From Hemileia vastatrix (lineage: Eukaryota > Basidiomycota > Pucciniomycetes > Pucciniales > Zaghouaniaceae): a DNA stretch of 64,000 bases. Made by a program: the position numbers and the translations under genes. Shown piece after piece: positions 1-64,000 of this stretch. Position 1 is the first letter of the stretch, and each line of letters opens with the position of its first letter. The stretch spans positions 24,327,501-24,391,500 of the forward strand of contig JASXTE010000016.1 of the NCBI GenBank assembly GCA_030280995.1, written 5' to 3'. The notes below the pieces were generated by a model. That model was not told the DNA's origin and did not search any database. It saw nothing but the letters and a program-made list of their open reading frames with translations.

Positions 1-2
1 TT

Positions 3-1609
3 GTAGCTTATGAGGAGGGTATGATTCCACCTGATGAAGTCATTGTCATTAGGGATGATGATGAGACAGATGAACCATCAGCTTCAACTCATGCTTCAAC
101 TTCTAAGGAAAATCTTGAAACACCTGTTATCCGCTCCAAGAAAAAGAGATTATCCCAAGGCTCCTCTTTTGTTCGACGTATTAAACCGGCTTCTGCTAAT
201 AAATTTTCTGATGTATCAAATAATAAATCTCAAAAAAAAAGCAAAGGTTTTGATAATGAGTATATTCTTGTTTCTTTTTTTTTATTGTTATTCTTTTATC
301 TTTAAAATTCAATCATATATCTCTTTTATTGCTTACATATTGTACTTTTTATCTTTCTTTTGATATTTTGTACCAGAAACTCACCTGCTGTAGATTGTTC
401 CATCCATAAACGCCCTCTCCCTGATGAAGATGATGAAAAGAGCAATGAAAATAGCAATGATCAACTGTCAGAATATGAAGCTATGCTTGTTCATCAAAAA
501 AAGCAAAGTTTAAAATCTTCTTCAAGACATGTTGATATGTTTGATAAAGATGATGATTCAAACAGATCATCACCAAATTCCTTCATTTCTAAGAAGCAAT
601 ACCCATCACCTCCTAAATTACCTACTTTGACCTCTTTGAAAGCTTCTCTACCAATGAAATCAACTCCAATCAAGATATCGAAAAAACCTCTAACTTATTC
701 ACCCTCAGTTCTAAAAGAATCTGATTTGCAGGAGGAATTCTGTAAAATTCATAATTTTTATAAAGGTAGAATCAGCACGGCAAAGGTCCTCAGGTCGTGG
801 TTGGAAATTGTTACTCTCCTCAAATTACGCTCATCTACTTCTTCCCAAGAACCCATGTCAAATATTCCAATGTTTACTTTTCATTGGGAAAAATCTTGTG
901 GAGAAGATTGGCTTTCAAAACTTACTGAGTTATGTAAGTTACCATAATTTTTAGTCTTGACTTTTGTTCTTTTACTTATTTTTTTTTTCCTTTTGTAGCA
1001 AATATTTTTTTAGAGATTGATAGCTCACAGCTATGGGTACTCGATAATATTGATTTCAAAAAAATGGAATATTTATGTGATCCTGATGGTTTAAATACTG
1101 AAATTCTTTCCTCAACAAAGAAAACGGATCACCCTGAATCCAATCTTATCCGAATGCTCATGAGATTAATGATCCCAAGTGACCACTGCCGTTCTTCATG
1201 GGTATCTCTTATATCATCTTCACTTTATCTGACCGCACATGAATTCAGCCAGCTTCCATCACATCAAAACATTAACTCAGATTGTCCAATTGAATGTGTT
1301 CTTCAGCTTCTAGCTCACCTTTCAAATCTGAAGAGTCCGATTTCTGATGGCTTAGAAGTTGGTCCCACTGCACTTCAAACCCGTGATATATCAATGTCAA
1401 CTCTTCTTCAAATCAGCAACATTATCATTGATATAATTATGTCAATTATCATTCTTAAATCAAAATATTGTGCTGCAAAAATATCAAGTGGAAAGACTAG
1501 CAAAGCTCAACAATTGAGTCAGAAAAATGAGAATACTCAACTTACTATAATGGAACAGAAACAAAAGGCTGCACTAAACAAGATAAATTCTGAATACTCC
1601 CTCAACTGA
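3..1609 (+). CDS. Hypothetical acidic/Ser-rich protein, spliced, 5' partial
   Basis: Not recognised. The reading frame is open at the left edge. Three exons join in frame: 3-259, 377-933 and 999-1609, using a GTATAT donor at 260 with a TACCAG acceptor ending at 376, and a GTAAGT donor at 934 with a TTTTGTAG acceptor ending at 998. Exons 1 and 2 are low-complexity: an acidic stretch (IRDDDETDE), basic patches (RSKKKR, KKSKG) and Ser/Pro-rich sequence, suggesting a nuclear protein (inference). Exon 3 is more globular, with a Leu-rich helical part (IRMLMRLMIPSDHCRSSW) and a Lys/Gln-rich C-terminus. It ends at TGA 1607-1609, but the same frame stays open for about 48 more codons, so the stop may be a mutation. 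It is one of few stretches here that do not look transposon-derived. Confidence 0.55.
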
Positions 1610-1965
1610 TATCAATCTTTCACATTATATATAATTGATGGTGTCCATGGTTTATTTCTGAGCTCTCAAGATCATAGATTGGCTTCAGCAGCTGATTGCT
1701 TGGAGGTGATGTCTGAAATTAAGTTTCTTAATTTACATGAAAAAAAAATCATTTGATGGAAGAAATAATTTGGAAAAATTTAAGTAACTATATTTTAACA
1801 TTAATAAAACCTTTTATAGGGAAGTGTGATCCATTTCCTTTAAAATTTGATACCCCAAGTCCTCCAGGAATTGCTAGGGCTATTTCTGCAGATTTTCTTA
1901 ATCACTGGAGCTCCATTCAGCCAGTATCACCTTTTTTTGCTAAACATAGCCTTTCAATAAATTAA
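1610..1965 (+). other. Open continuation downstream of the first gene
   Basis: After the TGA at 1607-1609 the same frame stays open to a TGA at 1754. A second frame is then open to 1965 and encodes a Pro-rich stretch (GKCDPFPLKFDTPSPPGIAR). It could be 3' UTR, a decayed C-terminus, or exons reached through an intron I could not place in phase. A possible acceptor (TTTTATAG) lies at 1812-1819. Confidence 0.3.
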
Positions 1966-2905
1966 TATTCCAACATGTAAATAGATAAAGTTCTGTCTAT
2001 ATGATATATCTTGTATAATTCAAGCTATTATCCTTCAAATACGTCAAAAATGTGACCATCTTTGAAATTTATTAAGTAACCTTTGACATGATTTTCTAAA
2101 TTAATTATTAAAAAAAATTATTGTAAGTCCAGCAATAACAAAGATTTTAAAATCTACTTATATGATTTCAAATACTTGTATTAAATTCTTAAATATTTTA
2201 TTGTTTATATAAAAATATGATAACTGCTCTAGTTTTGTTACTTTACCTTTAATATTATATAATCTATTAATTATTACAAATATTTTCGTTGATTGTAACA
2301 TTTTTAATCAGAAGTAGAACAATTTAAATAATTAAATGAGTACATTCTTAAAAAAATTCAATTTAATCTATTATTGATTCAAAATTCTTTCTTCAACTCT
2401 TTATTATTAACTTTTTTATTAATAAGCCTGTTTGACCTAAAATACTATACAGTTAATTTGGTAGCATTAAAAGCACATTTTTATGGCTAATATATTTCAA
2501 ATTCTTTATTATATTTTTTTTTATTTTAGAACCTTTGCTACCAATTTAATAAAAATGACATTTAAAGATTTCACAACTTATATATTTCCTCAAAAGTAAA
2601 TCAAATTTTCTTATAATATTATGAAAAAAAATTATTTTATTTCACAAATAAAAAAAATAGATAATACTATAATTATCAAAACTGAAAATGTTACAGCTAC
2701 TCCCAGTATTTATCATGTTTAAATTTGCATTAAGTTGTGTATATATAATATAAATTTTTAATATTTATATATCTAGATTTTTTAGATTTGTCTTAACATT
2801 AGATAAATAATACTTTGCTGATTCTATTTCTTCCTCTATTAAGTCATCTCTTTTCAAAAAAACTCTCAAAGCACTAATCAAATATTCTAACCTAAATTTT
2901 TCTTT
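1966..2905. other. AT-rich intergenic stretch
   Basis: Very AT-rich, with no coding-quality frame. I see no repeat, RNA gene or transposon end. It separates a plus-strand gene from a minus-strand gene, so it is a convergent 3'-3' interval that probably contains both terminators (inference). Confidence 0.5.
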
Positions 2906-3921
2906 TTAAATTTCTAAGTATTCTGAAATATCAATATCAAAAACATTAAGCTTTTCTATAGCATGAAAAAGTCTAGTGCTGATTTGAATAGAAGAACCTA
3001 TCCTAGTGAAGCCAGGAATTTCATGACATCTTGAGGTAAAAAGCCTTAGTTGATTGGCAGGCCATAATGTCACTGTTATTCCATTAGTTGCTTCAAAGTT
3101 GATTTTACTTCGAATTTCGGGAAACATAAGCTCTCCACCTATTTGTTGTGGTTGGGTCTGATCATACTTCATATGAATGGTGTTTTTTTCTGTATCTTTA
3201 GGAAAAAATATTCCTAAAGTATACTCACTTGCATCCTTATCGAGATGAACCTCATTAGAGAACCCATTACCATTCCTTCCAGATGTCCAAGTTAAATTAC
3301 TAGCAAATGGTACACCCTCTTCTTCACTAGAAACTTTTGAAAATCCAGGAATACCAAGTTTTGCGCAAAGATTAGTTGCCTCATTGTACTTTACATATGA
3401 TATTTTTTTAAAAAAATATTCAAAGTACATTTCAATCCTCTTCATTTGTTTTTTATATTCATCCGTTTTTACAATATCATCAGTGTATTCATCTGCAAGG
3501 AAAATCATTCAAAAATTCAGTATTTAAATTAAAAAAAGTGATACTTACAAATATATAAAGATTTCTTTCTATCTAAAATAAAGCCACCACCAAACATTGT
3601 TCCAAAACCACCAGCTCTTTGATGATAACCATTATTTTTAATTTCATGTTCGCAGTAAGAAATATCCTTAATGCATTGCACCGTAGCTTCTAACATATCT
3701 AGTTCTTTGAGCTCATGAATTTCAAAAGTCTGCACAAGAACATTAAGTATTAAGACACCTTTTGGTTTATAAATACTACATCCAGGAAAAAAATTGTAAT
3801 AATTATTGCAATCTGTCATATTATTTGCATAAGATTGTGCATAGAAATGTGGCTTCTTCCCGTTTGTATCCATTCCAAGAGCGTTTACAAGTTTCATTCC
3901 AGTAGCAATGTCTTTCGCCAC
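2906..3921 (-). CDS. TET-like 2OG-Fe(II) oxygenase family protein, 5' end unresolved
   Basis: Two exons join in frame on the minus strand: 3921-3549 and 3492-2906, around a 56-nt intron (3548-3493; GTAAGT donor, TTGCAG acceptor). The catalytic region is in the second exon: an HxD iron-binding motif (NEVHLDKDASEYTLGIFFP), then GGELMFPE, then FTRIGSSIQISTRL, the usual order for the TET-like oxygenases expanded in rust fungi. The family is predicted to oxidise 5-methylcytosine-type bases using Fe(II) and 2-oxoglutarate; activity here is inference. A distal His (CHEIPG) is present, but part of that segment differs from what I expect of the family. At 3922-3923 there is a possible acceptor (CAATAG), so a further 5' exon probably exists; I could not place it. 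Such genes in basidiomycetes often travel with KDZ transposons, but no KDZ transposase is visible here. Confidence 0.7.
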
Positions 3922-5718
3922 CTATTGTTAGAGTTCTTCCCTGGCCGTTTTTTTTTTCAAATCGTTACTCATTGATGGTTCAATCCTAAGAGAATTCAAT
4001 TTTGATTTAAAATAGAAAAAAATCAAAAATTAGAAAATAGTAACATAATTTCAATTATCAGTCAATGATACCTTTAACTTTATCATATCTTCAATATTAG
4101 AAATACAAAATTTAGCACATCTACATATTAGTAAATTTATATACTTTTTCTTTATTTCAAATATTAAGAAAGTGTTTCAAAGGTATACTTTATTAAATTA
4201 TACATATAAAGAGTATAGCTTTATCCTGTATGCATTCAGCAAGTACAAGATTTGGCTCTACACTTAATATTAATAATATAATGAAAGTATAACTCCAATA
4301 CACTAGTAATATTAAAAAATTTACGGAATTATGATATCCACATATATAAAATGAAAAATCTTGCTCTGATCAATATATTGACTTAGAAAGTTATACTTCA
4401 ATAAATTATTAATTTTTAAATTGTAGCATTGTCCTGTATGCTTTCAGCAAGTACGAGACTTTGAAACAACTTAAAAATCAATAAATTAAAGGTAAAGTAC
4501 AAACAATCTAATTATTATTATGAAAAGCAAAAAATTATCCTGTATGCTTTCAGCAAGTACAAGATGATGTTTTACTTTTCATATTAATAATATAATGGTT
4601 GAGAAAGTATTAAAGAAATATAGAAAAATTATAAGGAAAACATGAACTTACATGTCTATAAAATCTTCTTCCATTTGTAGCTGATTGATCAAAATTAATT
4701 ATAAAGTTTATTTTATAATCACTGTTTTAAAAAATAAATGGTTAGATAAATAAATTGAACATTTTTGATAAGGAATAAAGAAAAGTAAATTGACAAACAA
4801 ATAAAAAAACTTTAAGTTAACTGAAAAAGAATTATTTTATAATGAATCGAAAGGGTACAGTAAAAGATACCATAAAAATAAATTCAGAATTAGAATCATT
4901 AGATTAACTTGTCAAAAGTGTAAAAAAGTGTAACAAACCAAAATGATATGAAATGCAAAAGCAAGAAAAATTTGCTTACCGGTAATCAGATAAGGTCATG
5001 AAATTAGTACCAATAATTCAAAATGATAAAGCAAAAATATGATTGATAAATTTTGAAAAAGGTAAGTGAGAAAGAGAAAGGAAAAATAAATTGGGTGGCA
5101 AACAGATGTATATATCATGAATTTTCACTGATCACATTTTCAAAAAAATGCAGCTCTCCAAGTCAGATGATAAACTTCATCTAAATTCCAAGAATGATGT
5201 TGCCAAGGCACTGTACACAGCATGATCATTTTTTCCTATGCATATACTAATTCCAGCTAGAATTTACTTGGCTGCATGTTGTACAGATGCACATTTGTGG
5301 AACACTGAATTTCACATCTAAAAAAAATTGACGCCACATAATTCTAGCTACCATGTTTCACGTAGCTAAAAAACATACACTCATCACATTTAAATTTACA
5401 TTGCGCCAAAATTAATTCATTTTTGAATTTTTTTAAAGGAAACTATAATGTGCACCACCTATTTCTAAAATATGAACCTCCGCACCATATTAAATTGGGA
5501 GACTTTTAATTATGCAATTTTTTTGCCGTGACCTTTTTCCTGATCTTACTTGGTTCAAAATATTGAAAAATGGCCAATGTTGATGAAAGAAAAATTTGAT
5601 TTTGTTTCTATGTGTAACAATGGAAGGCTGTTTCTTACTGGCTGAAGAGTGTTGTATATTTTATTTGAACAAATTTTTATTTTTTTATATATTTTATTTA
5701 AAAAATTTACTTTTTATT
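3922..5718. other. Upstream region of the oxygenase gene
   Basis: AT-rich, with no convincing coding frame except a possible missing first exon near 3925-4000 (minus), where the frame conflicts with a stop. Three copies of a 27-bp repeat lie at 4224-4564 and are listed separately. I see nothing else at 4600-5700. Confidence 0.4.
4224..4564 (+). repeat. Three spaced copies of a 27-bp direct repeat
   Basis: Copies at 4224-4250, 4432-4458 and 4538-4564 share TCCTGTATGC(A/T)TTCAGCAAGT followed by AC(A/G)AGA. Starts are 208 and 106 bp apart, in the same orientation, with AT-rich, partly similar spacers containing ATTAATAATATAATG. They lie 300-650 bp beyond the 5' end of the visible oxygenase exons. 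They could be binding sites or remnants of a minisatellite; the sequence does not say which. Confidence 0.75.
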
Positions 5719-6398
5719 GCAGCCAGATTTATACTGGCTGCTTTTTAGAAACCTTAATTTATGACCCAAGCCTTTGAAATTGGTTTGGGTCCCTTACATT
5801 GCAATTTAGTACTTCCAGCCAGGTTTCCCCTGGCTGAAAGTGTCTCTTTCAAGCAATTGAAGTCGCTAAAAGCGACTTCGATTGCTTGCTGTAATGTTTG
5901 CCACCCTCCCAGCTAATTTACTAGGCTGGGAGGTGGCCAAAGCAGTGTGCAACGCGCGTTGCACAATTGCTACCATATTTCATGCAGCTGATATCAAGTC
6001 AGCTGCATGAGATATGCGCAGCATGTGCAACGCGCATTTCTGCTGCATGCAATGCGCATTACTTGCAGCAGCGATGCGTGTTGCATGTGCTGCATGCAGT
6101 GCATTGCACAGCCAGTTTTTTTCTGGCTGTTCAATGCACACAGAGAAACCAAAGTCCCGGCAAGGGACTTTGGTCTCTAAAATGTAAGCGACTTTCCCTA
6201 CCAGGTGCAATCTGGTGGGAAAGTGAGAGAAACGTTAGACCGAAGTTGTTTGAAAGCAACTTCGGTCTTAAAAACATTAAAAATCATAAAAAAAAATGAG
6301 AAATGTAGAAAAAAAAAAATTAAAAATTAAAATGTGAGTATAAGAAAAAAATAAGTGCTAGTGATACCAAAAATCCAAGCCAATTTCATTTGGCTTGG
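5719..6398. repeat. Cluster of about twelve unrelated hairpins
   Basis: A higher-GC island made almost entirely of consecutive inverted repeats, each with its own arm sequence. Examples: GCAGCCAG/CTGGCTGC (5719-5741); GACCCAAGCC/GGTTTGGGTC (5763-5791); CAGCCAGG/CCTGGCTG (5816-5836); a 17-18 bp arm pair with AAA loop (5850-5888); 13-bp arms with one bulge (5900-5937); a perfect 18-bp palindrome (5947-5964); a long stem (5954-6035); 15/16 matching arms around T7 (6100-6138); CCAAAGTCCC/GGGACTTTGG (6142-6178); 6191-6224; 12-bp arms (6237-6268); CCAAGCCAA/TTGGCTTGG (6375-6398). No protein call is credible here; both strands are open by chance. Confidence 0.85.
5954..6035. repeat. Long imperfect inverted repeat within the hairpin cluster
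   Basis: The left arm starts GCGCGTTGCACA and ends TTCATGCAGCTGA. The right arm, read in reverse complement, starts GCGCGTTGCACA and ends CTCATGCAGCTGA. The arms are about 37 bp with a few mismatches and a small gap, around a 7-nt loop (TATCAAG). It is overlapped on its left by the perfect 18-bp palindrome at 5947-5964. Confidence 0.8.
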
Positions 6399-8556
6399 TT
6401 ATTTAATAATTATTTTTTAATACATTAAATTTAAAATTCAAACACCATAAAATATATGAATTTTTTTTATATGAATATTATAAATTTAATCTACCTCTTT
6501 CTCATAATTATATTTATAATTTTGTTTTTTTAATTTTTGAAATTTAAGTTTATTTTTTGGAAATACAAAATTAAATTTTCAACTAAATTTTTTAGTAAGG
6601 TAAAATAAATTATAAATTTGACATTTTGTAATTGAATAATGAAAAAAATTTTAAATTTATTTAAAAAATATTTTTGTTAGAAGAATACAAATATTTTAAG
6701 GGTAGAAATATGGTGCAAATTGTAAGTAAAAAAAATTATATTTTTTTTTGTGAGGGGTTATTTCTATTTTTAAAAATATTTTTCAAAAACATTCATTAAA
6801 TACTGAATTAAATTACTTTGAAACTCAAATTTTTTGTAAAATAATTAAAAATGAAATAATAATATTGTTGTATTTGATATAAAATTTGAATTGGTAATAT
6901 TAATGTCTCTTTAAGTAAATTTGAAAATCATTTAAAAAGACCATGTTGATAAGTACTTCATTTTTGATATAGAATGGTTATATATATATCTTATATATAT
7001 TTCTTGAGTGTTATTTTTATATACATTCAATAAAATTTGTAATATAAAATGCCATTTAATAATTAATTAATGTTCAACTTAGTTATAACAACTTCATATT
7101 TAATACCAGCCACTAGTATTTACTTTTTAATTTAAAACTCCAATATAATATGAGAGTATCCTTATTTTGTCTGTATGTAATGAACAACAATAACAGACCA
7201 TAAATGAGTGGGTAATTAATTACAATAAATAGTTGAAGAATAACCTATAAGAAATGATAAGTTTATCAAAAAGAGTACATTAAAAAAATATACTTTTGAA
7301 TTTTTTTTGATATAATTTGGGTAGTTAAATGAAAATTTAAATTATCAGACATCAAAATGGATAAAATCTAAAAGTAGTGTTTATATAATAAGCCTCATAT
7401 AAAAAAAGGATAAAAAATCTACTATTTAACTAAATTATTAAATATTAAGGTATTATTAAAATTATTGAAAAACTTATTTTACAGTTATAATGAAATCTAA
7501 ATGTAAAAATAATGGTGGGATAATAGTAAGACTATGTGGAAACACTTTAATTTATACATACTTTCAACTATGTTCAGATAAAAAAATTGTTAAAATTGTA
7601 TAATAACATCTAGTTAATAGTGATGCAATTTTATTTAGATCAAGAATAAAATTTTCTGAGGAAAAACTAATTAAATTGAGATATGGCCATCTCCTTTCAA
7701 GAGATAGAATAATAATAAAAATTTAAAAAATTATAATAAGTATTCTTAATCACCATTTTTGAAAAGTCTCTAGTAAAATTCATTATAATATATCATTCAT
7801 TGATTACATTATATGGAGTTTCATCTTGAAGTAGTGATGTGCAGCTTTGAACTTATGTTATGAAAAACAAAAAAGTTAAAAAATATATAGTTATACTAAT
7901 GAAAAAGCCAAAAATAAAAATACTATTATAAATTAAAAAAATAAAACTACATAAATTTTATTCTGCTCTAATGATGGAAGGGTACTATGTATGAATTTCC
8001 ACATGTTAAATCCAAACCTGCTTTAAGGCTAGTTTACAGGTAGAGCTATTAAGTTTCCTTAAAGTCTAAAAATAACTTATGCATTTTACAAATTATTTTT
8101 TTCTTGTTTTCTTTCCAAAGTTGTAAGAGTTGCTTAATTAATACTGTTATCTTGATTGTAAGATATATAATTTTTTTTGAATACATGATTTATTGTTTCA
8201 AAAATTATATTATAAATTTAAATCATTTATTTCATTTTCTAAAGCTTCATTGTCAAAGACACAACTCCATTTTCTATTACTTAACAAATATATAAAATGT
8301 GATAGTAAAATTTGAGGAATTTTCTTTTTGAGAGGGTCAAACTATATTGTGAAGATTTTTATCTAGAAATTCTTGTACTCTAAAACCAAATAATTTTCTC
8401 CCTTAAGTAAGCCATTTCAAAAATATGAGAATATAAACAAGAATATTAACTTATCTTATTTTTATTTTCTTTACTGAAAGTTTTAGTTCAATCACTTTTT
8501 TTATATGACATTAGTATAAAAACATGGTTAAATGCTACTATATAATTAATTTTTAT

Positions 8557-8577
8557 TATATATATATATATATATAT
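8557..8577. repeat. TA dinucleotide microsatellite
   Basis: About ten TA units in an AT-rich setting. Confidence 0.85.
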
Positions 8578-10291
8578 GAAATATTTAGAAGGTCATCCTT
8601 TTTTATTTACTTGAATAAATGGCTCAATTATAATACCCAACACTTATTAATGTTTCCCAAACTCAATAACAAATTTCTCATATGAAATATTAGCTCCTAA
8701 TATAAGAAGTTTATCTATAGATGATATTAAACATGTGATTTTACTTTTTAGATTCAGCTAAAATTAAAAAAAGGAGAAATCATGCATATGTGTATAAATG
8801 GTAACCATATGTTACTTAGAGGATTGTGAAATTCACTCATCAGAATGGTTTAAGTATTAAAATAAATTGAGGTCATTATTTTCTAGTATTTGAAACTAAT
8901 TAGGAAATTATTCTAAAAATATATTTTAATGTGTATCATGTTTAAAAAGTTGGAAATATGATTTTTGAAAATTGTGAGTTTCTTATGAGATACCAAGCTT
9001 TAGTTTACATTGTTTCAAGTAGAATAGAATTTTAGTATTAGAAATTGAAAGCAATGTACCATTATCAGATTTTAACTATGTTCTTCTTATAGAATGATTA
9101 CATAACATTAAACATTATTTAAATCAAAAAGGTTTAAAAGATATTTAGAATTTTACCAAATTTCACCATTTATTAATCTTTGATTTGAAAACAAACTATG
9201 ATGTACACTCACTAGAAATAAGCAATCCCAATTTTAACATAATTTATCAATCCAAAAAGAATGAGTCAATTAACATGAAAATATATATTATTTCAAAACA
9301 AATTCTCTAGATTTAAAATATGATGCTTTAATGAAAAATTATTACAAAACTTTAATGCAATGAAGTCTCTTAAAAAATTCAAAAATAGAATATCAAAACA
9401 AGTAATTTCTGCAAAAAAAACTACTAACTATTGTAGATAAAGCATAAAAATAAGTCATATTTTTTAAAAAAATGATCTAACAATATTTATTTTTGTTAAA
9501 AAAATCAAAACATTGTTAAGTTTGCTTGTTATAATAATGTTAAAATCCACTAAACATTATCTAAAGGTGGTAAAATATGTTAAAAATAAGTTGAATTTTA
9601 TGAGATAAAAATCAACAATTTTGTATCATTTCCTGTTGTGCTATGACTTTATTCCACCCTTTTTATCTGATTCTTCCAGTATTACTTTGCTATGATCACT
9701 AGTTTTCAAGTTAAAATTTACAAATGTTCATTATACTTGATAATATGAAAAATAACTCAAACTTTTATCACTACAAAATAAGATTTTGTAACTCCTTCTT
9801 TCAATCAATATTTGAAGAAATTTTTAGTTTATTTGAGTAATGATTTTAAGAATAACAAAAAATTTGAAATTCACAAGGAATTATTTCCAGAGACTATAAT
9901 TATTTACTTGTGTAATGCATGAGCTACTTATCAATGATGTAAAACATCAGAAAAGTAAGTTATAGTTATAAATCTACAGATTATACTGTTTCTGGTATAT
10001 ATATCTTCAATAAATCTTTTAAACTTATCTTAGCCTACATACCACACAATAGATAATCATTATATTAAAAAAGGAAAAAATTCTATGATAATATCATAAA
10101 GAATGATAACCATGGATTAATATTCCATAAAAATGGTTAATAATATTTTAAGAGAACCTAAATCAGTATTCTTTCATCAAAATATATCCTTTTTGTCTTT
10201 GTAATTTATTCCAAACAAATTTTTTGAAAGTTGAATCTATATATCTAATGCCAAAACCACTATTAAGTTCCCTCTTAGACTTTTTAAGAAA

Positions 10292-10292
10292 T

Positions 10293-10323
<31 letters not shown>

Positions 10324-10324
10324 T
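10292..10324. repeat. TA microsatellite with one G interruption
   Basis: A TA tract interrupted once by G (ATATGTATAT). Confidence 0.85.
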
Positions 10325-12261
10325 ATTTATCAAAAATTGAAATAAAGAATAAAAACATAATTTTATTTACCTTTAATTATTTAAATATAGAGTATTTTCA
10401 GAATGCATTGTGGTTACTTGTGAAGGTTAGAAGATTTGAAGTTGGATTTATGAGTTTTTAGAAGGGCAAATATTGTAAAATTCTTTCATAAATATTTATT
10501 TCATAGTTTCAAATGTTGAAATCTACAAACTAATGGGATTTAAAATTATATTGAGATTTAAAATCTGTTTTCTACTCAAGTAAAATAAAAAAAAATGATG
10601 ATATCAAAATTGAAATTAAGTTTAAACTTTTGATATGCTCTATCTTCAATTTTATTGATAGTGCATCAAAAATTTAATAATATTTTTTTTCTTCGTCACT
10701 TTTTACATAAAAGATGGTTTTATCATTTTATGAATTAAAGATTGCTTATATAAATTTAACATCTATGTCAACTGTTTATGACTATTAATCTATATAATAA
10801 ATTTTTTAGAAGAAAAAATAACATCAGTATATACTGACTTTGAAATTATTTAATTTAAAATAGTTTACAGGTAGATAATGAAGGGTGATTTCATTTTTGA
10901 ATATGAATTATAGAAGTCTTATTTTGTCAATTTTAATTCTTTTTGAGCTCAAATGTATCCACCACAACTTTTGTAAGAATAAAAATTATTTTTATTGAAA
11001 TTTACATGAGAAAGTATGCCTATTATTCAAAATCAAACTTGCTCTAATGGTGTTTTTCAATCATTATTTCCATTCATAACAATAAAAAACATTTCAATTT
11101 GCTGATGTTTTAGTTTTTGATATCCCCAAGTTTATATCTCAGGTGTACTATTCACAAAATTATTAAAAATATAATTTTCGAAATACATGATAAACTTGAA
11201 AGTGAGGGGGCATTAAATTTTTAAAAATGAATTCTAAATTCAGGATGGATAGTATTTTTTCTATTTTCACAAATGAACAATTTTTTGTTTCAATTAATCC
11301 AGAAAGAAAATTTTGTTGTAAGCATATTATATTATATTTATTATGATTTTAAATACTACATTTTCAAGATTTGTGTTTAATATTTCCTGTGAAAGTTAAT
11401 GTTAATGTGAATTTAAAGTAAGCTTGAAGAAATTTAATCAATAGGCATATTGGATATTTAAAATAATATTTTGCTCCAATCTTGAATCATCCTGGGCTAA
11501 AAAATATCCCAAATAAGGTTTTTGTGGGTCAATTTGGATTTAAGTAGGATTAAGTGAGGTTTAATAAAGGACAGATAAAAGGCTAAATTCATTACTAGTG
11601 ACTTTTTTCTCAAAATAGTTATAAAATATGTATCATTCTGGAATCAAGCTTCAATAAAGTTGAATTGAAACAGAGATAATTTCTAGCAGCACAACACCAT
11701 ATTTACAAAGGTGTAAAATACCTCAAATATTACTCATAATATAGGAAGGCAAGGAATCTACAAAATTCACATTTCAAACGAGGATTTATATTTTGAATTT
11801 GAAATTGAGAAATGGAATATTATTTTCCAATTTAAATATCTATTAGTCATTTTACCAAAAGTTTTCAGTAATCAGATTGAATTTTGATGGTATTTTGTTG
11901 TAGATTAATCATTTTGATGAGACATTTACTCAAAATTACTGGTTTCGTTTCTAATATTCCATGTGAAATTCATTACGAATCTTTTTGAAAGTGAATAGTT
12001 GACATATTGGATATGAAAAAGCTTATGTTAGATCAAAGTGAGATCAAAGGGAGTTTAACTGATGATCAAATTAGGATTTTTCAAGATCAAACGGTGATCA
12101 ATGTAGGTTCATCTTGAGCTCAATTTGTGACAAATCTCTGACTAAATGTAAGGCCAAACAATTTCCTACATGGTGATGATGTGTGCATAATTCAAGCATA
12201 GATTTGTGGCTCAACGGAGTTCAAGCAAGGGGTATTTCTAGCAATACCCCCCCATTTTTTC

Positions 12262-13662
12262 TGTGGTGAATTGTCTTATAGACTCTGGAACTTCAATTTC
12301 TTTTTTTCAGTTTATCTTTTGCGGAGAAGTTACAACTGACATTTACAGATATCAATCAAACCCCAATTTACTTGGTCAAATCAGAGGAACCCAAATATTG
12401 GGTAAGTAAGAAAATTTTATGGGTTTTCAACTTTCAAAACTTTCACTCCTTCGAGTGGGAATTGTCAGTCTTGGACGCCCCAAGGATGGACAATACCATT
12501 CTTGGCCATGACTTTTTAACACATTGGAATCCTGAAATTGATTGGGCACAGGGATTTATCACCCCACGCACTAAGTATATTTCTCATTCTTCAAAGCAGG
12601 TCAAGAGGGAGTTAAACAACCCGCCTGAAAATGTCCAGCTAGAGGACAAATCTCAGCCAGATGATTTGCAAGCATCTGATCTTTCTCTAAATGAGCAATT
12701 GGCTAACCCTTCTAGCTCAATGACTTCACTCGAAGAGGATTTAAATCGCCTCAAAGTAATCGACTTATGCTCTCTCAATTATGGTCTTCCCTAAACAGAT
12801 TCTCTCAAAGATGATGAGGACGACCAAATCAACGTTTAAGCCATTCAATAAACTCTACCGGAAATCTATCATGATTTCCTCAATGTTTTCTCAATCCGCA
12901 CGGCCGATAAGTTACCACCTCATTGACCCTACGATCATCAAACAGAGTTAATAGGTCCAGTACCTCCGGCAGGTCCTGCCTATTCTTTGTCGAAGGAGGA
13001 ATCTCAAGTTCTTCAATACTACATTTCAGAGAATGTAGCCAAAGGTTTCATCAGAACCAGTAAATCTCCAAAAGGCTCCCCTGTTCTTTTGTAAAGAAAA
13101 ACAATGGTAGCCTTAGGTTGTGTGTTGACTATAGAAAGATCAACACAGTCACTAAGAAGAATGCATATCCTGTTCCTCCTATGTCATTTCTTCTTATCCT
13201 TTTCAATGGTGCTAATTTCTTTTCTAAAATTGATCTTAGAGGTGCTTACAATCTTATTTGCATTGAGAAAGGTCATGAACCACTGACTGCGATGCGCACT
13301 AGATTTGGTAGTTTTGAATATTTAGTTATGCTTTTGGATTGTGCAGCGCACCATCGACTTTTCAAACTTTTGTCAATGACATATTTCAAGATTTTGTCAA
13401 ACAATTTTTTTTTGTCTATTTAGATGATATTTTAATTTTCTCAAAGACACTAGATGAACATATTCATCATGTTCGACAGGTTCTAAATCGACTTTGAGAT
13501 CATGGTCTCTAAGCCAAGCACAATAAATGTGAATTCCATCATAAATCAATAAATTTTGAGGGCTTTATGTTATCCACTGATGGTTTAGTCATGGACAACA
13601 AAAAGGTCCAAAAAGTCCTGGAATGGCCTGAGCCTAAACCTGTTTAATCCCTACAAGGAATT
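12262..13662 (+). pseudogene. Chromo-1 protease-RT remnant
   Basis: Retropepsin is visible as CLIDSGTSIS at 12274-12303, and the retropepsin C-terminal motif as ILGHDFLTHWNPEIDW in the open stretch 12372-12794. Reverse transcriptase follows in fragments: GPVPPAGPAYSLSKEE (from about 12955), RLCVDYRKINTVTKKNAYPV (from about 13115), FFSKIDLRGAYNLICIEKG, and the YxDD box as [11 protein letters not shown] (about 13418-13450) in another frame. Stops include TGA at 12924 and 13495, each fitting CGA changed to TGA at the position of a conserved Arg. The protein would copy element RNA in cytoplasmic particles; this copy cannot. Confidence 0.8.
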
Positions 13663-15084
13663 TTGGGTTTTGCAAATTTCTATAGAAGATTTATTAAAGA
13701 TTACTCTAAAACTGTTTCCAATCTTACTTCTCTTCTTAGAAAAGATATTCCTTTTGTTTTTACTTCTACAACACAAAAGGAATTAGAAGCTTTGAAGACT
13801 GCATTCACCACAGCTCCAATTCTTCAACACTTTGATCCTTCTGCTTTGAAAATAGTCAAGACAGATGCGAGCAATTATGCTATCTCAGGGGTCATTTCTC
13901 AATTAAATCCTGAAACAAAATTTTTTCATTCTGTTGCTTTTAAGTCACGCAAACTCATTGCAGCAGAATTAAATTATGAAATTCATGACAAAGAGCTTTT
14001 AGCTATTATTCATTGTCTTAAAAAATGGTGCTCTTTTCTTCTCAGCTTAGATAGTCCTTTTCAAATTCTAACAGACCATAATGCTTTCAAATACTTTATG
14101 TCTTCCAAAGTGTTAACCAGGCATCAAGCCAGGTGGGCTGAATTTCTGTCTGAATTTCCTTTTTCTATTTCCTATCGCCCAGGTAAGAACTGCATTGTCC
14201 CAGATATCTTGTCACGTCGGGAAAATGTTTACCCACAGTGGGGGGACACATTTGCTGGCAAGAACCCAGCAAATGTGAAATCAATTTTCAAACAATCAAT
14301 GTTAAAGACTCATCAACTTAATTTGATGACAATTCAACCCTTTCAAAATCCACTATCCAACATCCTCAAAGCTCAGTCAAAGAACAATTATTTTTTAGGG
14401 TTAAAAGACAAAATACTATCAAAGAAAGGGGCCAAAAGATTTAGTATTGAAGAAGGTAGAGTAGTCATACCGGACAACAATGAAATAAAATTATGGACTT
14501 TCAATATTCAACATGATTCTCCATTAGCTGGTCATTTTGGGGTATATAAAACTTATCAGTTAATAGCAAAGGATTTCTTCTGGCCAGGAATGACCAGAGA
14601 AATCAAGGCCTATATAAGAGCTTCTTACAAATGTAATAGGAATAAGGCTCCCTGTCACCGGAAGCATGGGTTGCTTCAACCACTTCCTATTCCCTCTAAA
14701 CCTTGGAAATATTTATCGATAGATTTAATTTCTCAACTTCCTCTTTCTAATAATTTTGATGCTATATTAGTAACAGTAGATAGATTTTCAAAAATGTCTA
14801 TTTTTTTTAAAACCACTACAACTGCTGCAGTAGAAGATTTGTCAAAATTGTTTCTAGAATATCTATTTTCCAAAAATGGATTACCTAATGATATTATTTC
14901 AGATAGAGGCTCGTTGTTTGTATCCACATTCTGGACTCAACTATGTCAACAACTCAATATCACGAGGAATCTCTCCACAGCCTATCATCCTGAAACCAAT
15001 TGGAAAATGGAAAGGGTCAACCAAATCCTCGAACAAAACCTTCAAATGTATGTCAGTTACCAAAAAGACGATTGGACCACATAG
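13663..15084 (+). CDS. Chromo-1 RT thumb-RNase H-integrase, open fragment of pol
   Basis: A 473-codon open stretch starting inside pol (GFANFYRRFIKDYSK). RNase H is seen at about residues 60-190 (KTDASNYAISGVIS, HDKELLAIIHCLKKW, LTDHNAFKYF, YRPGKNCIVPDILSRR). The integrase zinc domain has HFGVYKTYQL and WPGMTREIK, but CxxC has become YKCNRN, so zinc binding is doubtful. The catalytic core has D in SIDLISQLP, D in IISDRGS and E in KMERVNQ. It ends at TAG 15082-15084 after DDWTT, where the family has Gln (CAG to TAG). The start is a frame boundary, not a real initiation codon. Confidence 0.85.
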   Translation: MGFANFYRRFIKDYSKTVSNLTSLLRKDIPFVFTSTTQKELEALKTAFTTAPILQHFDPSALKIVKTDASNYAISGVISQLNPETKFFHSVAFKSRKLIAAELNYEIHDKELLAIIHCLKKWCSFLLSLDSPFQILTDHNAFKYFMSSKVLTRHQARWAEFLSEFPFSISYRPGKNCIVPDILSRRENVYPQWGDTFAGKNPANVKSIFKQSMLKTHQLNLMTIQPFQNPLSNILKAQSKNNYFLGLKDKILSKKGAKRFSIEEGRVVIPDNNEIKLWTFNIQHDSPLAGHFGVYKTYQLIAKDFFWPGMTREIKAYIRASYKCNRNKAPCHRKHGLLQPLPIPSKPWKYLSIDLISQLPLSNNFDAILVTVDRFSKMSIFFKTTTTAAVEDLSKLFLEYLFSKNGLPNDIISDRGSLFVSTFWTQLCQQLNITRNLSTAYHPETNWKMERVNQILEQNLQMYVSYQKDDWTT

Positions 15085-15766
15085 TTACCATTGGCCAAAT
15101 TTGCTTATTAACTCGACTCATTCTTCGACATGACAATCTCCTTTCAAAACTGTTGATGGAAGGCATCCTCGATTCAACTCATTCCATGTAGGAACTTATC
15201 ATCCTGCGGAACATTATCTTTGAACCATATCACGACTCAAAGAAGAACTTAAATCAAATTTGGAAATAGCGACTCGAAGGTACAAGGAACAGGCCAATAA
15301 ACATTGACGATCTGCTCCTCTCTTTAAACCAGGAGACAAAGTATGGCTCGATGCATGAAACATTTGCACAACTCGAACATCAATGAAACTAGCTGAAAGG
15401 CACTTGGTACCATTCGAAATCGACTCTGAAGTCTCTAAAACTGCATTTTGACTCAAGCTACCTCCTAAATGGCAGGCTATTAACCCTGTTTTTCACGTAT
15501 CTCTCCTGGAACTGGCTCGAGAAACATATCTGGGAAGGAACCAACCTCCTCCAGAACCGGTCAAAGTAGAAGACCATCTAGAGTGGGAAGTAAGCCGTAT
15601 CCTTGATTCAAGAATGCACAAGGGGAAACTTCAATACCTCGTGGAATGGGAAGGCTTCCTTGATGATTCAGACAAAACATCCTGGGAACCAGCCATCAAT
15701 GTTTCTAACGCCCCTGAACTCCTAAAATCTTTTCATCTTAAATATCCTTTGAAACCAAAACCTTAA
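15085..15766 (+). pseudogene. Chromo-1 integrase C-terminus with chromodomain
   Basis: The broken remainder of integrase: KEELKSNLEIATRRYKEQAN, LFKPGDKVWLDA and PPKWQAINPVFHVSLLELA, interrupted by TGA at 15305, 15356 and 15449, all consistent with CGA (Arg). A clean chromodomain follows to the TAA at 15764-15766: EVSRILDSRMHKGKLQYLVE then WEGFLDDSDKTSWEP. Chromodomains of this type direct chromovirus integration to marked chromatin (known for the group). Its presence defines the element as a chromovirus. Confidence 0.85.
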
Positions 15767-16660
15767 AACTCTCTTTTATTTTTTCTCCTCTCTTTTTTTT
15801 TCTTTTTTTTCTCTTTTCCTTCTTCTCCTTAAAATCTAAAACATCTTTACCTCTAAAAATATCCTTATTCTTTGTTTTCTTTTCTTCTTTATTCTTTTTT
15901 CTTTCAAAAATTTTTCAACCTTCTTTAAAAAAAATTAAATTAAATTAAAATTAAATTAAATTAAAAATAAAATTAAAATTAAAAGAAAACAAATAAAAAA
16001 TTCATAAAAACCTTTTTAAAATTTCTTTAAAATTTCTTTTCTTTTCTTTTCAATTTTCTATATACATTCTTTCCTTAAAAAATTCTTTTCTTCAAACTAT
16101 CAAAATTTTTAATGAACGCAACACAACAATCTTTTTCAAATTTCACTTCAACCTCTAAATCTCTCTTTTAAAATTTCTTTGAAAAAATTACTCTTTCTTT
16201 CAAATTTTTTTTTAAAAAAAAATTATTTCTTCTCTTCTTTTCTTTCTTTCTCTTCAAATAACCAAAAAAAAAAAAAAAAAAAAAACTTCAATAAATAAAA
16301 TTTCACGAATAAAAAAATTTTTTTTTCTCTCATTAAATTTTCATTTCAAAATTTGTTTCAATCAACTATATTTTTTTTCTCTTCTTCTTCTTATTTAAAA
16401 TTTATTTTTTCTTTCTTTTAAAACTTAAAAGTAAAATTTTTCTCGATTAAATATTTTTCCTTTCAAAATTTCAAAACAAAATTTAAATATTTCTTTCTTT
16501 CTCTTTCTTTTCTTTTTCTCTCAAAATCTTATAAAATAAATATTAAAATTTTAATCAAAACAACAAAATAAAATCAATAAATATACAAACTGTTTCTACT
16601 TTTCTTTTCTTTTCCTCTTTCTCTTTCTCTATTTTTTTTCTTTCTTCCATTTTAAATTAT
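15767..16660. repeat. Polypyrimidine/A-rich low-complexity tract
   Basis: Almost entirely T/C runs alternating with A runs, including ATTAA repeats near 15930-15980 and a run of about 23 A near 16263-16285. It lies between pol and antisense gene A. Gyp-1 (30400-30560) and Gyp-2 (53640-53830) have comparable simple-sequence tracts between pol and their antisense genes. Confidence 0.75.
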
Positions 16661-16675
16661 TTCCTGTATTTTCTC

Positions 16676-17690
16676 TCAAACCAATTTTTTAATCTTCTCC
16701 AAAATCACCCTTGTTTCCTTCCTACATTTCTCAAAAACCTCCCCCTCTCCTACCAGTACCACATCCCCAATCTCCAGCAATTCTTCATCCACGTCAAAGG
16801 AGGCAGCATTGATAATCTTGTTGATATTGCCACTGAACTCTTCAATAAACCTAGCTTGTCGACCCTGGAGAGGTTTTTTTGACCATATCTGGTCAAGAGT
16901 TTCTTCATTATCCTCCCTTGAGGCAATCACTAGTAAATGTTATTCAGTAGGGATCGATGGTGCCACTTCCACAATGGCCACTTCCACAGCAGTGGTTTCC
17001 ACAATAGGAGCTCCCACACTCAAGGCTTCCACCATAGGGACTTCTGCTATGACATCTGAATTCTAAGACATACGGTCATCAGTAAAAATTTTTTCTTTGG
17101 AAAAACAAAATTAAAATAAAATAAAATAAAAGTAAACTTACTTTGAACACTGGATCAGACTCTAGAAATAACTTCGATGTGACTTCCACTGTCACTTCTT
17201 TTTCTTCTTTGTCATCTTCGATGATCATCCGCTGCTTCTTTGGCGTCCACCTTGAGATGGGGACTTCCTCCTCATCTTCCTCCATCAATTCATCCACCTC
17301 CTCTTCTACCCTTCATTTTTTACCCGTGGCTTGGGTTACCCAGGTGGCCACGGTGTCCTTGACTTCCTCCTCAACTGCTTCTGATTGATTTTCCCCAATC
17401 AACATGTCCCATATATCTTTGATCACCTCTTTGGTCTTCGGTATTACCTAATATTTGGTCTAGGTAAATCTTTGTTTGATGTCAGAGTTGTTAGATAAAG
17501 CATTGCATGTTACCTGTCTCCATCGGCAAAACTTGCATTTCTGGTGAGGATCTCGAGTAGCCATGCTTTCAACACAGAAGTATTCCATCGACTCACAAGC
17601 CGTGCATGCTTGGGAGTACTGTCGGGTAATGAGCCCACCATCCACTTTGGGGTGAGGAGGTGTGGGAGTTGGAGTCGGGCAAGCTGACAT
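16676..17690 (-). pseudogene. Gene A: antisense Cys-rich (Zn2Cys6-spaced) accessory gene of Chromo-1
   Basis: Starts at ATG 17690 (SACPTPTPTPPHPKV). The N-terminal cluster CTACESMEYFC-x12-CKFCRWRQVTC has spacing C-x2-C-x6-C-x12-C-x2-C-x6-C, as in Zn2Cys6 domains, but with the basic residues in the second half. An acidic region follows (VDELMEEDEEEVPISRW, EDDKEEKEVTVEV), with a GTAAGT donor near 17139 and an acceptor (GTCTTAG) near 17065, then SDVIAEVPMVEA repeats and a helical C-terminus (RQARFIEEFSGNINKIINAA, EVFEKCRKETRVILEKIKKL). At least two in-frame stops (near 17310 and 16940) make it a likely pseudogene. It lies downstream of pol, opposite in strand, just inside the 3' LTR, the same arrangement as B-E. 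DNA binding is inference. Confidence 0.6.
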
Positions 17691-17740
17691 AATAATAATA
17701 ATCAAGAATTCAATAAAGGGAAAATAGTGTGGAAAGTATA

Positions 17741-18378
17741 TGTCTCACGCTCAACAGAGCTCGCGATTTATACCCGGGCATCTGTCATGCTCCACGTGAC
17801 ACTCGAGGCAAAAGCAGCTCATTAAATCAATTAAATAGAGGTCTAAATCCATACTGGAAGCGCAGAAAGAGATTCTACCTTGCCATGGCAACTTCCCTTT
17901 GTGTACTCACTATTCAACTGCGCTAATCTAAACTTTAAATCTAAATTAGTCAATTCTCAAAAGTGTGCTTAGACTTTTCTTCAATAAGCGACGCACAGCG
18001 CAATAGTCAATACAATATTCCGCTAAAGGTTTTATTAAATATATGTGGGTCATTAAAAAGGGGTAGTGAGTATGGACGGAATGATTAGTGGAGGATTAAA
18101 GGGTTAACGGATGTTAGTGAGGAGGGTCCAGGTGTAACAGGTGTAATTTTGGTGGTCTGTGGTGTGCGGAATTATTGATGGGTATGAGGTCAATTTGAGG
18201 AGGAGTAATAGATATAAAAGGGGTTGGATTTGGTAAGATGTTTCTTTAGAATTAAATTATAAAACGTATTTATAGTTAATAGTGGTAAAAACTGCAATTT
18301 AAATCATTATTATTATACATTTCTTTTTTCCCTCAATAATCATTTCTAAATTTAAATCTTTGATTGCTGAGTGTTACA
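17741..18378 (+). mobile_element. Candidate 3' LTR of Chromo-1
   Basis: Begins TGTCTCACGCTC and ends GAGTGTTACA, imperfect inverted termini typical of chromovirus LTRs. A TATAAAAG box lies at 18213-18220. The second LTR was not found, so the boundaries are inferred. Beyond 18378 the sequence reads as Gyp-5 gag. Confidence 0.55.
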
Positions 18379-19128
18379 ACCCTTTGTGAGATTCTAAGAA
18401 TATTAGTATTACCTTAAAATATATTAAGATTCTTCTTGAATATAACTCAAAGCAGTAGTTCTTCCATCGAGTCATCTTTGAATCACTTCCTCGAACAATT
18501 CCTCTGTGCTTCGAAGAAGTCCCTAAACTCCTCATCTCATTTTCAGGAACACCCTCAACCTTGTGCGTAGGTTGTCCAGTGACAACAGACCCCATGGCAC
18601 TCCAAAATAGACTTTTGGGCTTTATCTCATGAGAGGACATACCATTATAATCTAGATAATCAATAACCTCTTCAAATTCCTCCATAAATTTACCATACTG
18701 AACCAGAGAAGTCACACCACCATCCATCTCTTATTTCCTAGAAATTCCATAAGAATCATCCATTGAAAACACAGTGGGCCAACCCCTGATCATTTCCATC
18801 TTAAGCTTTCTTCAATCCTGAATCCTATTTCCCTCCATCCTAAGAAATTCCTTCACCACCTCTCTATCATCAATGAAGAAGATCACCTGCTTCACCCTAT
18901 CCAAATCAAAAGCCCCATCCATATCAGTAGAAGCTTCAATGATCTCCAAAAATAACCTTGCCTGCTCTCCAAAGCAAAATTTCCCTTTCCACGAATTTAT
19001 CCTGACCATCCTAAATGTTTCCAATTACACCTCCCCAACTTTACACCATGGATAGCCAAAGTCCACAAAGAGTCCAACAGTAACAGAGATTCCAACAGCT
19101 AGCAAATCCTCACCCACTTTGGGCGCCA
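18379..19128 (-). pseudogene. Gyp-5 gag remnant
   Basis: Minus-strand fragments of a Gag like that of Gyp-1: KFCFGEQARLFLEIIEASTD, DRVKQVIFFIDDREVVKEFL (18812-19024), then GGVTSLVQYGKFMEEFEEVI and LFWSAMGS (18374-18727). Frames are broken. A primer binding site reading TGGCGCCCAAAGTGGG on the minus strand lies at about 19112-19128, just inside the LTR. Gag would form the particle shell; this copy is truncated on its left by Chromo-1. Confidence 0.75.
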
Positions 19129-19135
19129 GAAATTT

Positions 19136-20185
19136 TGATAATCCAAAAGTACTAGCTATAGGCCTTGACCAAGGGAGTTGGAGTAAAACTGGAGAGAAAT
19201 ACCAGGTGATATTTTTTTGCTACAGAAAATTAGAGACTGTTACTATACCCCTTCCAACACACTTCTTGACTGCTTAACAAGTCAATAAAGTAGCCTAGAT
19301 AGACCACAGCCAAAGAGAACCTGAAATGCAGAAAGATCCACACCAGAAAACCAAAACACTGTGCACTTCTTTCACAGAAAACAGCAATAATACTTGATGC
19401 AGGTTTAAAAACTACACCAGAGAAACCAGTTGCCAGAGTTGAGTTAAATGAAAAACTAACCTTTCAACACAGCCAATTGTGGCCAAAAATCAGTGAAAAC
19501 TGAGTGAGAAACAATGATATAATTACCAGATGGTTGTATGATAATAAAGGTTGCCCCAAACTGTCTTATTCAGTATGTACACACAGACCACCATCTAAAA
19601 AATCCATGCACAGCAACAAATTTGGTGCTTTTGACAGCCAAATTGAATAAAAACCTCTAGAAATGCTTCCCAGCCTTCTATAACTGAGGCGGGAGGGCCA
19701 CCTGATGTCAGTAGGCTTGCCTAGAGGTGGCCAGACCTCCCTGAAGCCAGAAAACCACCAAAAACCTCCATTAAAGCCCAAAATACTTAGAAAAATCCAC
19801 CACGACTTCTAAAACCCTTAAAACACAAAATTAAGCTATGAAAACATTGGGACATAAAATATAGATCCAAATCAGCTCTACTTAATGGTACTAAGCACTT
19901 GACCCTAAGACTTAAGGTTAAAAAAACAAAATTAAACAGCTATCTTTTAGAAATGAAAAATGAGGAAATGACCCCTTAAAACATAGAATATAGAAAATTT
20001 CAACAGGACATTAAATATAGAGAAAAGCAGGGGTTATCCAATTGTTGTACCCAAATACCCATAGTCCCAATATTCACTGAATAAAATCAAAATAGCACAT
20101 AATTATTTGACCAATGCCAATTAAGACATACAAAAAAAACTCAAAAAAAACCAAAAAAGGCCTCTGACAATCTTGGAAGACCACA
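19136..20185 (-). mobile_element. 5' LTR of Gyp-5 ('R-type' LTR)
   Basis: Read on the minus strand it starts TGTGGTCTTCCAAG and ends GGATTATCA next to the primer site. Copies of the same LTR occur at 46135-47195, 56757-57803 and 61192-62318. Shared landmarks include CTAGCTATAGGCCTTGACCA and AAGGGAGTTGGAG. Its right end interrupts Gyp-4 gag. Confidence 0.85.
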
Positions 20186-21800
20186 CCAGTTAATCCCTAA
20201 GTTGGCTCTGAATGCTAATTTTAGTCTTAGTAGCAGCTGCTCTTCTAGCAGCATACACATCATATTCACCAATCATACAATTTCCATCCAACCTAGCAGC
20301 TGTTTTCAACTCTAATCCACCAAATGAAGTTGTAAAAGTGGCCTTACTGACCTCCTTTTCATTACCCTTATCTTATTTTTCACCATCAGTACCACCATTC
20401 TTTTTACCACCTTTAGTATTTTAATCATCATCACCAGTTAATTCCTCAAATATGGCTCTCCTTTCAGCCATCAAATTCCTCCTAACTAAATCCAAAGGTG
20501 CTTTCCCGTCACTGGGTTTGATGAAAGATCCATCAAAGAATTTTTAAACCTTTCCATCAAATTTTACTTTACCAGCCTGCAAGTTTCTTTTCAAAAATTA
20601 ACAATATGCTGCTTTTTGCCCCCTCCTATTACAAAAGGAGCACATCTTAGCTTTGCCATAACCACCTCTATAAAAATTTCCACCATTACCATTACCATTA
20701 ATACCACCATTGCCATTTGCATGCTCATTAAACCAGTTTCTATTGCCATTAAAGCCATGATTCCTCCTCTCATTTCCCATAGATTGATAAGAAAAAGAAG
20801 TAGAAGTTTAAGCCCCAGGCGCTCTTTTGGCCTTCTGATTTTCTTGAAAAAATATTTTGAGCTGCTTTTTTAAATCAGCTAAATGATCCACCATTTTATT
20901 ATCAACATCCCCCTCAACCTTAGCAGCACGCTGACCCAACTGAGCCTTGGCCATAATGTCATTATTTTTGGCTTAAACTTCAGTAACCTTGCCAACATAT
21001 TAGGGGGTATCAAAGTTATAAATTTTTAATTATTTAAAAGGTATTTCACAACACAATTAGAATGACATAACCTTGACTCTAATTCTCAGTTAAAATGTGT
21101 ACTTGGGGCACAATATGGAATATTAAAAAAATAATAATGGTTGATTTGGCGGAAGAAAGAGGTATTTTGAAATGGAAGATTTCTAACTTTGATACCCCCT
21201 ATTGAATGCAGGACTCCTGATACTTATCCAAAGCCATTAATTTAAATACACCTGAATTCTTTCTTTGATGTACTCTAGAGCAGGAAGATTCTGTTCTCCA
21301 TTTGGTAAGTCCTTCAGCAAGTTTTTTCTAGACAGCTCCTTCAACAGATCCATTCTGATGTCCCTGCTGAATGATGACCAAAATAAATCTTTATCCTGAT
21401 TTTTATGGCCTATTTACTTCACCAGAATCAAATATTTCACCACTTCATCAAACTGCCTACATAACTTTTTGAAGTCCACCATAGTTGAAACTCCACCCTT
21501 TGCTTGCCAATCACTGACAATATTTTTAAGGTCCACCATAGTATACCTGACTCCCCATCTATCAACCATCTCCTTTGACAATTTCAACCAGTCCCATCTT
21601 TTATAACCATCCATAGCAATGACCTCCATTTACAACTCTCTTTCCACGATAAAAAACCTGATGTGCCTCATCATGTGCAAATGTGAAGCCCCATAAACAG
21701 CAGAAGCAGCTTCATAGCAATTTAAAAACCATTAAATAATAAGATAAGTGTTTGTTTAATAAGACTCTTTCAGGCTAAGCAAGTCCAGATACAAAGTAAT
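20186..21800 (-). pseudogene. Gyp-4 gag remnant
   Basis: Minus-strand Gag of the Gyp-1 family. The capsid part is MDGYKRWDWLKLSKEMVDRW followed by GGVSTMVDFKKLCRQFDEVV (21414-21629). The C-terminal Gly/Asn-rich part and zinc knuckle are at 20598-20780: FYRGGYGKAKMCSFCNRRGQ, where the knuckle His has become Gln. The region downstream of the knuckle matches Gyp-1 (SLQG... and AAATKTK-type segments near 20210-20270) but has stops. At the position of the Gyp-1 gag stop this copy has Lys, so that stop is not conserved. Confidence 0.75.
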
Positions 21801-21847
21801 ATTGATAAAAAGCTAAAGAATTAAAACCCCACATTGAAAACCACCAA

Positions 21848-22411
21848 TTTAGAAAGACTCTTACAGTTGCCTTGCTGTAAGCAGAACCCAAGGGAGTTGG
21901 TTAAACCTAAGAAAACCCTGTCCCTTTAAGTAAAGAGAGAGTTCAAAATTAAATAAGCTATAGCATCAACTTGATATGAAATGACCAATAAACTATTTGT
22001 TATTAATGGTATTGAGATGTTGAAACAGTGTTCTTTATAATGAGGCTAAGTAACACAACAGTGAATCTGTGTTTAGAAAAGTGTTTAAAATTATTGAATA
22101 ACATGTTTTTTATAAAGCCTTTATTTTTATAAGAATTAGCTGTTAAAATAAGATCCCTGGTGATGAGACCTTTAAAATGGTACCCTATAAGTTAATATTT
22201 ATGATAATGAGTGAATTTAAAAAAAATTTATGTAAAAGTGTTATATTTATATGGTTATTGCAAATATATATCTTGTTATGTAAAATAAAAAAATTTTATT
22301 ATATGCATTGTTGTGGTCTTTTGTTAAGTTGATTGATTTATTGTCTGTCTATCTTCAAGTCTACAGGCTTTATATGCATATTATGTCATGTACACTTTAT
22401 AACCTAACCAG
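21848..22411 (-). mobile_element. Gyp-4 5' LTR, partial
   Basis: The 3' portion of an LTR (minus strand) ending GCTTACAGCAAGGCAACTGT then AAGAGTCTTTCTAAA, next to a primer-site relic (GGTTTTCAATGTGGGG). It matches the right LTR 22412-23496 in opposite orientation and is cut at 22411 where that LTR begins, so Gyp-2 appears to have inserted into it. Confidence 0.7.
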
Positions 22412-23496
22412 TGTGACAGTCTTAAGTTTAGTAAGGCACTTAAGTTTATTAAAGTAGGATTTTTGGGAGATGATTACTGAGATTTTAAAGTCCAATCTAT
22501 TTTTAAAATGGTTATTTTAAAGAAAATGAGTAATAAAAGTGATTAAAAGGGGTTAATTTTACAAGTCAAGATTTAACAGATAATTAACCATCAGGAAATG
22601 CAAGTATAAGTCTAAAAGTGTGTTGAGATTAAATTCAGGAGTCTCAAGAGCCCTTGAGAATTTTTTTGAAATTTTTACCATTTTTCTACTATTTTTAATA
22701 ATTTTATAAAGTATTTTTGACTATTTCTGATTTTTCATAATTTTCTTTTCTTTGATAATTTCTTACTAAGTGAATAGGGCTGCGCAGACTACAAAAATTA
22801 AATTGATTTATAAAGAAGAGGTAGCTCTTTCATCTAATATTTTTCTAGATTTTTTCATAGTATTTTAAAGGTTCTAATTGAGTCCAGAAGTCTGCACAAG
22901 CTATGGAAAAGCTCCAGAATGCTCTGGTTAGGGAAAGTAGGGCACATGACATACTATGCATATAAAGCCTGTACACTCAAAATTAGAAATCATCAAACAT
23001 CATATAAAGAAAAATCATACAGCAACCAACAACAAAAACTCATATTTTAACAATCATTAATATTATATAACAAATTATAAAATTTTAATACCCTTCTAAA
23101 TTTAACACTTTTACATAACATTATTTTAAATTCACACATCATCATAAATATTAACTTATAGTGTACCACTATAAAGGTCTCATCATTAGGGATCTGATTA
23201 TAAAAACTGAATCTTATAAAATAAAAGCATCATAAAAACATATTATTCAATCATTTATATAAATTTTCTAAATACAGCTTCACTGTTGTGTTTCTCACCC
23301 TCATTATAAAGGACACTGATTTTACATCTCAACACCTTTAATAAAAAATATTCTATTGGTTATTTCTTATCAAGTAGAGGTTATAGCTTAGTTAACTGTG
23401 AACTCTCTATTTTTTTAAAGGGACAGGGTTTTCTTAGGTTTATCCAACTCCCTTGAATTCTGCTTACAGCAAGACAACTGTAAGAGTCTTTCTACA
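22412..23496 (+). mobile_element. Gyp-2 5' LTR
   Basis: Starts TGTGACAGTCTTAAGTTTAG and ends GTAAGAGTCTTTCTACA, immediately followed by a primer binding site. It is related to the Gyp-1 LTR, sharing landmarks near GGGCTGCGCAGACTACAAAA. It lies head-to-head with the partial Gyp-4 LTR. Confidence 0.8.
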
Positions 23497-23500
23497 TTGG

Positions 23501-23520
23501 TGGTGCCCAAAATGGGGTTT
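23501..23520 (+). promoter_or_regulatory. Gyp-2 primer binding site
   Basis: TGGTGCCCAAAATGGGGTTT lies 4 nt inside the LTR and would pair with a tRNA 3' end to prime reverse transcription. Confidence 0.7.
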
Positions 23521-23633
23521 AAATTCTCTAGCTCTAAAAAAATCTTACTTGGTATCTGGACTTGCTTAGCCTGCAATTGGCTTTTTAAACAAATGCTTAT
23601 ATTCTTTTAAAGGTTTAATCACATGATTTTGCA

Positions 23634-24389
23634 ATGTCTTTTACTATTGGATCTGGTGTTTTGGCTTCTGGTGTACCTGTTAGAGCATAAGTAATTATTG
23701 TATCTAGGAATTGGACAAAGTTTTCTGATGAATATTTGGAAGGATTCTTATTTAGGTATGAAACTGCTGCTGGATTGGATGGAGCTTTACCTTTTGATAT
23801 GGTGAAGAAGATGAGGTTTTTTATGGGAGACAGAGAGGTGGAAGAAGAGGTTATTGCTATGGATGTCTATAAAGGTCAAAATTTTGAGAAGTTGAAGATG
23901 GAAATGCAAAAAAGGGGGCCAAAGTTTTATTCATTGGAGTATTTAAAGGATATAGCTAGGAAATGGGAATCAAAAGGTGGTGTCAACTCTCTTTGTCAGT
24001 GTCATCATTTTATGGATGAATTCCAGGTGGTTTTCGGTTATTTGTTGGAGTATGAAATTTTATATAATGATAATGTATCAAAGTATGTTTCTTGGGATTA
24101 TATGGGGGAAAAGGTTAATAAAGATGTTTTCATAGTGCTTATTAATGCTAATTTTATGAAGTGTCTCCCAGATGGAGAAACTAGGATTCCTGGTATGGAG
24201 TTTCTAAATAAGGTTATTTTGGAACATCTGGATACTCATAATTATGTTGATTTGGACTCTGGAAAACACACTTTTTTCACTGAAGAGGTAGAAGAGGATG
24301 GTGTAGAAGGTTTATTTACTGTTGAAATTTTGGATCTAGCTATTCCTGAAGATTTTGGTCAACCTGAATATAATGTTTTGGAAGATTAA
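23634..24389 (+). pseudogene. Gyp-2 gag
   Basis: Starts at ATG 23634 (SFTIGSGVLASG), is interrupted by TAA near 23688, then stays open. The capsid region matches Gyp-1 Gag: LFRYETAAGLDGALPFDMVK, KMRFFMGDREVEEEVIAMDV, KGGVNSLCQCHHFMDEFQVV and LPDGETRIPGMEFLNKVILE. The Gly/Asn-rich part with zinc knuckle seen in Gyp-1 is absent, so a deletion is likely after about 24270. Confidence 0.75.
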
Positions 24390-25330
24390 TTTGTTGGGTA
24401 ATTAGTGGTTACTGAAGATGATAAAGTTATTATAAAAGATGAAGAACATTTGTATTTTATGAATGATTTTGGGATGGTTGATTTGAAGTTGGATACTGAG
24501 GATTATTACCCTCAGGTTTTTACTTTATAAGCAGAGAATGTCTGCAATGAAAATCTGAATATGGCTAATGGATCTACAATAGTGAAAGAAGCTGGTGATG
24601 GAGCTAGGGTTATGGTAGATGAAGATGTTATTATGGGGGTAAAGATGGCAATGTGGGTCCTTAAGAGGTTCCCAGGTCCAAGGATGTTATAAATTAAGTT
24701 TAGTATGAAAGGACAGTTGTGGCTGGTCAAAATGATGTGATAGATAATGTTATTGCTGCATTAATGAAGGGTGAAGAGGCGTTTAAAGATGGGGTGAATA
24801 ATTTGGATTCAGCAAAAATTTGGAAAAAGGTGGCTTATTTTTTATGTCATTCGGTAGGACAAATTCTGGTGAATTGTTTTTTTTATTTTTTGGAATTGGT
24901 GGAATTGATATTGGAGAAAATATATGGGTTTCTACTAGGGGATATAAAAATATAATTTCTCTGAAAAGAGGATAAACTACCTAAAACTGTTTAAATATAT
25001 TAATTATTATCTTTTCTATTATTTCTTTTGGATTTTTTTTATTTTTTTTATTTTTTATTTCTGTCTTCCCCCTGAACAAGGATAAACTGCATTTCAAAAA
25101 GTCAACATCAAGAAAAAAAAATTCTCAGAATAATCAAATAAAACATCAATAACAAAATTTATATAATTTTTCTCATTCTGGCCTCCAGCATAAGGATAAA
25201 CTGTAATTTTCATATCAAAATCAACAAAAAAATCTTAGTATATTTAATTCAAAAAAAAACAATATTTGTGATGGTTCTATTTCTTTCCTCCAGAAAGAGT
25301 TTAAACTGACAACTTTATTTACTGGTGATT
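24390..25330 (+). pseudogene. Gyp-2 gag-protease linker remnant
   Basis: Broken frames. EAGDGARVMVDEDVIMG (about 24590-24640) matches Gyp-1 EAGDGVRVIKSEDVIMGG. The open piece 24719-24955 is hydrophobic and unrecognised. No DSG protease motif was found, so protease seems deleted. At 24965-25320 there are four degenerate copies of the stem-loop motif (AGAGGATAAACTA, CAAGGATAAACTGC, TAAGGATAAACTGT, GAGTTTAAACTGAC), in the place where Gyp-1 has its translated copies. Confidence 0.6.
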
Positions 25331-25519
25331 ATGTGATGGAAGATGTAAGGGAAAGAGGTGTTGGAGAATTATATGAAAAATTAGACAAGGAAAAGGGGTG
25401 GTAGTGATAAAAATGAAAATTTTGAAAATAAAAATTTTGTTTCAACTTACACTTTTTCTGATTATGGTTTTAAAGATTAAGAAAACTATAAAGACAAATT
25501 ATATAATGGCAAAACTATA

Positions 25520-25928
25520 ATGGATCAAGTATCTCAAGTAAAAATAGAATTTGTCATGGCAAAATATAAAAATATGGCAAATAAAATTAGGCCAATTAAA
25601 AAACCTTTGCCAGCCAAATTAAATTTGCCTTTGAGAAGACAAAAATTATCAAGAGATCCATATTACCGTTCTTTAGTCAAGAAACCACCTGAATTTTCAG
25701 AAACTTCTAGGATCACTGTCAAGAGATTAGAGGTTGTTAATTTTGGACCTGAAGGATGGCCATCAGGCAAAGAAAAAAGGTAGTTGTTGAGTGTAATGGT
25801 TAAAACGGAGAAGTTCATTGCATTTTTAGAAGAGGAGAGGGGTGTGTTAAAGCATTCTTATGGGGAGCTCTACAAGATTCCAGTTGTTTGTTGTGAGCCA
25901 TGGAAACAGAAACTGATTCCAATACTGG
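25520..25928 (+). pseudogene. Gyp-2 reverse transcriptase, N-terminal part
   Basis: NKIRPIKKPLPAKLNLPLRR, KKPPEFSETSRITVKRLEVV and NFGPEGWPSGKEK, then a stop, then EERGVLKHSYGELYKIPVV and CCEPWKQKLIPI. It is collinear with Gyp-1 RT. It is interrupted by the Gyp-1 LTR at 25929; the reading frame resumes at 39503 (PVALKEDYIEVIRE). Confidence 0.85.
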
Positions 25929-27070
25929 TATGGTAAGGTAAACTCTTACAGTCGCCTTGCTGTAAGCAGAATTGGGAGGAGATGTGTGGATTTAGCTGAA
26001 AACCCCGTCCTTCCAATAAAAAATAACAAAATGGGAATTCTAAATCACTAAGCTAACCAGTCTACTTGGATCTGATTGATAAAAAATAATGAAACTCTAA
26101 AATATTTAACGCTTATTGAGATTGAAAGAAAGTGGCTGTTTAGAATGAAATACTGAATACAACAATTAAGGTGTACCAGTGAAAGATCTGAAAAGATTGA
26201 CTTTTATGTTTTATAATAATTTAAATTTTTATGAGACAGCAATAATCAAGTCCCAGTGGTGAAGACCTTTCTAAAGATACCCTATATAAAGTGTGATTTA
26301 AATTGTTGAATTGTATTTCTAAAATGTTATGTAAAAAATAATAAATGTTATAAGGGTATTATAACTTATTTAATTTGTTGAGTAATAAAAAATGAGACCG
26401 TGGTGGTTAAAGATTAAGCTGTATGTTCTCTGATGATTCCCAGACGATTCCCAATTTCGAGTCTGAAAGGCTCTTAAGTATACCTAGTCACGTTCCTAAT
26501 TTTCCCCTTCAGAGCTCACCCAGAGTCAATCCGGAGCCTCCGCAGTCCGTACGGAGTCCAAGCGGAGTCTGTCCGGAGTCCAAACGGAGTCCGTCCAGAA
26601 CTCCTGACTCAATTGAAACCCTTTAAACTATAATAAAAAATATAGAAAAATTACGCATGATAGAGCCACTTCTCCTTTACTTTCCCAACTAATTTTTGTA
26701 GCCTGCGCAGCTCTAATCACCCTGTGAAAATTCATCAAAGTTAAGTATTTTTCTAAAAACATAAGTATTTCTATAAAACTTTAAAATTCATTTAAAAATA
26801 TAAGAAAATTAGTATAAATTCTGGGAAAATTTCCCAAGGTTCTTGAGTGACTCGACTTGATACTTATAAATTTTTCAGACCGTAAAAAATAAGTCTTCTC
26901 CGCAAAATATATTGTTTTTGCGTAGGCATTCGCTTTTAACCAATTTTCTTTATATTTAAAACTCAAATAAATTTAATAAAACCCTTTTATAAAATAATGA
27001 CGCCAATCTTGCACGTCGTAATAACACCATTTACGTACTTAGGTGCCATACTAAACTTTAGGCTACCAAA
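25929..27070 (-). mobile_element. Gyp-1 3' LTR (left copy)
   Basis: Nearly identical to 38394-39502. In plus orientation it starts TATGGTAAGG and ends GGCTACCA. It contains about five CGGAGTCC-like units at 26530-26600; the other LTR has fewer, explaining most of its 33-bp shorter length. The LTR start (minus) reads TTTGGTAGCC against TGTGGTAGCC in the other copy. Confidence 0.9.
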
Positions 27071-27110
27071 TCCTACCTCCAATTGAGAATGTCCCCATTC
27101 TTAAAACTTT
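27071..27110 (-). promoter_or_regulatory. Gyp-1 polypurine tract region
   Basis: On the minus strand GGAGGTAGGA directly precedes the 3' LTR, preceded by CATTCTCAATT. Gyp-2 has the same arrangement at 56735-56756 (CATTCTCAATTGGAGGGAGG). The PPT primes plus-strand DNA synthesis. Confidence 0.75.
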
Positions 27111-27194
27111 GCATAAGTGGTCAAACACAATATTCATCTTTTAACCTTCAACCACCATCTTCTTTAATCAACTTTAAAATTCATCTTCATCAAT

Positions 27195-27891
27195 ATGTCT
27201 TTCAAAGAACTTGTCGCTCCATGTGAACTCTGCGCTCAATACCAGGTACCTTGTTTAATGTCCAACCCTAATCTTCCTGGCAGGACAGCTTGCGACTTAT
27301 GCCGTGTGAAAAAAGTCAAATGTAACCAGCCAATAGTTCCTTCTAAAACAAATGTATATTTAGGACCAGCAGCTCTCCCTGATCCCACAACTTCTAAAAA
27401 ACGATCAAAAATTCCTGTCTTCTTAAAACAAATAAGATCAAAAACAGCTTCAACATCAAAAGTTCAATCTTCATCAGCGGATCCAGGCCTAATTTTGCCT
27501 TCACAAGATCCTAATCCATTAACGCCAGTGCCCCCAACCAACTTTGCTGAGACTATGTTTCCTGGCTCTAAATGTAAGACCCTATTATCTTACTAAAAAA
27601 ACTTTTAATCAAAATTGACTAAAGCTATAACTTAATAACATATTTGAACTTCTAGCTGTCGAAATAACCAACACTGATGACATTGGCAAAGTGAAGACAG
27701 ACTATATCAATCATTATCCAAATTTTCATCGCTATCTTTTTCTTGACTTTACAAATGATTTGAAATGAAAAATGCTCGCCTATTTTCAAGAAACTCCAGC
27801 TAATAACCATGAAGACCTCATGAAAAGAAGAATTTTAATGCAAAGCTTTGATAATGATGTTGAACAATTTCAAAGAAATTATCTTTTCTAA
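27195..27891 (+). pseudogene. Gene B: antisense Zn2Cys6-spaced accessory gene of Gyp-1
   Basis: Two exons in frame: 27195-27573 and 27656-27891 (GTAAGA donor, TTCTAG acceptor). The N-terminus has CELCAQYQVPC-x12-CDLCRVKKVKC: C-x2-C-x6-C-x12-C-x2-C-x6-C, where the second half resembles the first half of a classic Zn2Cys6 domain. A Ser/Pro/Lys linker follows (KKRSKIPVFLKQIRSK). The second exon has a helical C-terminal domain: KMLAYFQETPANNHEDLMKR. One in-frame TGA (27766-27768) breaks exon 2. It lies opposite to gag-pol, about 85 bp from the PPT. Its C-terminal YFQ-x2-P motif recurs in C and E. A DNA- or RNA-binding role is inference. Confidence 0.75.
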
Positions 27892-28204
27892 CAGTATAAC
27901 TTGATAAAATTTTGTTTTTGCTTGGTCTTCTTTAACTTTAAAATAAATTTTGTTTTCTTTCTTCTCTGGCTTAACATAACATAAAATAATAAATAATATA
28001 AATCTTGTGATGATTCCACTACTGAGAGAAAGGTTTGAATCCCTTCAGACTCCCATATACCAGTCTTCCTTCTTGTCACAGCATTGAGAGAGTGGATCTT
28101 CCTATGAGCCGAATACTCCTGATTCCAACCTCATAGGGCCCCCCACTGAGCCAAATTCTATGATTCCAATCTCGCCATAAGGTCCTCCAAGCTTCACACC
28201 AAAA
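27892..28204. other. Spacer between gene B and a MITE
   Basis: No gene and no copies of the stem-loop motif. CTGATTCCAACCTCATAGGG and TATGATTCCAATCTCGCCAT are related short repeats at 28110-28180. Confidence 0.4.
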
Positions 28205-28490
28205 AAATGGCCTAACACTCACCACACAATATGGGGGGCGGACTTGCTAGCAAGTCCGCAACCTTGGACCCAAACTCACCATAGATTGAACACACATTGA
28301 GCTATTGATAAAGGAACCATACAATCAGGGATGAACACCACTCAGCAGAACAGTTTTAGGTGGGTGTTCAAGTAGAGTTCAGTATGGGTTCAGTCTGAGT
28401 TCAGTCTGAGTTCCATCTGAGTTCCATCTGAGTTCAGGTTGAGGACTTGCTAGCAAGTCCACCCCCTATATTGCGTAGTGACTGAGGCAC
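28205..28490. mobile_element. MITE-like element with palindromic termini
   Basis: Inverted terminal repeats of about 45 bp. The left end contains ACAATATGGGGGGCGGACTT and the right end, in reverse complement, GCAATATAGGGGGTGGACTT. Each continues into GGACTTGCTAGCAAGTCC; the left copy is a perfect 22-bp palindrome (28238-28259), the right an 18-bp palindrome (28443-28460). The interior has six 11-bp units of the GAGTTCAGTCT type (28374-28440). No transposase. It is inserted between antisense genes B and C. Target duplication unclear (A-rich). Confidence 0.7.
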
Positions 28491-28743
28491 TAAAAAAATC
28501 ATTCCCTAAAATCCAACTACCTTCCTAACTTCTGATTTCTTCATCACAATTTTCAAACTTTGCTATACAGCAAACCCATAAAATACTTTTGCCAGGCTTC
28601 CATTAATAATATTAACTTTAGACCATGTTAAAGCGCCACAAATTTCACCTAATTAACCATTATGCTTTCCTTAGCATCATCACCACCTAAAATTTTAACC
28701 TCCTAAAGCTTATCAGGACCCAATTCCAGAAATGATTGAATAA

Positions 28744-29211
28744 CCAGTTTAGAGTCTTAGTGGACAGTGATAAATTAAAAGATTGAATTGAGTTATCCAA
28801 ACAAGACTGAAATTCCAGTTTAAAGTCTTGGTGGACCAAACATATAATCGATTGCCAGTTTATGGTCTTGGTGGACCAAATATCGTTTAGGTGCATAAAT
28901 AACTTGATATATTCCTAAATAAGGCCTAGGCTTGACCAAAGATTGAAAAAATTTGATAATCCAGTTTAATGTCATAGTGGACCAAACATTTGATCGACAA
29001 GTAATCCAGTATAAGGCCATAGTGGTCCAATGAATGTTGAATTATCCTGCAGATATTAATTTTCCAGTTTAAAGTCATAGTGGACTAAACAATGAATGAA
29101 CTACCAGTTTAAAGTCATGGTGGACCAAACATTTGATTGATAAGAAATCCAGTTTAAGGTCATGGTGGACCCAACAACTTGATAATAGTCCAGTTTAGGG
29201 TCTTGGTGGAC
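28744..29211 (-). repeat. Array of nine stem-loop motifs upstream of gene C
   Basis: Copies start at 28744, 28815, 28855, 28961, 29006, 29064, 29104, 29149 and 29190, about 22 bp each, most 40-45 bp apart. Read in the gag-pol direction (minus): GTC-CACCAA-GAC then TTTAAACTGG, with variants CACTAT, CACCAT and CACTAA in the loop. The copy at 29006 has ACC...GGC, which changes the middle T-A pair to C-G. Spacers are unrelated. The array ends about 95 bp before the ATG of gene C. Confidence 0.9.
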
Positions 29212-29305
29212 CTAACAACTTCTCTATCCTTGAACCCAGATTTTGCCACCAGCTTTCTTCATTCTAGCTTCAAGTTTTCTTCTTCAAAAAATATCTCCTA
29301 ACAAG

Positions 29306-30318
29306 ATGAAACCTACTGACTTCATTGCTTCAGCTGATCAATCTTGCAAATATTGTGCTTTCACCCATAGGGAATGTATCTTCACTTTCAACTGGCAAAA
29401 TCACACTTATAACAGGGCCTGTTTATCCTGTTATGAGAAGAAAAGAAAATGTTCTGGCTTGAATTATGGTTCTTTCCCCATTACTGCTACTAGCTTCGCC
29501 TCCTTCTGCAAACCTCCTCCTTCTTCACCTTCTACTCCACCCCCTATTCCATCAACTTTTAAAGATCCTATCCCTTTTTCTCCATCAGCCTATTTAAATC
29601 TTTCTTCATCACCTAATCCTCTGGGTCCTTCTCTCCAATCTAGACTTGCTGCTACTCCCCCAAGAACTCTTACTGCTCCCAGGTCCATGCTTCAACCTTC
29701 AAAAAATTCTTCTCCTACTTCCAACATCTTGAAGCACAAAAGGTCCTATAATAGCCAGCAATCTTCATCTTCGCTTGTTTCATCCAAAAAGCCCAGAACA
29801 TCTACTTCAAACTCCAAATCCAACACCAGTCCTCCTCATCTATCAAAAATTAAAAATCCTTTTTTAAACATAAAAAATCCAACTCCATTACCAAGTAAGC
29901 CATTTATCTATGATCTTGATAGTGTTGACACAGGTTAGTTGTCCCTTTTTATTTTCTTTAATCTTCAGGTTTTAATATTGCTGATATTTTAATTTGATAA
30001 GCGTCCACCAGTTCTCCAATTTCATATTCAGCTTATGAACTACCAGAAACTAATCCAAGCTTCCCTAGAGTTCCAATTCACCTAGTGTCTGAAAATCTCT
30101 TTGCTAATTTTAATAACCTTATTGCTTATTTCCAACAATACCCGCCCTCTGATAGATCAGAATCTTGGATGAGAGAACAACTGTTAAGAGACCTTTTCAA
30201 AATAGCCAACTGGCTTCAACACTATCATGACCGTAAAATAAGATTCGAATCCCAGGAAATCGATCAAGGTCCTTCTAAATTTTCTAATTACGATTCTTCA
30301 AAAGATAACAACCCTTGA
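29306..30318 (+). CDS. Gene C: antisense Zn2Cys6-spaced accessory gene of Gyp-1, intact
   Basis: Two exons join in frame: 29306-29933 and 30002-30318 (GTTAGT donor, TTGATAAG acceptor), giving 314 aa. Residues about 12-47 form CKYCAFTHREC-x14-CLSCYEKKRKC (C-x2-C-x6-C-x14-C-x2-C-x6-C). Spacing fits a Zn2Cys6 domain, but the basic residues sit in the second half. A long Ser/Pro-rich region follows (PPPSSPSTPPPIPSTFKDPI) with KHKRSYNS and SSKKPRTSTS basic patches that could be nuclear signals. The C-terminal domain has NNLIAYFQQYPPSDRSESWM and a helical tail. It is convergent with integrase, between pol and the 3' LTR. The open frame against a decayed partner suggests recent constraint (inference). 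Function unknown. Confidence 0.8.
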
Positions 30319-31378
30319 TGGTGCTCTTCCTGGTATGTATCTTTCTTGAATAATGTTTGAAAAATAATAATATAAACATCTAAACTACCTAAAACTAAAA
30401 TACCTTTTATTTATTTATTTATTTATATTTTTAGTTATTTATTATTTAATTTAATTTAATTTAATTTAATTTAATTTTATTTATTTTTATTTTTATTTTT
30501 TTTTCCTTTAATAAATGTTTTTATTTTATTTTTTATTTTTTTTAATTTTAATTTAATTTAATTTTTTTTTTAATTTAAAATAAAAGATTTTTAAAAAAGA
30601 TAGTTTTGAAATAAAAGTTAAAATTTAATTTTTAAAGAAAGATAAACGAATGTGAAAAGAAAGATAAAAAAAGTAATAAAAAAAATTTCAAAATAAAATT
30701 TTAAAAGATGCCCCCCGGCCATTTGATGAGCCGTACCCTTGACATCATACCCACATCCAAGTGCAACTTGATGTGGTTACACAATTTGGAGAAATTAAAA
30801 AGAAAGAAAATAAATGAAAGTTTTTAGAAGATAATTTATATAATGATGATCACTGGGTGGGCTCCCTCCAATTTATAAAAATGATTAGAGACCACCAGTG
30901 AGCATCACCTTTAGAATAATTCATAATATATATTAAAGAAAAGGAATCACAATCTAACATAAAAAAAATTAAAAACAAAATAAAATAAAGAATCTTGAAT
31001 CCGGCATTGAGAAGGGTGTCTCTTGATTCGTCCCAGTTTATAGTCTTAGTGGACTTCCTATAATTAAAAGACAAAGCCAGGATTCAACTAGAAACAGGGA
31101 AAATTTTGGAAACAAACATTATGGGGTAATTGTGTATAGAGCAGCCAGCCCATCAATTACCCCCACACTTGCCAATATTTAAATTAAGAAGGTTCCCCTG
31201 TGAACACTTCTTCCAATAAAAATTTAAAATTTTCCAACACTATCTTCACCCATATTATAAGAATTTTAAATTTTGAAAATTTCAAAGAAGGTTTTCTTGC
31301 ATTCCGTTAAGTTTCATCACATCTTCGTTGCCCACATGCAGTGTAACAACTGTAAAGTATTTTTGATAAAAAAAGATA
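30319..31378. other. Gyp-1 region between gene C and pol: simple repeats and conserved hairpins
   Basis: 30400-30560 is TTTAT/TTTAA simple sequence. Three inverted repeats recur in Gyp-2. First, CCACATC-CAAGT/ACTTG-ATGTGG near 30750-30775. Second, a block beginning TGATCACTGGGTGGGCTCCC (30847-30903) that pairs imperfectly with CCACCAGTGAGCATCA. Third, GGGGTAATTG-N-CAATTACCCC with perfect 10-bp arms (31122-31163). One stem-loop motif copy lies at about 31032-31055. No protein-coding frame. Confidence 0.7.
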
Positions 31379-31495
31379 GTTTATCCTCGTTGCAGAGGTT
31401 GATAAGATTTTTATAAACATCATAGTTTATCCTCATTGCAGAGGTATCCATAAAATTTTGTCGATATCATAGTTTATCCTCATTGCGGAGGAAGA
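31379..31495 (-). repeat. Three stem-loop motif copies at the end of Gyp-1 pol
   Basis: In pol sense: CCTC-CGCAAT-GAGG, CCTC-TGCAAT-GAGG and CCTC-TGCAAC-GAGG, each followed by ATAAACTATG or ATAAACTATC, about 45 bp apart. The first overlaps the last codons of integrase (LRNEDKL). The stem has changed from GTC/GAC to CCTC/GAGG while pairing is kept. Confidence 0.85.
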
Positions 31496-33608
31496 CTTTG
31501 GCACTCCTGGTGCCTCTAGGATAGAACCCTTTCACTTGATTGGCCGCTACCCTCTTCTTCAATTCAACTCCATCCAACTCTTCTAACACATATGAACCGC
31601 CGGAAACTTGCTCCTTGATTTTATACGGTCCATTCCACCTATCTGCAAACATCTTTCCCCACTGACTTTCCAAACTCCTATTATACACCAGGACCATATC
31701 ACCTGGGTTCAAAGGTTTCCTTAATTGATGTGCCAACCGCTCATCCCAATATCTAACTGATTGATTTCTGATCTTCATCATCTGCGAATATGCCTTTTCT
31801 AAATATTCTTCTTTCTTTTCTAGCTGCATCATTCTTGCACACAATAATTTATCAGAAGTTTTGACCGTGTCACAGTCAACTCCAAGATATGATTCAGCTT
31901 CTAAATCAACTGGTAAAACTGCTTTCTGTCCAAAAACAAGTTCATAAGGTGAAAATCCGGTCGTCCTTTGCACAGTGATTCGATCAGCAAATAAAACTAA
32001 AGGTAAATAGTGCCTCCACTTTTTGGCACTTGTCCCACACATTTTAACTAAAGCATCCTTGATAACTTGATGCCCTCTTTCAACCATGCCTTCAGCTTCA
32101 GGATAATATGGGGTTGCTACCCTAACCTTTGATCCAACTTTCAATACGGCCTCTTTAAACTCTGTCCCAAATTCACGACCTCCATCTACCGTCACCAACT
32201 TCACCACCCCATACCTATATACCCAATTATTCAACAAAAATTCTGCCACATTTTTGGCAGTTAAATTAATAAGAGGCGCTGCCTCTACCCAACAAGATAA
32301 ATCATCTCTGGCCACAATTAAATATTTATACTGTCCCTCTTTTATATGAACGGCATCTAAACTAACTCTTCCAAAGAGCATATATTCACCAGTCGCGCGT
32401 CCAGGTTCTTTTGACCTTAAATAACTTTGTCTTTGACATTCTTCGCATGACTGAACCCACTGTTTAACAGCCATCTTCATGCCAGGCCACCAAAATTGAT
32501 CAGAAATTCTTCTAAATGTTTCTCCAACGCCTCTATGTCCGAGATCTTCATGCAGTGATTTCAAAACTAATTCTTGCCCCTTCTGTTGAGTTATAACTAC
32601 TTGAGGTTTTGGATACCTTCTCCTCATTAAACATTGACCAGATAGGTAAAACGTAGATGAATTCCTCTTGATAGCCATCCATTCATTGTCTTCACAATCT
32701 TCTGGCCTCTCTAAAGTCAACAAATATTTGACTAACAAAAAATAAAAACCAGTCTGACCCCAGACTTCATCTTGAAAATCAATTAATATAACATCAATAG
32801 GGACTTCTCTATCACCAATATCACCTGCACATGAATGAGCCAATAATCTTTGACCCCTAAATAAATCTTTAATTGAGCCATGTTGACGTTTTTCTTCTGA
32901 ACCTTTGGATCCTTCGTAAACTGTATTTGAAAATTCCTCTTTCTCTTTATCCACCTTTTTATTTAAATTCTCTAATTCTAAAACATATACACCATTCCTC
33001 AACTTACTACTATCCCACACTACCAATCCATCTTCCTCTACATACACCACATCTTCTTCTACCTCCTTTCTACCGAATTTATCTACACCTTTTCCAACAC
33101 CTTTATTAACATAAAAACTATTTTCCAGTTTATCCTCTTGGTGGAGGTCATCATCACCATAATCTAAACACAATAATCCTGCCAGTTTAACCTCATAGGG
33201 AAGGTATGGAAAGTCTTCAGCTCCTTTAGTGCTGGCTTTGATAATAGGTATATCTTCATCAAACTCTTCTGAGTCTGAATCTTCTTCAGTGGGTGGTCTC
33301 CTTGATAAACCATCTGGCATAGTAAAAGGTTTTCCAGGCTTATGAACTAAATCAAACAAAAAATGTTGAATAAAAGCTACCCATCTCGTCATGGGTGGGT
33401 TCGGTAAACTTGGGGAATTAATCATCTGGATTAACGATTTCGCATCCACTTGCAACTCAAAATGTTGCCCCCACAAAATATGCTGAAGTTTCTTCAGAAT
33501 TTTTGCCACACCACATAATTCCAATTTTGGTTGAGAATATCTTGATTCGACCTCAGTAAATACTAAAGATTCATACCTAACTGGCCTGATGTAACCAGCT
33601 TTATCCAT
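31467..33608 (-). CDS. Gyp-1 RNase H (C-terminal part) and integrase
   Basis: 713 codons beginning just after an in-frame TAG (33609-33611) that replaces CAG; MDKAGYIRPVRYE is internal to RNase H. RNase H motifs: PKLELCGVAKILKKL, LQVDAKSLIQMI and HKPGKPFTMPDGLSRR. A linker with acidic stretches carries two translated stem-loop motif copies (LHQEDKLENS, LPYEVKLAGL). The integrase zinc domain is HEDLGHRGVGETFRR...CEECQR. The catalytic core is complete: D in LDAVHIKEG, D in VTVDGGREFG and E in EGMVERGHQ. The C-terminus is GDMVLVYNRSLE and RWNGPYKIKEQVSGGSYVLE. No chromodomain. The protein would insert element cDNA into the host genome. Confidence 0.9.
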   Translation of the reverse strand: MDKAGYIRPVRYESLVFTEVESRYSQPKLELCGVAKILKKLQHILWGQHFELQVDAKSLIQMINSPSLPNPPMTRWVAFIQHFLFDLVHKPGKPFTMPDGLSRRPPTEEDSDSEEFDEDIPIIKASTKGAEDFPYLPYEVKLAGLLCLDYGDDDLHQEDKLENSFYVNKGVGKGVDKFGRKEVEEDVVYVEEDGLVVWDSSKLRNGVYVLELENLNKKVDKEKEEFSNTVYEGSKGSEEKRQHGSIKDLFRGQRLLAHSCAGDIGDREVPIDVILIDFQDEVWGQTGFYFLLVKYLLTLERPEDCEDNEWMAIKRNSSTFYLSGQCLMRRRYPKPQVVITQQKGQELVLKSLHEDLGHRGVGETFRRISDQFWWPGMKMAVKQWVQSCEECQRQSYLRSKEPGRATGEYMLFGRVSLDAVHIKEGQYKYLIVARDDLSCWVEAAPLINLTAKNVAEFLLNNWVYRYGVVKLVTVDGGREFGTEFKEAVLKVGSKVRVATPYYPEAEGMVERGHQVIKDALVKMCGTSAKKWRHYLPLVLFADRITVQRTTGFSPYELVFGQKAVLPVDLEAESYLGVDCDTVKTSDKLLCARMMQLEKKEEYLEKAYSQMMKIRNQSVRYWDERLAHQLRKPLNPGDMVLVYNRSLESQWGKMFADRWNGPYKIKEQVSGGSYVLEELDGVELKKRVAANQVKGFYPRGTRSAKVFLRNEDKL

Positions 33609-33986
33609 CTAAGACAAAACCGCCCCAGCTGCAACCTGACTTGAATCTACTGCTAAATAAATTCTGCCAGCATCTTTTCCATAATCCAACTTGTGCAGGA
33701 CTAAATCCTTCCCCACAACCTCCTTCAACTTCACAAACGCCTTCTCACACTCTTCATCCCACTCCCAGTCTGCATCCTTTCTCGTTAACCGTCTCAATGG
33801 AGCTGCCAATGAAGAAAAGTCCTTGATAAACATTCTAACAGATACGCAAACGCCTAAAAACCCTCTGACTTCTGTCATATTCTTGGGTCTTGGCCAGGAC
33901 TGAATTTTGTTAACTTTCTTCTTGGACATAATCCTACTCTCTCTACATACCACATGGCTAATATTTCTAAGGCTGGCACACAACAT
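33609..33986 (-). CDS. Gyp-1 RT-RNase H middle fragment
   Basis: Carries KKKVNKIQSWPRPKNMTEV, RGFLGVCVSVRMFIKDFSSL, LRRLTRKDADWEWDEECEKAF and the first RNase H Asp (IYLAVDSSQVAAGAVLS). It overlaps the RT reading frame in another frame: compared with Gyp-2, Gyp-1 has lost one G near 33955, changing LGHVVC to LAMWYV. It ends at TAG 33609-33611 (CAG in the ancestor). One continuous pol was therefore cut into three pieces by two small changes. Confidence 0.85.
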   Translation of the reverse strand: MLCASLRNISHVVCRESRIMSKKKVNKIQSWPRPKNMTEVRGFLGVCVSVRMFIKDFSSLAAPLRRLTRKDADWEWDEECEKAFVKLKEVVGKDLVLHKLDYGKDAGRIYLAVDSSQVAAGAVLS

Positions 33987-35452
33987 GAAAATTTTAAACC
34001 TGAAATAGTTAAACCAGCCTCTTCAATTCGAAACAAGATTCTTTCTAATGTAATTGCAAACTCCCAAATGAATTTGCGTATCCTGGGATTCTCTTCCAAC
34101 ACCTGGTTATCATAGTCGGTTGTTGGTCCCTTAATTCCTCTATCATCTATAAAGATTCCAGAATATTGTGGAATTTCGTCTTGAAGGATCCAAGCCATCT
34201 GAGCTTGATAAACTGCAACCAAATTTGTTGCTCCTTGAGGTAATCTTGTTAACTGTAAATGTCCTAGTGGTGTATTGAATATAGTGAGAGGCCTTGAGTC
34301 CGGATGTAACTCTCTCTCATCATATCCACCCATAATATCTCCCAAACCATAACACACTCTCCCTGCAAACGCTTCAACAAACTCCTCAGCACTAGGTGGT
34401 ATCCCAGCATCCTTTATTGTAACCCTATTTAATTCCCTAAGATCATGAACAACTCTAAGCTTGCCATTCGGTTTCTTGATACAAAATACCGGACTAGAAT
34501 AACTTGACATTGATTTCTCATACAGTCCAGTGTGTATCCATTCTCTGAAAACTTCAATATAGGCTTCTTTTAATGCAGCCGGAATAGAAATTGGTTTCTG
34601 CTGCCACGGTTCATGACATCCCACAGGAATCTTGTAAGACTCCCCATAGGAATGCTTCAACACACCTCTCTCCTCTTCTACAAAAGCAATGGCCTTCTCT
34701 CGCTTGACCATCACATCCAACAACAACTTCTTCTCTTCTCCAGACAACCAACCATCAGGTCCAAAATTAACAACACCCAGTCTCTCAAAAGTGATTCTTG
34801 ATGTCTCAGAAAATTCAGGCGGATTCTTTACCAAGGGACTTTCATAAGGATCTCTTGATAACCTTGGTCTTCTCAAGGGTGGATTTAATTTGGCAGGTAG
34901 CGGTTCATTAATAGGTCGAACTTTATTTGCTACTTTCTTATATTTGGCTGCGTCCACATCTAAATAAACTTGAGGTAAAACATTTTCTTTTGTATCGCCA
35001 TTAAAAATTTCATCAAATAAATCTTCTTCATCGTCAGAATCAGAATAAGAAAAATTAGAAAAATATTTTATTTCATTTTTAAATTTTACCCTTTTCTCTC
35101 TTCCCTCGTCTAATTTATAAACAGATTTTCCAACACCTTTGCTTCCCTTATCCAACATTAAATCACCCGTAAAGAAAGTTGGCAGTTTAACCTCTTGCTG
35201 GAGGTCCGGAATGGAATTTTCACAAAAATTATTTTTTTGTGTTTTAATTATACCGAGATTTTTTATCGGATTTTGATAAGATTTTTGAAGTTTACCCTCT
35301 TGCTGGAGGTCCATAATAGAAGGAGATACTTGCAGTTTAACCTCTTTCTGGAGGTCATAAAACATACCCTTCCAATTTTTATCCAACCTAATTTGGCCCA
35401 TTTTGCCTTTTTTACCATTTTTAAATTTAATAGAAAAACAGGGTAAATCCAA
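33875..35452 (-). CDS. Gyp-1 reverse transcriptase
   Basis: The first third is a linker with three translated copies of the stem-loop motif (FYDLQKEVKLQ, IMDLQQEGKLQ, IPDLQQEVKLP; 35182-35355). Then NKVRPINEPLPAKLNPPLRR and SRITFERLGVVNFGPDGW. The polymerase follows: YSSPVFCIKKPNGKLRVVHD, LRELNRVTIKDAGIPPSAEE, GLGDIMGGYDERELHPDSRP and LTRLPQGATNLVAVYQAQMA. The catalytic box is FIDD (YSGIFIDDRGIKG) instead of the usual YxDD; Gyp-2 has FIDD too, so it is a lineage trait. The last residues after CVPALEIL are out of frame because of a 1-nt deletion. The apparent start is a TTG; upstream stops separate it from protease. Confidence 0.9.
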   Translation of the reverse strand: MDLPCFSIKFKNGKKGKMGQIRLDKNWKGMFYDLQKEVKLQVSPSIMDLQQEGKLQKSYQNPIKNLGIIKTQKNNFCENSIPDLQQEVKLPTFFTGDLMLDKGSKGVGKSVYKLDEGREKRVKFKNEIKYFSNFSYSDSDDEEDLFDEIFNGDTKENVLPQVYLDVDAAKYKKVANKVRPINEPLPAKLNPPLRRPRLSRDPYESPLVKNPPEFSETSRITFERLGVVNFGPDGWLSGEEKKLLLDVMVKREKAIAFVEEERGVLKHSYGESYKIPVGCHEPWQQKPISIPAALKEAYIEVFREWIHTGLYEKSMSSYSSPVFCIKKPNGKLRVVHDLRELNRVTIKDAGIPPSAEEFVEAFAGRVCYGLGDIMGGYDERELHPDSRPLTIFNTPLGHLQLTRLPQGATNLVAVYQAQMAWILQDEIPQYSGIFIDDRGIKGPTTDYDNQVLEENPRIRKFIWEFAITLERILFRIEEAGLTISGLKFSCCVPALEILAMWYVERVGLCPRRKLTKFSPGQDPRI

Positions 35453-35610
35453 TAAACATATAGAAAATTCCGAAACGTATTTTCACTCCAAAGTAATATT
35501 AACAGAAAATAATTGAGAATCCACTTGAATTATCTCCAAGTGAGCTGACCTATTGCAATCCAGGATCTCATCCTGAGGAGAGATTACAACATTAGAGTGA
35601 TCAGCCCCTG
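35453..35610 (-). pseudogene. Gyp-1 protease-RT junction with stops
   Basis: About 160 nt with stops in the expected frame, including TGA near 35485. If protease and RT were once one polyprotein, this is decay; a deliberate gap between ORFs cannot be excluded. Motif copies begin just downstream. Confidence 0.4.
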
Positions 35611-36996
35611 CTACCCCAAAAAATGAGGGCATCCATTGCTTTCCAACAAACATAATTCACCAGAAGCCGTCTGTTTTATATGCTGCTTCTTAGTGCAAAC
35701 ACAACACTGGCACAGAGTAGTAATCCCTGGCCGTGTTTCCCAACCTTCATCTCCAGGAGGCGCTAACCGCATATGTAACCTCCACATATCTTCACCAGTG
35801 ATTCCCAAACTAATCCCCATGCCAGCTTGATACCCTATCCTGGCCTCAAAATCCATCAAAAAAGGACCACCAAGAACAGTTTTGACTGCTCCTCTGGCCA
35901 CATAAAAGTGAACCTTACCAACAGATCCACCAATTCCTAACCTAACATGCTCAGCTGTGCCCATCAGCTCTTTTGCATGCCCTCCAATGCCTCTGAGGTT
36001 TCCCCCAGTTCCACTTTTAATTGGCAAGCCTATACTCGTCGCTTGCTCCAATGAAATTAAATTAATTTGAGACCCTGAATCGACCAAGGCCTTTAATTCT
36101 TTACCGTTAAGATTTACCACCAGGTAACCCAGGGGAGCGGAAAAATGTGTATCTACATCTTCCCCAAACTTTTCAGCATTTTCACAAATATATTCCACTT
36201 CTCCAGTGGAAACCTGATGCCTCGTCAAATGCTTCTTTTGCTTTTCAGCAAGTGCCGTACTAATCGTAAATAACTCCCCCAAAGATAAGAGAATCTGCAG
36301 TTGATTCACCCTATTCAAAACTTTGCCCATCGCATTAGCTTGACCAGAAACTACTGGCCTCTCATACTGGACCTTTGATTTAACAACCTTGGCCCTGGGT
36401 ACCTCTTGAGGTCCAACCGAGCCATCTTCACCCCCCATTATAACATCTTCACTTTTTATAACCCTAACTCCGTCACCAGCTTCTTGCACTAATCCTGATC
36501 CATTTCTAGTCCTTCTTACTCCCTCCATTGGGATGGGACCGCTAAAACTTGGTCTGGGTAGAGATGCCAACGGTAAATCCTCCTCAGAATCCGAATCATC
36601 CTCTGGCATAGGCTCACCATTTAAATCAAACTTGCCATAACTAGGGGGCCCCATATCAGCGATCCCCTTCTGAATTTTATATAATTCGTCCTTAGAGTAA
36701 GGGTTCAATTTGTTGGCGGTAGTTTGAGCACTAGAATTTTTGTCCTTAGAGTAAGGGTTCACTTTGTTATTGGCCTTGCCAGGATAAGCCCTCAGTTGGC
36801 TCTGAATGCTACTCTTTGCCTTAGTAGCAGCTGCTCTTCTAGCAGCATTAACATCATATTTGCCGGCCATACAACTACCCTCCACTTGGGCAACCGTTGC
36901 CAGCTCTAAACCTCCAAAAGAAGTAGAAAATGTAGCTTTACTGACCTCTTTCTCCTTGCCCTTGTCAGCTTTACCACCATTACCATTACCATTTTT
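35611..36996 (-). CDS. Gyp-1 gag C-terminal linker and protease
   Basis: Continues directly from Gag: the frame just after the TGA at 36997-36999 is open (KNGNGNGGKADKGKEKEVSK...). The first ATG lies inside KDGMAGKYDVNAARR-type sequence. A charged low-complexity part with two NPYSKD repeats precedes the retropepsin-like domain: LVVNLNGKELKALVDSGSQI (catalytic D in DSGS), LRGIGGHAKELMGTAEHVRL and TVLGGPFLMDFEARIGYQAG. A Cys-containing tail follows (TTLCQCCVCTKKQHIKQTAS). Protease would cleave the Gag-Pol polyprotein. Confidence 0.85.
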   Translation of the reverse strand, partial: KNGNGNGGKADKGKEKEVSKATFSTSFGGLELATVAQVEGSCMAGKYDVNAARRAAATKAKSSIQSQLRAYPGKANNKVNPYSKDKNSSAQTTANKLNPYSKDELYKIQKGIADMGPPSYGKFDLNGEPMPEDDSDSEEDLPLASLPRPSFSGPIPMEGVRRTRNGSGLVQEAGDGVRVIKSEDVIMGGEDGSVGPQEVPRAKVVKSKVQYERPVVSGQANAMGKVLNRVNQLQILLSLGELFTISTALAEKQKKHLTRHQVSTGEVEYICENAEKFGEDVDTHFSAPLGYLVVNLNGKELKALVDSGSQINLISLEQATSIGLPIKSGTGGNLRGIGGHAKELMGTAEHVRLGIGGSVGKVHFYVARGAVKTVLGGPFLMDFEARIGYQAGMGISLGITGEDMWRLHMRLAPPGDEGWETRPGITTLCQCCVCTKKQHIKQTASGELCLLESNGCPHFLG

Positions 36997-38217
36997 TCAA
37001 CCCTTGGCATTAACATCTTCATCCGTCACCTCTTCAAATCTGGCTCTCCTTTCAGCCGTTAAACTTCTTCTGACCAAATCAGAAGGAGACTGTCCATCAC
37101 TGGGCTTGATAAACAAACCATCAGGAAATTTATAAACTTTACCATCAAATAAAACTCGTCCAGAATCCATATCATTATCAAGAGCAAAACAAACTGTTGC
37201 TCTGTGCCCCCTCCTATTACAATAGGAGCACACCTTTGGCTCATCATAGCCACCTCTATAACTACTACCACCATTCCCACCATTTCTCCCATTGCCTGGG
37301 AAGCGGTTACCATTATTATTGCCATTATAACTTTGGGGTTCATAACCTCTGGACTGATAAGAAGTTGACATCGACAAAGAAGCAATTGGGGCCTTGTTAG
37401 CCTTCTGGGTTTCTTGAACAAATATTTTTAATTGTTTTGTTAAATCGGCCAAGTGATCGACCATCTTATTATCCACATTGCCCTCAACTTTAGCAGCAAG
37501 TAATCCCATTTGTGCCTTCTTGGCCTCCTGGGCTTTGACCATAATATCATTGTTTTCGGCCAAGACTTCGCTGACCTTGCTAACATATTGAGTGAATGAC
37601 TCTTGATATTTTTCCAACACCAATAGCTTTAGATGGGCTTGAATGTTGTCCTTGATAACCTCCAGAGCCGGCAGTTTCTGCTCACCATTAGGAAGTTCCT
37701 TCATCAAATCTTTTCTTGAAAGATCCTTCAAGACGTCCATACGAATATCCATGCTGCATGCTGACCAAAACAAATCTTTTGCTTGATTCTCATGCACTAA
37801 CTTGTCCACCAGTATGAGATATTCCACCACTTCATCAAACTGAACACAGAGCTTTTTGAATTCAGCCATAGAAGAAACTCCACCTTTTGCTTGCCAGTCT
37901 CCAACAATTTTATTGAGGTCCATCATAGTAAACCTAACACCCCATCTATCAACCATAGCTTTAGAAAGCTTAACCCAATCCTTGTCCTTAAATGCCTGCA
38001 TAGCAATAACCTCTTTTTCCACATCCCTATCAGCAATAAAAAACCTAACTTGCTTCACCATATCCACATGAGAAGAACCATCAACAGCAGCAGAAGCTTC
38101 ATACCTGCTAATGAACCATTTAACCTCCTCCCCATCAAACTTTGGGCCATCCCAAGAAACAATTCTAACTGAGGGAGTAAGAGGGTTAGAAGATCCAGAA
38201 GCAACAGCAGAAGACAT
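36997..38217 (-). CDS. Gyp-1 gag
   Basis: 406 aa from ATG 38217 (SSAVASGSSNPLTPSVRI). The capsid-like helical region runs from WFISRYEASAAVDGSSHVDM through RWGVRFTMMDLNKIVGDWQ, KKLCVQFDEVVEYLILVDKL and LPNGEQKLPALEVIKDNIQ. A coiled-coil-like part follows, then a Gly/Asn-rich stretch (NGNNNGNRFPGNGRNGG) and a canonical zinc knuckle CSYCNRRGHRATVC (C-x2-C-x4-H-x4-C). It forms the particle shell and binds element RNA. It ends at TGA 36997-36999 directly followed by the open protease frame; other copies have Lys there. Confidence 0.9.
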   Translation of the reverse strand: MSSAVASGSSNPLTPSVRIVSWDGPKFDGEEVKWFISRYEASAAVDGSSHVDMVKQVRFFIADRDVEKEVIAMQAFKDKDWVKLSKAMVDRWGVRFTMMDLNKIVGDWQAKGGVSSMAEFKKLCVQFDEVVEYLILVDKLVHENQAKDLFWSACSMDIRMDVLKDLSRKDLMKELPNGEQKLPALEVIKDNIQAHLKLLVLEKYQESFTQYVSKVSEVLAENNDIMVKAQEAKKAQMGLLAAKVEGNVDNKMVDHLADLTKQLKIFVQETQKANKAPIASLSMSTSYQSRGYEPQSYNGNNNGNRFPGNGRNGGNGGSSYRGGYDEPKVCSYCNRRGHRATVCFALDNDMDSGRVLFDGKVYKFPDGLFIKPSDGQSPSDLVRRSLTAERRARFEEVTDEDVNAKG

Positions 38218-38370
38218 CCCAATAAGTAAAGAAAAGCGTTAAAAACCGTTAAAATAAACAAGCCTCTTGCAGGCTAATAACAAAGATCAATTAGAGTTCC
38301 AGAAAATAAGCCTCTTTCAGGCTAAGAACGTTCTTGATCCAAGTAAGTCTTTAAAGAAAGCTAGAGAAAT

Positions 38371-38393
38371 CGAACCCCACATTGGGTGCCAAC
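38371..38393 (-). promoter_or_regulatory. Gyp-1 primer binding site
   Basis: On the plus strand the site reads like a tRNA 3' end, CCCCACATTGGGTGCCA preceded by TCGAA. Split as T-loop (7), T-stem (5), acceptor (7), discriminator and CCA it fits tRNA architecture exactly. It lies 2 nt from the LTR. Which tRNA it is cannot be decided here. Confidence 0.75.
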
Positions 38394-39502
38394 TATGGTA
38401 AGGTAAACTCTTACAGTTGCCTTGCTGTAAGCAGAATACGGAGGAGATGTGTGGATTTAGCTGAAAACCCCATCCTTCCAATAAAAAATAACAAAATGGG
38501 AATTCTAAATCACTAAGCTAACCGGTCTACTTGGATCTGATTGATAAAAAATAATGAAACTCTAAAATATTTAACGCTTATCAAGATTTAAAGAAAGTGG
38601 CTGTTGAGAATGAAATACTGAATACAACAATTAAGGTGTACCAGTGAAAGATCTGAAAAGATTGACTTTTATGCTTTATAATAATTTAAATTTTTATGAG
38701 ACAGCAATAATCAAGTCCCAGTGATGAAGAACTTTCTAAAGATACCCTATATGAAGTGTGATTTAAATTGTTGAATTGTATTTCTAAAATGTTATGTAAA
38801 AAAAAATAAATGTTATAAGGGTATTATAACTTATTTAATTTGTTGAGTAATAAAAAATGAGACCGTGGTGGTTAAAGATTAATCTGTATGTTCTCTGATG
38901 ATTCCCAGACAATGCCCAATTTCGAGTCTGAAAGGCTCTTAAGTATACCTAGTCACGTGCCTAATTTTCCCCTTCAGAGCTCACCCAGAGTCAATCCGGA
39001 GCCTCCGGAGTCCAAACAGAGTCCGTCCGGAGCTCCAGACTCAATTAAAACCCTTTAAACTATAATAAAAAATATCGAAAAACTAAGAATGATAGAGCCA
39101 CTTCTCCTTTACTTTCCAAACTAATTTTCGTAGCCTGCGCAGCTCTAATCACCCTGTGAAGATTCATCAAAGTTAAGTATTTTTCTAAAAACGTAAGTAT
39201 TTCTATAAAACTTTAAAATTCATTTAAAAATATAAGAAAATTAGTATAAATTCTGGGAAAATTTCCCAAGGTTCTTGAGTGACTCAACTTGATACTTATA
39301 AATTTTTCAGACCGTAAAAAATAAGTCTTCTCCATAAAATATATTGTTTTTGCGTAGGCATTCGCTTTTAACCAATTTTCTTTAAATTTAAAACTCAAAT
39401 AAATTTAATAAAACCCTTTTATAAAATAATGACGCCAATCTTGCACGCCGTAATAACTCCATTTACGTACTTAGGTGACATACTAAACTTTAGGCTACCA
39501 CA
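38394..39502 (-). mobile_element. Gyp-1 5' LTR (right copy)
   Basis: Minus strand: starts TGTGGTAGCCTAAAG and ends CTTACCATA. Near-identical to 25929-27070 apart from scattered substitutions and a contracted CGGAGTCC repeat (about 39000-39025). The high similarity indicates a fairly recent insertion compared with Gyp-2. Confidence 0.9.
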
Positions 39503-40370
39503 CCAGTTGCTTTAAAAGAAGATTATATTGAAGTCATTAGAGAAAGAAGTTGAACTGGATTATATGAACAATAATCTTCAAGATATTCAAGTCAAGTATT
39601 CTGATTAAAAAGACCTAATGGAAAGCTTAGGGTAGTTCATGATTTAAGGGAACTAAACAGGGTTACAATAAAAGATGCAGGAATACCACCAAGTGCAGAG
39701 GAGTATGTAGAAATGTTTTCAGGGAGAGTGTGTTATGGTTTAGGAGATATAATGGGGGGATAAGATGAAAGGGATTTGTATATGGACTCAAGACCTCTTA
39801 CAACTTTTGATGCACCACTTGGACTATTACAGCTAACAAGATTACCTCAAGAGGCAAAAAATTCAGTTGCTTTTTATCAACCTCAGATGGCATGGATTCT
39901 ACATGAAAAAATTCCACAATATGCTGGTATTTTTATTGATGATGGTGGAATAAAAGGACCCTCAACAGATTATGGCAATGAATTATTGAAGGAGAATCCA
40001 AAAATACAAAAATAATCTGGGAATACTCTTTAATTCTAGAGAGGATTTTGTTTAGGATAGAAGAGGCTTGTTTAAAGATTTCAGGTTCCAAATTTTCTTG
40101 TTGTGTGCCAGCTTTTGAAAAATTAGGTCATGTGGTATGTAAAGATGGTAGGATTATGTCAAAGAAGAAAGTAAATAAAATTCAGTCCTGGCCAAGACTC
40201 GAGAATACGACCAAAGTTAGAGTGTTTTTAGGCATATGTGTTCATGTTAGAATTTTTATCAAGGAATTTTCTTCATTGGCTTCTCCTTTGAGACAGTTGA
40301 CTAGGAAGGATGCTGACTTAGAGTGGGATGAAGAGTGTGAAAAGGCTTTTCTTGGGTTAAAAAAGTAGTT
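39503..40370 (+). pseudogene. Gyp-2 reverse transcriptase, C-terminal part
   Basis: Resumes the RT cut at 25928: PVALKEDYIEVIRE, RLKRPNGKLRVVHDLRELN, GYDERDLYMDSRPLTTFD, LQLTRLPQEAKNSVAFYQPQ and the box IFIDDGGIKGPSTDYG. Then KKKVNKIQSWPRLENTTKVR and LRQLTRKDADLEWDEECEKA (40048-40368). Several frameshifts and stops. Clearly the same family as Gyp-1, but older. Confidence 0.85.
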
Positions 40371-41144
40371 GGGGAAGATATTATCTTGCACAAGTTATAT
40401 TATTGGAAAGATGAAGGCCATATTTATTTAGCAGTGGATTCAAGTCAAATTTCTGCAGGGGTGATTCGGTCTCAAAAGTATAAATCTGGTTATATTAGAC
40501 TTTTCATTTATTAATCTGTGGTTTTTACTGAGGTGGAATCAAGATATTCTCAACCAAAATTAGAACTTTGTGGTGGGACAAAAATCTTAATGAAACTTCA
40601 AAATATTTTATAAGGACAACATTTTGAATTGCAAGTTGATGCTAAATCTTTGATTCAAATGATCAACTCCCCTAGTTTACCTAATGTGCCCTTGAATAGA
40701 TGGGTAGCTTTCATTCAACATTTTTTTTTTTGATTTAGTTCACAAGCCTGGAAAGATGTTTACTATGCCTGATGGCTTATAAAGAAGACCTCCTACCAAA
40801 GAAGATTCTGACTCAGAGGAACTTGCTGAAGATATACCTGTAATAAAGTAGAGTTAAAAAGATGCTGAAGGCTTTCCTTACAACCCCTATGAGGTTAAAT
40901 TCAAAGTATTAATATCTGAGGGTAGAGATGATGAATACCTCCACCATGAGAATAAACTGGAAAATAAAAAAATATGGTAAATTATGTGCTTGGGGAGTTT
41001 GATGATGGTGTAGATAAAATCTGTAAAAAAGTGGTTGGAGATTTTGTGTATATGGATGAGGATGGTGAAATAATTTGGGATAGTAAAAATTTGGTGAATG
41101 GTGTATATGTTAGAGTTTTAGAAAATTTTGATAAAGAGAGGTTG
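40371..41144 (+). pseudogene. Gyp-2 RNase H and linker remnant
   Basis: Broken frames: IYLAVDSSQISAGV, PKLELCGGTKILMKLQN, LQVDAKSLIQMINSPSLP and VHKPGKMFTMPDGL, then an acidic linker corresponding to Gyp-1. Degenerate motif copies lie at about 40885-40910 (CCTATGAGGTTAAATT) and 40935-40960 (CTCCACCATGAGAATAAACT). It ends at the Gyp-3 insertion, whose 5-bp target duplication is GGTTG (41140-41144). Confidence 0.75.
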
Positions 41145-42275
41145 TGTCGGTCAGTCGTCTAGAAGAGGGAAGAAGAAGGGGAAGAAAGAGAGGAGGACAA
41201 AGAGGTAATGGTGATTGGAGAAATAAAAGAAATAAATTCTAATAAAATTATTTATTTTATTGAAGAGAAAGCAACGACAAGTAATTTGAGAGGTGACACA
41301 AAATTGGGTTTTATTAATAATAATATTATTTCAAGTAAGGGCTATGCGCGGCAGACACTTTGATTACTATCAGACTTAAAGCAACCTTTAAATTGTTATA
41401 TAGAATTTTAATTAGAATTTTATTACTAATAAAAAGAATATAAATGTAATATAAAAGTATATTAAGTTTTTTGAGTGTATAGTAAGTGATGGGGCTACAG
41501 GGGATTAACCAAGGCCTTTTTATAGGCAATGGGCCCTCTGAAGCGCTACTATATTTGTAAATACAAGAAATATAATAGAATGAAACAAGAATCTAAAAGA
41601 ATAAGTGAAACATAACAATGTAGAGGAAAATATGAAACAAATAATTAAAAACCCCAATTAAGAATCCAATCTTCCCACAATTAATTCCCAAATCAGTAAG
41701 TAAAAATAGTGAATAACTAAACAAGCCTGGAACATCGGAACTATGAGAAAAATAATTCAAAACAGATGGTACAGTCTGATTTAAGGATTTTTAAGTGAAA
41801 CAAAAAATATTCTGAGGCAAAAAAATATGTAATTAATTTCAATTTAGTATTAGTTAGTTTTTCCTGACACAATTATTGTTCAAAAGAAGCGTCATTATTT
41901 ATTGTTCAATACTGTAAAAAATTATAATGAATATATAAATATAAATAATTAATTTAATTATATTATAAGTAAATTTTACACTTAAAATTATAATATATGT
42001 TTTTAATTAATTGAATATAAATTTATAATTATTAAATACATAAAAATGCACCATTATTTGTAGAATATAATATATATTATGTTTAATTTAAATGTATAAA
42101 AAATTTATATAAACAATAAAATTAATATAACACTTATATGTAGTAAGATACTTATATAATTTTATTATGCAACAAAATATTAATTTATATACATTAAATA
42201 CAATTCTTATGCCCTCTTTCAGGTCCTATAAGTTAACATATCATTTACTGAGCTCCTGGAATAGCCTGGCTGACA
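41145..42275 (-). mobile_element. Gyp-3 3' LTR (left copy)
   Basis: Plus orientation TGTCGGTCAG...CTGACA. Near-identical to 50219-51348. A TATA box (minus) in CCTATAAAAAGGCC lies at about 41512-41525. Confidence 0.92.
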
Positions 42276-42374
42276 CTCCCTCACTCTAAAAAAAACAATA
42301 AAAAAATGCTAAGATTTTTTCTTTTTGTATTTTTTCAACAGAGTAGGCAGATTTGAAATCTCCTTGCCAGGTAT

Positions 42375-43466
42375 CTATGCATCATGTTCAGATGATTTGT
42401 TCTTATATCTAAATAAATATTCAATACCTCTTTCAGAAGTGATAATTCTATCATTGAGAATTTTATCAATTTCTGCTGTTTCTGTGACTTCCTGAGGGTT
42501 TTTCTTAGGTCTTCCCCTTCTTTTGGGAAATAAGTCACTGTTGGAAGTATAAGGTTTAAGCAAAGAAATGGGAAAAACAGGATGTTTCCTATCATATGGA
42601 GAATACAATACAACTTCCACTGCATTATCACCAACCATTCTTTTAACAACAAATGGGCCTACAAAAGGATCTTTTAATTTGTGGTTACCTTGTAAATTGA
42701 AATGGACAGTAGAGATCAACACTTCATCACCCTTGTTAAATGTGTATTCTTTATGGGATTTATCCCATCTTTTCTTTTCATATTCAAATGCTTTATCAAT
42801 ACAGCTCTGAGCATGTTTTCTGCATAGCTGTTGCTTTTGCATGAAAGATATTACACCAGGGTGTATTTCCAACTTAGGTAATTTACTATTGAGAATCTGA
42901 GCAGGAGTATGTGGGACATAACCTAACCAAAGCTCAAAAGGCTTTTTCTCAGTGACAGAATGAACAGTGATATTATATGCAAATTCAAGACCAGGCAATA
43001 GAGTGACCCAATCATGAGTAAATCTTTCATTGTCTTTATATTCTAAACCAAAGGCGCAATACCTTCTAATCATATCTTCCAGAGTTTGAATCATTTTCAC
43101 AGCTAGACCATCAGTCTGAGGATGGTGAGCTGTAGACAATTTTAACTCACAGCCGCAAATATCCATCAAAGAGGTCCAAAACTCAGAAGTAAATTTAGGA
43201 TCCCTATCAGAGATAATGGCTTTTGGAAAACCAATAATATTAAACATGTAAGACCACCATAAGAAAGCTAATTCTTTGGTGGATACATCTTTGTGGGTTT
43301 GAATAAATTTGCACATTTTTGTGAATCTATCTACTATTACCCAACAATAGTTAAAGCTGTCTTTACCTGCAACAGGAAGACCAGTGACAAAATCCATATT
43401 AATGATTTGCCAGGGAGCATTAGGTGCTTCAATATTTTGTAATAACCCTGCTCTCTTACCTTTCAA
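42375..43466 (-). pseudogene. Gyp-3 integrase with truncated chromodomain
   Basis: Integrase core: WQIINMDFVTGLPVAGKDSF (first D), AIISDRDPKFTSEFWTSLM (second D), then HHPQTDGLAVKMIQTLEDMI, where the catalytic Glu (AER/AEK in relatives) is Val (GAG to GTG, near 43100). This alone should abolish strand transfer. The C-terminal part is FNKGDEVLISTVHFNLQG and KHPVFPISLLKPY, then KRRGRPKKNPQE and a degenerate chromodomain (EIDKILNDRIITSERGIEYL). It is cut by TAG 42375-42377 where Trp (TGG) is expected before IPGKEI. Confidence 0.85.
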
Positions 43467-44695
43467 CCTTTTGATTTTTGGCAGGAGTCACATGATTCAA
43501 CATATAATTTTGTGTCTTCAGACATATTAGCCCACCATGAAGTGTTTTTGATTCTAATTAATGTTTTTTCAAGATCAAAATGACCAGCTAATATTTCATC
43601 ATGACAAAGTTTGAGGATAGTTTCTTTCATAGAAGTAGGAATTACAATTACATTAGTAAGCTTTCTTCTATAATATATATAACCATCTTCAATAGAAAAC
43701 TTTCCTTTACTCAAAGCATTTTGATACTTTGCAGGAAGAATTTTTATTAATGCTTGAATTGAAGCATTCTTAGGATCATTTAAGATAGTAACCAATTTAT
43801 TTAAATCAGAATCCTTCTCATATGAATCCAGTATTAATTGAAATAACTCGTCTTCCATATCTACTACAAATATACCATGGATATGAACAGTATCATCTTC
43901 AGGTATATAAGCAGGATTTGAGTCATTATTTGGCAGAGGTAATCTGGAGAGCATATCAACATTGGAGTGAAAATTTCCAGCCCTATGGATAATTGTCATG
44001 CGTCCTCTGTATTCTTGAACAGCAAGTTGCCACCTGAACATATGTCTGTTAGGTGTCTTCAGGTTTAATAGGGACTTCACAGCACTACAGTCAGTTACCA
44101 ATTCAAATTTTTGGTCATCTAGATAGTAATGAAGCTTCTCAAGAGCCCAAACAACTGCTAAGCACTCCAATTGAGTGGCACCATATTTCAATTCACTATT
44201 TCTTAAGGTTCTTGAAATATCACAAATTACAACCTCTGAGGATTTATCATTAATAATTTGTTTCTGGTGAAGGGCAGAACCCAGAACAATAAAGCTAGCA
44301 CCTGTATACAGGACAAATGGCTTGTTAAAATCTGGAAGAGCCAATATAGGGGCTGTCATTAAGCAAATTTTTAATGTATCAAAAGCTTTTTGACAGTCAT
44401 TATTCCAGAGAAAGGCAACATCTTTTCTGGTCAGTTTTGTAAGAGGCAAGGCTATGACCTGATAATTTTTAATATATTGTCTATAATAGCCACACATCCC
44501 CAAAAAACTTTGGATTTCTCTTACAGAAGTTGATACTTTCACATTTTGGATGGCAGCAATTTTGTTTTGGTCTACACAAATTTGTAAGCCTGACACAACA
44601 TGGCCAAGGACTTTCAAAGATTGAAAACCAAATTTACACTTTTTTAAGGATAAGGTCATATTGATTTCATCCATTTTTTGGAAAACTCTATTCAA
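43463..44695 (-). CDS. Gyp-3 RT thumb, RNase H and integrase zinc domain
   Basis: Begins in frame after a lost T (44693 region): NRVFQKMDEINMTLSLKKCK, LGMCGYYRQYIKNYQVIALP and TKLTRKDVAFLWNNDCQKAF. RNase H: FVLYTGASFIVLGSALHQ (catalytic Asp replaced: LYTGAS where relatives have D), LECLAVVWALEKLHYYL, FELVTDCSAVKSLL and HRAGNFHSNVDMLSRLPLP. The integrase zinc domain is HDEILAGHFDLEKTLIRI...CDSCQKSK. It leaves frame near 43478 through an apparent single-A loss in an A run. Confidence 0.85.
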   Translation of the reverse strand: MNRVFQKMDEINMTLSLKKCKFGFQSLKVLGHVVSGLQICVDQNKIAAIQNVKVSTSVREIQSFLGMCGYYRQYIKNYQVIALPLTKLTRKDVAFLWNNDCQKAFDTLKICLMTAPILALPDFNKPFVLYTGASFIVLGSALHQKQIINDKSSEVVICDISRTLRNSELKYGATQLECLAVVWALEKLHYYLDDQKFELVTDCSAVKSLLNLKTPNRHMFRWQLAVQEYRGRMTIIHRAGNFHSNVDMLSRLPLPNNDSNPAYIPEDDTVHIHGIFVVDMEDELFQLILDSYEKDSDLNKLVTILNDPKNASIQALIKILPAKYQNALSKGKFSIEDGYIYYRRKLTNVIVIPTSMKETILKLCHDEILAGHFDLEKTLIRIKNTSWWANMSEDTKLYVESCDSCQKSKG

Positions 44696-46134
44696 TGAAT
44701 CATATGTTCATCAAAAGTTTTAGAAAAAACAATAATATCATCAATATAAACCATGAGCCATTCTTCAATAATTTCTTGATTGAAAGTGTTATCCATGACT
44801 TTCTGGAAAACTGAAGGAGCATTTTTAGGGCCAAATGGCATCCTAACATACTTATATATTCCCATATGAGTAGCAATAAGCAAAAAATTTTGAGAATTTT
44901 TCTCAACTGGAACTTGATGATAACCTTTATTACCATCCAGACAACTAATAAATTTTGCACCTTGCAAGGTAGCATGTATTGAATTAATTCTGGGTAAAGG
45001 ATAGATATCATCAACAGTATAAGTGTTCAAACCTCTGTAATCTCCACATAATCTAGCCTTATCTTTTTCATAAGAAATCAAGACTGGGGAGATGACACAA
45101 TATTTGGGGGTGACATCTACTTTATCAATGATATTCATTTTTAATAATGTTGCAATATTATCTTCAATATCTTTTCTTTTTGATGGAGAAGCAGGATATG
45201 GTTTTTTCTTAAGAGTAGGAGGAATATCACTCAAATTACAGGATAAGGCAATTTTCATTTCTTCCTGAACAATTCCCAAGACATGAGAACCATGAGCAAA
45301 AGCCATAGGGAAAGAGGTAATAGAGGCAATAATAGAATCCTTTTGTTCACTAGTCAACTGATTGCCAAAAGCAGTATTTATTTCATTTAATAAATCATCC
45401 ATTTCAGTTGTTGTTCTGCCTTTACACTGGATTAGTGAGTTACAAGACTTCAACAGATGCCCAGAAGGTTTTCTAGAAGAGGAAATTTTGAATTTCCTTT
45501 TGCCATTCATTCCTAAGATAAAGCAATTATTTTCTGGGTCCAATTTCACACCAAACATGGTTAAAATATCATTTCCAATAATAAACCACTTGCTTAAATT
45601 ATCATTTTTCATGACAAAAAATTCACAAATAGCTCTGACAAAACCACCATTATATTTGAAGAATACAGAGGTTTTGTATTTGCCAATAGGAATAAAGGTA
45701 GAACCATACCCTTTCCATTTTTCAGAAGTTATAGGTAATAATTTACTCAAATATTCCTTATCCACTGAAACTAAAGCTTTTTCAGACACTACACTTCCTC
45801 CAGCACGTGAATCAAGAACTACATCAACATTTTTACCATTAATGATAACAGGTGCCTTCAAAGGGGATGCATGTATAGAATTGTTAGTAATATCTTTAAT
45901 TATCTCAGAATTTTCTAGTGAAGATAAATCCAATACACATTCTTCAGATATATTATTTAAATAATGGACATCCTGTTCCAACATTAAAACATCTTTAACA
46001 GATTCATTGTCATAGGAGATATTACTTTCACAGTCACTAGAAGAATTATTGACATCAATTTCAACTTCATCAGTGTCTTCATTTTGTTCAACAAGATGAA
46101 TTTTCTTGTCACAAACATTACCCTTCTGCCACGG
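44692..46134 (-). CDS. Gyp-3 protease and reverse transcriptase
   Basis: An acidic N-terminal part (EDTDEVEIDVNNSSSDCES) precedes a degenerate retropepsin (VIINGKNVDVVLDSRAGGSV; DSR where DSG is expected). RT: KKKPYPASPSKRKDIEDNIA, KARLCGDYRGLNTYTVDDIY, FISCLDGNKGYHQVPVEKNS, YVRMPFGPKNAPSVFQKVMD and the canonical catalytic box VYIDDIIVFSKT. It ends at TGA after EHMIH because one T is missing relative to the continuation LNRVFQKMDE. The N-terminus is the second half of a zinc knuckle (WQKGNVC) split by the solo LTR. Confidence 0.85.
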   Translation of the reverse strand, partial: PWQKGNVCDKKIHLVEQNEDTDEVEIDVNNSSSDCESNISYDNESVKDVLMLEQDVHYLNNISEECVLDLSSLENSEIIKDITNNSIHASPLKAPVIINGKNVDVVLDSRAGGSVVSEKALVSVDKEYLSKLLPITSEKWKGYGSTFIPIGKYKTSVFFKYNGGFVRAICEFFVMKNDNLSKWFIIGNDILTMFGVKLDPENNCFILGMNGKRKFKISSSRKPSGHLLKSCNSLIQCKGRTTTEMDDLLNEINTAFGNQLTSEQKDSIIASITSFPMAFAHGSHVLGIVQEEMKIALSCNLSDIPPTLKKKPYPASPSKRKDIEDNIATLLKMNIIDKVDVTPKYCVISPVLISYEKDKARLCGDYRGLNTYTVDDIYPLPRINSIHATLQGAKFISCLDGNKGYHQVPVEKNSQNFLLIATHMGIYKYVRMPFGPKNAPSVFQKVMDNTFNQEIIEEWLMVYIDDIIVFSKTFDEHMIH

Positions 46135-47195
46135 TGTAGACAATCCTATAGTACTAGCTATAGGCCTTGACCAAGGGAGTTGGAGAAAAACCAGAGAGAA
46201 AATCCCCTGTCCCTTTAGAAAAATAGAGTGAGATTTACTTGCTAAAGTAAGTTGGTTCCTGTTTTGCTAAAGCTCCTTTTTAAACACACTTGACTGCTTG
46301 ATGAGCCAAGAAAGTAGTCCCCAGATAGACTACCACACCAGAGACAGCAAAGATACTTGATGTAGGCTGCAAATCCACACCAGAGACAGCAATAATACTT
46401 GCTATAGCTTGCAAGACTATAACAGAGAAAACAGTTGCCAAAGTTAAGTTAAATGAAGAACTCACTTGCAACAAACACAGCCAATTGTGGCCAGAAAACA
46501 GTGAAAACTGAGTGAGGAACAATGATATCACCTCCGGATGGTTGTATGATGATTAAGGCTGCCCCAAACTGTCTTATTCACTATGTACACACAGACCACT
46601 AACTAAGAGCCCATGCGAACCCACCACTCTGGCGCCTGTACCTGCCAAATTGCATAAAAAACCCTCCTGGAGTGCTCCCCAACCTCCTAAAACAGAGGCG
46701 GGCGGGCCACCCGACGTCGGAGATGCCGCCTGAAGCGACCTGGCCTCCCTGAAGCCAGAAAACCAATAAAAACCACTAATCTACATAGAAAAATTAGCTA
46801 CAACTACTAAAACCTTTAAAACACGGAATTTCACTATAACAACATTGAGACATGAAATATAGAGAAAAATTAGCTCTATCCAATGGTACTAAGAACTTAA
46901 CCCTATGACTTAAGGTTAGCCCGTAAAACATGAAAAAAAAATTAAACAGCAATCTTTTATAAATGAAAAATGAGGAAATGACCCCTTAAAACTCAGAATA
47001 TGAAAAATGTCTTCAAGACATAAAATATAGAGAAATACCAGGGCTATCCAATGACAGTACCCGCATACCTGCAGACCCAATATCCACGGAATAAAACCAG
47101 AAAAATACCAAATTCCTTATCAGATTTCAATTAAGACATGCACAAACAGCGCCAAATCACACAACAAAGGCCCCTGCCAATGTTGGAATACCACA
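46135..47195 (-). mobile_element. Solo R-type LTR inside Gyp-3
   Basis: Plus orientation TGTAGACAATCC to GGAATACCACA, flanked by ACGG (46131-46134 and 47196-47199). It lies between the gag zinc knuckle first half (CYKCNKP) and second half (WQKGNVC). No internal sequence of its own remains: LTR-LTR recombination is the usual explanation. Confidence 0.88.
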
Positions 47196-47519
47196 ACGGT
47201 TTGTTACATTTATAACAAGTATTTGTTGCATATTTTTAGGTGCAACTGGGGCAGAGGGTTTACCATGTTTTTCTGAGAGCTTTGTAGAAGGTTTATTCTG
47301 ATCATTATAAGATTTACCAAGGTAATTCTTTGGTTCATATCTATGGTTGAGTAGTACCTCATTACAGATATTAATGAAAGAAGAATGTTCCCTTACATGC
47401 TCAGTTCTAGCCATAATCAAATCTCTAAGAGAATTTGGTAATTTATAGAAGATTTTATCTCTCCAAATATCATAATCCATCTTTGGATCAATTGCTCTTA
47501 GGATTTTTGTCACTTTCAT
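47157..47519 (-). pseudogene. Gyp-3 gag C-terminal part with zinc knuckle
   Basis: LRAIDPKMDYDIWRDKIFYK, LPNSLRDLIMARTEHVREHS and FINICNEVLLNHRYEPKNYL; then, in the adjacent frame, CYKCNKP, interrupted by the solo LTR (the real sequence resumes at WQKGNVC, 46134). Nucleic-acid binding in the particle is the family role. Confidence 0.75.
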
Positions 47520-47828
47520 AAGAAAAACAATGGTCTTTTCAACAGAGGAGGATACATATCTAGTATTCTCATACAGTCTTTGCTGAGCTAACCTGAATTT
47601 TTAACCACCAAACTGATTCTTAATCAAGGATTTCCAATCATTTCATGTATAATGATTGTTATCTAGAAGAACAGATTCATACCACATCAAGGCTACATTG
47701 GAAAATAAAGAAATTAGCTTAGAAACAATTTCCTCATCAGGTAGTTTATAAGATCTCTTTAAATTATCAAATTTTTGGATAAAGTGTTGCCAATCAGAGG
47801 AAGAATCACCATCAAAGGTAGGATATTA
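47520..47828 (-). pseudogene. Gyp-3 gag capsid core with three stops
   Basis: In the frame of the large upstream ORF: YPTFDGDSSSDWQHFIQKF, KLPDEEIVSKLISLFSNVAL, MWYESVLLDNNHYT-stop-NDWKSL and QFGG-stop-KFRLAQQRLYENTR. Stops at about 47827 (TAA), 47645 (TGA) and 47600 (TAA) are consistent with C-to-T changes or A-rich codons. This is a typical gypsy capsid region. Confidence 0.75.
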
Positions 47829-49538
47829 GTCTAACTTAGGCCAATTTTTCTGACTACTGGGATGGTCCACTTTTTGGTTTGAATTTTTCATTATTAATAA
47901 TTCCTGAAGTTTAGCCAGGTGTTCAGAAATTTCATTATTTACAGAAACAGCTGGTGCATGACCATCACAAGATTTTTTGCTAGTAGCAAAAGATTTTACG
48001 GACTCATTGTCAGTTTGTTTAATAGTTGAAATATGAGGAAGAAAGGATGAACTTTGCTCAGGTTTTTTTCCTTTATTTTTATGCAGCTTATTGACAGCAT
48101 CCTCATTCAATTCATTATTGATGGTTAAGGTTGAGAATTTTTCCTGCAGGTCAGACACATAGTTTTTTATTCTTGGAATTTCAGACATCTGGTCATTTAC
48201 TTTTGCAAGAGATAGAACATTTCTGTCCTCAGAAACTGTGTGTTTGGCACTTAGTGCATGGAAATCATTTTTTAGCTTTTTAAACTCATTTTGTAGAGAT
48301 TTTATTTCATTTTTTAATGAATAATTTTCTTCAATAAGGGGTTTAAATTCACTCAAGGTCTTATGTAGATTGATATTTCTATCTGAGATAGATCTATGGT
48401 CACTCCTTATTTGTTTTTGTTGACTAAGAACAATATTCAAGGTTTCTTTGATTTTTAAATAAGCTGTATCTTGTACAGAAGAACTCACTTTACATTGCAA
48501 GTGTAAATTATTTAATCTATCATTTTCATGGATTAACACATCTCTCAAATGTTTGTCTTTCACAACATTAAAATCAAGGGTATCTTTCAATATTTCCTCA
48601 GAAGTTTTTTCAATTAAGGTATAGATTTCAGGGGGAACAGAATCATTTTTAATTGCAACAGAAGGATTAATTAAAGAAGTAGAAGTTAAATTTAAAGGTT
48701 CATCAAATGACAATTTGCTAATTACATCAATAGGGCTACTAGTTACAGGAAGCTGTCTTTTAACAGGTTTAACTGTTCTTTCACCATGTTCAATAATATT
48801 ACCTGCAGAAGAAGTTTTATTAGAAAACATACCCAAGTGACTATCAACCAAATTTCTTACCATGGCAGAGGAGGAAACTTCCCCTGAGACTGAGTTTGGG
48901 ATTGTGCTTGGGCCTTCTTTCTCCTGCTTTGTTGGTAGGGATGAGGAGGTGGATGGAAATTGGGTGTTCTGGATGGGCCAGGCTGATGATGAGGAGGGTC
49001 TTGCACATTCTTTTGGTAGTGAATCATTAGATAATCTCATTTCCATTGCTCTACTTCCATAGTATTTGGATTTTGGATGGTTGAGCTGGGTGGCTGTGAA
49101 GGTTGAGCCTGAAACTGAGGCTGATTGGGAGGCAACTGAGGAGGGGCCTGGGCCTGATTTTGGTTCCTGAGTTCTTGAACCTGATCCCACAAGGTGTCTA
49201 CTTTTGCTTTGTAACTCATGTTTTCTGTCTTCAGCTCTTTTATATGACTGGACAGGTTGTTGATTTGTTGTGGTAGAGGAAGCTTTTTTATTTTGAATCC
49301 TTTTGGAAGACCTTCTTGAGGTACTAGAGGCTTGACTTCCTTCTGTTGTGCTGGGGGAAGGGGGTTTGATTTGTTTACCTCTCCTGTCATTTCCACATCC
49401 TGAATTATGTGAATTTTTCTTGTTAGCATAAGATTTGTTATGTTCAACTTTAGAAGAACTCACAGTATCAGCATCATAATCAATTTCAATTTCATCCACT
49501 TGCATGTTATCCATTTTTTCAGCCAAATTGTTGGACAT
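47826..49538 (-). CDS. Gyp-3 gag N-terminal part
   Basis: 570 codons from ATG 49538 (SNNLAEKMDNMQVDEIEIDY). The stretch at about residues 40-230 is Ser/Thr-rich and low-complexity; the rest forms coiled coils (SLKNEIKSLQNEFKKLKNDF). Between 49447 and 48860 another minus frame gives more protein-like Gag sequence (INNLSSHIKELKTENMSYKA, PPQLPPNQPQFQAQPSQPPS), so two frameshifts may have moved this part out of frame. It runs into capsid sequence at 47826 after WPKLD. Confidence 0.7.
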   Translation of the reverse strand: MSNNLAEKMDNMQVDEIEIDYDADTVSSSKVEHNKSYANKKNSHNSGCGNDRRGKQIKPPSPSTTEGSQASSTSRRSSKRIQNKKASSTTTNQQPVQSYKRAEDRKHELQSKSRHLVGSGSRTQEPKSGPGPSSVASQSASVSGSTFTATQLNHPKSKYYGSRAMEMRLSNDSLPKECARPSSSSAWPIQNTQFPSTSSSLPTKQEKEGPSTIPNSVSGEVSSSAMVRNLVDSHLGMFSNKTSSAGNIIEHGERTVKPVKRQLPVTSSPIDVISKLSFDEPLNLTSTSLINPSVAIKNDSVPPEIYTLIEKTSEEILKDTLDFNVVKDKHLRDVLIHENDRLNNLHLQCKVSSSVQDTAYLKIKETLNIVLSQQKQIRSDHRSISDRNINLHKTLSEFKPLIEENYSLKNEIKSLQNEFKKLKNDFHALSAKHTVSEDRNVLSLAKVNDQMSEIPRIKNYVSDLQEKFSTLTINNELNEDAVNKLHKNKGKKPEQSSSFLPHISTIKQTDNESVKSFATSKKSCDGHAPAVSVNNEISEHLAKLQELLIMKNSNQKVDHPSSQKNWPKLD

Positions 49539-50218
49539 AATAGTGGGAAGATTATTTAACTTGTAAAAAAATTAATAAAAGTTAGTTAATAATTGCTCCA
49601 AAATAAAAAAAAAATTTTAATTAATTAAATTATATAAAAAAATTTTTTAATATAAAGTAATATTTATAAAAAATTAATTAATAAAATGGATTGCAGAGTT
49701 AAATTGGAAATAAACAATCAAGATAATTCAACCAATTAATTAAATTACCAATATTAAATATGGCAATATATATGGGACTAAGCACAAAGTACTTTTAAGT
49801 CAACGAAAATTAACAATAATTAATAATAAAAAAAATTAATTTAATAATTCAATTTGTATTAATAATAATGTTAATTCTTCTAGGACTAAGAGGATTTAAC
49901 AATCTATAATGGTCAACTATGTAAAAAAAAATTATAATAATTGAACACTTACACTCAGTGAATCAGCAATTAAGCCACAATCACTGTTATTACAGTAAAA
50001 ATATAGTAATAAGAGTGAGAGGTGCAAAGGTGAACTTACTATAGTGATCGAAAAATCACTTCAAAATAATATAAGAATTAAAATAATATAAACCTAATAT
50101 ATCAAACCCAAGTTCGAAACACGGTCGCGGAAAAAGTTTCTTTTTTGCTAGGTGGTCTGTGTGTTTTTTGTTCGTCGCCAGGCTCGATCGTCGTCGTTGT
50201 TTAGGAAAGGTCCCCAGT
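49539..50218 (-). other. Gyp-3 5' leader
   Basis: AT-rich untranslated leader between the primer site and gag ATG. Possible weak splice sites (GGTAAGTTCACC-like at about 50040) exist, but nothing decides whether it is spliced. CGTCGTCGTT-type repeats lie next to the primer site (50186-50200). Confidence 0.5.
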
Positions 50219-51348
50219 TGTTGGTCAGTTGTCTAGAAGAGGGAAAAAGAAGCGGAAGAAAAAGAGGAGGAAAAAGGGGTAATGGTGATTTGAGAAATAA
50301 AAGAAATAAAGTCTAATAAAATTAATTAATTTATTGAAGAGAAAGCAACGACGAGTAATTTGAGAGGTGACACAAAATTGTGTTTTATTAATAATAATAT
50401 TATTTCAAGTAAGGGCTATGCACGGCAGACACTTTGATTACTATCAGACTTAAAGCAACCTTTAAATTGTTATATAGAATTTTAATTAGAATTTTATTAC
50501 TAATAAAAAGAATATAAACGTGATATAAAAGTATATTAAATTTGTTGAGTGTATAGTAAGTGATGGGGCTACAGGTGATTAACCAAGGCCTTTTTATAGG
50601 CAATGGGCCCTCTGAAGCGCTACTATATTTGTAAATACAAGAAATATAATAGAATGAAACAAGAATCTTAAAGAATTAGTGAAACATAAAAATGTAGAGA
50701 AAAATATGAAACAAATAATTAAAAACCCCAATTAAGAATCCAATTTTCCCACAATTAATTCCCAAATCAGTAAGTAAAAATAGTGAACAACTAAACAAGC
50801 CTGGAACATAGGAACTATGAGAAAAATAATTCAAAACAGATGGTACAGTCTGATTTAAGGATTTTTAAGTGAAACAAAAATTATTCTGACACAACAAAAT
50901 ATGTAATTAATTTCAATTTAGTATTAATTAGTTTTTCCTGACACAATTATGGGTCAAAAGAAGCGTCATTATTTATTGTTTAATACTATAAAAATGATAT
51001 TTAATATATAAATATAAATAATTAATTTAATTATATTATAAGTAAATTTTACACTTATAATTATAATATATGTTTTTAATTAATTAAATATAAATTTATA
51101 ATTATTAAATACATAAAAATGTGCCATTATTTGTAGAATATAATATATATTATGTTTAATTTAAATGTATAAAAAATTTATATAAACAATAAAATTTATA
51201 TAACACTTATATGTAATAAGATACTTATATAATTTTATTATGCAATAAAATATTAATTTATATACATTAAATAAAATTCTTATGCCCTCTTTCAGGTCCT
51301 ATAAGTTAACATATCATTTACTGGGCTCCTGGAATAGCCTGGCTGACA
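50219..51348 (-). mobile_element. Gyp-3 5' LTR (right copy)
   Basis: Plus orientation TGTTGGTCAG...GGCTGACA, followed by target duplicate GGTTG (51349-51353). The primer site on the minus strand, TGGGGACCTTTCC, begins at 50216. TATA box CCTATAAAAAGGCC near 50586-50600. Confidence 0.9.
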
Positions 51349-52870
51349 GGTTGTGTGTTTATAAAAATTAAGTTAAAAGGAGGTTGGACAAAGATGATGA
51401 TGATGATGCTAAAAAGGGTAAAAAAGGGAAAGAAGAAAATGTGGTTGAAAAAAGATTGGAAGGTACATAGATGGAAATTTTAAAAAATCTTTTATGATAA
51501 AAGGCAAATTCAAGGCTTAAAGTTATTGGCTCATTCATTTGCAGGTGATCTAGGAGATAGGGAATTTCCTGTAGGTATAATATTAATGGATTTTTAAGAG
51601 GATGTCTGGGGAGAGACTTTAATTTATTATCAAATGGTTAAATATTTATTAAAATTAGATATACTGGAAAAAAGTGATAATGATGAATGGGTGGCTATCA
51701 AAAAAAAGTCACCAGCATTTTAACTCTCTGGAAGAAGACTGATTAGGAGGAGGTATTCAAATCCTCAAGTAGTTATTAATCATAAGAAAGGGTAAGAATT
51801 TGTAATGAAATCACTGCATGAAGATCTTGGGCATAGAGTAATTGGTGAAACTTATAGAGGAATTTCTGGTAGATTTTTGTGGCCTGGTATGAAACTGACT
51901 GTTAAAAAATGGGTTCAGTCATACAAAGAATTTCAAAGGAAAATTTATTTAAGCCCAAAATAACCAGGACATGAAAACAGTGAAAATACTCTTTTTGGTA
52001 GGGTTATTTTGGATGCTGTTCATATTAAAGAGGGGAGATATATATATTTAATTATAGCTAGAGATGACTTATCTGTTTGGGTAGAGCCAATTCCTGTTAT
52101 TCATTTGAATGCCAGCGATGTGGTAGATTTTTTGATGAAAAACTGGGTATATAGGTATGGAGTGATGAAGTTGGTAACTGTTGATGGAGGTACTGAATTT
52201 GGGATGGATTTTAGAAAGGCTATATTGAAAGTTGGATAAAAGGTTAGGGTAGCAACCCCATATTATCCTGAAGCTTAAGGAATGGTAGAAGGAGGAAATC
52301 ATGTTATAAAGGATGCTTTAGTTAAAATGTGTGGAGAAAGTGCTGAAAAGAGGAGAAATCATTTACCATTATTTTTTTTGCTGACAGAACAACTGCCAGA
52401 AGGACAACTGGATATTCAACTAAAAACTATTTTTCGGTCAGAAAGCAGTTTTACCAGTTGATCTAGAGGTTGAATCATATCTTGTTGTAGACTAGGAAAC
52501 AGTCAAAACTACTGAAGAATTCTTTTGTGAAAGATTGGTTCATTTAGAATGAAAGAAGAAACTTTAGAAAATGCATATTAGAAAATTATGAATGTTAGAA
52601 ATCATTCAGTTAGATATTAGGGTAGGAGGTTGGTTTGTAGGTTAAGGAAACCTTTAAAAACTAGAGATATAGCCTTGGTGTATAATAGAAGTTTAGAGAG
52701 TAAGTGGGGAAGAATGTTTGCAAATAGGTGGAATGGACCATACAGAGTTAGATATTAAGTATCTGGTGGTTCATATGTATTAGAGGAGCTGAATGAAGTT
52801 GTTTTGAATAAAAGCATTGCTGGTGATCAGGTCAAGCAGTTTTATCCTAGGGGCACCAGGTGTGCTGAAG
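51349..52870 (+). pseudogene. Gyp-2 integrase
   Basis: Resumes after Gyp-3 with heavily mutated but readable sequence: HEDLGHRVIGETYRGI, WPGMKLTVKKWVQS (CxxC lost), LDAVHIKEGRYIYLIIARDD (first D, 52009-52239), LVTVDGGTEFGMDFRKA (second D), PYYPEA-stop-GMVEGGNHV (catalytic E retained), ESKWGRMFANRWNGPYRV and VSGGSYVLEELNEVVLN. Stops are frequent. The 3' end matches Gyp-1 integrase (FYPRGTR) and is followed by motif copies (GAGGCTAAACTACC, ATGAGGATTAAAACT). Confidence 0.85.
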
Positions 52871-53880
52871 TATAACTCCAAAATGAGGCTAAACTACCAA
52901 TTATTGTTAAGAAGATTTCCTCTGAAATGAGGATTAAAACTTTATTATTGGTTAAAGAAGATTTACTCTGCAAAAAGTATTAAATGAAAACTATCATTAA
53001 AATTAACAATCATTCAATTCAAATTTCTCAAATTTTATGGTGAAGAATTGTGTTGGACTGTATTGATTTTTTATGGTAGAAGTGTTAACAGGGGAGCCTT
53101 CTTAATATAGTATTGTCAAGTTTGTGGGTAATTGATGAGCTGGCTGCTTTATACACAATTACCCCACAATTTTTTGCTACCATAGTTCCCCTTTTTCTAG
53201 TGGAATTATGACTTTGTTTTTGTTACATAGGAAGTCCACTTAGACTATAAACTGGATTAACACAACATCAAAATGATTACTCTCATTTGAAGCTGGAATC
53301 AAGGATTTTTTATGTTTTATTTTGGATTTATGAAATTTTATTTTTGAATTTTTTATGTTAGAATTTTTTTTTTTTTAAAAAAATTATTAAAATTAATTGG
53401 CACAGAGATAATGATCACTGGTTGTCTCCAATTATTTTTACAAATCGGAGGGAGCCCACCCAGTGATCATTTCTATTTTTTTATTATGTTTTTCAAATTT
53501 TTCCATATTTATTTATGTTATTTTTTTAATTATGTCCTTTTTTATGCCACATAAAGGTGCATTTGGATGTGGGTAGGATGTCAGGGTTATGGCTCATCAA
53601 ATGGAGGAGGGCATCTTTTATATATTTAATTTTAAATTTTAAATTTTTAGGAAATTTTTTATATCAAGTTTTTTAATTTTAAATTACAAATTTCATAACA
53701 TCAAATAAAAAATAAAAAATGAAATTAAAAAATAATAAATTAAATAAATAAATCAATAATAAAATAATAAAAAATAAAATAATAATAATAATAATAATAA
53801 TAAATTTTTAATTTTAAACTTTCTTTATAATTTTATTTTATTACTTTTTAAGGAAGGGGACCTAGTAGAGTGTAATATCT
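52871..53880. other. Gyp-2 region between integrase and the motif array
   Basis: Contains the Gyp-2 counterparts of the Gyp-1 hairpins: GGGTAATTG...CAATTACCC (53127-53165), a motif copy at about 53229-53250 (GTCCACTTAGACTATAAACT), TGATCACTGGTTGTCTCC paired with GGGAGCCCACCCAGTGATCA (53414-53471) and CACATAAAGGTGCATTTGGATGTGG. Simple AT repeats (ATAA units) lie at 53700-53810. Confidence 0.7.
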
Positions 53881-53909
53881 GTTGGATTCTATCTCAAGAT
53901 ATGCTGTTA

Positions 53910-54187
53910 GTCCTCCAAGACTTTAAACTGGCTAATTTTAAGAATATTTTGAGACGTTGGATTTACATTTTTTGGATCTGTTAGTCCATCAAGAATTAAA
54001 ACTTAATATTAAAGAATAAAATTTCAATAATTTGGTCCACTATGACCTTAAAATGGAAATAATCTATATAATCTGGTCTTCTAAGACCTTAAACTGGAGA
54101 ACAAACATCAAAATGTCAATCATTGGTCCCCTATGACCTTAAACTGGAAAATTACTTTCATTTTGGTTACCAAGACTATAAACTGGT
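53910..54187 (+). repeat. Array of six stem-loop motifs on the 3' side of gene D
   Basis: Starts at 53910, 53984, 54035, 54076, 54126 and 54166. Examples: GTCCTCCAAGACTTTAAACT, GTCCACTATGACCTTAAAAT, GTCTTCTAAGACCTTAAACT, GTCCCCTATGACCTTAAACT. Same orientation as Gyp-2 pol. A weaker copy follows near 54204. Confidence 0.88.
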
Positions 54188-54993
54188 AATCAATTGAAAT
54201 TTTGGATCTCAAGGATATTAGATTGAAATGTTTATCAAGTGGGATATTCAATTCAGTCATTTTTAATTTATCACTGGTATTCACTCATTTGGACAGCTCG
54301 GTCAATAATGAAAATAGTACAAGTAACCTTAGGCAATGGAGATGTCATTAAATAGATTTATTCAGGATTAAAGAAGGATGGAGATTTTTACAATTCAAAA
54401 AGATGGGTGCTGAAATGTCTGGAAAATTAGCTTGTATGATAAAAGTAGGAGTGATTTTGAAGGCTAAATGGTGTTGAGAATAAAAACTAGTATGAGGATA
54501 TTCCTGGGGCCTAGTTGGAGCAGTAGGGCTGTTGTTGTTATTGTCGATATTTTTGTTTGGTTCAGTTTGATTGGGTGCTGATGATGGAGTACCAGGGTTG
54601 TTGTAGGATGGAGCAGGATAAAGTGATTGGGAAGCTAATTGGTCTCTTCTGGAAAAATATTTTGAAGAAATTGAACTGAAAGATGAATAATTGGCTGACG
54701 GAGGAGAGATTTAGTTGCTTCCTCTCGATTGAGGGGGAGATTTTTGCCTTGGAGCAGTGATTGGTGCTCTGGTGTCCTCTTGGGGCCCTCTGGAAGGTCT
54801 TCTAGAAAATTGGGAATTTTTGAAATTTTTGGACTTAGGAAATTTTTATTGCATTTATCTGGGAGTGCTAGGAGGTTGTTGTGTGGAGTTATAGGTGTTT
54901 GTTGGTGGAACTTGGCTGTTTTCTGGCTGTTTTTGAAGGTTTTGAGCCTGATTTCCGCTTCCTGGAGAGGTGAGCAGGCTGCCTGGACAGGGT

Positions 54994-55411
54994 CTAGCAG
55001 CCTGGGAGCTGATTTTGAAGCTGTTTGAGTGGAATTTGAAGAGATAAAGGCTTTCTTTTGAAAGGATAAAGCAGGTATTTTGGAGAGTGTTCTGGGGACT
55101 GATCAGCAGGATCTTCTGGATGGAGCTGAAGATAATGAAGAGGAAGCAGGACCAAGTTCTGGGGATATAGTAGGGGATCTAGAGATGTATTTATGTGAAG
55201 GTGAAGGTGGTGGTATAGGATAATTGGTGTCTCTGTCACATTTTCTCTTTTTGGAGTTGCAAGAATCACAGGCCCTGTTGTAGATCTTGGCCTCAGGAGT
55301 TGGAAGAGTGAAAGTGAAAGGTCTGCACATGTTGTTACACTGTTTGCAAGCATAGTCCTTTAGATCAGTGAGGCAAGGAAGATCTGGGTCAAAAGTAAGA
55401 GATACAGCCAT
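54994..55411 (-). pseudogene. Gene D: antisense Cys-rich accessory gene of Gyp-2
   Basis: ATG at 55411 (AVSLTFDPDLPCLTDLKDY). The cluster is CKQCNNMC-x18-CDSCNSKKRKC; the first half is shortened (C-x2-C-x3-C) relative to A-C, the second half is intact and basic. Then a Ser/Pro-rich region (YPIPPPSPSHKYISRSPTIS). TGA after SRRSC near 55108 truncates it; the same frame continues open for about 150 codons of Ser/Lys-rich sequence. No YFQ domain could be found. It is convergent with Gyp-2 pol, mirroring gene C in Gyp-1, and has motif arrays on both sides. Confidence 0.65.
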
Positions 55412-55565
55412 GATCTGTAATGAGACAAAAATGAAGAGAAAAGAGATAAGAATATAATTTTTATCAGTGATGGGTAGATGATTAAATGAAAGTGGAAGTT
55501 CAGTAGGTTGGTTGTGGTGTATTGTGCATGGGATTGGCTCTGTCTTTTTATGCAAAGTGTGGAAA

Positions 55566-55693
55566 GTCCATCAAGAATTTAAACTAAACACTGTGCCAGT
55601 CAATCAAGACTTTAAACTGAAAAATGGTATAGTCCCCCAAGACTATAAATTGAGGATTGTTTGATGGTTGAGTCTTTCAGGACTATAAACTGA
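55566..55693 (+). repeat. Four stem-loop motifs upstream of gene D
   Basis: Starts at 55566, 55599, 55632 and 55672. Examples: GTCAATCAAGACTTTAAACT, GTCCCCCAAGACTATAAATT, GTCTTTCAGGACTATAAACT. Spacing 33-40 bp. Pol orientation. Confidence 0.88.
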
Positions 55694-55749
55694 TAGTGTG
55701 GTGTTTGTGTGACTCTGGCAGAGGGAATCTAAAGGGGGAGTCTCTGAAT

Positions 55750-55815
55750 TTAGTTAAGGCAAGTGTGGGGGTAACTCATGGGCTGGCTGCTTTGTAGAAA
55801 AGAGACCCCAGAATG
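55750..55815 (+). repeat. Duplicated block with GGGCTGGCTGCT core
   Basis: GGCAAGTGTGGGGGTAACTC then ATGGGCTGGCTGCTTTGTAG repeats the block found after pol at 53115-53165 (and, in Gyp-1, at 31120-31165), but here the inverted arms are lost. Confidence 0.7.
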
Positions 55816-55880
55816 TAAGTTTATTTCTTTGGTCTTTAATGTTTTGATCTCTGGTTCTGTCTTTATGATTTAGGTTTTGA

Positions 55881-55992
55881 GTCCCCCAAGACTATAAACT
55901 AATGGCTTTGAGTCCCTCAAGACTATAAAATGAGGGCTGTTAGTCCCCCAAGACTTAAAACTGAGGATAAGTCCCCCAAGACTGTAAACTGA
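55881..55992 (+). repeat. Four stem-loop motifs between genes E and D
   Basis: Starts at 55881, 55912, 55943 and 55971, 28-31 bp apart: GTCCCCCAAGACTATAAACT, GTCCCTCAAGACTATAAAAT, GTCCCCCAAGACTTAAAACT, GTCCCCCAAGACTGTAAACT. The tightest spacing of all arrays. Confidence 0.9.
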
Positions 55993-56069
55993 GGAATTTA
56001 TTATGATTGGCTACATTAAGGATGTCTGGAGGGTGGTCAAGAATTTTTATTTCTAAGTCAAAAGTTCAG

Positions 56070-56675
56070 TCAAGAGTCAAGTGGCAGAAGAGAATCAAGA
56101 GATGAAACAAAGTGTTCAGCATTAGCCTTGTACTTGTGGATGAGGTGTTCCCTTTGCTCAAAGTCCTGTGTATTTCTAGTAGGAGTGGATTGGAAGTAGC
56201 TTAGTAGAAGGTGTGCTTGTTCAGAGGAGTTTTGTTGAAACTTGGCCTTAATGGTAGGCAAGTGGTTAGGTGTTGGTCATTCAATTGATCCTACATTGTC
56301 ATCATCACTGTCAGAAGAAGGTGGAACTGAGAAGTCATCAGTTTTAAAAGTAGAAGGAAGGAATTAAAGTTTTTTTCTATCAGATGGACCAAACATGGTG
56401 GAAGTGGTTGCTGTAGTGGTGTTGGCACTCTTTTTTGAAGGGTATAGTTTGTTGACTAATTTGGGTATCAAGATAGATGGCTTGGATCTTTTGGTGCTGG
56501 TTGAAGATGGACCAGGTTGAGGTGGAGGTGTAGATGTTGCAGATGATAATTGACCAGGTCTATAGTAAGTCTTCTTTCTGGATTGGCAGAAATCACAGGA
56601 GGTCCTGTATGTATGAGCTGGTGGTGTGATGGTGCAGATCAGATTGTTGTCAATGCAGTATTGGCTAGGGCCCAT
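56070..56675 (-). pseudogene. Gene E: antisense Cys-rich accessory gene of Gyp-2, degenerate
   Basis: ATG at 56675. The cluster has the same spacing as B (x2, x6, x12, x2, x6) but the first Cys is Ser (SQYCIDNNLIC) and the last is Tyr (CDFCQSRKKTY). Pro/Ser-rich linker (STPPPQPGPSSTSTKRSKPS). Two in-frame stops (after DRKKL near 56365, and TGA before PTPNHLPT near 56282). The C-terminal domain is preserved: HLLLSYFQSTPTRNTQDFEQ, matching the YFQ-x2-P domain of B and C. It corresponds in position to gene B: next to the PPT and 3' LTR. The metal site is probably lost. Confidence 0.7.
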
Positions 56676-56734
56676 GTCAGAGGCAGATTTTTAAATAAAG
56701 CTGAACATGGTGGATCTGATGAACGAGAATGTGG

Positions 56735-56756
56735 ACATTCTCAATTGGAGGGAGGA
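56735..56756 (+). promoter_or_regulatory. Polypurine tract of Gyp-2
   Basis: CATTCTCAATTGGAGGGAGG A immediately before the LTR; the same sequence context as in Gyp-1. Confidence 0.75.
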
Positions 56757-57803
56757 TGTGGTCTTCCAACATTTTCAGAGGCCTTTGTTTTTCTGTTTGG
56801 CATGGTTTGTGTATGTCTTAATTGACATTGGTGAAATGATTACGTGTTAATATGGTTTTATTCAGTGAATTTTGAGACTATGGGTATGTGGGGACTACCA
56901 TTGGATAGCCCCAGAGTTTCTCTATATTTGATGTGCTGACAATATTTTTCACATTCCAAGCTTTAAGGGGTCATTTCCTCATTTTTAATTTTTAAAAGAT
57001 ATCTGTTTAATTTTGTTTTTCTTGTTTTACAGGCTAACTTTAAGTATTAGGGTTAAGTGCTTAGTAAAATTAAGTAGAGCTAATTTGGCTCTATATTTTA
57101 TGTTGCAATGTTTTCATAACTTAATTTTGTGTTTTAAGGGTTTTAGTAGTTGTGGTGGATTTTTCTAAGTATTTTGGGGTTTATTAGATGTTTCTGGTGG
57201 TTTTCTGTCTTTAGGGAGGTCTGCCTGCCTCAGTTAAAGAGGGCTGGGGAACGTTTCTAGAGGGTTTTTATTCAATTTGGCTGTCTGCAGTGCCAAAATT
57301 AGTTGCTGTGCATAGACTTTTAGATGGGTGGTCTGTGCATACATACAGTAAGTGGGGAACCTTGATTATCAAACAACCATCTGGTAATTTGATCACTGTT
57401 TCTCACTCAGTTTTCACTGTTTTTTGGCCACAATTGGCTGTGTTTGTTGCAATTTTAGTTCTTCAGTTAACTCAACTTTGGAAACTTGTTTCTCTGGTTT
57501 AGCTTTGCAACCTTCATCAAGTATTATAGCTGTTTTCTGTGCAACAAGTGCACAGTGTTTTTTGGTTTTCTGGTGTGGATCTTTCTGAATTTCAGGTTCT
57601 CTTTGGTCTGTGGTCTATCTACGCTACTTTCTTGAATTGTTAAGCAGTCAAGAAGTGTGTTGGAAGGGGTCATGTAACAGTCTCTAATTTCCGTAGGAAA
57701 TAAATCTCACCTGGTATTTCTCAAAAGGACAGAGGTTTTCTCTCCAGTTTTACTCCAACTCCCTTGGTCAAGGCCTATAGCTAGTTATATAGGATTGTCT
57801 ACA
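56757..57803 (+). mobile_element. R-type 3' LTR closing Gyp-2
   Basis: Starts TGTGGTCTTCC and ends GGATTGTCTACA. It matches the R-type LTRs at 19136-20185, 46135-47195 and 61192-62318, and not the 5' LTR of Gyp-2 (22412-23496), although both share GGGACAG...TCCAACTCCCTTG near their 3' ends. Confidence 0.85.
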
Positions 57804-57979
57804 GCGCCTGTTAGCAGGTGCCAATCCCTATATTCAATTTTGATTTAAGATTAAATTTTGTTTGATGTTTCATGAGTTAGTATGCCCATTTTTAAGTGCA
57901 CAGTCTTTTCAGAATAATTAAAGCTGAGCTGAAATTGATTTACCTCAAAGATAGGTATCAGCACCTGCTATTGGGTGCC
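57804..57979. mobile_element. MITE copy 1 (GGTGCC termini)
   Basis: Ends carry GCGCCTGTTAGCAGGTGCC and CAGCACCTGCTATTGGGTGCC, each nearly self-palindromic; about 176 bp. It is collinear with 59874-60050, sharing AATTAAAGCTGAGCTGAAAT. It abuts the LTR end at 57803, so its left end may be cut. Confidence 0.75.
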
Positions 57980-59079
57980 CATTTATTTTACTAGTGAATG
58001 AAGAAAGTAAAGAAAGGGATCAATTTGAAGAATAAAATTATTTATATCTAGATGTGTCTAGGTTCCCAGTCATTTTTTTTCTAAGAAAAAAAAATCAATC
58101 AAATTGTAAGAAATAATAAAATTGGATTAAGCTTACCTAAAAATCTCTCCTCAAACTCCCTGAATGAAACAGTCCCAAGAAATTTCCAAAAAGTTTCCAA
58201 AAATTTTCAAAAAAAGTCTTTAAAGGTTCCAAAAAAACTGTCCCAAAAGGTGCCAGAAAAATGTGCCAAAAGTCCACCATAAACTCCCCAAAAGTACCTT
58301 AAAATATCCCTTGATGCTATTAGAAAAGTGCAAAAATAACACCTAAAAATTCTTTTAAACTTTTTCTAGATTGTTTCTGAAGGCTTACAGATTGGTTATA
58401 TGAAAAAAAGACATAAAATAGCCCAAAAACACCTAAAACTTGCTGGGAAAGGCTCACAAATCTTTCTGAATGGTTTCAACAAAAAAAATTAGAATAAAGA
58501 GCTTAAAAATACCTTAAAGGATTTTTAAACTTACCAGAGAAAAGTTTCTGGATTTTTTCTGAATGATTCTGAAGCAATTTAGCAAAGAAAAAGGCCAAAA
58601 AAAGTGAAAAAAGCTAAAATGACCAAAATAACACCAAAAATTTAGTAAATAAAAAATAAAAAAGATGGATAATTAAGATAAAAGTAAAAAAGGAAGAAAT
58701 AACAGATAAATAAGTTATTTTAAAAAAATATGATAAAAAAAGAACAGAAAAAAAAGATAAGAAGAAAGACATTTCATTCAGCAATTAAATTACAAACAAT
58801 GAGAAGGTAACTGGTCTTGTGAGCAGTGAAGTGAGAAGTATCGGAGCCAAAAGTATTTAAGTGAGAGAAGAAGAGAAGATGAGATATCATTGTGACACAG
58901 AAACTTTGAAATGTTATTTGTTTTCAAATGTTATACAATTTCAAGTCTGGGAGCTTAACCAAAATGAATGAAACTGAGAAAATGGGGAATTTGATTGCAA
59001 AAAATTATTACAAAAAAAATTTTTTAAATCAGTTAATATAGACCCATAAAATGAGAAAGGGTGATTGGTAGTATTTCAG
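57980..59079. other. Intergenic, purine/AC-rich
   Basis: No gene. At 58140-58330 there are degenerate short repeats around CCAAAAAGTTTCC, CCCAAAAGGTGCC and CCAAAAGT, and at 58380-58560 a roughly 100-bp pattern (TTCTGAATGRTT...CACCTAAAAC...CCTTAAA) repeats loosely. Otherwise A-rich. Confidence 0.5.
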
Positions 59080-60510
59080 CATGCATAGCACTGGCTTGAG
59101 ATGATGGAGCACTGCTAGATTCCATTTATGGAGGTGGATGAGGAATTTCATCTTCATAATGTTCATTCCATCCATCTTTTAATTTAGCAAGAAGATTGTG
59201 TAAAATAAGACAAACAGTAATCCAGTTTAAAGAAACCTTCATTTACTTTTCATTACAGACTGGAGTCCTCATTTATTTTATAGGCAAATCTCCATTCAGT
59301 ATCCCTATTGCATTCTCAATCCTAACACAAGATTTTGCTAGATGAGTATTGAATGTAGATTTTTCACTTTTTTCATCACCTTTCCCACAAAAATCAGGAC
59401 GACATAAACACCAGTTGAATAAGCAGAGTTTTCTGGAAGATATTGATTTAATCAAAAACATATTGAGGATTTTGAAAAATATTCATTTACTGAAATACAG
59501 AGGAATTTTGGCAAGAACCAGGGAATCCAGCATGAAAAGCAATGAATTTCATCTTGATATCACAAACTAATTAAAGAGAAATCAAGCACCTAAAAGAAAT
59601 AAAAAGGAATATATTGATATGAGATTTATTTTAAACTATATGAGAGAGAATTATAACATTTTTTTGCAATAAAATTTTTTATTTCCATCTCTGGCAGGCA
59701 TTTGACTCAAAGGTATGATGGTACCATCAACAAAGCCAATGCATCCAGGAAACCCTTATGTTTAAATTACCTGAGAGCTTTCCAATTTTACTTCTTTATT
59801 TATCCATTTCAGAAGTTGAGGTTCAAAAGATTTAACTGCATTTATGCCTTTCTTTCACCACAATAACTCATGTGGCACCTGCTATCAGGCACCTACCCCT
59901 CTATTCAGTTTTGAATTGAGAGTAAATTTGATTTGATTTTGTGCAAGCTAGTGTGGTCATTGTTAAGATCACAGTATTTCCAGAAGAATTAAAGCTGAGC
60001 TGAAATTAAGTTACATCAAAGATAGGGATTGGAACCTGCTGTCAGGTGCCCATGTTTTTTTTCTGGTGTTTGTATAAAGGTGAACTGCTCCTTGACTAAT
60101 CTGGAAGAGGTTTTCAAGACAGGTTAATGCTGCACCATTACCATTTGAGCTAAAATGGTTAAGTGCCACAGAGATTTGAATAGCTGGATCACTTTGAGGG
60201 AAACAAGAATTATTTTTGAAAATGGAATGATCTTGAATCAATTCAAGTAAACTTAGAAAACCAGGAAATTTAGTAAAAAACATCTGTTGAAAGCTAGCTT
60301 CAGGAATGTTGGCAAAAAAATCAAGGTGATATTGAGGTTGGTGTTGTATGGAAGGTGTTCTAGGAAGTAAGTAGCAGCTCTACATAAATTCACACATGAA
60401 ATACAAGTCAATTTCATCATCAGAATTGGTATCAGAATTAACCTTTAAATTAAGAGCCAGAGCTGTAGCAGTGATCTCAAGTTAATGGTATACTGAAAGT
60501 GCCATGTTAT
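59080..60510 (-). pseudogene. PIF/Harbinger transposase pseudogene
   Basis: Minus strand, in order: N-terminal part at 60283-60056 (LELIQDHSIFKNNSCFPQSD, HFSSNGNGAALTCLENLFQI, SQGAVHLYTNTR), then the catalytic part in pieces: KGFPGCIGFVDGTIIPLSQM (about 59760-59690), IKMKFIAFHAGFPGSCQNSS (about 59560-59500), FNTHLAKSCVRIENAIGIL (59360-59300) and WITVCLILHNLLAKLKDGWN (about 59225-59160). These match the DDE-type Harbinger (Tnp4) order; the first catalytic Asp (VDGT) remains. Stops and frameshifts are frequent, and a MITE splits it at 59874-60050. No terminal repeats were identified. Confidence 0.8.
59874..60050. mobile_element. MITE copy 2, inside the Harbinger pseudogene
   Basis: 177 bp, starting GGCACCTGCTATCAGGCACC and ending GGAACCTGCTGTCAGGTGCC, flanked by CATGT on both sides (59869-59873 and 60051-60055). 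Same family as 57804-57979. No coding capacity. Confidence 0.85.
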
Positions 60511-61187
60511 GTCAGTGAGTGAAAAGTGATGAAGATTAAGGGATTGATTAATTTATGGTAATCCATATACCTCACTCATACAAATATCCCCTTAAGGATT
60601 AGGTTAAAAAAATCTAGGTGTTGCCACTTTTTTACCTAGTTCTGACTAATCATGATAAATAAGGGTAGTTTTTTGGTGAATCTTTTGACCCAAAAGAAGA
60701 CATGTTTGGGTAAATATACAATTTTGAAATACACCTGTCCAGGACATGTGTATTTCATTTTTTGATGACAGGTTTGGTACCTTTTTTGTGGCATGCTAAT
60801 GTGGCAGATTTGGTAAGCTTTGAGACCCCTTTTTTTTGTTTTTTCTCATATAGCAGGTGTGTTTCCATGTATGTATTAAAAGTATTTCTTACTGACATAA
60901 ATTGTATCTCTTCTAAAATGTAGAAATTCCATATTTTATTGGTGAATGATGAAATAAAATATTGATAAAGGACATAATTTTTATGCAGATACAAATTATA
61001 CTGAGTGTATGACAATTTCATCTTACTGCTATAAATTGGTTCTCCACTAAATGGGAGCCTTGATATGTCTTTTATAAAGGTTATGATTCTGGAATGTAAT
61101 TGATAATATAAAAGTCTTCAAATAAGTATCTCCAAGCTTTTATCTATTGAGCAGTTCAACCAACCTAGAAATAGCATCAGGCCACTC
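60511..61187. other. Intergenic stretch
   Basis: No gene seen. At 61100-61187 it carries AATATAAAAGTCTT...AAGTATCTCCAAGC...ATCAGGCCACT, which recurs at 62389-62545. Confidence 0.5.
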
Positions 61188-61191
61188 TTTT

Positions 61192-62318
61192 TGGCATTCC
61201 AGTAGTGGATAGGATTTGTTTATCATGTTTTAGTCTGCTTTAAGGCATTGTGAGCTTTTTTCTGCTTGGGAAGGGAATCCAAAAATTTTATATCCCTTTA
61301 TTATTTTAATTTTTAATGTTTTCAAGGCTCCCTGGAATTTTTCTGGAATTTTGGGGGTATTTGGTGTCTTCAAAATTGGCATTTTCCATTATTGTTTATA
61401 TTTTTCTGGATTTCTGGGCTGAATACTTGGACCCTGGGGATGTTGCTACTACCATTTTATATCCCTGGTATTTCTTTATTTTTCATGTCCTGCTTTTATT
61501 TTTCATATTCTAAGTTTTAAGGGCTCTTTTGGATGTTTTTCACTTTTCACTATAACTGTTTAATTTTGTTTTTTGTGTTTTTTGGGCTAACCATAAGTGT
61601 TAAGCTTAAGTGCTTAATACCATTTGATGGAATTAATATGGCTCAAATTTTATGTCATGATGGTTTTTTAGCTTAATTTTGTGTTTTAAGGGTTTTCTGG
61701 TGCATTGGGGTTTATTAGTGGTTTTTTGGGTGTATTTTGGTTCAGGGAAGTCACCTGCCTCAACTGTAGCAGGTTGGGGAGCGCATTTAGAGGGTTTTTA
61801 TGCAATTTTGGTGGCAGAATAGTTTATTTTGCAGGTGTGGCTTAGATTTTTATATATTTCTGTGTGTAGATGCTGCATAACACAGATTGGGGAAACTCTA
61901 TTTATCATATAACCATCTGGCAATTAGATCACTGTTTTCTTACTTTGTTTTGGCTGTGTTTGTTGCAAGGCTTTTTTTATTTAACTCAGTTCTTGTAACT
62001 TTTTTCTCTGGTGTAGCTTTGCAACCTGCATCAAGTATTATTGCTGTTTTCTGTGCAACAAGTGCACTGTGTTTTGGGTTTCTCATGTGGATTTTTCTGC
62101 ATTTCAGGTTCTGTTTTGGTTTGTAGTCTTCTATTGGCTACTGTCTTGATTTGTTAAGCAGGCAAGAAGTGTGTTGGGAGGGGTATTGTAACAGTCTCTA
62201 ATTTTCTTTAACAAATTAATTCTACCTGGTGTTTCTCAAAGGGACAGGGGTTTTCTCTCAAGTTTTTCTCCAACTCCCTTGGTCAAGGCCTATAGCTAGT
62301 ACTATAGGATTGTTTACA
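61192..62318 (+). mobile_element. Solo R-type LTR
   Basis: Starts TGGCATTCCAG (diverged from TGTGGTATTCC) and ends CTATAGGATTGTTTACA, with flanking TTTT on both sides (61188-61191, 62319-62322). Shared landmarks: TCCAACTCCCTTGGTCAAGG and GCCTATAGCTAGTACTATAG. No internal region. Confidence 0.75.
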
Positions 62319-62388
62319 TTTTAAGTGGAATGCATTACATTAGAGAAAGAAAGGAAACCATAGAAAACATATTTCTATACCTAATTAA

Positions 62389-62770
62389 TAATATAAAAGT
62401 CTGGGGATAAGTATCCCCAAGCCTTTACCTATAGAGCAGCACAATTAACCTTTGTAGAGCAACTACTTATTTGTTAGATATAGTAATATAATACAAGAGG
62501 AAGAGAAATACATCAACTAGCAATAGAATCAGGCCACTAGGGAATACACTAAGTTAAGAAAGTATTATATATACCCTAGAGGTCTCTGAGATGGCTAGGG
62601 TCTGATCACAGCTTATAATAACCAATATCTACCAAAATAAAGAAAATTGTTATATCTTTCTCCAAATATCCACATTTTTCAACATTTTATTCAAGACTTT
62701 TCCTTCAATTTTTAATTTTGAAAATTTAATGTGGAAAATTGCAAAAATCCCTAACTTTGATGCCCACTGT
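62389..62770. repeat. Repeat copy flanking the solo LTR; possible copia-type remnant
   Basis: AATATAAAAGTCTGGGGATA...CCCCAAGCCTTTACC...AATAGAATCAGGCCACT duplicates 61105-61187 in direct orientation. At 62742-62785 the minus strand reads CCCTAACA-GTGGGCATCAAAGT, which looks like an LTR end followed by a copia-style primer site, but no pol is present. Boundaries unknown. Confidence 0.35.
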
Positions 62771-62942
62771 TAGGGATATTAGACTTTGTTTGTATTGCAT
62801 CATTTTGTTGGTCTCCCTTATTCCATGAAATTTAGGCAATCAAGCCTTTTAATGATCACTCATTAATTCATTTCAAGTTATGTTGTTTGCTTAAAATTCA
62901 CTTTGTTGGGTATACATACTTCTTCACCAGAAAAAAAAAGCT

Positions 62943-62962
62943 GGCACCTGCTAGCAGGTTCC
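62943..62962. repeat. Single palindromic MITE terminus
   Basis: GGCACCTGCTAGCAGGTTCC matches the termini of the MITEs at 57804 and 59874. No partner end is visible nearby. Confidence 0.6.
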
Positions 62963-63681
62963 AAATATTTTTTCCTGGTGCTTAGATCTAGTTTGTTTGT
63001 TTGTTTTCCTTTTTCCTTGGTTTTATTTTCTTATTTAGTCTGCTACATATAACCCACTTTTGTGACCTTCAGACCTGCCTCGACACAAAAATCCACGGGA
63101 AATTACGCGCAAAAAATTTTTCACCAACTTCTCATTTTTGATCATTCTCATGCCTTCATTATAGGGACGCAGCCTTAGTCTTAATTGGGAATCATAAATA
63201 GATACAGGCGGGTTATAATTTTTTTTACATTCCATCAACTTCTTGTAGTTCAGTTCGAATAGGTTTGGGCTCGATCAATAGACATGGCATTGATGTTTTC
63301 TCTCCTTGTCTTTAACCGATTAGCTTTGGAATTCATGCTCATCTACAAAATTGAAGATTGAAATTTAAATTCCATCAAAGATCCTAACATTTTAAACCAT
63401 CCGATATAACCGATATTCTCATCTCAATTTTTTCATAGTGAATCGTAGTCTGTTATTTCTCATTCTTCTGCTCTGAATGTTCTCAAACAGTCTCATATAC
63501 TGAGCATCTTTTCGCCTATTAGAGCTCAAAGCTTTTCCTTCAGTTGGTTCAGCCCACGAACTTTTATTCTCTCTAGGAATCTATATTTCAAGGTAACATT
63601 CTGGAAAATCACATGACTGCAAACGCTTATAGAATTTTTTATTCTCGTCTTTTTATAAGTTTTTTTCCAACTTCAACAAAG
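62963..63681. other. Upstream region of the secreted protein gene
   Basis: Base composition becomes less AT-rich and no transposon sequence is recognised from about 63040 onward. It probably holds the promoter and 5' UTR of the gene at 63682. A minus-strand open stretch at 63035-63238 has no supporting features. Confidence 0.5.
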
Positions 63682-64000
63682 ATGAAGGCGCATTTCATAC
63701 TTTCATTGGTATTTCTACTGCTTGGATATTCCGAGCAAGGATATGTATCCGTTTTTTCCGAAAATGGGTGCTTGCCAGATCCGCCGCTATGGGGCTACCA
63801 ATTCGATATGCAGACAACTTTCACCGTAGCATGCGTCAGTGATTTCGCAACTGCCAAATCTGTGAGGTTATGGGTTGAACCTCAGGATCAACATCGCTGC
63901 TACTTTGCGACATTCTCCGATAAACAATGCAGAAAATTTCTTCACCGTTGGTGGGGTGAGGATCGCAAAACCTGCAAAAATGACACTGATATCGCGGGGC
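63682..64000 (+). CDS. Small secreted Cys-containing protein, 3' partial (effector candidate)
   Basis: Open from ATG 63682 (context ACAAAGATGA) through the right edge, 106 codons, no stop. The N-terminus MKAHFILSLVFLLLGYSEQG is a clear signal peptide, with likely cleavage near residue 20. The mature part has five Cys (NGCLPDPP, TVACVSDF, HRCYF, KQCRKF, KTCKND) and many aromatics (RWWGED). Codon use and GC are unlike the surrounding transposons. I do not recognise a domain. In a rust fungus such proteins are candidate secreted effectors or haustorial proteins; this is inference from the signal peptide and cysteines only. It has no transposon-like neighbours immediately upstream. Confidence 0.65.
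   Translation, partial: MKAHFILSLVFLLLGYSEQGYVSVFSENGCLPDPPLWGYQFDMQTTFTVACVSDFATAKSVRLWVEPQDQHRCYFATFSDKQCRKFLHRWWGEDRKTCKNDTDIAG

Follow-up and report, generated by a model that had tools for sequence, protein, structure and literature searches.

What reads a short motif that recurs, always in one orientation, through related retrotransposons of Hemileia vastatrix? Read antisense to pol, the motif has 22 letters with a dyad: CAGTTTA, one variable base, a 4-base arm, six bases and a second 4-base arm. Its copies are present in both coding and non-coding DNA of the elements. The stretch analysed, here called the window, comprises 64,000 nucleotides with 33% G+C and a CpG observed/expected ratio of 0.27, and belongs to a genome of 748 Mb in 791 contigs; its base composition and introns have a fungal look. 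The element Gyp-1 sits inserted in an older related element, which it interrupts, and its open reading frames (ORFs) match the Pfam protease, reverse transcriptase (RT), RNase H and integrase domains, the scores of RT and the integrase core lying just under the cut-off. Gyp-2 is a relative of Gyp-1 with pol on the + strand, and the two form an inverted pair (31990-32846 / 51523-52379). The block at 55.5-56.7 kb may be part of Gyp-2 or of another copy beside it. The features are collected in Table 1. In addition, 41145-51348 is taken up by a separate LTR element, whose pol lies on the - strand and which shows a possible 5-bp target duplication (GGTTG); no motif copies above threshold were found inside it.

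Table 1. Motif copies, hairpin modules, genes and landmarks in the window.
Feature	Position	Strand	Remark
CTC-class or related copies 24979, 25203, 25308	24979-25309	-	older element interrupted by Gyp-1
Gyp-1 LTRs	near 25929-26871 and 38394-39303		pol on - strand
Nine-copy array CCAGTTTA-N-NGTC-N6-GAC-N	28744-29212	+	directly upstream of gene C
Copy starts in this array	28744, 28815, 28855, 28961, 29006 (broken), 29064, 29104, 29149, 29190	+	
Gene C, antisense to pol	29306-30318	+	exon 29306-29933, predicted intron 29934-30001, exon 30002-30318
Single GTC-class copy	31034-31055	+	103 bp before hairpin module
Conserved hairpin module, Gyp-1	31119-31179	-	better RNA fold in pol sense
Three tandem CCTC-N6-GAGG copies	31377-31491	+	end of pol; starts 31377, 31423, 31470
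CCTC-class copies 33126, 33183	33126-33204	+	pol ORF, between RNase H and integrase matches
CCTC-class copies 35183, 35288, 35333	35183-35354	+	RT-containing pol ORF, upstream of RT match
CTC-class copy	40938-40960	-	other part of interrupted element; homologous to 33126
Hairpin module, Gyp-2	53109-53169	+	
Single GTC-class copy, Gyp-2	53233-53254	-	103 bp before Gyp-2 hairpin module
Gyp-2 array, like Gyp-1 array	53909-54186	-	no gene C behind
First open frame of C2, zinc-cluster relative of gene C	55106-55411	-	
TATA-like CATAAAAAG	55544-55552	-	between array and C2, by eye
Second Gyp-2 array	55565-55992	-	upstream of C2
Hairpin module within second Gyp-2 array	55752-55812	+	107 bp from motif copy
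C1 remnant	56367-56687	-	two cluster cysteines changed

Copies were detected by a weight matrix that omits the outer and second stem columns and was trained on copies from the same sequence. A total of 336 kb was scanned, made up of the window (64 kb) and the sampled stretches L009-L028 (200 kb), L029 (8 kb) and L030-L037 (64 kb). The original prediction had counted about 18 copies in Gyp-1 and more than 15 in Gyp-2; the scan returned 17 above threshold plus the degraded copy 29006, that is 18, in the former, and 15 plus a broken copy at 54164-54186, that is 15-16, in the latter. The single orientation relative to pol was likewise borne out by all 36 window copies above threshold, the 55565-55992 block and the copies 24979 and 25203 being assigned to their element by position and not by a pol of their own. 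No copies above threshold were found in the Gyp-1 LTRs and 5' third (about 35.4-39.3 kb).

At a score of at least 12 the 336 kb contain 135 copies, against 5.3 per Markov simulation, and at a score of at least 16 they contain 128, against 1.0 per simulated sequence. The geometry was analysed in 20 evenly spaced 10-kb stretches of the contig labelled C2, using 48 combinations of spacer and loop. Of the 763 tails with no more than one mismatch in these stretches, 62 precede three inner Watson-Crick pairs at the geometry of the motif, and 50 of the 62 are GTC/GAC (33) or CTC/GAG (17). The remaining combinations gave 7 to 32 paired tails, save for 58 at spacer 7 and loop 8, a value that represents the outer three pairs of the same dyad. 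The excess over simulation and over the other combinations led us to reject a chance origin. Across the genome, a narrower GTC/GAC sub-pattern occurs 13,871 times (6,986 + 6,885; control 0), and CAGTTTANAATCN6GACT occurs 390 times.

Tandem duplication of one ancestral stretch, which had been named in advance as one finding that would undo the original prediction if it accounted for the copies, does explain part of the array pattern, with periods of 40-41 bp at 28797-28880 and 29063-29218 and of 47 bp at 31376-31491; however, the 135 copies fall into 69 clusters by their flanks, the largest holding 20 and 10 copies. A repeat expansion of no present function, in which the unit would have spread by tandem duplication and exchange between elements and the dyad would stem from two founders, draws on these periods, on the two large clusters and on the division of the stems into two discrete classes. 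The many flank clusters argue against it, as does the GTC class, in which the core is conserved beside weakly conserved flanks (the tail being fixed by the search). Together with the codon pattern in pol given below, this makes such an expansion rather improbable. A separate short repeat, GAGTTCAGTCT, with a period of 11, lies at 28366-28443 between the Gyp-1 LTR and the motif array.

The two stem classes are (A/G)GTC-N6-GAC(T/C), which is mostly non-coding, and CCTC-N6-GAGG, which lies mostly in open pol frames. In the two columns left out of the matrix, Watson-Crick pairs occur in 113 (outer pair) and 121 (second pair) of the 135 copies. Among one representative for each of the 69 flank clusters the numbers are 55 and 61, compared with means of 29.0 and 35.4 and maxima of 43 and 49 in 20,000 shuffles, statistics that carry no correction for the tree of the copies. 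The second pair is nearly two-state (78 G-C, 43 C-G and 14 other among the 135 copies), and because the split between GTC/GAC and CTC/GAG is largely confounded with that between non-coding and coding copies, it may represent one ancestral double change. Hybrids of the classes are rare: 312 GTC/GAG and 247 CTC/GAC occur genome-wide (7 for each reversed-pattern control), against at least 13,871 copies of the one narrower GTC/GAC pattern. Cleaner covariation is provided by the outer pair within the GTC class, where the 41 representatives have 27 A-T, 6 G-C and 8 other combinations; 33 of the 41 are paired, the shuffle mean is 24.4, and one shuffle in 20,000 reached as high a number. Nevertheless, all six G-C copies belong to two related window arrays, so the change may reflect one or two events, and this confinement also counts in favour of repeat expansion. 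In the nine-copy array itself the three inner pairs are kept in eight copies and all four pairs in only four (28856, 29065, 29150 and 29191); in Gyp-1 pol, copy 33183 has an altered inner arm. Of the stem pairs said to change together, the supposed ACC/GGC variant is the broken copy 29006 (GGCC...GTCC). The evidence favours selection on the nucleotides of the dyad or stem, but does not establish the further step, for the motif, to a folded RNA or packaging signal.

The copies in pol bear on the same point. Copies lie within an open pol-sense frame of at least 60 codons in 30 of 43 cases for the CTC class, 13 of 78 for the GTC class and 4 of 14 for the others, so that the motif as a whole is not mainly non-coding in the manner of VANC motifs, the GTC class alone being so. 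The tandem copies 31377 and 31423 are located past the pol stop codon. The six copies in Gyp-1 pol ORFs share one frame and read LxxE[V/D/G]KL, five of them between or before the matched pol domains, and the unit might accordingly be taken for a peptide repeat (LxxE[VD]KL), for example a linker or protease site, whose dyad look would be fortuitous. A search for the peptide alone (L..E.KL in frames of at least 60 codons, related copies counted separately) gave 34 matches, 28 of which have GNT at the variable residue. Among the 28, CTC encodes the first Leu in 26, GAG the Glu and AAA the Lys in all, and CTG the last Leu in 23, whereas the background usage in the same frames is 11%, 35%, 66% and 14%, respectively; meanwhile the residue encoded by GNT varies among V, D, A and G. 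Synonymous positions that are nearly fixed while one amino acid varies indicate constraint on nucleotides, and the same core is found in non-coding arrays. A pure peptide repeat is rejected on these codons, and a peptide function of any such kind seems to us very improbable indeed.

If nucleotides are constrained, the constraint may act on RNA or on DNA. As an RNA signal, the motif would form a short hairpin in the pol sense and leave its UAAACUG tail single-stranded; Gag or an accessory protein would bind it to bring about export or packaging, alongside a larger neighbouring hairpin. The one orientation throughout is as expected for it, and so is nucleotide-level constraint on coding and non-coding copies alike, all of which would be carried in genomic RNA. 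The mismatched stem cells of all copies comprise 13 pol-sense G.U, 5 antisense G.U and 26 others; the lean of 13 against 5 has a one-sided p of 0.048, calculated on copies that are not independent. Among the flank-cluster representatives, however, the numbers are 5, 4 and 16, symmetric and close to the expectation for random mismatches. The stem also looks weak, the predicted median pairing probability of its inner pairs in local context being 0.19 in the pol sense and 0.06 in the antisense.

The larger neighbouring hairpin is a 61-base module with 21 copies over all loci, and for 19 of the 21 the distance to the start of the closest motif copy upstream is 103-111 bases. One exception is the L029 module, with which its stretch begins; judged by coordinates, motif copy L016:9934 precedes it by 106 bases. 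For the other, L018:5717, no motif copy is present within 400 bases. Folding of the module yields -13.57 kcal/mol in the pol sense and -3.92 kcal/mol on the other strand, a difference due to its commonest variants, which are exchanges of A-U for G.U (13/6 and 10/11) and a compensatory exchange of C-G for U-A (17/4); some cells are mismatched in both strands. There is good evidence that the module is a pol-sense RNA hairpin, although its 21 copies are closely related. No Rfam family matches over 31119-31179. A known RNA family was rejected, as no Rfam family reached its cut-off and the one hit was a sub-threshold snoRNA match (E 0.33; 21.9 bits against a cut-off of 42). Hammerhead ribozymes have an invariant core of CUGANGA and GAAA; in the module the core positions vary and GAAA is absent at its place in A4 (by eye), and this candidate was rejected too. 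The RNA signal keeps its weight mainly because the module is an RNA feature in spatial association with the motif. Set against the symmetric G.U counts, the weak stem, the lack of an Rfam family at cut-off, the Gyp-1 5' third without copies above threshold and the position of the array before gene C, we regard it as unlikely, though well worth keeping in view. A similar non-coding block was also seen by eye between array or gene C and pol in both elements (30690-30900 in Gyp-1, 53440-53620 in Gyp-2), with the common sequence ATTTGATGAGCC...TGACATC...CCCACATCCAA; ATGATCACTGGGTGGGCTCCCTCC.

Gene C, whose splice sites were predicted by eye, encodes a product of 314 aa with an N-terminal CX2CX6CX14CX2CX6C. 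A second zinc-cluster gene, C1, was observed upstream of C2 in Gyp-2-type elements (L016:6059-6472, L036:6386-7024 and the window remnant). C1 itself, a first relative of gene C, is present in L016, L036 and L030, and C2, a second relative, is present in L016, L013, L036 and the window, partly broken. The plan common to the C proteins is CX2CX6C-X12-18-CX2CX6C; the six cysteines are intact in Gyp-1 C, L016 C1 and C2 and L036 C1, and partly lost in window C2, the window C1 remnant, L030, L013 and L036 C2. In their native order five proteins score 17.9, 16.2, 13.6, 8.8 and 17.2 bits with PF00172, below the gathering cut-off of 21 bits. The start of the profile aligns with the second half of Gyp-1 C and of both C2, and its end with the first half of both C1. 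When the halves were swapped the score rose in all three cases (14.0 to 20.1, 19.2 to 25.8 and 9.4 to 13.7), one of the three constructs (25.8) passing the cut-off. With the order swapped, each half also aligns with a half of Leu3, though without significance (E of 8). The half-matches and the gain on swapping suggest that C is a Zn2Cys6-type zinc cluster with permuted halves and not a member of PF00172. Similar cysteine orders occur in other basidiomycete proteins. Protein database searches gave no match to the gene C protein at E<=0.001 and none to the C1 protein at E<=10; among viral contigs three stretches fitted a pattern, none of which was confirmed, and a further search of viral contigs gave none. 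The AlphaFold model of the zinc protein is poor (pLDDT 53.8).

The arrays stand in a defined relation to these genes. The Gyp-1 array ends 93 bp before the ATG of gene C, and in the window, L016 and L036 arrays end about 150 bp (up to 155) before that of C2. By eye, a TATA-like box lies 12-16 bp beyond the last copy in the window, L016, L036, L030 and L037, five loci with a C2-like start region, although the zinc pattern was found only in the first three; this spacing may reflect shared descent. The box looks eroded in L013, and none was seen after the array before Gyp-1 gene C (both by eye). In the case of C1, motif copies occur after the gene and none before it in the stretches examined, L030 having only 133 bases before C1. 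An element-encoded protein and motif arrays thus occur on the same element, the exceptions, where no zinc gene was found, being L018 and the stretch behind the Gyp-2 array 53909-54186. Arrays of this kind would be accounted for if the motif were a site for a host DNA-binding protein exploited by the elements; however, most sampled copies, the singles in L015 and the two in L019 apart, stand among others in element-like order, and we give a host-protein site little credence.

The zinc protein is a sensible candidate binder, and the reading we favour, tentatively and at a little under an even chance, is that the motif is a site in DNA recognised by a zinc-cluster protein that the element itself encodes, in the manner of VANC. 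The putative binder would be gene C in Gyp-1 and C1 or C2 in Gyp-2-type elements. The dyad arms, separated by six bases, would be read by the two halves of a dimer, and an extra contact would serve to read the CAGTTTA tail, which is present on one side. Through the arrays before C or C2 the protein would control its own gene, while the sites clustered in pol and between pol and the 3' LTR would flag the element to its own regulator, much as VANC labels VANDAL elements for anti-silencing. We infer, then, that C may bind the motif, dimerise, and regulate or de-silence the element. The position of the array before C and the DNA-binding look of C are the grounds for preferring DNA over RNA, and a dyad protein site fits somewhat better than a folded RNA; that the dyad columns keep Watson-Crick symmetry, that hybrids of the stem classes are rare, and that the representatives' mismatches have no G.U preference, favours it as well. 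Against a plain homodimer site stand the one-sided tail and the uniform orientation, which such a site does not need. Against a DNA site in general stand the copies inside pol, as VANC motifs are mainly non-coding, and the lack of copies above threshold in the LTRs and Gyp-1 5' third, the expected place for a transcriptional activator. The two arrays without a zinc gene, the missing Gyp-1 TATA-like box, the four of nine fully paired array copies, the native PF00172 scores below cut-off, the poor AlphaFold model and the pol-sense G.U lean weigh on the same side.

VANDAL is a DNA transposon of Arabidopsis. VANC21 is described as binding a motif of nine bases, whose arrays keep to one orientation and are found mainly in the non-coding DNA of VANDAL21 (PMC5735166), and a later paper ties VANDAL regions to RNA-directed DNA methylation (PMC10398659). 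The likeness lies in an element-encoded sequence-specific protein (putative in our case), in short one-orientation motif arrays, and in the expansion of these arrays through tandem repeats and their variation from one related element to another (PMC5735166). By contrast, the VANDAL motif, YAGTATTAY, has no dyad, the protein belongs to another family, and binding and de-methylation are demonstrated there and putative here. The plant Gypsy element Retand is described with a long pol-to-3'LTR region that holds repeat arrays as well as antisense ORFs, the latter coding for a TRP28 protein that probably binds DNA (PMC11963269). It resembles our elements in the pol-to-3'LTR layout, the antisense ORF of a predicted DNA-binding protein and the arrays, and differs in having a TRP28 domain instead of a zinc cluster and family-specific repeats, no shared dyad motif being described in the sections available (PMC11963269). 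In its plan the present system resembles VANC/VANDAL and Retand; what sets it apart is the protein family, the dyad and the presence of copies in coding sequence. Fungal Zn2Cys6 regulators such as Leu3 share the six-cysteine spacing, a basic half and a dyad target with a six-base spacer; here, the halves appear swapped, and the target lacks CGG and has a one-sided 7-base tail. Those of the Ppr1 type have CGG-N6-CCG sites.

Known RNA systems offer further parallels. The retroviral CTE has a repeated, structured RNA layout near the 3' end. With retroviral export elements (CTE/RTE) our elements would share repeated structured RNA near the 3' end, reported there (PMC1363727) and predicted here. 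In Cer1 an accessory protein is described as needed for export of the genomic RNA (PMC10309623), a difference being that CERV is encoded by spliced Cer1 mRNA. MS2-type packaging signals are similar in being multiple and dispersed through the genome (PMC6281560), and differ in that here a tail is conserved together with the stem and no copies were found in the Gyp-1 5' third.

One-orientation tags beside zinc-protein genes suggest a private recognition system, by analogy with plant transposons that escape silencing. More broadly, it is possible, if somewhat doubtful, that this Ty3/Gypsy lineage carries a private nucleotide code, present alike in coding and non-coding DNA and read by circularly permuted zinc-cluster proteins of its own, in which the two stem classes would be two words, the RNA hairpin would be coupled to them, and self-recognition would take place at the DNA level, the RNA level or both. 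No fungal element of this kind was found in the literature covered, which consisted of open-licence papers. Such codes could readily be tested for in other sequences by looking for nearly fixed synonymous sites beside a varying amino acid. Should C bind the motif, fungi would have a counterpart of the plant VANC and Retand systems in another element class and with another protein fold, and a retrotransposon could in this way spread across a genome of 748 Mb and yet address none but copies of itself.
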